From positions 1 through 41,855 of the forward strand of contig CAIQIR010000103.1 of assembly GCA_903871875.1 (NCBI GenBank): a stretch of 41,855 nucleotides of DNA, written 5' to 3'. Below are positions 1 through 41,855 of this stretch, piece by piece. The first letter of the stretch is position 1, and each line of letters opens with the position of its first letter. The DNA comes from an uncultured Schlesneria sp. (GTDB taxonomy: Bacteria; Planctomycetota; Planctomycetia; Planctomycetales; Planctomycetaceae). The position numbers and the translations under genes are program-made. The notes under the pieces were generated by a model. It was not told where the DNA came from and did not search any database. It worked only from the letters and a program-made list of their open reading frames with translations.

Positions 1-149
1 AGGAAAATGTAGTGAGAAAAATGGCACTAATTTTCAGAATGCCATGATGTTTTTCAATCCAACTGCGGAAGTCGGGTTAATCGGGCACTATTCTCTCCGT
101 AGGAGATTTGCCCCTCATTTCCCTCATGCAGCGAAGCCGATTCGGCAAC

Positions 150-1526
150 TCATTTGGCTTTTTTTCCGCCATTGCCCTGAGCCCAAAGCGGTGTCGCCAA
201 CTCCGAATTCCAATTGGCGAATTCGGACTTCAGCTGTGCCGCAATATTGCTACGAGCCGTTAACAGGTCATGCTGTTCGCCAATGTCCTGCGAAAGATCG
301 AACAGATGCTCTTCTCCGTTACGTAGCTTGAGCAACTTGTACGAGCCCTTGCGAATCGCTTGTTGTTCTCCGAATCGCCAGAACAGTGCTTCATGAGGAA
401 CACCGGTGTTTTCCCCTTTGAGGTGTGGCAAGAGATTGACACCGTCAATCACGCGATCTTTGGGTAACTCCGCACCGGCCGCCGCCGAGGCGCTGGCGAA
501 GATATCGAGTGCGATCACCGGTTGATCGTAGGTTTTGTCGGCCGGTACTTGGCCCGGCCAGCGAACCACGAACGGAACACGAATTCCGCCTTCCCAGATA
601 GTTGCCTTCACACCATTCAGGGGTGTATTCAGGCTGCCATTTCCATTCGTGGGGCCACCGTTATCGCTGATGAAAAAGACCAGCGTATTTTGAGCGATGC
701 TCGATTTGTCCAATTGAGCCAAGACGCGTCCGACGGCGTCGTCCAGTGACGACAGCATGGCGGCATAGGACCGGCGTTTGTTGTCGGCAATCTGCTTGAA
801 CCGTTCGAGCTTGTCCGGTTTGGTGTCCAACGGGCCGTGCACGGCATTGAACGTCAGCAAGAGAAAGAACGGACTTTTGGCGTTGCGTTCGATGAAGGCC
901 GCTCCTTCACGGCCGAAGGCATCGGTGAGATATTCTTCTTCATGCACCTCATTACCGTCGCGGAAAATGCCGGACTTCTTGCCCTCTTTCGCTGGCAGGT
1001 ACGTGTGAGCTCCGCCCAGGAAGCCGAATGATTCGTCAAAGCCGCGTTGATTGGGCAGAAATCGCTCGGAAAACCCCAAGTGCCATTTACCGACCTGTCC
1101 AGTTTTATAGCCACTCTGTTTCAATTGGTTGGCCAGCGTGATCTCTGTCGTTGGCAGGCCAAAATTGTTCTGGGCCTCTTCCTCTTGTTGCTGACCGGGG
1201 TTGAATTCATGGCCGAACCGCTGCTGGTAGCGGCCGGTGAGTAAACCTGCTCGCGTCGGGCTGCAGACGGGGCAACTGACATAACCGTTGGTGCAGCGAG
1301 TGCTCTCTTTTGCCAAACGATCCAGGTGCGGCGTGGGGATATCGGTGCCTCCTTGAAAGCCCAGGTCCCCATATCCGAGGTCATCCGCCACGATTACCAG
1401 GATGTTGGGATGCGCTGGCTCGGCGCCAACCGCATTGCTGGTTAGTAGGACAGACGTCACGAAGCCCAAGGCCCAAATCGTCGTAACTTGATAGGACCTT
1501 GTTTGTACCACTTGTCTTGCGTTCAT
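150..1526 (-). CDS. Secreted sulfatase (arylsulfatase family)
   Basis: A 458-residue type I sulfatase that should hydrolyse sulfate esters, probably on sulfated polysaccharides, outside the cytoplasm. The N-terminus is signal-peptide-like, with cleavage likely near residue 35 (AVGA before EP). The Asp pair D48-D49 binds metal. The formylglycine box C88-S-P-T-R92 carries the Cys that a formylglycine-generating enzyme would oxidise. GKWHLG and ISDNGG motifs of the family follow. It is the last gene of a minus-strand cassette after a DUF1559 protein and a small lipoprotein (37-base gap to the latter), an order common in planctomycetes. The substrate cannot be told from the sequence. No maturase gene is seen in the window. 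The start at 1526 is the longest that gives a plausible signal peptide. Confidence 0.93.
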   Translation of the reverse strand: MNARQVVQTRSYQVTTIWALGFVTSVLLTSNAVGAEPAHPNILVIVADDLGYGDLGFQGGTDIPTPHLDRLAKESTRCTNGYVSCPVCSPTRAGLLTGRYQQRFGHEFNPGQQQEEEAQNNFGLPTTEITLANQLKQSGYKTGQVGKWHLGFSERFLPNQRGFDESFGFLGGAHTYLPAKEGKKSGIFRDGNEVHEEEYLTDAFGREGAAFIERNAKSPFFLLLTFNAVHGPLDTKPDKLERFKQIADNKRRSYAAMLSSLDDAVGRVLAQLDKSSIAQNTLVFFISDNGGPTNGNGSLNTPLNGVKATIWEGGIRVPFVVRWPGQVPADKTYDQPVIALDIFASASAAAGAELPKDRVIDGVNLLPHLKGENTGVPHEALFWRFGEQQAIRKGSYKLLKLRNGEEHLFDLSQDIGEQHDLLTARSNIAAQLKSEFANWNSELATPLWAQGNGGKKAK

Positions 1527-1563
1527 TGTCTTTTGTTCCTTGATCTGTGAGAGCGATAAAAAA

Positions 1564-2004
1564 TTAGTTGCGAGCGGTCTGGATCCCCTCGTGATCCAGT
1601 TTCAGCTCAAAGCTGTGGCGGTTTTTACCCGGCTTCACTTCTGCCATGAGTTCCGAGTTTGTGTTGTATTTCGCAGGGATCTGAATGGGATGAGCGGGCC
1701 AATCGGGACTTGGATCGTCGTTATAAGTGATCCGAATCGTGTGTGATCCGATCATTGCGCCATCGCGATGTTGCGTGAACCGCAGCTTGTAGCGTCCCTC
1801 GGCATCAGCGGTGGCGATCGACGGTGAGCCTCCTGCTCCGACCGGTTGGAACTCGATCATCACCAAGCTGGCGGGTTGGTCGTCAATTCGAATGACGCCT
1901 TCCACTAATCCCAGTTCTGGTCCGTTCTGACGGCCACAACCGGTAACGGTCGACAAAAATAAGACGGCTGTGGCGGTCAGAAAATGAAATCGAGTCTTCG
2001 GCAT
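1564..2004 (-). CDS. Small lipoprotein, carboxypeptidase-regulatory/transthyretin-like fold
   Basis: About 146 residues. The signal sequence ends in a lipobox V-T-G-C with the acylated Cys at position 23, so a membrane-anchored lipoprotein is expected. The mature part (VEGVIRIDDQPA, then VMIEFQPVG, DAEGRYKL and IGSHTIRITY) matches the beta-sandwich lipoproteins that planctomycetes encode beside DUF1559 proteins and sulfatases. I use the Met at 2004 (MPKTRFHFL) rather than the one at 2022 because it starts the signal peptide directly. It lies between the DUF1559 gene and the sulfatase on the same strand, probably in one transcript. Its function is unknown; a binding or scaffolding role in the periplasm is only a guess. 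Confidence 0.8.
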   Translation of the reverse strand: MPKTRFHFLTATAVLFLSTVTGCGRQNGPELGLVEGVIRIDDQPASLVMIEFQPVGAGGSPSIATADAEGRYKLRFTQHRDGAMIGSHTIRITYNDDPSPDWPAHPIQIPAKYNTNSELMAEVKPGKNRHSFELKLDHEGIQTARN

Positions 2005-2158
2005 GATCGTCTCCTCTTTCATTGACGTCGGTGCAAATCACTTGGTTCAAGTGTTCCGCATCGACGTGAACTGCGTCGGCGAGGGCGAGGGTTCTGTCGA
2101 GCCATCTGTCGACGGCCATTCTGCGAAGACCCTTGCCCTTGCGTCGGTAAACGAGTGT

Positions 2159-3163
2159 TCAAAAGTCTCCAATGGGATTGCCGTCGTTCCGCATACCTAG
2201 GCGGTTATAAAGCCCCAACATAGAGGCGTGGTTTGTGGGGTCAGCGAGAGTATTATCAAAGTAAATACTCTCGCTGATAAATCGGACGGTCCCATCCGCC
2301 AGCAAGAATTGCGTGCCACCCGTGTGATTGCTGTGAAAGGCGCGGTTGGATGTCGGGGTGGCGGTCTTGCTATTGCTGAGATTGATCTTCCAGTTGGTGA
2401 TCCCCAGGATTTGACGAAGTCCGTCGTCGCCATTTCCGGTGTAGTTTCTGGTTCCAATCCAGACTGCTGCCAGATTGGTCCAGTTGCGCTCACCGACGAT
2501 GAACGTGTTACTTGTTCCATCAATGACGTCGCTGATTTTCACATGACTGGCCGGCCAGAGAATGCCGTAGGGATCGGTTTGATTCTCAATCCAATCCACT
2601 CCGTGAGACCAGCGCGTTCCTTCCACACCGACATAATTAGCACTGCCGACAGCGATATTTCCGAAGATCGCATTCGTGAACATGCGGCCCGTGTTCAATT
2701 GTGGCAGCGCAGAGTCCGACGGGCAGAGGTAGACTGGTATTGATTGTTGAGCCAAAGGTCGCAAGGTCGGTTTTTGAAGCAACAGGCACAATTCCAGGCC
2801 ATTGACGTTCAACTGATTGAAACGATTCAGCTGATCGAGTTCAGGCAGGATGTAGGTGGCCCACCCATACGCAGCCGCTCGGTTGGCAGTGGTCAGATCC
2901 ACGGAGTAATGGGCGTCCGGTGATTGTGACGAGAGGCCGCATCCCGGTGGGAACGTGTTGTAAAGGTCGTGGTAGTTGTGCAGTGCCAAGCCAATCTGTT
3001 TGAGATTGTTTTTGCATTGCGTGCGCCGGGCCGCTTCGCGTGCTTCTTGGACTGCAGGCAACAGTAACGCCACCAAGACGCCAATAATGGCGATCACGAC
3101 CAGCAATTCGATTAACGTAAAGCCTCGTTGTAAACGAGGGCGTTTGATTTCTTGTTGTTTCAT
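2159..3163 (-). CDS. DUF1559 family protein with prepilin-type N-terminal methylation motif
   Basis: A 334-residue member of the planctomycete-expanded DUF1559 family. After a short basic leader comes the type IV pilin-like cleavage motif G14-F-T-L-I-E19 and a hydrophobic helix ([20 protein letters not shown]). A family-typical [26 protein letters not shown] segment follows. Near the C-terminus is the diagnostic H-x9-DG motif (H280 to D290-G291). These proteins are taken to be processed by a prepilin peptidase and exported as pseudopilin-like surface proteins; their actual role is unknown. I choose the ATG at 3163 (MKQQEIK) because a GGAG lies six bases before it; upstream GTG/ATG codons lack such a site. 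It heads a cassette with the lipoprotein and sulfatase. Confidence 0.93.
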
Positions 3164-3627
3164 TTTCATCTCCATCAAGTTCACGAGACCAAGCGAAAAA
3201 GACTGCCTTTTGAGAAGCGCCGCTCCCCCCCGGAGACGGCTTTTCAGAACAAGTCACCTCGCCTCTTCCAGCGAGTTGAGCTTCAGAAACAAGACCGCGT
3301 GTGGTTGCTAAGTGGGCGAAGCGACACGGATCAGGGAGCCGCAACAGCGACAAGAACAGATTCGTCGGTAACAACCTGCGAGGACTCTCGTGTGGACCTG
3401 CAAGATTTGTCGCGGGAGAAAAAATCTCAACCACGGCAATGTTAGAAGCACCCCACGAATGGAAGTGGATGCACGGAGAAGCCGAGCCTCGGCTGTAGAA
3501 AGAGAAAGACGCATAGAGACCTCCAAGGCCTCTGCAAACGCCTCTGGCTGTTGCCAGTCAGCATTGCACAATCGCGTGCTGTTGGTGGACCTGAGGTCTC
3601 ATCCAAATATATCACCAATTTAATTGC
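3164..3627 (-). other. Long structured 5' leader of the DUF1559 cassette (predicted)
   Basis: No convincing gene is seen in this interval on either strand; the open frames across it overlap the DUF1559 gene out of frame or lack start signals. If the promoter at 3634-3662 is used, the interval is leader RNA. It can fold locally: 8-base arms GAGACCTC/GAGGTCTC about 70 bases apart near its 5' end, an AGCCGAG-G-CTCGGCT hairpin (plus-strand 3480-3496), and a GCCG-CTCC/GGAG-CGGC hairpin with a G-rich loop close to the start codon. I recognise no known riboswitch class. The remaining 3663-3876, toward the PQQ gene, shows nothing clear. Confidence 0.35.
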
Positions 3628-3633
3628 AGTTTA

Positions 3634-3662
3634 ATTATCGACGGTCGAATCGGATCTGTCAA
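3634..3662 (-). promoter_or_regulatory. Sigma70-type promoter for the DUF1559-lipoprotein-sulfatase cassette
   Basis: Read on the minus strand, TTGACA (3657-3662, perfect -35) is followed after exactly 17 bases by GATAAT (3634-3639, five of six matches to the -10). Transcription would start near 3627 and run toward the DUF1559 gene, whose start codon is about 465 bases away. No other gene in that direction lies nearer. Confidence 0.6.
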
Positions 3663-3876
3663 GGAATATTCTGCAGATTTTCCCGAAGAGGCGCAAGTCT
3701 GACGACCGTGGACAAGTCGTCTTTTCGCCGGGACCCAGCGGGTTCGACCCTGAAATCCTTGTCACATTCCTCACCCTTCCTCGTGATTTCTCTTAGGTTA
3801 TGACAACAATGGCGTGGGGCTAACTATTGATGACCAAAATAGTGTCGGTTTTTCAGGCGAGCTTGGGAGTGGATTC

Positions 3877-5373
3877 ATGGGTCAGCAGCAGATGCGGCGT
3901 TCTTGGATGTGTCTGATCGCGGATTGCGGTGGCTGGTGTTTGTTGCTGCTTGGCACCGTCTCGCTCGTCTCTGCCGAAGACTGGCCCCAATTTCGAGGAG
4001 CACGAAGTGCCGGAGTCAGTCGTTCCAGCCGGCCCTTACCCATCGAGATTTCGCCAGAGTCCCTAGTGGTCTGGAAAGCCACGATTGCCCCTGGGCATTC
4101 TTCCCCAGTCCTTTTCAAGGATCGAGTTTTCCTCACGACGGCCAGTGGCGACAAACTTTCCACGATTGCGTTGGATCGAGCGACAGGGATCGTAGTCTGG
4201 GAAGCGGAAGCGCCCCACGAAACTCTGGAAAAGATTCATCAAACCGGCAGTCGTGCGCAGTCGAGCCCTGTCACTGACGGCGAAGTCGTGGTGAGCTTCT
4301 TCGGATCGAGCGGTTTGTTCGCTTATGACTTCAACGGTCAACCGCTATGGTCCAAATCGATGGGACCTTTTAAGAATGACTTTGGTGCGGGAAGTTCGCC
4401 GATTATGGAAGGTGATCTGGTGATCCTTGTTCAGGACCACGACGTCGATTCGTTTATCGCGGCTTATCACAAACGGACCGGTCAAGAGATCTGGCGGATG
4501 GATCGTTCCGAATTCACCCGAAACTATGCCACACCGACGATCTGGGAGGTCGACGGAAAGAAGCAGATTGTCGTTTCGGCGACGCTGCGAATCATCGGCT
4601 ATGACCTTGAGAGCGGCAAAGAAGTCTGGACCGTAAGTGGCGTGTCGCGCATTGTCAACATGTCGCCGATCGTCGGTCCCGATAACGTTCTTTATGCTGC
4701 TTGTTTCTCGCCCGGCAACGACGGTGAAAGTCGCGTCACGCCACTTACGGTCGACGAGTTGTTTGCCGCCGATGCGGACAAGAACGGAACGATTGAAGAA
4801 GGCGAGTTCCCTGACCACCCATTTAAGGGGCGTTTCACACAACTTGATCGAAATAAGGATGGTCACATCTCGAAGGACGAGTATCAGTCGGTGGCGCGAA
4901 CGCATTCCGACGGCAAGAACGTCTTTCTGGCGATTGCTCCGGGAGGTCAGGGGGATATCACCAAAACTCATGTGCGATGGGAGCAGACAAAGCAATTGCC
5001 CTATTGTCCCTCACCGCTGTATTACGATGGACGCCTTTACATGGTGAAGGATGGCGGCATCTTGTCCGTTTTGGATGCGGCCAACGGCAAAGTTCTAAAG
5101 CATGCGCGGTTGAAGGCGACGGGCAATTATTATGCATCGCCGATCACGGGCGACGGAAAGATCTATCTGATCAGCCAGAACGGTGAGATGACCGTATTGG
5201 CCGCCAAGCCGGGTTGGGAAGAACTGCACACGGTAAAACTTGATGGCGACGGCCACGCCACGCCGGCGATTGCCGACGGTCGCTTGTATGTCCGTGTCGG
5301 TGATCGACTCTATTGTTTCGGCTTGCCCAATCAGACGGCCGCTAGTGCGGGTCGCACCTCCGCGTCGCGTTGA
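3877..5373 (+). CDS. Secreted PQQ-like beta-propeller protein with two EF-hands
   Basis: About 498 residues. The signal peptide probably ends after A33 (VSA before EDWPQFRG). EDWPQFRG opens many planctomycete outer-membrane-assembly (BamB)/PQQ-propeller-like proteins. Blade repeats such as LDRATGIVVWEAE, FNGQPLWSK, YHKRTGQEIWR, LESGKEVWTV and LDAANGKVLKHAR mark the propeller. Two canonical 12-residue EF-hand loops sit inside it: D299-A-D-K-N-G...E310 and D324-R-N-K-D-G...E335, so Ca2+ binding is expected. I place the start at the ATG at 3877 because GGGAG lies seven bases before it and it gives a clean signal peptide; the frame is open upstream to 3814. It probably acts in the periplasm. No cofactor residue proves PQQ binding or enzyme activity. 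Confidence 0.88.
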   Translation: MGQQQMRRSWMCLIADCGGWCLLLLGTVSLVSAEDWPQFRGARSAGVSRSSRPLPIEISPESLVVWKATIAPGHSSPVLFKDRVFLTTASGDKLSTIALDRATGIVVWEAEAPHETLEKIHQTGSRAQSSPVTDGEVVVSFFGSSGLFAYDFNGQPLWSKSMGPFKNDFGAGSSPIMEGDLVILVQDHDVDSFIAAYHKRTGQEIWRMDRSEFTRNYATPTIWEVDGKKQIVVSATLRIIGYDLESGKEVWTVSGVSRIVNMSPIVGPDNVLYAACFSPGNDGESRVTPLTVDELFAADADKNGTIEEGEFPDHPFKGRFTQLDRNKDGHISKDEYQSVARTHSDGKNVFLAIAPGGQGDITKTHVRWEQTKQLPYCPSPLYYDGRLYMVKDGGILSVLDAANGKVLKHARLKATGNYYASPITGDGKIYLISQNGEMTVLAAKPGWEELHTVKLDGDGHATPAIADGRLYVRVGDRLYCFGLPNQTAASAGRTSASR

Positions 5374-5485
5374 AACATGGGTTAAACGTCACGAATTGAG
5401 TCCCGCAGGACGCCACAATGATCGTGGCATCGCTCTAATAACGGACCGCACGGGCACCGTTTGCAAGCCGGCCGTCTTTGCTGCT

Positions 5486-5504
5486 GCGGATTTGCAGAAT
5501 CCGC
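5486..5504. terminator. Hairpin between convergent genes
   Basis: GCGGATT and AATCCGC form a perfect 7-bp stem around a 5-base loop in the 187-base gap between the convergent PQQ and DUF1501 genes. There is no T-run on either strand, so it is at best a weak bidirectional terminator. Confidence 0.3.
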
Positions 5505-5560
5505 CCGAGAAGGGCACGATCCGGTCTGATTCACCCGTATCGTAGCGGGTTTGTCGGTGC

Positions 5561-6964
5561 TTAGGCAAAGATCTCGCGTACAACATTTCCGGCGACATCG
5601 GTCAAACGGAAGTCGCGGCCGGCATAGCGGTAAGTCAGTGCTTCGTGATCGAGTCCCATCAATGCCAGAAGTGTGGCGTGCAGGTCGGTCATATGCATCC
5701 GGCCTTCGATGGCGTGCGTCCCATATTCGTCGGTGGCTCCGTACGAAAAGCCTTGCTTCACGCCCGCACCGGCCAACCACATGGGGTAACCGGTGATGTT
5801 GTGATCGCGACCGTCGGGGCCTTGCGCCATTGGCAAACGTCCGAATTCGCTGCCAAACAACACGAGCGTGTCGTCGAGCATCCCGCGCTGTTCGAGATCG
5901 GCCAGCAGTGCTGCGGTCGGTTGATCGGTCGCCCCACAATTCTTGATCAGACCTTGGTGCAAGTTGGAATGATGATCCCATCCGGGCTGACAAATTTCGA
6001 CGAATCGGACGCCTGCTTCGCTCAGGCGTCGCGCCATCAGACACTGTCGGGCGAACGCTCCGGCGGGACCGGGTTTCACACCATAGGCATCCAGGACCGA
6101 CTGCGGCTCTTTCGAGATATCCAGTAGCTCGGGAACCTTCCCCTGCATCTTAAATGCGAGTTCATAGGATTGAATGACACCTTCCAATTGATCGGGCGCA
6201 CCGTCTTTGGATGCGAGATCGCGGTTCATGGCCTGGACCAGATCGATTTGCCGCCGTTGTAATGCAGAAGTGGTTTGGGCTTTCAAGTTGGGCAGATAGC
6301 CGCTGTCGTTGATCTTGGTGCCCTGATAGTGCGCGGGCAGAAACGCGTTTCCGTAGTTGATGGCTCCGCCAAAGTTGGCCGGGGGATTCACTGTGATATA
6401 TCCCGGTAGATCCTGATTCTCGGTTCCCAATCCGTACATCAGCCAGGCACCCATAGAGGGTCTAGTCAGCTGGGCCTGTGCGGCACCAGTATGCAGCTGG
6501 ATCACCGCCTGGGGGTGGGCCGGCGTGTCGGTGTGCAAACCTCGCAAAAAGCACAATTTGTCGACGTGCCGGGCCATGTTGGGATAAAGTTCGGAAAGCC
6601 AAGTTCCCGTCTGACCATGCTGGCTGAACTGGAACTTTGATGCGGTCAATGTGCCGCCACCCGGTCCCACTTTGCCATCGTCTTGCTGGAGTTTGGACTT
6701 ATAGTCCCAGGTGTCCATTTGGGACGCCGCCCCTTCCATAAACAGGAAGATGATGCGTTTTGCTTTCACCGGATAGAGGGGAGGCTTGGGCGCCAGCGGC
6801 TGATCGATCGACGGTCCTGGTGCGGCCGATGCCGTTCGAGGCGCAGTTTCTCCCAGCAAGCTCGCCAGTGCCAGATAGCCAAACCCCGCGTTTGCGGCCT
6901 TGAGTGCTTGCCGACGAGTGATCGCCAGGGGATTCCGCATCGACAATCCGTTTGGCCCTAACAT
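5561..6964 (-). CDS. DUF1501 family protein, Tat-exported
   Basis: A 467-residue member of DUF1501, a family with an alkaline-phosphatase/sulfatase-like fold that is very abundant in planctomycetes. The N-terminus has a twin-arginine pair (R17-R18, ITRRQALKAANAGFG) and a hydrophobic stretch ending near TASA, suggesting Tat export. Typical motifs are IIFLFMEGAASQMDTWD near the start, then GLGTENQDLPGYI, RFVEICQPGWDHH, LFGSEFGRLP and GRDHNITGYPMW. The start at 6964 follows GGGAAGATCAC, with the ribosome site five bases from ATG. It lies 59 bases after the DUF1549/DUF1553 cytochrome gene. The two families occur as conserved pairs in planctomycetes; the partner may pass electrons or bind the same substrate, but the function is unproven. 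Confidence 0.93.
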   Translation of the reverse strand: MLGPNGLSMRNPLAITRRQALKAANAGFGYLALASLLGETAPRTASAAPGPSIDQPLAPKPPLYPVKAKRIIFLFMEGAASQMDTWDYKSKLQQDDGKVGPGGGTLTASKFQFSQHGQTGTWLSELYPNMARHVDKLCFLRGLHTDTPAHPQAVIQLHTGAAQAQLTRPSMGAWLMYGLGTENQDLPGYITVNPPANFGGAINYGNAFLPAHYQGTKINDSGYLPNLKAQTTSALQRRQIDLVQAMNRDLASKDGAPDQLEGVIQSYELAFKMQGKVPELLDISKEPQSVLDAYGVKPGPAGAFARQCLMARRLSEAGVRFVEICQPGWDHHSNLHQGLIKNCGATDQPTAALLADLEQRGMLDDTLVLFGSEFGRLPMAQGPDGRDHNITGYPMWLAGAGVKQGFSYGATDEYGTHAIEGRMHMTDLHATLLALMGLDHEALTYRYAGRDFRLTDVAGNVVREIFA

Positions 6965-7023
6965 GTGATCTTCCCGCGAATATCTTGAAGGAATCGAATC
7001 GTGATCAAGTATGTCGATGCCGT

Positions 7024-9651
7024 TTACGGCAGATATCGGAATTCGGCGGAACCTAACAACGCCTGACAAAAACTGGTCCAAGCGGAACTTTTGGGATCTT
7101 TGGTATCGACCTGTTCCTCTTCGGTGGAACCGTCCGCTGGTTTGCCGTGATCGGCATTCGCGGGCGCGATGGCCGAGGCCACCACTTCCACTGCCAGCGA
7201 ATCTCGGATCGCTGATTCAAACTCCATCAGGTACTTCGTGGCCCGTTCGATTTCCGTGGGGGTCGCCGATCGACCGAATGCGATTTGATAGGCTTGCTGA
7301 ATTCGTTCGTCGTCACCTCTTTCAAGAGGTTGTAAGACATGTTCGGCAAAGGCCAAGGCTTGCCGCCTGACAAAGGGATCGTTCAGCAAATACAGCGCTT
7401 GGGTGGGGACGGTGGTCGAATCGCGGCTGCCGGTCACCAAGCCTTGTTCGGCGAAATCGAAGACTTCAAGCGCGCGAGGGACCACTCCGCGAACCAATGG
7501 CAGATAAAGGCTTCGATAGACACTCAAACGAGCCTCTTCACTCAAATTGCGTGCCTCGCCGCCGTTGTTTTGCATCTCGACAACGCGTAGTTTTTTCGCG
7601 GGCGAGGCTGCGGGACGCGTCCGGTTCAGTTTGCCTGACGTGACTAGCATGGCGTCACGAATTTCTTCCGCTTCCAATCGGCGGGGACTATGTCGCCAAA
7701 CCAAGCGATTTGCCGGATCGACAGCGAAGTTTGGGGCGGACAATTCGGCGCTCAGGCGGTACGAGTGGCTGAGGACAACCATTCGCACTAGTTTTTTTAC
7801 GGACCATCCTGACTGCACGAATTGTCGGGCCAGGTAGTCAAGCAACTCAGGATGTGAAGGGCGATCTCCGTTCACGCCGAAATTGTCGACCGAAGTCACG
7901 ATGCCCTGGTGGAACAGGTGCTGCCAGATGCGGTTGACGATGACCCGTTGGGTCAGGGGATTTCTGTCGCTGGTTAACCACTGGGCTAATTCGAGTCGGC
8001 CGCTTTGCTGAGGGTTAATCTGAGGTTGGCCAGGAAAGGAGACCACGCCAAGAAAACCGCGCGGCACAGTTGGCCCCACCGCTTCTGCTTCACCGCGAAT
8101 CCGCACTTCGGTATCGCCAATCTTGGCACCTTCGCGAACTCCGTAGGCGACGCTGCCATAGGCGGCGGGGTCGGACAGCGTGAACAAGTCTCGCTCGGCC
8201 TTATTCAATTTCTCACGGGCGACTTGCTGTTTCGGTTGACCGTTCGGCTCTTGAACTTTTCCTTCGGCCGTTCCCCGCAGGGCTTCGAATTCCGCCCGGG
8301 CGGCAGCGACGGCTTTGGTCTGTTCTTCGATTTTCCGAGCGGTCTCTGCATCCGGCTTTGATTCCAGGCCTACCCGCAGCAACATGGCCGTGTCGTAGTA
8401 ATCCAGTCCTCCTCCGCCCATCTTGTTGCGGACTCCGGCGCACAGATCGCTGCTGTGAAAAATACCGGCCAGGGCGTAATAGTCGGTGGTGGGGATCGGA
8501 TCAAACTTGTGGTCGTGACAGCGTGCACAACTGGCCGTCACCGCAAGGATTGAGCGGCTGACCGTGTCGATCTGTTCGTCGATGTTGTCCATCGTGAAAC
8601 GGACTTTGAAACGCTGGTTGACGTCTTTGACGCCCAGAGCCAGAAATCCGGTGGCAATCAGCTGTTCGGCCTTCTCGCTCGGTGAGTTCGCGGGCAGCAA
8701 GTCGCCGGCAATCTGTTCGCGAATGAACTGGTTGTAGGGCTTGTCGTTGGTGAAGGCGTCGATCACGTAGTCGCGATATCGCCAGGCATGTGGAAACGGC
8801 AGGTTTCTGGCCGATCCGGTGGATTCGCCATAACGAGCGACGTCCAGCCAGTGCCGTGCCCACCGTTCGCCGAATGCGGGAGATTTGAGCAGTCGGTCGA
8901 CGACCTTTTCGAAGGCATCGGGCGCGGGATCATCAACGAAATTCGTGATCTCTGACAAACTTGGGGGCAATCCGGTTAGGTCGAATGTCACTCGGCGAAT
9001 CAGCGATCGCTTGTCCGCGTCGTTGACCGGCTGCAATCCCTGTTCGTTCTGTTTGGCGTGAATGAATCGATCGATGTCATTGATCACGAACGATTCGTTG
9101 GCCAATTGCGGTGGGGTCACCTCGGCCAGGGGCTGCCACGCCCAATGTTCCTGGCGAAGCTTGTCGTATTCCGGCTTTGGTTTGGTCAGATCATCAGGAA
9201 CCTCGATGGGCGGCCACGCGGCACCCTCCCGAATCCAGCGTTCCAAATCGGCAATTTGTTCGTCAGAGAGTTGCTTCTTGGGAGGCATCTCTAATTCACC
9301 CTGATGGCGAACGGCCTTGATCAACAGGCTTTCCTCGGGGTTTCCCGGCTTAATGCCCGGACCACGCCCACCCCCTTCGATCATGCCGTTGCGATCATCG
9401 ACACGCAATCCACCCCGGCCGCCGTTTTCGGCCGAATGGCAGTTGATGCAGTTCTCGGCCAGCAATGGCCGAATTTTCTTCTCGAAGAACTCGATCTTGG
9501 CCGGGGCGTGCGGTGCGGCGGGTTCGACGGCGAAGGCCGACGCGAATGAGCACAATTTCAGGCAGGTGATCGCCACCAGCAGACGGGGATCACAAAGACG
9601 AAAAGGTTTCCGCAGGACAGTGGAGAGGTCTTCGTGAAACAACATTCCCAC
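7024..9651 (-). CDS. DUF1549/DUF1553 protein with planctomycete c-type cytochrome domain
   Basis: About 875 residues. After a signal peptide comes a planctomycete cytochrome C domain (PSCyt1) with one heme-binding motif, C-I-N-C-H, at about residues 68-72 and MPPKKQLSDEQIADLERWI further on. DUF1549 (PSCyt2) follows, with FIHAKQNEQGL, RRVTFDLTGLPP and ERWARHWLDVARYGES. DUF1553 (PSD1) ends the protein with RLELAQWLTSDRNPLTQRVIVNRIWQHLFHQGIV, and RDSTTVPTQALYLLND. It is probably a periplasmic electron-transfer or substrate-binding partner of the DUF1501 protein encoded just downstream. The GTG at 9651 has GGGAAG six bases before it and is preferred; an ATG at 9708 or at 9645 is possible. The biological substrate is unknown. 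Confidence 0.9.
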   Translation of the reverse strand: MGMLFHEDLSTVLRKPFRLCDPRLLVAITCLKLCSFASAFAVEPAAPHAPAKIEFFEKKIRPLLAENCINCHSAENGGRGGLRVDDRNGMIEGGGRGPGIKPGNPEESLLIKAVRHQGELEMPPKKQLSDEQIADLERWIREGAAWPPIEVPDDLTKPKPEYDKLRQEHWAWQPLAEVTPPQLANESFVINDIDRFIHAKQNEQGLQPVNDADKRSLIRRVTFDLTGLPPSLSEITNFVDDPAPDAFEKVVDRLLKSPAFGERWARHWLDVARYGESTGSARNLPFPHAWRYRDYVIDAFTNDKPYNQFIREQIAGDLLPANSPSEKAEQLIATGFLALGVKDVNQRFKVRFTMDNIDEQIDTVSRSILAVTASCARCHDHKFDPIPTTDYYALAGIFHSSDLCAGVRNKMGGGGLDYYDTAMLLRVGLESKPDAETARKIEEQTKAVAAARAEFEALRGTAEGKVQEPNGQPKQQVAREKLNKAERDLFTLSDPAAYGSVAYGVREGAKIGDTEVRIRGEAEAVGPTVPRGFLGVVSFPGQPQINPQQSGRLELAQWLTSDRNPLTQRVIVNRIWQHLFHQGIVTSVDNFGVNGDRPSHPELLDYLARQFVQSGWSVKKLVRMVVLSHSYRLSAELSAPNFAVDPANRLVWRHSPRRLEAEEIRDAMLVTSGKLNRTRPAASPAKKLRVVEMQNNGGEARNLSEEARLSVYRSLYLPLVRGVVPRALEVFDFAEQGLVTGSRDSTTVPTQALYLLNDPFVRRQALAFAEHVLQPLERGDDERIQQAYQIAFGRSATPTEIERATKYLMEFESAIRDSLAVEVVASAIAPANADHGKPADGSTEEEQVDTKDPKSSAWTSFCQALLGSAEFRYLP

Positions 9652-9859
9652 AATGGTCTTCCCACCTGGCTCGACACGAGTGCCGCAGGCGTTTGATTGT
9701 TGACGCATTCCGCAGGGTTCATAATCAATACCCCGACAGATTACCGTTCGCTGATGTCAATTTCTCTCAAAATGAGCCATTTCGGCCGTGGAATTCAGTT
9801 GGTGGGCCACTTTTCCGCCACGGCTTGCGAGAATATACCACCAACTTGGTCGTCTTTTT

Positions 9860-9888
9860 AATATCGGCATCTCAAAAACGAATGTCAA
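9860..9888 (-). promoter_or_regulatory. Sigma70-type promoter for the DUF1549/DUF1501 operon
   Basis: On the minus strand a perfect TTGACA (9883-9888) and GATATT (9860-9865, four of six) are separated by exactly 17 bases. It lies in the 342-base gap between this operon and the divergent kinase gene. Transcription would leave a leader of about 200 bases. I see no equally good promoter for the kinase in the gap and no other gene. Confidence 0.5.
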
Positions 9889-9993
9889 GCGGATCTTCCA
9901 TTTCTCGCGTGACGGTCCTGGCATTTCCGGCACTATAAAAGTATGCCTTCCTGAAATGAGCCGCTGGGCGCGGTTGCAGGGAGGGGATGAGAT

Positions 9994-12900
9994 TTGCCGG
10001 TGAGTATTCCCATGAGCAGCCGACGTCCTGACGATTGCAACACGCTGGCCCATCACGATGCGAAGGAGTCCGAACCGGCGCCGCCCGGTTCGGTCTTGAT
10101 CCGGTTGATGGAGGAATGCCTCGTACAGCTTGAAGCGGGCGAAGCCATTGATCGCGAACGGTTGATTGCCGCAAATCCGGAATTGGCCTCGCAGATTGAC
10201 GCTTGTCTGGCCAGCCTGCAATTCATCCATCGTGCCGCCCAGCCGACCGATACCGCACCGACTCGACTGGGCGACTTCCGCATCATTCGCGAGATCGGCC
10301 GCGGCGGCATGGGTGTGGTTTACGAGGCCGAACAGATCTCACTGAAACGGCGGGTGGCGCTCAAAGTGTTGCGGTTCGGCACCGTTGCCGATCGAGAAGC
10401 GATGCAGCGGTTTCAACGAGAAGCGGAGACCATCGCCTCGCTGCATCACACAAACATCGTGCCGGTCTTTGCCATCGGTGTGGAGGAAGCGGTTCATTAT
10501 TACGCCATGCAATTGATCGAAGGTCGCAGCCTGCGAGACATTGTCCAGGACCAAGACCACACATCGCTACCGGCCAAGACGATCGCACAATGGGGACTGC
10601 AGGCGGCGGAAGCGCTCGCTCACGCACATCAACGGAATGTCGTTCATCGCGACATCAAACCGTCCAATCTGATTCTCGGTACTGACGGTGCAATCTGGCT
10701 GACTGACTTTGGGCTGGCGAAACGACTGGACGACGTGACGCTCAGCCTGTCTGGAGTGTTGTTGGGCACGCCGCGTTATATGAGTCCCGAGCAAGCGTCT
10801 GCAATGCGAACGCCCGTTGATCATCGCACGGATATCTATAGTTTAGGTGCGACACTATACGAACTGGCGACGGGGCAACCGTTGTTTCCTTCGGAATCGC
10901 CGCACGTCATTATCTCACAAATCCTATCGGTCGAACCGAAGTCGCCACGCCAGATTGCGCCGTGTCTTCCGCGGGATCTCGAAACGATCATCTTAAAATG
11001 CCTCTGCAAAAACCCCGCTCAGCGCTATCAATCGGCTCGGGCGCTGGCGGACGACTTGCGAGCTTTTGACGAAGGCCGGTCGATCAATGCTCGTCAGCCG
11101 ACTGTGGTCGAACGAGCAGGGCGCTGGATGAAAAAACATCGGGGTGTCTTGGTCAGTATATTCGCGGCCGTCGCAGCGACAATCGTGCTTTCGTTGGGCA
11201 GCTCGCTGTGGTGGCAGCAGATTGTCGCCTCACGGAATGCGACACTGCTGCTGAAAACAACGGCGGGACCGCTTACGGCCGAAGTCCTCACGCGCTCGGG
11301 CTCGCTGGCCGTGCCGCCCTTCACTATTCCGAGCCAGCAACCGGTTTCGGTACCGGCCGGTGAATACCGACTTCGCGTCTCGGGACGAGGACACTTCAGC
11401 AAGACCAGCCTGCTGACACTGCATCGCGGACAGCCCGAAGTTCGGGACGTTGATCTTGAACAAGAAACGCTGTACCCGCCCATACCTGTCCCATCGGCGA
11501 TCGGCTACGAGTTCATCGATTTTGGAGACGGCCCGGATTTGATCGTCTTGCCTTCCTCTCTGGGCCACGAAGCAAATGACAATCGATTGCGTCGAATTTC
11601 CGGTACGACAGGGCGCGAAATCTGGTCGCTCGATGTTTCACCCACTTCAGTCGCAGTGAAATCGATCTTGCCATCGGTAAGCCCACAGTCAGGATGGTTT
11701 GGAATGATGGCGTCGACCTGGAAGGTCGGTGGCGCTCCCGTACCCCGCGCCTTGCGGCCGTTACTCGATTTGGATTCTGACGGAGTGCCCGATCTGGTGT
11801 GGTTGCACGATCAGGCCGTCAGCGTTTTTGCCGTCTCAGGAAAGTCGGGTCAGCCGCTATGGTTTTATCGGGGGTCACAGGACCCTCTGCAACAGTCCCG
11901 TTTTACTGCTGCAGCGCTAGAGGACGTCGCACAAGCAGATGGACGAATGTTACCCACTCTGATTTTGACGGAGGTCACGTATGGCGTATCGGCAGACGCG
12001 CTACCCGCAGCTCGCTTGTTGGCGATCAACGCCATTGATGCGTCTTCTCTCTGGAGTGTCAATCTGCCGACAATTCCGTCCAAGCTGGCCGTTGCTCCTG
12101 GCCAGATGTCCTCGAGCCAGGAAGTTCCAAGCGGGCGCTCAATCGATGTTGCGGTCATTTACTCGCCACAGGAATTGCGATTGATTGGTCTCGCGAGCGG
12201 ACAAGCTATCGGTCTGCCGTTGCGTTTTAATGAAGCGTACGATTCCAAGTTCGTTGATCAATCGACGTTGCGGATTGTCGATGTTGACAACGATGGACAG
12301 TCTGAATCGTTACTCGTTCGGCATATTCCTAATCGAGGACCACAGTCGATTCAACTGGTCGCGTTGTCGGCGACGGGACTCAATGCGGAGCCGACACGTC
12401 CGAATTGGCTTGTCTCGTTAGCTGATGGTCAGACTGAAAAAGGAGCTGCTGATTACAATCGACAATACGCGATTCACTGTCAGGATCTGAACGGCGACGG
12501 CGTGTTGGAGATCGTGGTGATGCCCGATCGCGGTGAGTTCGATTGCCGCGTACTTGAGGGCACGACGGGTCGCGAACTTTGGCGTCACCGCCGTTCCAGT
12601 GACTCGCCGACCCGACGTCACAGTACACCACTGGTTGGCGACGACTTGAACGGTGACGGGTGGCGCGAAGTTTTTGTCGTCTCACTAGAGTCCAATTTTC
12701 CGCAGTCTCATCGAGACCACGTGTCAACACTGTTGGCGGACTGCTTTTCCGGCGTTGATGGCCGTTCGATTTGGAGTTCGAAAAATGCAATGCCGGGCAG
12801 GATGAATCTCTTTGCGCAGACATTTGGGATCCCGCCGGAATGGTCGTCGCGCGGGCCGAACACCGATGCGGTTCTGTTCGTCACGGTTCTTGTCGAACCC

Positions 12901-14724
12901 GAATTTCCTCGCGCGGAGGGTTATGTCGTTGCTTTGGCAGCGCGAACAGGGCAAGTTTTGGAAATGGGCTCGGCGTTGGCTCGTCCGCAGTTGTTCGATC
13001 TGGATCACGATGGTCTCGACGAACTGGCGGTTGCCACGTTAAGCGAGGGAGGGGTGGTCCCCCATCTGATCACCGACCGTCCCGCGCAGCTGCAGGTCTT
13101 TAAGGGGCAGAATCCTGTGAGCTGGCAGCGATTTGGTGACTGGCGACCGCTGATGGATCTTGATGGAGACGGCTTTTGCGAGTTGTGGTCGCCAACGGAT
13201 CGTTCGCCAACTCGATTGCCAATCATTTCGGGGCGCGACGGTTCGCACATTGCCGAATGGACTGATCGTGGAGAGCAGACTCAGGATTTGATTCCACTCA
13301 CGAATCCGGCGATCGATGTTGATGGGGATGGACTGCCTGAGGTGCTGATGGTCAGTGACGGATGGTTAGACCAATCGTTCGAATTCAACACTCCGCCGAA
13401 TTCCCATCGGCCGGGCCTGAGGTTGGTGTCCTCCAAAAACCAACGGACACTCTGGGAGGCTCCCGCGGTGCCACTGCCGCGTTGGCCGGGAATGAAACGA
13501 GTGCAATTGCGGGTGAGTCAGCCGCAATACCGAAACCTGAGAGGCAGTGTCGACGGAGAAATCGTTGCGGCTTATTGCTGGGGGGCTCCTCCCGAGCAAG
13601 CTCCTCCGACGGCAGGTCGTTTCCAATACGGATTGATGGTACTTAATTCTCATACCGGCCAGTTGAAGTGGCAGGTGGTTTTGATGGAAGAAGAACATCA
13701 AGAGATGGTCAATTGGATCTTCCACAAGGAATGGTTGCAGGCACTGCAATTTGGCGATCTGGACGAGGATGGTGTTCAGGATATTCTGGTTCCACTGGCA
13801 GCCACTCCGTGGCATTTTCGTGATCAACGCGGGATGGTGGTGCAAGCGCGTAGCGGTCGTGACGGTCACTTGCTTTGGCCCGAGTTTCGATCCACGTCCC
13901 ATCGTCACACGCCTCACTTTGAAAATCTATTGCAGGTGGGATTGGGTAATGTCGATGGCCATCCGGGAGACGAAGTCGTCCGATTGGATTTCATTGCGCC
14001 CCCGAACGACGAGTCGATGAATCTGACCGGCGAATTGATCCTTGATGTGCTCGACGGACGTAGCGGCAAATCGCTGTTCTCCCGGCGTTGGCCGGCAGGT
14101 TGGACCGCTTTTCACCAACCAAGATTGATGGTGCTTCGCCAGCCAAATCGAGCGACGATCGTGGTCACGAAGGCCAACTTCGATCCGAAGATCATTGAAC
14201 CGCTGGCCGAAGAAGATTGGACGTTCCTCCCGCCGCGCATGGGTGCGGAAGAATTGGCAGTGGCCGTTCCCGAATTGGAAATTGACACGCGAAGAACGGT
14301 ATCTCGACGTGACTCTTCTTGGAAAGTCGACCTCAATTCCGATGGGATCGATGAATTGATTTCGTGGCACGCCCCGTCAGCGTCCGGCGTCAAGGCATCG
14401 TTGACGGCTTCTCGCGGCTTAAGCGATAGTTTGTGGAAGCTGTCCCTGCCGCGATTGGAAAACGTCTCCTGGCAACCCTGGCTAAAGCTGTTGGAATCGG
14501 GACAAGGATTGCTGCTCGGCACCGGTCCGTCCAAGTTCGTGATCAGCGTCGACGGGCAGTTGCGATGTCGTTTCTCGACGACAAATGCCGTTGGTGCCAA
14601 CGTCATGTGGGGAGCTCGGAATTCATTGTCGCACTGGGGATCGAAAACGCCACTGCGCATCATCGTCAAAGAAGATGGTCTCACAAGAAGCGAGATCGTT
14701 TCGCCAATCGAAACGGAACCCTGA
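9994..14724 (+). CDS. Giant Ser/Thr protein kinase with extracellular FG-GAP/VCBS-type propeller
   Basis: A 1576-residue, single-pass membrane Hanks-type kinase. Residues 94-360 hold the kinase domain: glycine loop G102-R-G-G-M-G, catalytic Lys in VALK124, HRD with D220 and N225, and DFG at 238-240, so it should be active. A TM helix spans about 385-405. Outside it is a long propeller-like region with nine Asp-rich loops of the form D-x-D-x-D-G (for example DLDSDGVPDL, DLNGDGVLEI, DLDGDGFCEL, DLNSDGIDEL), typical of Ca2+-binding FG-GAP/VCBS repeats. The start is TTG at 9994, seven bases after GGGAGGGG (9979-9986); GTG 10000 and ATG 10012 are alternatives with worse spacing. The ECF sigma gene 27 bases downstream suggests a sensor kinase that feeds a dedicated sigma factor. 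The ligand is unknown. Confidence 0.93.
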   Translation: MPVSIPMSSRRPDDCNTLAHHDAKESEPAPPGSVLIRLMEECLVQLEAGEAIDRERLIAANPELASQIDACLASLQFIHRAAQPTDTAPTRLGDFRIIREIGRGGMGVVYEAEQISLKRRVALKVLRFGTVADREAMQRFQREAETIASLHHTNIVPVFAIGVEEAVHYYAMQLIEGRSLRDIVQDQDHTSLPAKTIAQWGLQAAEALAHAHQRNVVHRDIKPSNLILGTDGAIWLTDFGLAKRLDDVTLSLSGVLLGTPRYMSPEQASAMRTPVDHRTDIYSLGATLYELATGQPLFPSESPHVIISQILSVEPKSPRQIAPCLPRDLETIILKCLCKNPAQRYQSARALADDLRAFDEGRSINARQPTVVERAGRWMKKHRGVLVSIFAAVAATIVLSLGSSLWWQQIVASRNATLLLKTTAGPLTAEVLTRSGSLAVPPFTIPSQQPVSVPAGEYRLRVSGRGHFSKTSLLTLHRGQPEVRDVDLEQETLYPPIPVPSAIGYEFIDFGDGPDLIVLPSSLGHEANDNRLRRISGTTGREIWSLDVSPTSVAVKSILPSVSPQSGWFGMMASTWKVGGAPVPRALRPLLDLDSDGVPDLVWLHDQAVSVFAVSGKSGQPLWFYRGSQDPLQQSRFTAAALEDVAQADGRMLPTLILTEVTYGVSADALPAARLLAINAIDASSLWSVNLPTIPSKLAVAPGQMSSSQEVPSGRSIDVAVIYSPQELRLIGLASGQAIGLPLRFNEAYDSKFVDQSTLRIVDVDNDGQSESLLVRHIPNRGPQSIQLVALSATGLNAEPTRPNWLVSLADGQTEKGAADYNRQYAIHCQDLNGDGVLEIVVMPDRGEFDCRVLEGTTGRELWRHRRSSDSPTRRHSTPLVGDDLNGDGWREVFVVSLESNFPQSHRDHVSTLLADCFSGVDGRSIWSSKNAMPGRMNLFAQTFGIPPEWSSRGPNTDAVLFVTVLVEPEFPRAEGYVVALAARTGQVLEMGSALARPQLFDLDHDGLDELAVATLSEGGVVPHLITDRPAQLQVFKGQNPVSWQRFGDWRPLMDLDGDGFCELWSPTDRSPTRLPIISGRDGSHIAEWTDRGEQTQDLIPLTNPAIDVDGDGLPEVLMVSDGWLDQSFEFNTPPNSHRPGLRLVSSKNQRTLWEAPAVPLPRWPGMKRVQLRVSQPQYRNLRGSVDGEIVAAYCWGAPPEQAPPTAGRFQYGLMVLNSHTGQLKWQVVLMEEEHQEMVNWIFHKEWLQALQFGDLDEDGVQDILVPLAATPWHFRDQRGMVVQARSGRDGHLLWPEFRSTSHRHTPHFENLLQVGLGNVDGHPGDEVVRLDFIAPPNDESMNLTGELILDVLDGRSGKSLFSRRWPAGWTAFHQPRLMVLRQPNRATIVVTKANFDPKIIEPLAEEDWTFLPPRMGAEELAVAVPELEIDTRRTVSRRDSSWKVDLNSDGIDELISWHAPSASGVKASLTASRGLSDSLWKLSLPRLENVSWQPWLKLLESGQGLLLGTGPSKFVISVDGQLRCRFSTTNAVGANVMWGARNSLSHWGSKTPLRIIVKEDGLTRSEIVSPIETEP

Positions 14725-14751
14725 TCCCACGACTGTCATGAGTAAGCTCCG

Positions 14752-15312
14752 ATGTCTTTGGACGTGAATCGATTCCGACCCTGGTTAATGCTGCTCGCGC
14801 GGACGCGTATGGATGGCGTGCTTCGTAGCAAAATTGATCCGTCGGACATCGTGCAGCAGACATTGCTGTTGGCAACCCGTGATGCGCCTCAGTTTCGCGG
14901 CCAGACCGATGCGGAACTCGCCGGTTGGCTGCGGAGTATTCTGGGGCATGTATTGTCTCACGAGGTTCGGTCTTGTTCGGCGTTGAAACGTGATGTTGGT
15001 CTTCAAGTGTCTGTCCAATCGCTGTTAGAGGCCTCGGCGCAGCGGTTGGACGATTTCCTGGCGACGACGCAAACCTCGCCCAGCCAAGCCGTGATTTTTG
15101 ACGAAGAACGTTTACGACTGGCGGGGGCATTGGAACGCTTAGCGCCGGACTATTGCGAGGTGCTTGTCCTAAGGCATATCGAAGGGCTGTCCTTCCCGAT
15201 GATTGCTGAACGGATGAACCGCAATGCGGGCGCCGTGCGAATGTTATGGGTTCGCGCGTTGGCGCAACTTAAGGACGCAATGGGGGATCAGGGTTCATTT
15301 CCCGCGTCATAA
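14752..15312 (+). CDS. ECF-type RNA polymerase sigma factor
   Basis: A 186-residue sigma factor of the planctomycete ECF type. Region 2 is recognisable at about residues 29-60 (DPSDIVQQTLLLA, then GWLRSIL). Region 4 is at about 124-175 (LERLAPDYCEVLVLRHIEGLSFPMIAERM, then AVRMLWVRALAQLK), a helix-turn-helix that would bind the -35 element. No anti-sigma gene is next to it. Instead it follows a membrane Ser/Thr kinase by 27 bases, an arrangement established for several planctomycete ECF groups, so control by phosphorylation is likely but inferred. Its regulon may include the PVC-type protein gene that starts about 115 bases downstream. No strong ribosome site is seen before the ATG. Confidence 0.93.
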   Translation: MSLDVNRFRPWLMLLARTRMDGVLRSKIDPSDIVQQTLLLATRDAPQFRGQTDAELAGWLRSILGHVLSHEVRSCSALKRDVGLQVSVQSLLEASAQRLDDFLATTQTSPSQAVIFDEERLRLAGALERLAPDYCEVLVLRHIEGLSFPMIAERMNRNAGAVRMLWVRALAQLKDAMGDQGSFPAS

Positions 15313-15429
15313 AGAGGCTTTCGGAAAGATCAGGGGAGGGCCCACATATTCGCGTTGCCTGACGGTGGGAAAACGATGCGGTGATTCATTACACTCAATG
15401 CTCCTCGTTCTTTGCTGGAGAATTGTGCT

Positions 15430-18400
15430 GTGTTGAGAATCGTTGGTCGTCGCTGTTGTCTTGCCGCCGTTCTGTTTGTTTCGTCGTGGTCGAATCTGGT
15501 CATCGCCGGCCCGCCGGTCGCTCCGACCGAAGCGTTGTCGCCCAGTGAAGAACGAGCCAAATTCAAGCTTCCACCGGGGTTTGAAATTCAATTGGTCGCA
15601 GCCGAACCGGATATTCAAAAGCCGATGAATCTGGCGTTTGATGCTCGCGGGCGGCTGTGGGTGACACACTCGATTGAATACCCGTTTGCGGCGACTGATC
15701 CAGAGAAGTCACAAGATGGTCTGACGATCCTGGACGGGATTGGCCCTGATGGTCGCGCCACCAAGGTGACGAAGTTCGCCGACAAGCTCAATATTCCGAT
15801 TGGCGTTCTGCCGATGCCCAACGGACGCGAAGCGATTGTCTGGTCGATCCCCAATATTTGGAAGCTGACCGACACCGACGGTGACGGGACGGCTGACAAA
15901 CGAGAAGTGCTGTATGGTCCCTTTGATTTTGTGGACACGCACGGTGATCAGAATTCCTTTCGACTGGGGCTGGATGGTTGGGTCTATGCATGCCACGGCT
16001 TCCGCAACACATCGAAAATCAAGCTCAAGGGAGAGGGGCCGGTTGTCCTCGAAATGAATTCGGGTAACACCTACCGTTTTCGACCGGACGGTTCTGCGAT
16101 CGAGCAGATCTCGTGGGGGCAAGTGAACCCGTTCGGGATGTGCATCGATTCTCGCGGCGACATCTTCAATGCCGATTGCCATTCCAAGCCAATCTCGTTG
16201 ATCTTGCGCGGCGGCTACTATGACAGTTTTGGTAAGCCTCACGATGGTTTGGGATTCGCCCCCATTGCCACCTCAAACGACCACGGTTCGACGGGGATTG
16301 CCGGGATCGTGGCTTATTCGTCGAGTCATTTTCCGCCCGAGTACACCGGGTCGATGTTTGTTGGCAACGTGGTAACGAATATCGTGCATCGTGACCAACC
16401 GCAGTGGCGAGGATCGTCTCCCTGGATCGAAAAGCCGCAAGACTTTCTCGTCTCGGACGATTGGTGGTTTCATCCGGTTGATCTGCAACTGGGGCCGGAA
16501 GGGGCTCTCTACATCAGTGACTTCTACAATTCGATCATCGGACATTACGAAGTGGACCTGCTGCATCCGCGACGTGATCGCAGCCGCGGACGAATCTGGC
16601 GAATTGTTTACACGGGCGAAAAGAAGGTGGCCGCACCAGCGGTGCCGAATCTTCATGAATTGACGGCAGATCAGCTGATCGAGCGGCTATCCGACTTAAA
16701 TACGTCGATCCGGCATTTCGCGGCGAACGAACTCGAACAACGCTTCAAAGAGACCGCCCTGGCGAAGACGCGAGCGCGACTCGCGCTGCCCGCACCGTCT
16801 ACTGCCGCCGAAAAAGCCCGTCAAGCGGATGAACGGGTTCAAACGCTGTGGCTGCTCTGGCGAAACGGGCAGTTAGACGATTCGTTGATTGAATGCTTCG
16901 CCAAAGATTCGGCCAGCATTGTGCGGATTCATCTGGTTCGAGCATTGGCCGAAAACCTCAAATGGAGCGACAAAATTGCGACGTTGGTTCGATCGGCGAC
17001 GCGGGACGCGGACCCTTTTGTGCGTCGCGCGGCGGCCGAGGCTTTGGGGCGACATCCCGATGCCGCGAACCTGCAACCACTTGCGCAGCTCTGGCGGGCG
17101 ACCGCGGCTGAGGATGTGCAATTGATTCAGGCGGCCCGGATTGCCTTGCGAAATCAAATTCGCACGACGAATGCCGTGGAGCAGATCGCCAAGGTATCGC
17201 TCAGTCGAGATGAACTCGCGAGCGTCGCTGAGATTGCGCTCGCGGTTCCGAATGAGGCGGCCGCCTGGTTCACGTTTGAGTATCTTCGTCAGAACGACGT
17301 TCCAGAAGCGGTGGTAGAGAAAAGTCTGGTCCATGTTGCGAGAAATGTCAGCCCCCAGCGATTGGATGCAGTGGCGGAATATGTGCAACAAAAATTCCCC
17401 AATGATCAGACTCGTCAGGTATCGCTATTCCAATCGATGTTCAACGGTCTGACGCAACGTGGATCGAGACTATCACTGACGACGGCACTGGGACATTGGG
17501 GCGAAAAACTGGCGATCATGTTATTGGATCCCAACCAATCGCGACCGGCGCGATGGGAGAATGTGTCCTTGACGGGTAGTGCCAGTCCCTGGGGCGTCCG
17601 TCCTCGTGGTTCGGCTGACGGGCTTACCGATGCGTTGTTCTTTGACAGCATCGTTCACGGAGAACAACTGACAGGTATTCTGCGCTCGGCCGCATTCACT
17701 CTTCCCGATAAGTTGACCTTCTGGATCTGTGGTCATAACGGCAATCCGGGGACAGATCCGCCGCCTGTGAATCACGTTCGGCTGAAGCTGGCCGATTCGG
17801 GCGAAGTCATCATTAAAGAACTTCCTCCCCGCAGCGATGTGGCCCGGCAAGTCACCTGGGATTTGTCGCGTTGGGCCGGTAAGCGTGGTGTCTTCGAAGT
17901 CGTTGACGCCGATTCAGGAGGTGCCTATGCATGGCTGGCGGTTGGACGTTTCGAACCGGCAGTGGTCGCGCCACCGGAACCAGATTTTGCCTTTAGCGAT
18001 CTGGCTTTAACCACGGCCGTTCAAGTCGCGGACCAGCTTCAACTGGAGAAACTCGCTGGCACAGTCGTTGATTTGATGACCGATTCTCGCATCGACACGC
18101 CGGTTCGAATGGCAGCCGCTCAATCGGGCTTGAATCTGTCGCGAACAGCTGCAATCACTGGGTTATCCACGATTATTCAGAATTCCTCCGAGCCGGCTGC
18201 GCTGCGTACGCAAGCGGCTCAGTTATTGGGATCAGTCAACTCGCCCACCTCGCGAGAATCGTTGGCAAGTGCCCTTCGCACGGCACCCGCACCGTTGCAG
18301 CAACCGATTGCGCTGGCGCTGGCGGGAAGTCCGGAAGGCGGGGAATTGTTGTTTACGTTGATTTCGACGGGGCGTGCCTCCGCTCGCTTGCTTCAAGACA

Positions 18401-18966
18401 AGCCGATCATCGATCGACTGAGCTCGGTCACGATTCCCGATCGGGAGCAAAAGATTAAAGATCTGACGCAAGGTCTTCCGGCGGCGGATGATCGTTTGAA
18501 GAACATGATCGCAAATTTCTCGACCAGTTTCGCGACATCCGATGCCAGTGCCGAAGTAGGAGGTGCCGTCTTCAAGAAATCTTGCGTGGCGTGCCATCGG
18601 ATCAATGATCAGGGCGGCAAAGTCGGGCCGCAGCTGGATGGCGTGGGCATTCGAGGCCTGGACCGGTTGCTTGAGGACGTTCTCGATCCCAACCGCAACG
18701 TCGATGGGGCGTTTCGCGCAACCGTCATTGAGAAGAAAGATGGTCTGGTCGTGACAGGTCTCAAGCTGCGTGAAGAAGGCTCGACGCTGATTTTGGGAGA
18801 TAACCAAGGCAAAGAAGTTCGTGTCCGCAGTGAGGATATTGAAGAGCAACGTCTCTCGAACCTCTCGCCGATGCCGTCGAACTTTGCGGATCAATTGAAC
18901 GAGACGGAACTTCGCTCGTTGATGGCGTTTCTGATTCAGCAGCGTCAAGCGGCTAAGGCCCCCTGA
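15430..18966 (+). CDS. PVC-type dehydrogenase-like/HEAT/c-type cytochrome protein
   Basis: About 1178 residues, secreted. The signal peptide (LRIVGRRCCLAAVLFVSS to VIAG) precedes a six-bladed propeller of the planctomycete 'membrane-bound dehydrogenase' N-terminal family (about residues 40-390; motifs FKLPPGFEIQLVAAEPDIQKPMNLAFDARGRLWV-like, GPEGALYISDFYNSIIGHYE and RGRIWRIVY). HEAT-like helical repeats follow (about 430-640), then an unassigned region. A C-terminal heme domain has C1052-V-A-C-H1056 and VGPQLDGVG, then DPNRNVDGAFRATVI. It probably oxidises a sugar or alcohol in the periplasm and passes electrons to the heme. The GTG at 15430 lies nine bases after GGAG and is preferred to the TTG at 15412. 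It follows the kinase/ECF pair on the same strand. Confidence 0.9.
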   Translation: MLRIVGRRCCLAAVLFVSSWSNLVIAGPPVAPTEALSPSEERAKFKLPPGFEIQLVAAEPDIQKPMNLAFDARGRLWVTHSIEYPFAATDPEKSQDGLTILDGIGPDGRATKVTKFADKLNIPIGVLPMPNGREAIVWSIPNIWKLTDTDGDGTADKREVLYGPFDFVDTHGDQNSFRLGLDGWVYACHGFRNTSKIKLKGEGPVVLEMNSGNTYRFRPDGSAIEQISWGQVNPFGMCIDSRGDIFNADCHSKPISLILRGGYYDSFGKPHDGLGFAPIATSNDHGSTGIAGIVAYSSSHFPPEYTGSMFVGNVVTNIVHRDQPQWRGSSPWIEKPQDFLVSDDWWFHPVDLQLGPEGALYISDFYNSIIGHYEVDLLHPRRDRSRGRIWRIVYTGEKKVAAPAVPNLHELTADQLIERLSDLNTSIRHFAANELEQRFKETALAKTRARLALPAPSTAAEKARQADERVQTLWLLWRNGQLDDSLIECFAKDSASIVRIHLVRALAENLKWSDKIATLVRSATRDADPFVRRAAAEALGRHPDAANLQPLAQLWRATAAEDVQLIQAARIALRNQIRTTNAVEQIAKVSLSRDELASVAEIALAVPNEAAAWFTFEYLRQNDVPEAVVEKSLVHVARNVSPQRLDAVAEYVQQKFPNDQTRQVSLFQSMFNGLTQRGSRLSLTTALGHWGEKLAIMLLDPNQSRPARWENVSLTGSASPWGVRPRGSADGLTDALFFDSIVHGEQLTGILRSAAFTLPDKLTFWICGHNGNPGTDPPPVNHVRLKLADSGEVIIKELPPRSDVARQVTWDLSRWAGKRGVFEVVDADSGGAYAWLAVGRFEPAVVAPPEPDFAFSDLALTTAVQVADQLQLEKLAGTVVDLMTDSRIDTPVRMAAAQSGLNLSRTAAITGLSTIIQNSSEPAALRTQAAQLLGSVNSPTSRESLASALRTAPAPLQQPIALALAGSPEGGELLFTLISTGRASARLLQDKPIIDRLSSVTIPDREQKIKDLTQGLPAADDRLKNMIANFSTSFATSDASAEVGGAVFKKSCVACHRINDQGGKVGPQLDGVGIRGLDRLLEDVLDPNRNVDGAFRATVIEKKDGLVVTGLKLREEGSTLILGDNQGKEVRVRSEDIEEQRLSNLSPMPSNFADQLNETELRSLMAFLIQQRQAAKAP

Positions 18967-18987
18967 TTTTGATGGCGAGGGAACCGT

Positions 18988-19020
18988 TCGCTGGTCGATT
19001 GACGAGCAATCGGCCAGCGA
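18988..19020 (+). terminator. Strong hairpin after the PVC-type protein gene
   Basis: A 14-bp stem (TCGCTGGTCGATTG paired with CAATCGGCCAGCGA, one G-U pair) closes a 5-base loop, 21 bases after the stop codon. No T-run follows, so termination may need another factor. The rest of the 265-base gap to the next gene shows nothing clear. Confidence 0.5.
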
Positions 19021-19231
19021 CGTTGATTGCGGTACCCTGCCATTCTCTCTCGCTTAATGGCGCGAGGGATTGCAAGAGATTCCCTGGCAGCAACCACCCG
19101 AATGGGGGTTGTGCCGGCAATATCTGTCGTAATGCCGGTTCTGATTGCCAGCCGCCTCGGTTGTTGATCTCCTTCTCTTGTAGAATCTGCGGGTTACGGA
19201 GATCGATAACGTTGACCGGAGCAATCGGAAA

Positions 19232-20668
19232 ATGAAAACGTCATCCGCGCAATTGTGGCTGTTCGTTATCTGCAGCCTGCTGTTGAATCACACCGTCCTC
19301 CAAGCGGTAGATAAAGCCAGTCCCAAAGGTCGTCCGAATGTTCTGATCTTCGTGATCGACGACTTGGGCAGAACCGACATCGGAGTCGATGGTTCCACTT
19401 TCCACGAGACCCCGTATTTGGATGCGTTGGCTCGTTCGGGTGTCAGGTTCACCAATTTCTATTCGGCTCATCCGGTCTGTTCGCCGACGCGGGCGGCGTT
19501 GATGACCGGCAAGGTTCCACAACGACTGGGGATCACCGACTGGATTCATCCGAAGTCTGGAATTGCATTGCCTGCCAGTGAAACAACACTGGGGGAAGCA
19601 TTTCAACAGCAGGGTTACCAGACGGCCTATCTTGGAAAATGGCATCTTGGTGAATCCGATGTGGATCTGCCGACGAAACATGGGTTTGAATGGATCAAAG
19701 GTGTAAATCGCGCCGGGCAGCCGGCGTCGTATTACTACCCTTACCGACGTCAGGGCGAAGGGGTGACGGTCTGGGATGTTCCCGATTTTAGCGGCGCCCG
19801 AGAGACGGATTACTTAACCGACGTTTTGTCGAGTGCTGCGATCGACTTTCTTCAACTGCGAGATCGCGAACGGCCGTTTCTTCTTTGTTTCGGTCACTAT
19901 GCCGTTCACACACCGATTCAGCCGCCTGCCAAGCTGCCCGAGAAGTATCGCAACAAACGTCAAGCACGTTACGGAGACGCGGCTGCCCAGACGATTACGG
20001 CACCGAATGATTCCGTCTCGCGGGGACGACAAGATGACACCGATTACGCCGCGATGATGGAGAATCTCGATCAGAACGTCGGACGAGTTCTTGTTGCTCT
20101 CGAGAAATCGGGTGATCGCCAAAATACTATTGTGGTTCTGACCTCTGATAATGGGGGCCTTTGCACGCTGTCGGGGCAAAGGCCGGGACCCACCTGTAAT
20201 CTGCCTTGGCGCAGTGGTAAGGGATGGACCTACGAAGGCGGCATTCGTATTCCGACTTACATTTCGTGGCCAGACCATTTGACTCCGGCCACTATTGATG
20301 TGCCCGGTTATTCGTCCGACTTTTATCCAACGCTGCTTGAGCTGTGTGGGTTGCCACTACAACCACAGCAACATCGGGACGGTCGCTCGCTGGTCAGTGC
20401 GCTCAATGGCCAGCCTGATGCAGGCTTGTTGACTCGCTCGCTGGCCTGGTATTACCCGCACAACCATGGGTCTGGACATCGTCCTTCGGCAGCGATCCGC
20501 CGCGAATCGTGGAAACTCATTTACGATTTGAACGACAAGCAGTGCCAACTTTACGATCTCGCCCACGATTCGATCGAATCGATTGATCTCAGTGCCACTC
20601 ATCCCGACAAGGTGAAGTTGCTCACGGACGAATTATTGCGGTGGATTGAAGAGACCAAACCAGAATAA
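19232..20668 (+). CDS. Secreted sulfatase
   Basis: A 478-residue type I sulfatase. The signal peptide covers about residues 1-25 (AQLWLFVICSLLLNH to LQA). Metal ligands D43-D44 (FVIDDLGRTDIG) and the formylglycine box C83-S-P-T-R87 are intact; LGKWHLG and LTSDNGG follow. Hydrolysis of a sulfated glycan in the periplasm or outside the cell is expected. It differs clearly from the sulfatase at the left end of the window and is not followed by a maturase. The ATG at 19232 follows GGAGCAATCGGAAA. It converges on the debranching enzyme gene with a 151-base gap in which no terminator stands out. Confidence 0.93.
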   Translation: MKTSSAQLWLFVICSLLLNHTVLQAVDKASPKGRPNVLIFVIDDLGRTDIGVDGSTFHETPYLDALARSGVRFTNFYSAHPVCSPTRAALMTGKVPQRLGITDWIHPKSGIALPASETTLGEAFQQQGYQTAYLGKWHLGESDVDLPTKHGFEWIKGVNRAGQPASYYYPYRRQGEGVTVWDVPDFSGARETDYLTDVLSSAAIDFLQLRDRERPFLLCFGHYAVHTPIQPPAKLPEKYRNKRQARYGDAAAQTITAPNDSVSRGRQDDTDYAAMMENLDQNVGRVLVALEKSGDRQNTIVVLTSDNGGLCTLSGQRPGPTCNLPWRSGKGWTYEGGIRIPTYISWPDHLTPATIDVPGYSSDFYPTLLELCGLPLQPQQHRDGRSLVSALNGQPDAGLLTRSLAWYYPHNHGSGHRPSAAIRRESWKLIYDLNDKQCQLYDLAHDSIESIDLSATHPDKVKLLTDELLRWIEETKPE

Positions 20669-20819
20669 TTTGGTGAACGCTGCCAAGAGTGGTTTGGGAG
20701 ACCTGCTCACGGTCCGCATTCCGGAAGTTGAATCGGGTATTCGAAGTCGCTGGCACCCTTGCTGTGGTGCGATTGTCCGGTGAACGCCGCATCGCAAACG
20801 CCGTCGGGCGATCGGAAGC

Positions 20820-22982
20820 TCACGTCGATTTTGGCGTCCGTTTGAATAGACTCTTACGGGGACGAGCCAATTTCAGCACGGCGAGCGAATGAGCTTGAAG
20901 CGGATACGGCTCGGACGCGCGAAGTCGCTTCAACAAGTTGTCTGTCGCGGTATCGAGTAGCGGCTGCCAGTATTCACCGGGCGCGTGCGGTGGCATCGAA
21001 AAGTGGATTTGTCCGTTATGCGAATTAAAGAGAATCAGCAACGTGTCGCCGGTGATGTGACGTCCGCGTTCGTCGATCTCGTCATCCATTTGACCTTCTA
21101 GGCGCATTCCCAAACATCGCGTGTAATGTTTGTTCCAGTCCGTATCGGTCATTTGCTCGCCGAGCGGTGTTAGCCAAAGGACATCTCGAATCAATTCACC
21201 GCGAATCATGCGGCCCTGGAAGAATTTTCTTCGTTGAAGGACTGGTTGGTCTTTCCAAAGCTGGATCGTCTTCTTGGTGAATTCCAGCAACTTCTCCTCT
21301 TGCTCCGACAGTTTCCATCGCATCCAGCTAATGGGGCTGTCCTGGCAGTAGGCGTTGTTGTTTCCTTGTTGAGACTGGCTGAATTCATCACCGCTTCGCA
21401 GCATGGCGACGCCCTGCGAAATCAACAGTGTGGCAATGAAGTTCCGCTTTTGGCGTTCCCTGCGTTCGTTGATCACGGGATCGTTCGTCGAGCCTTCGGC
21501 ACCACAGTTCCAACTGATATTGTGATTGTCGCCGTCGGCATTGTTTTCGCCGTTTGCTTCGTTATGCTTGTGGTTGTAGCTGACGAGATCGTTCAGAGAG
21601 AATCCGTCGTGCGAAGTAACGAAGTTGATGCTCGCATAGGGGCGACGACCGGTGCCTTCATAAAGATCGCTACTGCCGCAAAGTCGGGTGGCAAATTCAC
21701 TGGCCGTATGACCGTCGCCCCGCCAGAACTTGCGAACACAGTCTCGATATTTTCCGTTCCATTCGGTCCACAACACGGGGAAATTGCCGACCTGATAGCC
21801 GCCTGGGCCGACATCCCACGGTTCGGCGATCAGCTTCACCTGCGACAACACCGGATCCTGGTGAATGATATCGAAGAAGGCGCCCAGCTTGTCCACGTCG
21901 TGCAACTCACGAGCCAGCGCGGCGGCTAGATCGAAGCGAAACCCATCGACATGCATTTCCTGAACCCAATAACGCAGGCTGTCCATGATCAACTGCAGTA
22001 CTCGCGGTGATTGCATGTTAAGTGTGTTGCCGCAGCCGGTGTAATCCTTGTAGTACCGGGCGGAATCGGCCAACCGATAGTACGAAGCATTGTCGAGCCC
22101 CTTCAGTGACAGAGTCGGTCCGAACTGATTTCCTTCGCAAGTATGGTTGTAAACGACGTCCAAAATGACTTCGAAGCCATTGCGATGGAGTTGTCGGACC
22201 ATGCGTTTGAATTCATTGATCGTCTTTTGCGGATCACGTTGCGAGCCGAAGCGAATATCAGGCGCGAAATAGGCCAGCGTGTTATAGCCCCAGTAATTGG
22301 TCAGCCCGCGTTCGCTGAGTGACCGTTCGTCGACATGATGATGAACGGGCATCAGCTCGATCGCGGTGACACCCAATGCTCGTAGGTGCCGCAATGACCC
22401 TTCGCAGGCCACTCCTGCGTATTTTCCTCGCCACTCGCGAGGCACCCAGGGACTTTTATTTGTAAATCCCTTCACGTGCATTTCGTAAATCAGAGTCTTA
22501 TGCCACGGAGTTCGCAACGGTTTGTCACCCATCCAACGAAACGCGGGATTGATGACGGCCGACAATGGGGCGGTACTGGCATTATCCCGTCCGTCAAAAC
22601 TGAGATCGACCGCTGTGTCGCCGACCCGATAACCGAAGGCGGCATCGTTCCAGATCAGATCACGACCGATCGCCTTGGCGTACGGATCAAGCAGGACTTT
22701 GTTCTCGTTGAAACGAAATCCTCGATGAGGTTCATACGGGCCGCGCGCGCGAAACCCATAAAGTTGACCCGGTCTAATGCTCGGCAGGTACCCATTCCAG
22801 ACGTAGTCCGTCTGGTCGGGCAGTGGAATACGATGCGATTCTTTGGTGGCAAGCGGAGAATCAAACAAACAGAGGTCAACTTGAGTCGCGTGTTCCGAGA
22901 ACACCGCGAAGTTGACCCCTTTTCCATCCCAAGTGGCTCCCAAAGGAGCAGGCCGACCCGGCCAAACTTTTAAATTCGGCAT
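20820..22982 (-). CDS. glgX: Glycogen debranching enzyme (GlgX/isoamylase type)
   Basis: A 720-residue GH13 enzyme that hydrolyses alpha-1,6 branches of glycogen or limit dextrins in the cytoplasm. The N-terminal CBM48-like domain starts PNLKVWPGRPAPLGATWDGKG and has GVNFAVFSEHA. The (beta/alpha)8 barrel has DVVYNHTCEG (region I) and the nucleophile D351 in DGFRFD. The acid/base is E387 in IAEPWDVG, and the third carboxylate is D459 in FVTSHDGFSLND. A GNNNAYCQD segment is typical of GlgX/TreX. Length and motif order fit the family fully. There is no signal peptide. It stands alone on the minus strand rather than with other glycogen genes. The ATG at 22982 has no perfect ribosome site, but the CBM48 start fits. 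Confidence 0.95.
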   Translation of the reverse strand: MPNLKVWPGRPAPLGATWDGKGVNFAVFSEHATQVDLCLFDSPLATKESHRIPLPDQTDYVWNGYLPSIRPGQLYGFRARGPYEPHRGFRFNENKVLLDPYAKAIGRDLIWNDAAFGYRVGDTAVDLSFDGRDNASTAPLSAVINPAFRWMGDKPLRTPWHKTLIYEMHVKGFTNKSPWVPREWRGKYAGVACEGSLRHLRALGVTAIELMPVHHHVDERSLSERGLTNYWGYNTLAYFAPDIRFGSQRDPQKTINEFKRMVRQLHRNGFEVILDVVYNHTCEGNQFGPTLSLKGLDNASYYRLADSARYYKDYTGCGNTLNMQSPRVLQLIMDSLRYWVQEMHVDGFRFDLAAALARELHDVDKLGAFFDIIHQDPVLSQVKLIAEPWDVGPGGYQVGNFPVLWTEWNGKYRDCVRKFWRGDGHTASEFATRLCGSSDLYEGTGRRPYASINFVTSHDGFSLNDLVSYNHKHNEANGENNADGDNHNISWNCGAEGSTNDPVINERRERQKRNFIATLLISQGVAMLRSGDEFSQSQQGNNNAYCQDSPISWMRWKLSEQEEKLLEFTKKTIQLWKDQPVLQRRKFFQGRMIRGELIRDVLWLTPLGEQMTDTDWNKHYTRCLGMRLEGQMDDEIDERGRHITGDTLLILFNSHNGQIHFSMPPHAPGEYWQPLLDTATDNLLKRLRASEPYPLQAHSLAVLKLARPRKSLFKRTPKST

Positions 22983-23352
22983 CCTGACAAAATTCTCCGA
23001 GCGGTCGAGCCTAAGACAGCTTCAACCCACAACGTTGTCCCGCGATTCATTCCGGACCGCATTGCTCAAGGGAATGGGATCGGTGACGAGGCTTCAATTC
23101 CTCGTCTGCGGGGAGGATGGTGTCGAAACTCGCAATCGCTGTCGAGGCAACAAGAGGCGTAATTTGGGTGTTTCGGGAAGACGAAGTGACGCTTGCCGGA
23201 TAGTTCTACTCGATGTCCAACCTCGGGGCTAGCAATTGAGGAAATTGATCCGTGGCCGCATTTCCTACTCGTCGAAGGGACCGATTTGCAACTTTTTCAA
23301 TCGTTCCTGCTTGTAAGCGTTACAAATCGGGAGGCAACTAACCGAACATTAG

Positions 23353-23393
23353 GGTGTTCCGCCGCAGTTTATTCGTTGCGGAACGCCATTTTT
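23353..23393 (+). terminator. Intrinsic-terminator-like hairpin with T-run
   Basis: GGTGTTCCGC pairs with GCGGAACGCC (10 bp including one G-U) over a 15-base loop, and a run of five T (23389-23393) follows. No gene precedes it on the plus strand. Confidence 0.4.
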
Positions 23394-23598
23394 CAAGGCG
23401 ATTTGCAAATCATCCAAAAAAAAGTCGACTGGCAGGCATGTCTGGCACGGGGGCTGCTTAAGGGAGAGATGGAGTGAGCGATCACCCGAATGATTCACGA
23501 AACTGCCTCTCGGTATTTCGAGACTCATATATCCTGCCGGCCTGAGGGAGACAGGCCAAGCACCCGCCTACAGCACACCTCGAATTTCCGCCTACTTA

Positions 23599-23628
23599 GG
23601 CCGGGACGTTACCCGCAACGTCCCGGCC
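23599..23628 (+). terminator. Strong GC-rich hairpin
   Basis: GGCCGGGACGTT pairs perfectly with AACGTCCCGGCC (12 bp) around a 6-base loop. The bases after it (TCTCGCCTTCTTT) are pyrimidine-rich but not a clean T-run. It lies about 265 bases before the EEP start codon, so it might also act as an attenuator or as a repeat unit. Confidence 0.4.
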
Positions 23629-23892
23629 TCTCGCCTTCTTTGGGGCTGAAAATCGACCGAATCATTGACCATGAAATTGGTTGAGTTGTTCATTCGCAAT
23701 CAACACGGCGTGGTCGTTCAAAGAATCGCTGGCCTCCACCAAAGATTTGGTGAGCGCATTCCTGCACGGAATCGGTTTGGCGCTGGCCCCTTCGACTGCC
23801 TCGACGGCTGCCCCCTTGGCAGAGATACTGCTGCGGTAACTTCGCGAACGGGCGATCCGATTGTCGCCCCACAATTCCACGGAGCGCGGCGA

Positions 23893-24603
23893 GTGCGAGT
23901 TCTGAGCTACAACATTCACAAAGGAATTGGGGGACGTGATCGTCGCTATCAGCTCGATCGGATCATGGAAGTGATCGAGACCGAAACGCCCGATATCATT
24001 TGCCTGCAAGAGGTCGATCGCCATGTTCGCCGCAGCCGCTACGACAATCAGCCCGAGCGGTTCGCGGAGCGGTTTGGGTTCACACATCGAATGTATCAGC
24101 TGAACGTTCAATTGAAGTCGGGCGGATACGGTAATTTAGTGCTTTCGCGCTGGCCCTTTCGAACACATCATCAGATTCAATTGACGCAGCAGGCCCGAAA
24201 GCCGCGCGGTGCCCAGATGGCCATCATCGAGACACCGCAGGGCGCTGTTCATCTGGTGAACTGGCACTTGGGTCTGGCGGAGCGAGAACGCCACTGGCAA
24301 ACACGGCGGTTGCTGGAACATCATTTGTTCTGCGAGGGACGTGAAACGCCTCAATTGATTATTGGCGATACGAACGATTGGCGGAACACGTTGGCCAGTG
24401 GGCCATTTGTCGTACATGGGTTCCAGCAGTTGACGGCACCCATTTCCCGATTTCGATCGTTTCCGGCGTATCTCCCTCTGGGATCATTAGATAAAGCGTT
24501 CTGGCGCGGCCGCTTCTCACAACTCAGTGCGCATGTCTCAAAACGCCGGTTATGCCGTGACGCGTCCGATCACCTGCCGCTAATCGTCGATTTCGAGCTG
24601 TAA
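23893..24603 (+). CDS. Endonuclease/exonuclease/phosphatase (EEP) superfamily protein
   Basis: About 236 residues of the Mg2+-dependent EEP fold. Seen motifs: N7 in LSYNIHKG, the metal-binding E40 in CLQEVDRH, NWHLG, the catalytic GDTNDW and the C-terminal SDHLPLIVDF. The fold hydrolyses phosphodiester or phosphomonoester bonds in DNA, RNA or lipids; the substrate cannot be told here. I choose the GTG at 23893, eight bases after GGAG, because the conserved fold begins exactly there. The frame is open to 23665, but that extra part has no family similarity I can see and no ribosome site. No signal peptide is present with this start. It is the last core-type gene before tRNA-Phe. Confidence 0.82.
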   Translation: MRVLSYNIHKGIGGRDRRYQLDRIMEVIETETPDIICLQEVDRHVRRSRYDNQPERFAERFGFTHRMYQLNVQLKSGGYGNLVLSRWPFRTHHQIQLTQQARKPRGAQMAIIETPQGAVHLVNWHLGLAERERHWQTRRLLEHHLFCEGRETPQLIIGDTNDWRNTLASGPFVVHGFQQLTAPISRFRSFPAYLPLGSLDKAFWRGRFSQLSAHVSKRRLCRDASDHLPLIVDFEL

Positions 24604-24608
24604 TGCGG

Positions 24609-24636
24609 TTGCGAATCCTAAGTTAATGGGTATGAT
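24609..24636 (+). promoter_or_regulatory. Promoter of tRNA-Phe
   Basis: TTGCGA (24609-24614) and TATGAT (24631-24636) are 16 bases apart and lie 39 bases before the mature tRNA 5' end. Confidence 0.5.
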
Positions 24637-24675
24637 CCTTGTCCCCCCGACGCCTCCCATTCCGAGGTTTCGGTT

Positions 24676-24748
24676 GGCTGGGTAGCTCAGTTGGTAGAGC
24701 ACAGGACTGAAAATCCTGGTGTCGGCGGTTCGATCCCGCCCCCAGCCA
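24676..24748 (+). tRNA. tRNA-Phe (anticodon GAA)
   Basis: A 73-base cloverleaf. The acceptor stem GGCTGGG/CCCAGCC closes with discriminator A. The D arm is GCTC...GAGC, and the anticodon stem CAGGA/TCCTG holds the loop CTGAAAA with anticodon GAA. The T arm is GGCGG-TTCGATC-CCGCC. CCA is not encoded. A T-run follows directly. An integrase gene starts 116 bases later, so its 3' end is the likely attachment site of the adjoining island. I found no second copy of the tRNA 3' end in the window, so the other boundary should lie to the right of it. Confidence 0.97.
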
Positions 24749-24818
24749 TTTTTACAACCTTCGCTGAGAGCGTGATTTACGCTCGCTCGTCAAACAAGGA
24801 CGAAGCAGCTTAATCCTC

Positions 24819-24846
24819 CCCAAAAGTGGTAATTACCACTTTTGGG
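24819..24846. promoter_or_regulatory. Perfect 28-base palindrome before the integrase
   Basis: The half-site CCCAAAAGTGGTAA is followed immediately by its exact reverse complement with no spacer. It ends four bases before the integrase ribosome site GGGAGAG (24851-24857). It could be an operator for the integrase gene, a recombinase or excisionase binding site, or an mRNA hairpin that hides the ribosome site. A smaller hairpin, GAGCGT/ACGCTC (24768-24784), lies between it and the tRNA. Confidence 0.6.
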
Positions 24847-24864
24847 TGAAGGGAGAGCTGTTTC

Positions 24865-26058
24865 GTGAGTAATTCTTCTGGTTCGTCGCGAGTACCAAAG
24901 TACCGACTGCATCGCCCATCAGGTCTGGCGGTTGCCCGCTTTAGTGGTGTCGATTACTACCTGGGCAAACACGGTTCCGAAGAGAGCCGCAACGAGTACG
25001 ACCGTTTGCTCGGCGAATGGATGATGAAGGGACGCCAGCTCCCAGCCAAGGCTGCCCGAAGTCCCGTTGGGCAGATGACGGTGAACGAGCTAATGCTCGC
25101 CTATCTGCATTTCGCAAAGGGGTACTACCTGAAGAATGGTGAACCAACTGGCGAATACGACGCGATCAGGTATTCGCTCAGGCCCGTACGGCGTCTCTAT
25201 GGGCCAGCGGCCGTGTCCGAGTTTGGACCACTTGCTCTCAAAAATGTCCGCGAGGAAATGATCCGGTCTTCTCTGTGCAGACGAGAGATCAACAAACGGG
25301 TTGGTCGAGTCGTTCGCATGTTCAAGTGGGGCGTTGAAAGTGAATTTGTTCCCCCGATGACGCATCATGCTCTGAGCCAAGTCCGCGGACTGAGTCGTGG
25401 CCGCACTGCTGCTCGTGAATCTGAGCCAGTGAAGCCCGTTTCAGATGCCCATGTCGAAGCAATTAAGTCTCATGTCTCACTAAGAATCTGGGCGATGATC
25501 GAGTTGCAGCGGACGACAGGTATGCGTCCTGGCGAGGTCTGCATCATCCGGTCGGGCGATGTGGACCGCTCTGAGCCGATCTGGGTCTATCGTCCTGGCA
25601 CCCACAAGACCGAACATCATGGCCACGAACGCAAAGTCTACCTGGGCCCGAAAGCTCAGGAAATATTGCGGGACTGGTTGCGAGACGACCCAGCAGCGTT
25701 CCTCTTTTCACCAAAGGATGAATTGGAAGAAAGGAGTAAGGAACGAAGGGCCGAAAGGCAAACAAAGGTTCAGCCGAGTCAGGCTCAAAGAACGAGAAAG
25801 AAATCACCGAAGATGTCTCCTGGGGATTGCTATGAGGTTCGCTCGTACAATCGGGCGATTTCCCGGGCGTGTATAAACGCCGGGATTCCCCATTGGCATG
25901 CCAATCAACTTCGGCACACCGCTGCGACTGCAATTCGTCGGGAGTTTGGCCTCGAAGCTGCCAGCCTGATTTTGGGACATCACGGCATACAGGTAACGCA
26001 AGTCTACGCTGAGCGAGATGAAGCTCGGGCCATCGATGTCGCATCTCAGGTTGGCTGA
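24865..26058 (+). CDS. Tyrosine recombinase/integrase
   Basis: A 397-residue site-specific recombinase that would integrate and excise the island at tRNA-Phe. The N-terminal half is a SAM-like core-binding domain; the catalytic domain starts near residue 190. Seen residues: R221 in TTGMRPGEVC, R350 in NQLRHT, H372 in LGHH and the nucleophile Y381 in VTQVYAERD. The usual H-x-x-R box reads N347-Q-L-R350, with His two residues earlier (HANQLRH); this variant seems usual in planctomycete integrases and need not mean loss of activity. The protein begins at a GTG nine bases after GGGAG. It lies 116 bases from the tRNA in the same direction and converges on a regulator gene with 30 bases between stops. 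Confidence 0.93.
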   Translation: MSNSSGSSRVPKYRLHRPSGLAVARFSGVDYYLGKHGSEESRNEYDRLLGEWMMKGRQLPAKAARSPVGQMTVNELMLAYLHFAKGYYLKNGEPTGEYDAIRYSLRPVRRLYGPAAVSEFGPLALKNVREEMIRSSLCRREINKRVGRVVRMFKWGVESEFVPPMTHHALSQVRGLSRGRTAARESEPVKPVSDAHVEAIKSHVSLRIWAMIELQRTTGMRPGEVCIIRSGDVDRSEPIWVYRPGTHKTEHHGHERKVYLGPKAQEILRDWLRDDPAAFLFSPKDELEERSKERRAERQTKVQPSQAQRTRKKSPKMSPGDCYEVRSYNRAISRACINAGIPHWHANQLRHTAATAIRREFGLEAASLILGHHGIQVTQVYAERDEARAIDVASQVG

Positions 26059-26088
26059 TTTTGGACTAAGCCGAACTTCTGGCTGCCT

Positions 26089-26496
26089 CTACTTTGATGT
26101 TTGACCATCCCTCCAGGGGTTCTTGAGGACTTCAAGAAAACCCCGCAGGGATTTCAGAAATGCATCCCCATCGGCAATCAATTTCGCGACCGCCGGTTCG
26201 ATACCATCGACGACTTTTGTCGTGACTTGTTTTGATTCGAGTTCCGGAAATTTGAAGCCTGGCCGGACTCGATACGCTCGGGAGGTTTCGTCGAAGTACC
26301 AGGGGACGCCAGCCATCGAAAGCGTTTGGAGAAGCCGGTAAACAGTTCGGCGAGAACACTCGAGTTCTTCGGCTAATCCGTTCGCATCCCAACGGCCTTT
26401 GCCCATGATGAGTTGCAATATTCGCAGCAATCGGCCCAAGCGTTCGCATTGACGAACTCGTCGCTCGGCGTCTGTTCTCTGTTGCTTCTTGACCAT
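26089..26496 (-). CDS. Winged-helix (HTH_11) regulator, WYL-type but without WYL domain
   Basis: A 135-residue protein. Residues about 18-80 form a DeoR/HTH_11-like winged helix: ERLGRLLRILQLIMGKGRWDANG, LAEELECSRRTVYRLLQTLSMAGVPWYFDE, then the wing SRAYRVRPGF. This is the N-terminal half of planctomycete WYL-type transcription factors, but the ligand-sensing WYL part is missing; after residue 90 only a short helical tail follows. The gene diverges from the PD-(D/E)XK-like gene across a 215-base gap with inverted repeats, so it probably regulates that gene and itself. It may be a stand-alone repressor or the trimmed remnant of a longer regulator. The stop is normal and the frame is intact. 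Confidence 0.75.
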   Translation of the reverse strand: MVKKQQRTDAERRVRQCERLGRLLRILQLIMGKGRWDANGLAEELECSRRTVYRLLQTLSMAGVPWYFDETSRAYRVRPGFKFPELESKQVTTKVVDGIEPAVAKLIADGDAFLKSLRGFLEVLKNPWRDGQTSK

Positions 26497-26569
26497 GCCT
26501 CATCCATGCAGTCGTCTCTCGCATAAAATCACGGATTGAGACAATAGTTCAGGACACTGTCTGCTCTGG

Positions 26570-26703
26570 GTCACGGGTGACAAATTATGACAGTCGCTAA
26601 AACACAGTCTGAAAATCGCATTAGTTGCGTAAGGGTGATGCCCCACAGGTGGCACTCTGAAATGTTCCAATGGAACTGACTGGGCCATTCACCTCACCTG
26701 TGG
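26570..26703. promoter_or_regulatory. Inverted repeats between the winged-helix and nuclease-like genes
   Basis: Three symmetrical elements lie in the divergent gap: GTCAC-GG-GTGAC (26570-26581), GTTCCA-A-TGGAAC (26664-26676), and 9-base arms CCACAGGTG/CACCTGTGG (26643-26651 and 26695-26703) that nearly centre on the previous one. The last arm touches the ribosome site of the plus-strand gene. They are candidate operators for the winged-helix protein. Confidence 0.45.
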
Positions 26704-26711
26704 AAATTCTC

Positions 26712-27446
26712 ATGAGCTTTCGAGTTTGGTTACAACAACTTCGTGGAGTACGCGGTCATCGTCCTCTATGGCCCGTGCTGCTCGGAGCCGCACTCGATTC
26801 TGAGTTTCATCGCCAGAGATCAATGCCGGAATCTTACAAGGGCGAAGTGTTTAAGAATCGTGATGATCATCCCCTCGATGAAGGAGAGAAAGAAGAGCGA
26901 TTAGTCGCTCAACTTTACCGCTCAGCCCTTGCTGCGGACGGCTGTCTGAAACTTGGATCACAGCGGATCTGGCTACTCGGATTCCAGTGGCCAACTCAGG
27001 GGGGTGTTCGCGAGAAAGGACGCCGGGCAGACTTGGTCGGGATGACCAGTGATGGAGGGCTAGTGGTGTTTGAGGCCAAGGTGGCCAACGGTGACGCTCC
27101 ACTGATCGCAGTGGCGGAAGGACTCGACTATTTGGCCTGCCTCTATCGTGACGACAACTTCACGAAAGTTCGTTCGGGATTCACGAAGTGGATCGCTGCC
27201 CGTAAGTTTTCAACTCCGGACGGCTTCACCGGCGTCGTTCCAGATGCATCGATTCGTCCGACACTTGTGGTTCTTGCTCCTGAAGCGTACTTCTCGGGGC
27301 GGCATGCCCGAAGCATTAGGAGCAAGGACTGGCCGTATTTGGCGGCGGTTGCGGATTCATTCATTCCGTCTGTCGGAGTGAAGTTTACCGCCACAGACTT
27401 TCGATCCACCACCCTATGGGTTCCACCAACTCCTCCGCAGGGTTAG
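26712..27446 (+). CDS. Uncharacterised protein with PD-(D/E)XK nuclease-like motif
   Basis: About 244 residues, family not recognised. A restriction-nuclease-like core is visible: an upstream helix with E61-E62, then D107 in RRADLVG, and E121-A-K123 in LVVFEAKV on the next strand, i.e. D-x13-E-x-K. This suggests a metal-dependent nuclease, perhaps a restriction-type enzyme, but the rest has no feature that settles it. The start at 26712 (MSFRVWLQQL) follows GGAA by six bases; an in-frame ATG at 26670 exists. It diverges from the winged-helix regulator. Its stop overlaps the stop of the convergent RNase J-like gene by four bases. It is probably cytoplasmic. Confidence 0.6.
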   Translation: MSFRVWLQQLRGVRGHRPLWPVLLGAALDSEFHRQRSMPESYKGEVFKNRDDHPLDEGEKEERLVAQLYRSALAADGCLKLGSQRIWLLGFQWPTQGGVREKGRRADLVGMTSDGGLVVFEAKVANGDAPLIAVAEGLDYLACLYRDDNFTKVRSGFTKWIAARKFSTPDGFTGVVPDASIRPTLVVLAPEAYFSGRHARSIRSKDWPYLAAVADSFIPSVGVKFTATDFRSTTLWVPPTPPQG

Positions 27447-28750
27447 GAGACTACTAGCGTTTCACCGTCCGTCAATATTCTCAAATTCGGTGAGAACTCG
27501 GCGAACTTGTCGGGCTCGAACGTGTGAATTGGGACGACAGTCTTCGCATTGATTTGTCCGATAAAATCAACAATATCATCGTAGAAAATGTGACCGCTTG
27601 TATGGGATTCGATTAACTTGCCGTTCGCTTCGTCGAGAGCAACTTTGACAGGTTGCCAGTCAGGACGATCCAGGTAGCCTCTCCAGCGAGAGTAAATACA
27701 CCGCGTGTCTTCGGAGAACGTTCCACCAAAATCGCTGTCCAACATGGACGGTCTGAAGATCATCACGTACTTCGACGGATTTGAACGAATTTCTGTTAGC
27801 CCCACCTTGGCCGGGACCATGAAAGAAAAATGTTTTTCTTGTCCTTTCCGCTGAATTTTCTCCTCCAAGAATCTGGGGAAGAAAACTTTCACGTGTTCCG
27901 AACATTCCGGTCTCGGGATCGACGTTTCTGAGGCAATCAGGTGCATCACGAATGCTGTGTAGGCGTCAGCGACAAATATGCGATTCGTCTTCTTCGACGC
28001 TCGAAAGAAGCCCACAAGTCGGTCAACGTGCTGCGGTGAAAAAGAGGCCAGCATGAGTCCAGGTGCTGATTGAATGTGATTCACAATCTCATCTTCGAGT
28101 TCGTACTCGTTCTGCCCTCGGTAATTGTTGTGGCTGATGTGTGTTCCTTCCATCAGCAGCAAGTCGATGTTCCGATTCTTGACGGCTTCGATCAGGGATT
28201 CGTGCATTCCCGGCTTTCGACCGTGCATTCGTAAATCCCCCGAGTAGAGTATCGTTTTGCCCTCCGCCTCGATCAAGAATGCTTGTGCTCCGTAGATTGA
28301 GTGATCCACCGAAAATGCAGTCACTCTGAAGTCTCCGATCTCCGTCGTTTGACCTGACTGGATTTCCCGATGTCGATTTTGTGGGAGATGTGGTTGACCG
28401 GCAAACATTGATCCCGCGAGCATCATTTTGCTGGTTCCGACGCTGGCGTATACCGGAATTCCAGCCTGGGAATGTCGGAGCAGACCGGTGTGATCTTCGT
28501 GAGCGTGAGAAAGCAGGATGGCATCTGGTCTTGGTTCCGCGTCATCAAACAATCCTGGCACTCGTGGCAGAATTCCGATGTTTCGAAGTTCTTCGCTTGA
28601 CCCCCGACGCAACGCCGTTGTGTCGTGAGGTTCTCGATCTTCGTTGAACAGTGGCGTTCCCACGTCCAGGATGATCCGACTTTTCTGCGTCGCAATTTCG
28701 ATGCAGTTCCCGCCGATTTCGTGAGTACCCCGGTGGATTGTCAACTTCAT
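27443..28750 (-). CDS. RNase J-like metallo-beta-lactamase-fold hydrolase
   Basis: A 435-residue protein with a complete metallo-beta-lactamase site: H82-A-H84-E-D86-H87 in SHAHEDHTG, H150 (SVDHSIYGA) and D172 (LYSGDLRMHG). A beta-CASP-like part with HTSGHIF and VVPIHTFEPD near the C-terminus resembles the H-x-S-G-H and P-V-H signatures of RNase J. The opening MKLTIHRGTHEIGGNCIEI also fits that group. It is shorter than RNase J (about 555 residues) and lacks its C-terminal domain. Cleavage or exonuclease activity on RNA, or possibly DNA, is likely. As an accessory-island gene it may have a defence or tRNA/RNA-processing role rather than housekeeping decay. No clear ribosome site is seen before the ATG. 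Confidence 0.82.
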   Translation of the reverse strand: MKLTIHRGTHEIGGNCIEIATQKSRIILDVGTPLFNEDREPHDTTALRRGSSEELRNIGILPRVPGLFDDAEPRPDAILLSHAHEDHTGLLRHSQAGIPVYASVGTSKMMLAGSMFAGQPHLPQNRHREIQSGQTTEIGDFRVTAFSVDHSIYGAQAFLIEAEGKTILYSGDLRMHGRKPGMHESLIEAVKNRNIDLLLMEGTHISHNNYRGQNEYELEDEIVNHIQSAPGLMLASFSPQHVDRLVGFFRASKKTNRIFVADAYTAFVMHLIASETSIPRPECSEHVKVFFPRFLEEKIQRKGQEKHFSFMVPAKVGLTEIRSNPSKYVMIFRPSMLDSDFGGTFSEDTRCIYSRWRGYLDRPDWQPVKVALDEANGKLIESHTSGHIFYDDIVDFIGQINAKTVVPIHTFEPDKFAEFSPNLRILTDGETLVVS

Positions 28751-29033
28751 TGAGATTCGTTCTTTCGTTCATTTTCTTCGTTGAAAGCACAATTTGTCGG
28801 ATGAGCAACTGCCGCTGTCCCCAACATCATCGTTTGTTTTTGATTCCAGTTTGACTTTGCTTTGAGATCAATGGTGGTTTGCCAGATGGCTGGCGATTCG
28901 TTGATTGAGAAAATGGCAAGCCGACTTCGGATTCATTTGGGAGACATTGAGCCATGTCATATCAAGAGGCTCGGCCTCTGAAGCCTTCAGTTGAATTCCC
29001 AAGCTTTTCGCCATCATCTCAAAGAAATCAAAT

Positions 29034-29558
29034 TCAAATCGAGGTTTCCCAACATGGGCAAACACAGGTGTGATCAATGTGTGTGCTCATGCAACTGGGC
29101 TTCGATGTCTGACATTGTTCCTCCTCCCATCGTCTTTCCTGGCGTAGATTCAAGTCGTTTTGATCCCATCTATTACCATTCACCTTTTCAGTATTTCCCT
29201 TGCCTTCTTCTTTACTACTTTGTTCCCTGCCCTTGAAATAATCCTGTACTGATTCTTGTGCTAAATCTTGATTACATTTTCCAAGTACTGTTTCTTTTCC
29301 TGTTAATTTCATTCCTGTTTCTAATTCATATTCTTCTTTTGCTTTTGCCTTTTCTTTTTTGGCTTCAGCTTCAAACGGTTGGTGATCACTTGAATTGATC
29401 ACGCTCGGGTTAGCGAGCACCGGAGTGGGTTTTGATGGCTTCTTGCCAACTACTTCGGTTGATTTCCTGTTTTCTATTCCTACCAGTGAATCGAATGATT
29501 CACTGGTCCAATGGCCCTGAATCACCGACACAGAAGAGTATTTGGGGAACCAAGTCAT
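29034..29558 (-). CDS. Doubtful hypothetical protein, Lys/Glu-rich
   Basis: A 174-residue open frame through AT-rich DNA that stays free of stops where stops would be common by chance. The middle part (EAEAKKEKAKAKEEYELETG, then NQDLAQESVQDYF) is charged and could be helical or coiled-coil. Codons end mostly in A or T (GAA, AAA, TTA, ACA), unlike the neighbours, which suggests foreign origin. There is no ribosome site at the ATG. A slip near 29070 would join it to another open frame ending at 28868 (VFAHVGKPRFEFDFFEMMAKSLG), so it may be a broken gene. No family recognised. Confidence 0.3.
   Translation of the reverse strand: MTWFPKYSSVSVIQGHWTSESFDSLVGIENRKSTEVVGKKPSKPTPVLANPSVINSSDHQPFEAEAKKEKAKAKEEYELETGMKLTGKETVLGKCNQDLAQESVQDYFKGREQSSKEEGKGNTEKVNGNRWDQNDLNLRQERRWEEEQCQTSKPSCMSTHIDHTCVCPCWETSI
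29482..29507. repeat. Perfect 11-bp inverted repeat
   Basis: ACCAGTGAATC and GATTCACTGGT flank a 4-base loop within the doubtful ORF near its 5' end. No T-run on either side, so it is not a typical terminator. Confidence 0.45.
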
Positions 29559-29813
29559 CGCGGACGGAACGAAGCGTCGTGCAATGTGCGGTAGTCATTA
29601 TGGAGAAGGAACCCGAGGACAAAATGGCATTTGACCATTGTAGGCGCAGGCGACAGAAGCCTTGTCGTCGAAGACGCGACAGGACTTTGGTCGCGAAATA
29701 TTTGAGCGGTCCTGGGCGTGTGGATTGCATTGAGGTCTAGAGTTGCTTTTGACCAATCGCCGAGCTTGCGGAATTGAAGCCGAAGCGTGCTCGTCGGTTT
29801 CGCAGATTGCAAT

Positions 29814-32800
29814 TTAGTCTTGCCGTGCCACAAGACCCGCCAATGGAAAATGGATCCAGCAGGAGTCCACTTCATTGCTCGTCCGTTGCAACATTTCTCG
29901 GTACGCAGTGAGCTGTGGGGAGTAGGTGGCTGCTTTGGCCGCACAATCTGCGCGTCGGATCGGCGCACTCTTATGATCAATCACCACGATATGGCCGTCC
30001 GGGAGTTGAAGGGCCAGGTCGATCGTGCCATTCCAATAACCGCCATCGGCGCGAGAAACCGTTACGGGAGTTTCCGTGAACCACCGTGCACCTGGGAATT
30101 CTGTTTCCACCCAGACACAGAAGCGAATTCCGGATGACACAATCGCAGACGGGGCCAGGAGTCCGGAAACAGAAAACGAAGACAGACACCGCTCGGCTAC
30201 GGCTCCTTTTTGTACGGTATCGAACGTGCGCATTGAGGGAATGGCCGCAAAGTACGCATGAACCGCATTGCCGATGTCGCTGTAGTGTTCCTCACTTGCG
30301 CCTGATGGAAAATACACTGGTCCGGTCAATTCTCGGACGCTGAATACTCCCAATTCCGTGGACACGGACATTTGACTGGGGCGGTGAAAACGGGATTTCG
30401 TCGGTCTCGTTTTCGGCATATTTGGAACTTCAATCCAGCGTTCTGCTGTCGATGACGGGCAGCGGCAATCAGCAACCATATCGGCGCTCAAGTTACGGAT
30501 CACAAGAGTGGTGTCAACGTTGGGAATCGAATGTTCACCCTCACCCTGAGTCGAATTCAAGAGTGCATCAACTGCAGAAACGCGATTGAGCCAGTCATAC
30601 TTTCCGTCACGATGTGCGAAGATCAGCTTTTCCTTTGCACGAGTGCAGCCGACGTAGAGAAGGCGGAGGCTTTCTTGAACCGCCCGATTCGCGCGCTCGG
30701 TCCCTTCCGGTGAAGCCAATGCATCGTTTTCTAGGCCGCTCCCCGTGGCAAGGCCGCCAAATGGTCCGTCGGCATAGCCAAATGGCCACACCCAGGCTTG
30801 AAGAGTGCGGCCGTTGAGCGGATCGCCTTCCCCAGAATTACCCCCCGTCACGATCGGCGACCACATATTCGCATCGCGTTCTGCATTGAGTCCACTGAGA
30901 ATGACGACCGGCCATTCGAGCCCCTTGGCGGCGTGATAAGTCATGAGCGTGACAGCGTCGTGCCCTAGTGGAGGGTGCCGAGTATCTGAGTTGCTATCGG
31001 TCATTTGCTCGAAATACAGGATCAGTCCGGTGATCGTGACAGCCTGTCCGGTTTCCAAGGCGGTCTCTTCGTATTCACTTGCATGAATCAGGAGAGAATC
31101 TAGGTTCGCGCAGCGCCGTGCAGGATCTCCCCAACTTTGAACGAGTGTCGGGAGACCGAGAGCCTCGATGAGTTGCTGGACCACGAGGAGCGGCGACAGC
31201 GTGCGTCGATCGAGGTTATCAACTGCGGACAACCGGGCGTCTCCTTCCCATGGGATTAGTGGTCGATCGGCGTCTGGGTCACCACGTTCCGCCGCATCCT
31301 CTGCCGCACGGAGGGACATTAATCGCTCAAGAAGCCATTCAGGAGTTTCGAGCAGGGGGTCGCTGAGAATGTGGATGATTGTTGCGGCCGCCAGCGAGTC
31401 GCTACGGTCGGCGACCAGGCGCAATCCCGCCATTAAGAGTACGCCTTCCCGTGTCGAGAGCAAACCGGGACTGCCGAGCAAATAGGGGATGCCGACAGCG
31501 TCAAGCGCCTTCGCCAATTCATCAAGCAGCCGGTTCGTTCTTTCAAGCACGGCGATGTGGCGGAGAGGAGTCCCCTCCCCACGCAGCTTTGAGATGCCGC
31601 AGGCGAGTGCCAGCGCGTCGTCCGTCTGGTTCTTGGTGGTCAGTAGCCACCGCTCGACTCCTCGGGGACGCGGCGGTTTCTGGGGTTGCTGCACGGCATT
31701 GTCCCCAAAGAGTGGGGAGAATAGGAGTCCAACCAGTTGAACGAGGCCCTTTTGGCTGCGGTGATTATTAGGCAGGTCTGTTCTGGCAGCGTCGGTGGCA
31801 TTGGTCCAGACTTCGTTGATCAGTTCGGGGTCTGTATCACGAAATCCATAGATGGCTTGCTTGGGATCACCGACCCAACGGCTTCGAGGAGCGATCCGAC
31901 GGAGTCGTTGAAAGATCGCGAGCTGGAGTGGATTGGTATCCTGAAACTCGTCGACGAGAATGAGATCAAAATCTTTCGCTAGGCTCGCGGAGAGGGAATC
32001 GTCTTCCAACAATTCGAGGAAAAGAACCTCCAGATCGGTGAAGTCGACCAACCCACGCTCCGATTTGTACGTGTCATAATGTTTGCCAAGTCGGATTGTT
32101 TCGTTGGCAAGCAATTCGGAAAACTCGCGGATGTCCGCATGCAATTGAGGGTTTTGGCGAACCTGGGCCGCAAAAGTCCGAAGCGGATCGAGCATTGCAT
32201 CAGCACCAGATTTCAGGCCTGCTTTCAGCCGTGCCGCCTGAAGAAAACTGTTCCACACCGGGTTCGATTGTGATCTGAGTCGGTACAGCTTCTTTCGAGC
32301 GTCTTCGGTGACCTTCGTCGAGTCGTTCGGAATTGTCGCGAAGCTCGCGAGGGCCTGTTCCACCAGTTGAGTCAGGAGCGACGCTGAGTTAGGCGTGGCT
32401 GCAACACCTTGCGGTGCCAGCAACACACATACACGGTCAGCACTGCTCGCCATGTCCTGTCGAAAACGCTCATCATCGATCCGGTTTCCACGTTTTGCAG
32501 CCAGCAGTCGTAGAATCCGCTCTTGTAAATCGGTTGCCGCCAAGCGTTCCGCCTTCACATTCAAATCTCGCCAGCTGTCGATTGGCATTGTCCCCAGCAA
32601 CTCATTGAGGGCTCGCTTTCCAGCAACCTCGGTGATTACTTCCAGTCGCGGCGATAGCCCGAGTTCAATCGCGTAGCGGCTCAAGAGTTGGTGGGCAACG
32701 CTGTGAACGGTCCCGATCGCGGCCAATTCGAGTCGGTCTGCCCACCGATGGGCGACGGCTGGATTCCCGTCCGCACCGCACAAGAGCCTTGCCTGAATGC

Positions 32801-32954
32801 GTCCTTTGAGTTCAGCCGCAGCTTTCTTAGTAAACGTCGTGGCAAGAATACGGGAGGGGTCCAATCCTCCGATCACCGCGGTCGCTACCGTTTCACAAAG
32901 ATCGGTAGTTTTTCCGGAACCTGCGCCAGCGCGAACAATTTCGAGAAGCGACAT
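29814..32954 (-). CDS. AddA-like UvrD-family helicase with C-terminal RecB-type nuclease
   Basis: A 1046-residue SF1 helicase-nuclease that would unwind and degrade linear double-stranded DNA from ends. Walker A is A9-G-A-G-S-G-K15-T16. LATTFTKKAAAELKGRI (motif Ia), D335-E336 in LVDEFQDTNP (motif II), QAIYGFRDTDPEL (motif III), MTYHAAKGLEWPVV (motif V) and LLYVGCTRAKEKL (motif VI) follow. The C-terminal PD-(D/E)XK nuclease has D979 (NGTIDLALQL), D993 and K995 (VVIDHKSAP). It overlaps the AddB-like gene by one base (TAATG), so the two are translated as a pair. It is shorter than Bacillus AddA (about 1230 residues). Its place in an island beside a DUF262-HNH gene points to anti-phage or plasmid DNA degradation rather than the housekeeping complex, but this is inferred. 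Confidence 0.9.
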   Translation of the reverse strand: MSLLEIVRAGAGSGKTTDLCETVATAVIGGLDPSRILATTFTKKAAAELKGRIQARLLCGADGNPAVAHRWADRLELAAIGTVHSVAHQLLSRYAIELGLSPRLEVITEVAGKRALNELLGTMPIDSWRDLNVKAERLAATDLQERILRLLAAKRGNRIDDERFRQDMASSADRVCVLLAPQGVAATPNSASLLTQLVEQALASFATIPNDSTKVTEDARKKLYRLRSQSNPVWNSFLQAARLKAGLKSGADAMLDPLRTFAAQVRQNPQLHADIREFSELLANETIRLGKHYDTYKSERGLVDFTDLEVLFLELLEDDSLSASLAKDFDLILVDEFQDTNPLQLAIFQRLRRIAPRSRWVGDPKQAIYGFRDTDPELINEVWTNATDAARTDLPNNHRSQKGLVQLVGLLFSPLFGDNAVQQPQKPPRPRGVERWLLTTKNQTDDALALACGISKLRGEGTPLRHIAVLERTNRLLDELAKALDAVGIPYLLGSPGLLSTREGVLLMAGLRLVADRSDSLAAATIIHILSDPLLETPEWLLERLMSLRAAEDAAERGDPDADRPLIPWEGDARLSAVDNLDRRTLSPLLVVQQLIEALGLPTLVQSWGDPARRCANLDSLLIHASEYEETALETGQAVTITGLILYFEQMTDSNSDTRHPPLGHDAVTLMTYHAAKGLEWPVVILSGLNAERDANMWSPIVTGGNSGEGDPLNGRTLQAWVWPFGYADGPFGGLATGSGLENDALASPEGTERANRAVQESLRLLYVGCTRAKEKLIFAHRDGKYDWLNRVSAVDALLNSTQGEGEHSIPNVDTTLVIRNLSADMVADCRCPSSTAERWIEVPNMPKTRPTKSRFHRPSQMSVSTELGVFSVRELTGPVYFPSGASEEHYSDIGNAVHAYFAAIPSMRTFDTVQKGAVAERCLSSFSVSGLLAPSAIVSSGIRFCVWVETEFPGARWFTETPVTVSRADGGYWNGTIDLALQLPDGHIVVIDHKSAPIRRADCAAKAATYSPQLTAYREMLQRTSNEVDSCWIHFPLAGLVARQD

Positions 32955-35635
32955 TAAAGGGTTTCCTGGAGGCCACAGAGTCGCTGATAGTCACAATAGC
33001 GGCAGACAGATTGCAAGTCACCGTTGCTGAGGTTGGCGTCCAATACAATCTCAGCGCCCCTTGACCACTGCGACGAGGATTGAAGAGGTCTTGCAGGGAT
33101 GAGATTTCCGGCGGTCAGCCACCCGTCACCGGCGTCAATCGCCTTGGAAAACTCTTCCCACACGGAGCGTATCGAAGGGGCCATAATCACTGAACCGCCG
33201 GTGCTTCCAACAACCGGGCTTCCGGACGGGGTTAACAGTTGAGCATCGGAGAGGATCAGATAGGCCACTGCGGGAAACGTCGTGGCATCGGGCGAGCGGC
33301 TGTACGCATAGGTTGCCAGCTGCACTGCTTTCCCGTTGCTGATCATCTCACGGTACTTGTTCCGTCCCGCATACTTGAAGTCGACGATCACTTCGCTTCC
33401 GTCGTCTCGGGCAGCGACACAATCAATCCATCCATTCAACGTTTTGCCGAAAGCAACTTGTGAGACTTCGACTTCAAAGCCGACGATGCGATACCCACCT
33501 GCCGCGAGAGCATCCACCAAGACACGAGTGGCACTCAACATTTCGTCAAGAAGTTTTTGTCGCTCAATGAGCCGGTCGGCTTGCGCGAGGGGAGCGGCGT
33601 CGAGAGGTAACCGCGCTTCGAACACCTGTCGCACTCGGTCAACGGCAGCGGCAACGGATGGCAGTGGCCCTCCCCAGCCGAAGACTTGCTCCAAAACACT
33701 GTGGCAGAATGTTCCTTTGAGCTGGTGCGTATCCGGCAAATCGGCGACGGGACTCGGACGCAACTTGGCTTGATGGTTCAAAACCCACTTTAGCGGGCAT
33801 CCCAGACGGTCCTGCAATTCGGTGGCGGAAACCGTTGTGCGGTCCCGAAGATGTCCCGGCGGCACCTTCCATGTTGAACGCGCTGGCTGACGCGGTTGAA
33901 TAGGTTGCTCGATGACGACGAAGTGAGCGGGACTTACCGCATCCCCGTCGTTGGCCGTAATCAGATCTTCCAGCACAGGCGGGTTGTCACAGTCTTTCAG
34001 GACCGTACGAATAGCGAGCCACAGCGGGTGCCAACGCTGCTCAAGATCTTTCGGCATCAGAACTGCCAGAAAAGACTCTTCGACCAGCGAAAAGCCGCGG
34101 GCTTCGGCGGATCGAAGTGCCGAAAGCTGACGACTACCATCGTCCAGATCGAGTCCGGCAGCACGCAACTGTGCCAGCTGACTGGCAGTCCATCGGCAAC
34201 CCGATACATCTGCTGCACCAAGGCCCAGCCAAATCAGACGCTTGCAGGGCGAAACGATTTCGGCGAGGGAGCGGACTCGTACCGGACCATCGTCGGCTTC
34301 GATGCAGGGCGTGGTCTCGATGCCGATAGAAAGTGCTTCATCGAGGAGTCGCGCAAGCTGCGGTTCCGAGATTTCCACACCTTGACTCTGAACCAGTTCA
34401 CCGAGCAGCGACGCCTGACCGGCGGCAATCTGCAATGCGCGGACAAGCTCAGATGGTGCATTCGGATCGTCAGCAAGCAACACTGCACGGCCAGTGGCCC
34501 ATTGAGCGACGAGACTGCAGCGTTTGCCAATCATCTCCGATGAAATGGCGCTCCCACGGGCAACCCGTTTGCACAGCAGCCACATGGCCAATCGCTCTCG
34601 GATCTTGCCATCAGGGTCGTTTTCCTCGCTGCACAATTCAGTGACCGCTTCCTCCCATTTGCTGCTTCCGAGACCGGGCTCTTGAGCAAGGGAGTCCGCC
34701 AGACGGGCGGCGACACGATGCCGAATTGGCTTGATGGGCAGCGTAAGGAAACCGAGCAAATCCTGTGGATCGACTGGCTCCCAGCATAGTGCCAAGCTAA
34801 GCGGCAGCACCTGCAAGACTGGATGTGCTCGGGAGAGTGCAGATGCTCCCGTCGTCGGCAATCCGATACGCTGCAGACAAGCGTCAAGTCGTAACGCCAC
34901 ATGATCATCTTCGCAGTAAATGACCGTGTCGGCGAGGTTCACGGCGGCGGTTGCCAGCGATGCCGCGACAAATTCACAGGCCGCCGTTTCGCTCCTGGTC
35001 ACGACATATCGGAATGTCTGTTCCTGTACAACGTAATTCGAACCCAGCGCCAGCACGACCGCTTGTGCCGACCAGAAGGCCGTACCTTTCGATGCTCTCG
35101 GTTGGGCGATTTCTGGATTGGCGGTTGTCAGTTTGGCGAGAACTGACCGCCAAAGCACGGGCCATACTTCAGGAGCGTCGTAGAGAATGCAGCGATGTTG
35201 CGGGAGCGTTTGTCCTTGCTCCAGGGAGGACACCACGCGCCATAATCGTCCCGCTTCTCCGGGAAACATGAATGATCTGCCCCGAGCAGCACGAGACAAA
35301 TCCCTGACTAACATTGGAAGCGTATCGCGATCCGCCTCGTCCCATCCTGCAAGAAGCAATTCGTCGCGACGCGATAGCAGCTCCGAGGCAGTTGCCCAGC
35401 GGTCGGTTGCCATGCTCCCCTTGAAAGCAGCGTCTGGAACGGCGTCGAGTGCATTTGCAAATTCTGTGACACGACTCGCTTTGTGCGTGTTGGGACACGC
35501 CAATCCGAGTTGAGTCTCCATCCATCCAAGCAGTGTTTCCGGACCGCCGCAAAACTCGTTGACGAGCGGGGTAACTGTTCCAAGTCCCGCTGGCTGTCGT
35601 GCCAGCCGAATGTGCAGGATTGACTCTGGAATCAT
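32954..35635 (-). CDS. AddB-like Fe-S PD-(D/E)XK nuclease subunit
   Basis: An 893-residue partner of the AddA-like protein. The C-terminal nuclease has D738 (NGWIDCVAA), D752 and K754 (VIVDFKYAG), with QLATYAY after it. Four Cys, C613 (RLGCPLKW) and C878-x2-C881-x5-C887 (VCRYCDYQRLC), have the spacing of the AddB iron-sulfur 'staple' that pins the nuclease domain. The N-terminal helicase-like part has no Walker A motif (it starts MIPESILHIRLARQPAG), so ATP hydrolysis by this subunit is unlikely, as in several AddB relatives. It begins 87 bases after the DUF262-HNH gene on the same strand. AAGGG lies 11 bases before the ATG. Fewer residues than Bacillus AddB (about 1166). Confidence 0.87.
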   Translation of the reverse strand: MIPESILHIRLARQPAGLGTVTPLVNEFCGGPETLLGWMETQLGLACPNTHKASRVTEFANALDAVPDAAFKGSMATDRWATASELLSRRDELLLAGWDEADRDTLPMLVRDLSRAARGRSFMFPGEAGRLWRVVSSLEQGQTLPQHRCILYDAPEVWPVLWRSVLAKLTTANPEIAQPRASKGTAFWSAQAVVLALGSNYVVQEQTFRYVVTRSETAACEFVAASLATAAVNLADTVIYCEDDHVALRLDACLQRIGLPTTGASALSRAHPVLQVLPLSLALCWEPVDPQDLLGFLTLPIKPIRHRVAARLADSLAQEPGLGSSKWEEAVTELCSEENDPDGKIRERLAMWLLCKRVARGSAISSEMIGKRCSLVAQWATGRAVLLADDPNAPSELVRALQIAAGQASLLGELVQSQGVEISEPQLARLLDEALSIGIETTPCIEADDGPVRVRSLAEIVSPCKRLIWLGLGAADVSGCRWTASQLAQLRAAGLDLDDGSRQLSALRSAEARGFSLVEESFLAVLMPKDLEQRWHPLWLAIRTVLKDCDNPPVLEDLITANDGDAVSPAHFVVIEQPIQPRQPARSTWKVPPGHLRDRTTVSATELQDRLGCPLKWVLNHQAKLRPSPVADLPDTHQLKGTFCHSVLEQVFGWGGPLPSVAAAVDRVRQVFEARLPLDAAPLAQADRLIERQKLLDEMLSATRVLVDALAAGGYRIVGFEVEVSQVAFGKTLNGWIDCVAARDDGSEVIVDFKYAGRNKYREMISNGKAVQLATYAYSRSPDATTFPAVAYLILSDAQLLTPSGSPVVGSTGGSVIMAPSIRSVWEEFSKAIDAGDGWLTAGNLIPARPLQSSSQWSRGAEIVLDANLSNGDLQSVCRYCDYQRLCGLQETL

Positions 35636-35722
35636 CGTTAGAGCACCCTTCTGAACAAGCGTCGGTATGCCGTCCTACAGGAACAGTGTTTGGTTTACTG
35701 AATGAAAATGCTCAGCTCGTCT

Positions 35723-37564
35723 TTACTCCTGGTCAGCGTCTTCGTCATCAGCCACGGCTTCGCCCGTATCGACGATTGGCTTGCCCATCACTTTGGAAAT
35801 CTCGGCGATTAAGAGTTCCCGACGGGCTTCGATGAAACCGGGATAGTCGTCTTTGCGAAGAAAAGTGGGATCAATGTGGTGCGTCTTCAGAATGGCATCC
35901 ATCCCCGCATTATCCAGTTCGACGCTCTTGTGGTTTTGCAACTGCTGCAGATATTCGCTGGGAGCCTTGCCGCCGATCATCCGGTTCGACTTGTACGAGA
36001 TCGGAGTCTTGTTGAGGATCGAGTTGAATCGCTTGGCTTCGACGCCGTTCTTAATGCACCAGTCTTGCGGAAACACATGGTGAATGTCGAGCTTGCACTC
36101 TTCCCAATCCGTCTCGTCGAGTTCACGGATTGTGCTCTTCCAGAAGAAGTCTTTCGCACCGTTACGCTGAATCAGGACATTAATCCCCTTGTACGCGGCA
36201 CTGTTCCGTGACCGCAGAGTATCGAGCCGCTTCGGCTGGAAGTTTGCGTCTCGCACGGTAGCCGGTTCATTTGACCCGCCATCAACCCACTCCATGACTT
36301 CCTGCAAGTCGTTGGCCATCCGCGTTTCGACGGCACCGCCATAGAGCTCGCCGAGAACACCGCTCCAAAACCAACGGCAAACGCGGTCGTAGACTTTCTG
36401 CTCAAGCCAGCGGTCTCCGAGGAGCGCGAGAATAGACGCAAGCGGCACGAGCTGTGTGCGATATGGTAAGTCGTGTTTGGAGAAGAAGGATTCTTTGCGC
36501 AGAAACTTCGCAGCTTTCCAGAAGCCTTCGGCAAGAGAATCCTTCAAATCCTGGTACGCGGATAGAGGCAACCCCAGCACCGATTCTCGCTTCGCGCTGA
36601 CGCCGGTAATGTGCTTGCCAGTCTTACCTGCGGCAATGTCATCTTTCCGTCGCTGGTATGTGTGCAACAGCGACAAGCCTTGAAAGAAATCGGTCGGCTG
36701 AATCTCGGCCAGCATCCGCTGGCGACCAATCCAATGACTAATGCCTTCAATCTTGTCTTTCTTGCTTCCGAACCACTCATCGCGCAGATTGACGCCATCG
36801 GCTGCGTAAGTCGCCGTGATGAGCTCGAAAACAGATAGGGGCACGCCACCAGTGTTGACCTTCTCAAACACGAGGCAGACGGCTTCCTTCTTGTTATCTT
36901 TTTTTAGCTCGATGACTGGGATGTCGTAGTTGCGAAATTCATTCAGAACTGTCATGCGAAACTGCATGTATCTCGCAAATTTGTTCGCATCGTATGCGTT
37001 CAGACCATATTCCCATCGGTCGGAATTGAGGATCTGATCGCACGGGAAGTAAAAGTTTTCGTATTCCTTTTCTGACGTACGGAGATCGAGGGTGATGTCT
37101 CGTCCAAAATTCTTTCGCTGTGTCCTGTCGGCATCGACACCAACAATAGCATCCTCAATGTGCCCGGGACCGTCCAACGCGCGTTCGATGTTGACGTAGT
37201 AGTATCGCTCCAGCGGTCGTTTCTTTTCGTCGCGAGTCTTGACCGGCTGGTTCAGTATTAACACCTGCGTTAGCGATGTCAGTCGCTGTTGTCCATCCAG
37301 GATGAGCTTTTCCGCTTTCGTCGGAGAGCAAGCGGCCGGGTCAAGTCCCTCAACAGGACGCACTTTAAATTTCGCCTCGCCACCGGTTTCCAAGAGCATT
37401 ACCGCGCCAACCGGAAATGCGCGGGCGATGCTTACTAGAAGCGACCGGATATGCTCGTCGTCCCAGACCCAACCTCGCTGGAAATCGGGCAGCTGGATTT
37501 TGCCAGCTTCGACACCTCGGAGAAGGTCGGCTAGCCGCGTTTTGGTCGAGTCGAAGGTAGACAT
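35723..37564 (-). CDS. DUF262-HNH protein (GmrSD/SspE-like)
   Basis: A 613-residue protein with an N-terminal DUF262 domain: QLPDFQRGWVWDDEHIRSLL (residues 24-43) and LILD90-G-Q-Q-R94-LTSL, the ParB/sulfiredoxin-fold motif used for nucleotide binding in GmrS and SspE. VFEKVNTGGVPLSVFELITATY is also typical. The C-terminal part has an HNH/DUF1524-like nuclease signature, with H495-H496 in LDIHHVFPQDWC and NSILNKTPISYKSN, then IGGKAPSEYL. Relatives are modification-dependent (type IV) restriction enzymes or phosphorothioate-sensing effectors. Restriction of invading DNA is thus likely; the modification sensed is unknown. It lies between the protease gene (64-base gap) and the AddB-like gene in one minus-strand operon. 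Confidence 0.88.
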   Translation of the reverse strand: MSTFDSTKTRLADLLRGVEAGKIQLPDFQRGWVWDDEHIRSLLVSIARAFPVGAVMLLETGGEAKFKVRPVEGLDPAACSPTKAEKLILDGQQRLTSLTQVLILNQPVKTRDEKKRPLERYYYVNIERALDGPGHIEDAIVGVDADRTQRKNFGRDITLDLRTSEKEYENFYFPCDQILNSDRWEYGLNAYDANKFARYMQFRMTVLNEFRNYDIPVIELKKDNKKEAVCLVFEKVNTGGVPLSVFELITATYAADGVNLRDEWFGSKKDKIEGISHWIGRQRMLAEIQPTDFFQGLSLLHTYQRRKDDIAAGKTGKHITGVSAKRESVLGLPLSAYQDLKDSLAEGFWKAAKFLRKESFFSKHDLPYRTQLVPLASILALLGDRWLEQKVYDRVCRWFWSGVLGELYGGAVETRMANDLQEVMEWVDGGSNEPATVRDANFQPKRLDTLRSRNSAAYKGINVLIQRNGAKDFFWKSTIRELDETDWEECKLDIHHVFPQDWCIKNGVEAKRFNSILNKTPISYKSNRMIGGKAPSEYLQQLQNHKSVELDNAGMDAILKTHHIDPTFLRKDDYPGFIEARRELLIAEISKVMGKPIVDTGEAVADDEDADQE

Positions 37565-37628
37565 GGTGGCTGAGTTCCAAAGTCAGTGGGCGGGCAAAAA
37601 ACGTTTCACATGAAAGGTGGCTCCATAG

Positions 37629-38636
37629 CTATCCGAACAGACTCGGACCATCCCCGACACCGAGTTTCTTTGCGGGCCGACGGACTGAAACTGGACGGAG
37701 AACTGCCACGACGGTGTTTTCGCCAGTCGCTCCGAGTTGGTTTTCAGCAGTCCAAAGTGGAATCGCCGATACGCGGTACGTTCCCGATGCCTGCCCGAAA
37801 TCGAGGTGACACTGGTCATCGACCGGAAGACCAGTCGACGCGGCGCGATAGATCGCGCCGTCGTTCTCGACGGACTTGTCTTTGGGCAGGAAATACCCTT
37901 CCGTTTTAAAAGATTCGCTCGCGATTGAGTATTCGATCCGCAGCCGGAGTGCATCGCGTAGCTCGTCCTCGGCACTGATTCCAAAAAGGTTTTTCTGGTT
38001 GGCGTTCCCGATTGTCCCCTTCTGCGTCGGCTTCAGTTTCCAGGTGAAGAATACCGCCGCGACGGACTCAGGCGATGTTTCCGCGTAGCGCCGAATCGTC
38101 GCTTCACGTGAGGCGTGATAGATGGAAGCCAAGGTGATGATGCCAGCCGCGTCAGTAACCGCCTTCGCGTCGCGACCGAACCACGGCTGCGGGAACAGCA
38201 GTTCGGCTGCACCGATGTCGCACAGCATTTCGAGAAAATCTTCGACATTGTCGCGGTCTCGATATCGTGCGTCTGTGCGACACCACGCCTTCGTCGTGTA
38301 GTCCGCGAAAAAAGTGTGGCTGATTTCATGTGCAACGCTGAACCGCTGTCGTGTCTCTGGGCGGTCCACATTCACCCGCATTGTCATACCGCCGCTACCG
38401 TCGGGGACGAGTTCCGCGTCTGGACTATGGACCGGGACCTCTTCGCTCCGGTTGATCCCCCGAAGACTCGCAAGGACGTCGACGCTGATTGGAAGTGACG
38501 GTTCACCGAACGACGCGACGTGTAGGCCAATCAAATCTTTCGCCTTCGCACGGATCGCCTCGGGAGCATCACGGCATCCCGTGGAGCGGACGAGCTCGTC
38601 GATGAGAGCCTTTGTTGACCGCGCCGGATGCGTCAT
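37629..38636 (-). CDS. ImmA/IrrE-type zinc metalloprotease
   Basis: A 335-residue protein with the zinc-protease motif H103-E104-I-S-H107 (RFSVAHEISHTFF) and the third-ligand region FLEMLCDIGAAELLFP (about 134-149), diagnostic of ImmA/IrrE. A C-terminal extension of about 150 residues, family unknown, may be a sensor. Such proteases cleave a partner XRE repressor after a DNA-damage or phage cue. The partner is encoded just upstream with an ATGA overlap (38633-38636), so translation is coupled. That overlap and the start MTHPARSTKA fix the start at 38636. The layout matches the HTH repressor/ssDNA-activated protease pairs that control some CBASS operons; cleavage here is an inference. Confidence 0.9.
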   Translation of the reverse strand: MTHPARSTKALIDELVRSTGCRDAPEAIRAKAKDLIGLHVASFGEPSLPISVDVLASLRGINRSEEVPVHSPDAELVPDGSGGMTMRVNVDRPETRQRFSVAHEISHTFFADYTTKAWCRTDARYRDRDNVEDFLEMLCDIGAAELLFPQPWFGRDAKAVTDAAGIITLASIYHASREATIRRYAETSPESVAAVFFTWKLKPTQKGTIGNANQKNLFGISAEDELRDALRLRIEYSIASESFKTEGYFLPKDKSVENDGAIYRAASTGLPVDDQCHLDFGQASGTYRVSAIPLWTAENQLGATGENTVVAVLRPVSVRRPAKKLGVGDGPSLFG

Positions 38637-39073
38637 GTCGGTCGCCTCCGGGCAGTATTCATGAGGGCAAAGTAAAGCTGGTGCCACTCATCAACAGTCT
38701 GTGGTTGTGTACCACGGAACTTCATTGCCGCCAGCTCCTGAAGATCCTGCGGTGTGAGCTGGTCACGCATTCTGTCACGGAACTCGGCCAGGGAAGGCGG
38801 AATTTCAACCGGTCCCTCGGGAGCTTTGACCGTCGCCAAAGCCAGCAATTCAGCGAGGGTCGTTGAAAGGGCTTGTGCAATTCTGAGCAGAACGTCAGCC
38901 GAAGGCTTTTTCGTACCTGCGGTGTCCCGCTCCAATTCCCACAAGTACGTTTTCGAGATCTTGGCCTTACTGGCGACGTCTTCGAGCGATAAGTCCCTGT
39001 CCTCACGAATCTTGCGCAGTCTCGACGCGAGATTGTTTTCTGGCTCATCGGATCGTTTCTCTGTTTCATTCAT
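38633..39073 (-). CDS. XRE-family repressor (HTH_3)
   Basis: A 146-residue protein with an XRE/Cro-type helix-turn-helix at about residues 17-75: LASRLRKIREDRDLSLEDVASKAKISKTYLWELE, then LLRIAQALSTTLAELL. A C-terminal tail of about 70 residues could dimerise or hold the cleavage site for the adjoining ImmA-type protease. It is transcribed away from the TM/MBL/E2 genes, and the 125-base gap holds a 35-base palindrome over their promoter, the expected operator. A possible own promoter on the minus strand (TTGCTT, 16 bases, TAGACT) would start transcription almost at the ATG; no clear ribosome site is seen, so a leaderless transcript is possible but weakly supported. Confidence 0.92.
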   Translation of the reverse strand: MNETEKRSDEPENNLASRLRKIREDRDLSLEDVASKAKISKTYLWELERDTAGTKKPSADVLLRIAQALSTTLAELLALATVKAPEGPVEIPPSLAEFRDRMRDQLTPQDLQELAAMKFRGTQPQTVDEWHQLYFALMNTARRRPT

Positions 39074-39114
39074 AGCCGCCAGTCTATCAAGCCAATCAGC
39101 TAAAGCAAGATTTG

Positions 39115-39149
39115 TCGTTCGTTATTGTTGACTAAACAACGACGAACGA
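39115..39149. promoter_or_regulatory. Palindromic operator in the divergent defence promoter region
   Basis: Outer arms TCGTTCGT (39115-39122) and ACGAACGA (39142-39149) are perfect. Inside them, after two mismatches, TTGTT (39125-39129) pairs with AACAA (39135-39139) around the centre GACTA. The element covers the -35 box and most of the spacer of the plus-strand promoter and sits just upstream of the XRE gene. It is the best candidate for the XRE binding site, repressing the four-TM/MBL/E2 operon and perhaps the XRE operon itself. Confidence 0.65.
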
Positions 39150-39156
39150 TTATGTT
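39128..39156 (+). promoter_or_regulatory. Sigma70-type promoter of the four-TM/MBL/E2 operon
   Basis: TTGACT (39128-39133) and TATGTT (39151-39156) are exactly 17 bases apart, 42 bases before the first start codon. The palindrome at 39115-39149 overlaps it. Confidence 0.6.
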
Positions 39157-39198
39157 CGCTATAGTTATACAGCAAAATCAACCAAACCCGGAAATTCG

Positions 39199-39972
39199 AT
39201 GCGTCTCGTCCCCCAATTCTTCGCTCTCACCGACCGTTACGAACGGAAGGCCCGGCTGCTGCCTGGCTTGCTTGTCGCGGTCGGACCGGCGTTGACAGCC
39301 GGAGCACTGATCCACGAACTCTCAACGTGGTACACGGCGGCGGGGGCGGCGGTCGGGGTCGAGTTTCTGGCAGCAATTGTGTTCGGTCATTACGCCTGCG
39401 CTCGTGGGCGCGCCATTGAAGAATCTCTGTGGGCATCTTGGGGAGGTCCACCGACAACACGATGGTTGCGGCCAACGGACACGGAATGCTCCGAACAGCA
39501 GAAATCAAAGTGGCGCGGCGCGATCAAGCGAGTGACTGGGATGACGATTCCAGCGTCGGTTCCAGAGGGAGCAACGGCGGCGAGCGTTGACCTGACAATT
39601 GCCGACGCGACCCGCCAACTCCGGTACACGCTCCGCAACAAACCCAACGCCACGATTCTCCAGTCCCACAACGAAGAATACGGATTTGCCCGGAATCTGT
39701 ATGCGGTCCGGTTCCTCTGGGTGACGCTCGCCGCCATCTGTGTCGCTTGCTGCTGCGTCGCCTTCTATCTCGAGTTGAAGCCGTATGCCGCCATCGCAGC
39801 ATCGGGAACGGTTCTCGTCGCATCGATTCTCGTCGCGACAGAACTCCCGAAATATGTGCGTCGCTGCGCCGACAGATACGCAGAATCACTGTTCGCCGTC
39901 GCGATGATGCCCGATTTTCCGTCCCCGCTGGATGACCAGAGACAGAAGTCCGAGTCCACCGACCGGACATAA
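39199..39972 (+). CDS. Four-TM membrane protein, candidate effector
   Basis: A 257-residue protein of unrecognised family. Hydrophobic helices at about 20-38 and 44-66, then a soluble loop of about 100 residues, then helices at about 170-190 and 195-213, and a charged C-terminus. A segment NEEYGFARNLYAVRFLW leads into the third helix. As the first gene of an XRE-controlled operon with an MBL-fold and an E2-like protein, it could be a membrane-acting effector like the small TM effectors of CBASS and related systems. That is inference from context only; it might equally be the target of the E2-like protein. CCGGAAA lies just before the ATG at 39199. Confidence 0.7.
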   Translation: MRLVPQFFALTDRYERKARLLPGLLVAVGPALTAGALIHELSTWYTAAGAAVGVEFLAAIVFGHYACARGRAIEESLWASWGGPPTTRWLRPTDTECSEQQKSKWRGAIKRVTGMTIPASVPEGATAASVDLTIADATRQLRYTLRNKPNATILQSHNEEYGFARNLYAVRFLWVTLAAICVACCCVAFYLELKPYAAIAASGTVLVASILVATELPKYVRRCADRYAESLFAVAMMPDFPSPLDDQRQKSESTDRT

Positions 39973-40000
39973 CCCTTTATTTCCTTTTCGGAGCCTCACA

Positions 40001-41134
40001 ATGCCCAAGCTCACCTTTTATCCCCTCGGCAATGCCGATACCTGTCTCATCGATCTCGCGAACGGCAAGAAACTGCTGTTCGACTATTCCGATGAGCGGA
40101 ATCCCGATGACGACGCTGACAAGCGGATCGACCTGCCGAAATTCCTTCGGGACGACCTGAACGCGGTCAAGCGGGACTATTACGATCTGGTCGCCATCAC
40201 TCATTTGGACGACGACCACACTTGCAAGGCCGACGAATTCTTCTATCTCGACAACGCGAAGAATTACCAAGGGGCCGGTCGAATCAAGATCCGCGAACTG
40301 TGGGTGCCAGCGAACGTCATCACGGAAAGCCGGAATAATCTGGAACCCGGTGCTCAGGCTATTCAGGCCGAAGCAAGACACCGTCTGAAGGAGGGCTACG
40401 GCATCCAGGTGTTCTCGCGCCCGCAGAAGCTAAAAAAGTGGCTGGAAGACCGAGGGCTGACGATTGAATCGCGATCCCAATTCATCACTGATGCAGGACA
40501 GGTTGCTCCGGATTTCACTATTGGGATCGATGGGGCAGAATTCTTTGCGCACTCACCGTTCGCGTGGCGGCAGGACGAGAACACGGTCATCGACCGAAAC
40601 GGTGATTCGCTGGTCGTTCAGCTGACGTTACAGGTGGACAGCGTAAAAACCAAGGTCATTCTCGGTGCGGACGTTGATCACACGGCTCTGTCCGACATCG
40701 TCACAATTACGAAGTCCCACAATAATGAGGCTCGACTGGAGGCGGATATCTGGAAACTCCCCCACCATTCCAGCTACCTCACTCTCGGGTCGGATCGTGG
40801 TGATGACGAGACAGAACCAGTCCCCAATGTTGCGTGGTTGTTCGAAGACCAGCTTCAGCGGGGAGGCATCATCGTTTCGACAAGCTGGCCGATTCCGACC
40901 GAAGGAAGTGATGAAGACGAAAACCCTCAGCCCCCACACAGGCAAGCTGCGAACTATTACAAACGGATCGTTGACGAGAAGGATGGCGAATACATCGTGA
41001 CGATGGAATACCCGCGACAAAGCGCGCCTCGACCGCTCGTCATTGAAGTCGATTACCGGAAGGCCAGAGTGAAGAGATCACAGTCGGTCGGTGCTGCCGC
41101 CCTCATTCCCGTTTCCGCACCCCGAGCAGGCTGA
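40001..41134 (+). CDS. ComEC/Rec2-type metallo-beta-lactamase-fold protein
   Basis: A 377-residue soluble protein. The metal motif is T67-H68-L-D70-D-D72-H73, the H-x-D-x-D-H form found in ComEC-like domains rather than classical H-x-H-x-D-H. It is followed by KVILGADVDHTALSD and by LPHHSSYLTLG, the equivalents of the later metal-ligand and K-x-H-H-G-S motifs. A hydrolase acting on nucleic acid or a nucleotide is likely; the substrate is unknown. The start at 40001 is set by CGGAG seven bases upstream, 28 bases after the four-TM gene. The E2-like gene follows after four bases. MBL-fold proteins are known near prokaryotic E2/E1-like genes, so a joint role is likely. Confidence 0.85.
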   Translation: MPKLTFYPLGNADTCLIDLANGKKLLFDYSDERNPDDDADKRIDLPKFLRDDLNAVKRDYYDLVAITHLDDDHTCKADEFFYLDNAKNYQGAGRIKIRELWVPANVITESRNNLEPGAQAIQAEARHRLKEGYGIQVFSRPQKLKKWLEDRGLTIESRSQFITDAGQVAPDFTIGIDGAEFFAHSPFAWRQDENTVIDRNGDSLVVQLTLQVDSVKTKVILGADVDHTALSDIVTITKSHNNEARLEADIWKLPHHSSYLTLGSDRGDDETEPVPNVAWLFEDQLQRGGIIVSTSWPIPTEGSDEDENPQPPHRQAANYYKRIVDEKDGEYIVTMEYPRQSAPRPLVIEVDYRKARVKRSQSVGAAALIPVSAPRAG

Positions 41135-41138
41135 GGCA

Positions 41139-41855
41139 ATGACTCTCGAATATATCGATCTGCCAGGCGACCCAGTTGACGCCGACGCACTTGTGATCCC
41201 TCGTATGCGCGATCTCGTGTCGGCGATAATTGGCGGAAGACTGGATTTTGTGCGGCTGTTGGAATGCCGCAAGAGTATTGGTACGTCCATCGAGATTCTG
41301 GTAATCGAGGTCGATGTCGAGCGACCGCAGGTCGTGGTGAATCCTATTCGAAGGGTCGAACGACTGGCTATTCTGTTGGCGGTGGATGATGAAACGTACC
41401 CGGAAGTGATTGCGATTCGGAAGGATTTTCCGGTCGTTCCGCACTTGAACATTACCGTAGACGAGAACACTCGAAGCCTTTGTCTGTACGACCAGAGTTG
41501 GGACGAAGTGAAGGCGCGATGGACGGCTCCAGGTTTTATCGAACGCGTACGCAGATGGCTGGCTGATACGGCAATCGGCTCGCTCCATCGCGAAGACCAG
41601 CCGCTGGAGCAGGTGCTCGCTGGCTCAGGCTATGCCCTCGTAATCCCGTGGTCAGCGATCAATGCCAATGACGACACTGCGACGCGACTGGACGTGGTAC
41701 TCATTCCCTCGGACGAGCATCGGGGAACATTGATAGCCATCCCGCTGAGTGCAAAAGAGCGACCGAAGAAGCTGCAATTCACCGCGTCCATGTTCTTCGC
41801 AGGCTCACGCCAACACGGTGTCATCCGCCGTGCTCCAAGGACGCTTGAAGACCTG
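41139..41855 (+). CDS. Prokaryotic E2-like (ubiquitin-conjugating fold) protein, N-terminal part
   Basis: At least 239 residues, cut by the window end. I translated it from the ATG at 41139, four bases after the MBL stop, with GAGCAGG eight bases before it. Residues about 45-150 look like an E2 core: strands IEILVIEVDV and RLAILLAV, a PH102-L-N104 box in the place of the HPN motif, then the catalytic-Cys candidate C115 in SLCLYDQSW, followed by WTAPGFIERVRRWLADTAIGSLH. In prokaryotic E2-E1 fusions (for example Cap2 of type II CBASS) the E2 part comes first and a ThiF-like E1 domain follows. Residues 160-239 would then be the linker, and the E1 lies outside. Thioester transfer of a protein tag is the predicted role. 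Confidence 0.72.
   Translation, partial: MTLEYIDLPGDPVDADALVIPRMRDLVSAIIGGRLDFVRLLECRKSIGTSIEILVIEVDVERPQVVVNPIRRVERLAILLAVDDETYPEVIAIRKDFPVVPHLNITVDENTRSLCLYDQSWDEVKARWTAPGFIERVRRWLADTAIGSLHREDQPLEQVLAGSGYALVIPWSAINANDDTATRLDVVLIPSDEHRGTLIAIPLSAKERPKKLQFTASMFFAGSRQHGVIRRAPRTLEDL

What the first reader, a model, noticed from the sequence alone, without database searches (positions are those of the whole stretch)
39115..41855. Four-TM / ComEC-type MBL / E2-like operon: a ubiquitin-like conjugation defence system cut by the window edge
Three closely spaced genes (gaps of 28 and 4 bases) encode a four-helix membrane protein, an MBL-fold hydrolase with T-H-x-D-x-D-H, and a protein whose residues 100-150 carry an E2-like H-x-N and C115 pattern. 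Prokaryotic E2/E1/JAB proteins occur with nucleotide-signalling and MBL genes in defence loci, but the combination with this four-TM protein is not one I recognise. No CD-NTase is present in the window, so it is not simply type II CBASS.
Basis: partly seen in the sequence, partly recalled or inferred. Interest (0 to 1): 0.88.

Follow-up and report, generated by a model that had tools for sequence, protein, structure and literature searches.

The report
CBASS-like 6A-MBL phage-defence operon
A bacterial gene cluster of a known but little-studied anti-virus type, in which a metal enzyme carries a conserved ubiquitin-like tail that a ubiquitin-type machine next door probably attaches to other proteins, with a membrane protein as the likely killer.

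Summary
The operon is a 6A-MBL system, a known kind (row 6a of Iyer 2006; NCBIfam NF058524, NF058523), in a planctomycete-like genome: a four-TM protein, a ComEC-like MBL and the E2 part of an E2-E1-JAB (Cap2/3) protein. The contig ends at 41855, so E1 and JAB are unseen here; relatives have them in the same polypeptide. CapH/CapP-like genes and an inverted repeat sit at the divergent promoter.

It ends in a disordered tail finishing R-A-G. R-x-G ends 86 of 93 Cap2-linked MBLs (69 of 75 non-redundant); four more carry it in a shifted frame, three end in other Gly tails. Of 34 other MBLs 1, a 169-aa second MBL, matches; 0 of the 12 that sit beside a 4TM gene without Cap2. The same contrast is published for CD-NTases of type II CBASS.

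The effector slot mostly holds a membrane attacker: patatin (52 of 93), this 4TM family (29) or 4TM-like proteins (5). The 4TM family has no model in the four libraries searched and no fold match. Best reading: a type II CBASS analogue with an MBL in place of the CD-NTase. Conjugation, signal and killing are inferred, not shown.

The parts
39199..39972 (+). 4TM protein, 257 aa, likely membrane effector; N158, G162, R165 invariant in a 15-row alignment, helix motif HNEEYGFARN
   Evidence: (pLDDT 89.3); no significant family in Pfam, NCBIfam, PADLOC, PHROGs
40001..41134 (+). 6A-MBL metallo-beta-lactamase-fold protein, 377 aa, ComEC-like; metal motif H68-x-D70-x-D72-H73
   Evidence: NCBIfam NF058524 2e-116; fold 9ic4 E 2.1e-13; active site conserved
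41081..41131 (+). disordered C-terminal tail of the MBL (residues 361-377) ending P-R-A-G; putative conjugation tail
   Evidence: pLDDT under 50; R375 A376 G377 invariant in a hand-picked set of 29; R-x-G tail in 86 of 93
41139..41855 (+). N-terminal part of Cap2/3-type E2-E1-JAB protein: E2 domain with H102 and C115, then cut by the contig end
   Evidence: Pfam PF14457; NF058523 positions 1-181 of 665; alignment of 84
41481..41483 (+). codon of the predicted E2 catalytic Cys115
   Evidence: invariant in 83 homologues
38633..39073 (-). CapH-like HTH repressor, divergent
   Evidence: PADLOC capH 1.8e-15; Pfam HTH
37629..38687 (-). CapP-like ImmA/IrrE (M78) metallopeptidase
   Evidence: PADLOC capP 9.6e-22; Pfam PF06114
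39115..39149 (.). inverted repeat, 13 of 15 pairs, 5-base spacer: candidate CapH operator
   Evidence: 0 of 1000 shuffles reach it
39128..39156 (+). sigma-70-like promoter match overlapping the inverted repeat
   Evidence: 2 found against 1.1 expected: weak alone

Best explanation
The locus is a 6A-MBL system that works like type II CBASS with the CD-NTase replaced by an MBL-fold enzyme. The E1 domain of the Cap2/3 protein adenylates the C-terminal glycine of the MBL and passes it to the E2 Cys115. The E2 then joins the MBL to lysines of target proteins. The JAB domain removes it and trims the few residues that follow the glycine in some relatives. Conjugation primes the MBL, whose metal-dependent phosphodiesterase-type activity, once infection is sensed, makes or removes a small signal. 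That signal opens the four-TM protein (a patatin phospholipase in most relatives), which breaks the inner membrane and kills the infected cell. CapH/CapP keep the operon low until DNA damage. Shown by sequence: family identity, active-site residues of MBL and E2, tail, effector slot and regulators. Inferred: conjugation of the MBL, its catalysis, the signal, the membrane killing, and that E1 and JAB are intact in this genome.
For: Family: NF058524 2e-116; NF058523 7.7e-42 over the part present; row 6a of Iyer 2006. Tail: the last aligned residue is Gly in 97% of 93 MBLs after a variable linker; R-x-G tail in 86 of 93 Cap2-linked loci and 69 of 75 non-redundant. Controls from the same loci, R-x-G within the last 8 residues: 4TM 0 of 35, patatin 2 of 53, Cap2 5 of 94, WYL 0 of 11, M78 4 of 30, interior MBL 8-mers 99 of 4209. 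Other MBLs: 1 of 34, and 0 of the 12 beside a 4TM gene without Cap2. All six Arg and all four Gly codons are used, so selection is on protein. Residues 361-377 are disordered in an otherwise confident model. Precedent: cGAS C-terminal Gly/Ala is conserved only where full Cap2 and Cap3 are present, and Cap2 conjugates it (PMC10097602, passages). E2 Cys, E1 Cys and JAB E/H/H/S/D are invariant in 83 relatives. Effector swap: patatin 52, 4TM 29, 4TM-like 5, none found 7 of 93, at least 12 switches on the MBL tree. Regulators.
Against: Nothing here shows conjugation, a signal or killing. The genome survey took the best 80 of 279 relatives, so it leans to near kin. Only one full family member without Cap2 nearby was seen (L051); the other controls are distant MBLs, and one of them (L021, a 169-aa second MBL) does match the motif. 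One counted tail, L068 (RIG followed by GGRFA), is a loose match. The MBL is not a nucleotide cyclase, and its ComEC-like fold suggests a nuclease as readily. The 4TM has no fold that I could recognise. Three Cap2-linked MBLs end in Gly tails without Arg (L008 YEHG; L014 and L114 PHGAS). Effectors were called within about 5 kb on either strand, so a few (for example L053, L080) may be bystanders. Regulators were called in only 45 of 93 loci. E1 and JAB are not visible in this genome.
Confidence: 0.65

Rival explanations
1. The MBL is itself the killing enzyme, a ComEC/HamM-type DNase. Conjugation through its tail carries it to, or unlocks it on, phage or host targets, and the membrane protein is a second effector.
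For: Nearest fold is ComEC MBL. Related MBLs of Hachiman and AVAST are DNases that a partner protease unlocks; [quoted passage not shown] The window MBL gives weak hits to LmuA and RTasMBL.
Against: The gating insertions of HamM are described as disordered; here the body is modelled with high confidence, lowest block mean 74 near residues 191-200. A membrane effector near 86 of 93 loci would be redundant.
Confidence: 0.2
2. Cap2/3 conjugates some other protein, such as a Ubl encoded elsewhere, and the R-A-G tail of the MBL is only a docking or JAB-cleavage signal.
For: Bub and Bil systems use separate Ubls (recall; named in passages of PMC13373217).
Against: No gene is annotated as a Ubl in the operons of the relatives read (many genes are 'hypothetical', and L018 has a small DUF2188 gene before the MBL). 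The tail ends in Gly as conjugated modifiers do, and extra residues after Gly change state at least 15 times on the tree.
Confidence: 0.08
3. The 4TM protein is not the killer but the membrane receptor or the protein to which the MBL is joined.
For: In 11 of 12 viral loci an MBL is in the same cluster as the 4TM gene, two of them with Cap2; the twelfth is cut by its contig edge.
Against: It alternates with patatin phospholipase, which fits an effector.
Confidence: 0.12
4. It is an ordinary type II CBASS whose CD-NTase lies beyond the contig end.
For: E1-E2 homology to Cap2.
Against: The MBL and the E2 part match 6A-MBL models. Relatives read have MBL, E2-E1-JAB and patatin in a row, with no gene annotated as CD-NTase in the operon; L004 and L018 have other nucleotidyltransferase-family genes in the flanks.
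Confidence: 0.02

Closest known systems
6A-MBL system (Iyer 2006 row 6a; NCBIfam NF058524/NF058523)
   Same: MBL followed by E2-E1-JAB protein; the window MBL is far over the curated cut-off
   Different: The section and table row that I read describe usually two genes and no tail. Here a 4TM gene comes first, CapH/CapP-like genes lie opposite, and the MBL carries the R-A-G tail
Type II CBASS (CD-NTase, Cap2, Cap3, effector)
   Same: Cap2-type E2 (E1 and JAB in relatives), membrane-attacking effector, CapH/CapP or WYL control, C-terminal Gly on the partner enzyme when Cap2 is present
   Different: MBL instead of CD-NTase; JAB fused; signal unknown
PADLOC candidate PDC-M48B (MBL found next to the 4TM family)
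   Same: MBL with an H-x-D-x-D-H-type motif next to the same 4TM family; 5 of 5 such MBLs scanned match PDC-M48B
   Different: No Cap2 seen nearby and no R-x-G tail; another MBL subfamily
HamM / Avs MBL nucleases
   Same: ComEC-like MBL in defence
   Different: Activated by a partner protease, not by a conjugation protein; disordered gating inserts

Membership tests
6A-MBL system | MBL-fold protein over the NF058524 cut-off (220 bits) | tested here: met
   388.9 bits, 2e-116
6A-MBL system | single E2-E1-JAB protein over the NF058523 cut-off (320 bits) | tested here: inconclusive
   143.7 bits over positions 1-181 of 665; the contig ends there
6A-MBL system | the two genes adjacent, same strand | tested here: met
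   4-base gap
Type II CBASS | CD-NTase in the operon | tested here: not met
   None among 20 window proteins given to PADLOC (for the UvrD protein only 25 of 49 hits were shown), none annotated in the operons of relatives read; beyond 41855 not seen
Type II CBASS | partner enzyme with conserved C-terminal Gly/Ala when Cap2 is present | tested here: met
   an MBL rather than a CD-NTase carries it: 86 of 93 R-x-G
Bub / Bil systems | separate beta-grasp Ubl gene | tested here: inconclusive
   No such gene between the three genes; none annotated in the relatives read; no Ubl profile was run and the continuation is missing
PDC-M48B (PADLOC) | MBL matching the PDC-M48B models | tested here: not met
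   Window MBL hits RTasMBL and LmuA only; MBLs of 4TM loci without Cap2 do match, 5 of 5 scanned
S-4TM effector family (recalled name) | match to the Pfam model | tested here: not met
   Only a weak DUF805 hit at E 0.76
CapH+CapP regulators | HTH repressor and M78 protease at the operon promoter | tested here: met
   capH 1.8e-15, capP 9.6e-22, divergent, inverted repeat at promoter
CapH+CapP regulators | ssDNA-triggered cleavage of CapH | not testable with these tools
   needs biochemistry

The most novel reading that the evidence does not exclude
A metallo-beta-lactamase-fold enzyme with an intact metal site serves as the ubiquitin-like modifier: Cap2-type E1/E2 join it to proteins through a C-terminal R-A-G tail. 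It thus parallels the CD-NTase of CBASS in a second-messenger or nuclease pathway with a new four-TM effector family, and the MBL+4TM pair without Cap2 is its conjugation-free (type I-like) counterpart.
Probability: 0.55. Interest if true: 0.8.

Novelty: new variant of a known kind. Interest (0 to 1): 0.62.

Why it matters
The 6a operon was described in 2006, and I found no held paper that says what its conjugation machine modifies. The tail gives a one-residue test. It would show that bacteria put quite different enzymes, CD-NTase or MBL, under the same ubiquitin-like priming, and it adds a four-TM effector family that the searched libraries do not model.

Tried and rejected
A continuation of Cap2/3 in the same genome: not found. 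Fold of the 4TM: no match in PDB (best E 0.36) or BFVD (best E 0.14), so I make no fold claim. The row L013 in alignment A2 was not a 4TM protein and was dropped from A3. Hits to the 4TM profile among other TM proteins (L086, L091, L095, L096, L011) are weak and may in part reflect hydrophobic helices; the 5 counted as 4TM-like stand apart. A phylum-wide survey gave the MBL over its cut-off in 2 of 392 genomes, both with Cap2/3 (the own copy cut), too few for statistics; 5 further genomes have partial Cap2/3 matches below the cut-off and no MBL match at E 1e-25, which I did not follow up. A tail control within the full MBL family is limited to one locus without Cap2 nearby (L051); L075 and L123 end at the contig edge right after the MBL. 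My first control count (0 of 20) left out some second MBLs; the recount gives 1 of 34. Papers: '6A-MBL' is in no held paper, Cap2 with Cap3, CBASS and metallo-beta-lactamase in none, Cap2 with metallo-beta-lactamase and ubiquitin-like in none. That does not prove the tail is unpublished, since most subscription papers and preprints are not held.
Full report
What is there. Three + strand genes, spaced by 28 and 4 bases, run into the end of contig C103 at 41855. They encode a 257-aa four-TM protein, a 377-aa MBL-fold protein and the first 239 residues of a protein with an E2 domain. Window proteins further left include DUF1501, PSCyt1, PSCyt2 and PSD1 domains, which I recall as typical of planctomycetes. 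A tRNA-Phe at 24675 and a tyrosine integrase at 24865-26058 suggest an integrated island. The system is sporadic: the MBL passes its cut-off in 1 of 59 genomes of the near kin, the own genome (20 of 59 have some match at E 0.001), and in 2 of 392 genomes of the phylum, own included, both with Cap2/3. The other one (L125) has MBL, a 778-aa Cap2/3 and a 4TM gene, and its MBL ends APRFGRCR. Five further genomes of the phylum have partial Cap2/3 matches below the cut-off without this MBL.

Identity. Pfam gives Prok-E2_A for the third gene. NCBIfam gives '6A-MBL_enzyme' (2e-116, over its cut-off) for the MBL and '6A-MBL_cap2_3' (7.7e-42 over positions 1-181 of 665, below its whole-protein cut-off because the gene is cut) for the third. 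Both carry the words 'anti-phage'. Iyer et al. 2006 (PMC1779556; passages, section 14) describe the same pair as operon type 6a; the abbreviations Goxy and Pnap in that row I read as Gluconobacter oxydans and Polaromonas naphthalenivorans, whose plasmid loci are L010 and L013 here. [quoted passage not shown] So the core is known and its kinship to CBASS is in print.

Relatives. A tblastn search of plasmids found 244 records with the MBL. A scan of the genome-contig collection confirmed 279 relatives, of which the best 80 were fetched. With plasmid and viral loci, 96 loci hold a full-family MBL, the window's own copy (L099) included. In 93 of them Cap2/3 is near. Of the other three, two end at the contig edge right after the MBL and one (L051) shows no Cap2. 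In an alignment of the window fragment and 83 homologues of 700-900 aa, the E2 His and Cys (window H102, C115), the E1 Cys and the JAB residues E, HxH, SxxD are invariant among the homologues.

The tail. The MBL body is confidently modelled (mean pLDDT 91.7), but residues 361-371 and 373-377 fall under 50. The linker is variable, yet the last aligned residue is Gly in 97% of 93 sequences, and R375, A376 and G377 are invariant in a hand-picked set of 29. R-x-G followed by at most five residues ends 86 of 93 Cap2-linked MBLs, and 69 of 75 after removing sequences over 90% alike. One of these, L068 (RIG-GGRFA), is a loose match. Of the 7 misses (listed), L030, L042, L069 and L097 carry the motif in another frame at the same place, L008 ends YEHG, and L014 and L114 end PHGAS. 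Controls from the same loci are low (4TM 0 of 35, patatin 2 of 53, Cap2 5 of 94, WYL 0 of 11, M78 4 of 30, interior MBL 8-mers 99 of 4209; MBL in that count 87 of 95). Of 34 other MBLs, 1 matches, a 169-aa second MBL in L021; the 12 that sit beside a 4TM gene with no Cap2 seen give 0. Second MBLs lie in Cap2-bearing loci, so for them the point is only that they are not the tailed enzyme. Arg uses six codons and Gly four (87 rows, of which the L008 row is a spurious internal match), so this is not a ribosome-binding-site artefact. Some MBLs have one to five residues after the Gly (for example RNG, AQ, RA, RWR, VINQ), as precursors of ubiquitin-like proteins do, and this extra piece changes state at least 15 times on the MBL tree. 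Jenson et al. 2023 (PMC10097602, passages) report the same contrast for cGAS of CBASS: terminal Gly/Ala conserved only with full Cap2 and Cap3, thioester with Cap2, conjugation mainly to lysines, cleavage by Cap3. By analogy the MBL is the modifier. I found no held paper that states this, which is a limited search.

The effector slot. Of 93 Cap2-linked loci, 52 have a patatin phospholipase, 29 the window's 4TM family, 5 4TM-like proteins, and 7 none that I could call, several of them cut by contig ends. The call accepts genes within about 5 kb on either strand, so a few may be bystanders. Patatin and 4TM exchange at least 12 times on the MBL tree. In viral contigs 12 loci carry the 4TM family: two with MBL and Cap2, nine with an adjacent MBL and no Cap2 seen, one cut by the contig edge before the neighbour. 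Of the MBLs of such Cap2-less loci, 5 of 5 scanned match PADLOC's PDC-M48B. So the 4TM protein belongs with MBLs, with or without conjugation, like effectors of type I and type II CBASS. The family has no significant model in the libraries searched and no structural match, although its own model is good (pLDDT 89.3).

Regulation. Opposite the operon lie a CapH-like HTH gene and a CapP-like M78 protease. In the 125 bases between lies an inverted repeat with 13 of 15 pairs (39115-39149), which 0 of 1000 shuffles reach, and it overlaps a promoter-like match. One of 334 125-base stretches of the window, a count that can include the repeat's own, reaches that score. In relatives M78+HTH are seen in 15, M78 alone in 14, WYL in 11, HTH alone in 5 and none of these in 48 of 93. 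CapH+CapP and the WYL protein CapW respond to DNA damage (PMC13373217, passages). Caveat: in the window the HTH and M78 genes also head a - strand run with a GmrSD-like, a PD-(D/E)XK and a UvrD gene, so they may serve that run too.

Mechanism and rivals. The MBL fold is nearest ComEC (9ic4; by sequence 7.6e-6). [quoted passage not shown] The catalytic step here could thus be nuclease or nucleotide hydrolysis, and I cannot tell which. I prefer a signalling role because a membrane effector stands near 86 of 93 loci and because Cap2 acts on the signal-making enzyme in CBASS. The nuclease rival is real. The confidences of the rivals are not exclusive of one another.

Noticed in passing
window 29814-37564: Minus-strand run UvrD helicase, PD-(D/E)XK nuclease and GmrSD-like DUF262 gene directly behind the CapP-like gene; looks like a further defence operon sharing the divergent promoter.
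   Followed up: partly
window 24675-26058: tRNA-Phe followed by a tyrosine integrase: likely left edge of a genomic island that carries the defence genes.
   Followed up: partly
window 27443-28750: A second, unrelated MBL-fold protein with RMMBL (beta-CASP/RNase J-like) features inside the island.
   Followed up: no
L112-L113, L116-L122 (viral contigs), L007, L016, L017 (plasmids): MBL + 4TM loci with no Cap2 seen nearby; 5 of 5 of their MBLs scanned match PADLOC PDC-M48B, and the 4TM partner is not modelled there.
   Followed up: partly
L020, L021, L046, L047, L072: A second, distant MBL gene follows the effector in some 6A-MBL operons; role unknown. That of L021 (169 aa) ends RGGLS, which matches the tail motif.
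   Followed up: partly
L051 5941-7131: A full-family MBL without Cap2 nearby and without the R-x-G tail, followed by an unknown 307-aa protein without Pfam match.
   Followed up: partly
L077 949-4481; also L084: Upstream of the 6A-MBL operon lie split Cap2-like pieces with another MBL (L077 also a short E2-looking protein): perhaps a second conjugation cluster.
   Followed up: no
E. coli genomes: The L015 stretch (TM gene, WYL, MBL, Cap2/3) has a match in 31 of 5426 complete E. coli genomes, 29 with at least 80% of it, on chromosomes and plasmids; in the 8 of 37 records listed RefSeq calls the genes hypothetical, WYL or Mov34 family.
   Followed up: no
G115, G269, G310, G354, G383: Five genomes of the phylum have partial Cap2/3-type matches without the 6A-MBL enzyme; which system they belong to was not looked at.
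   Followed up: no
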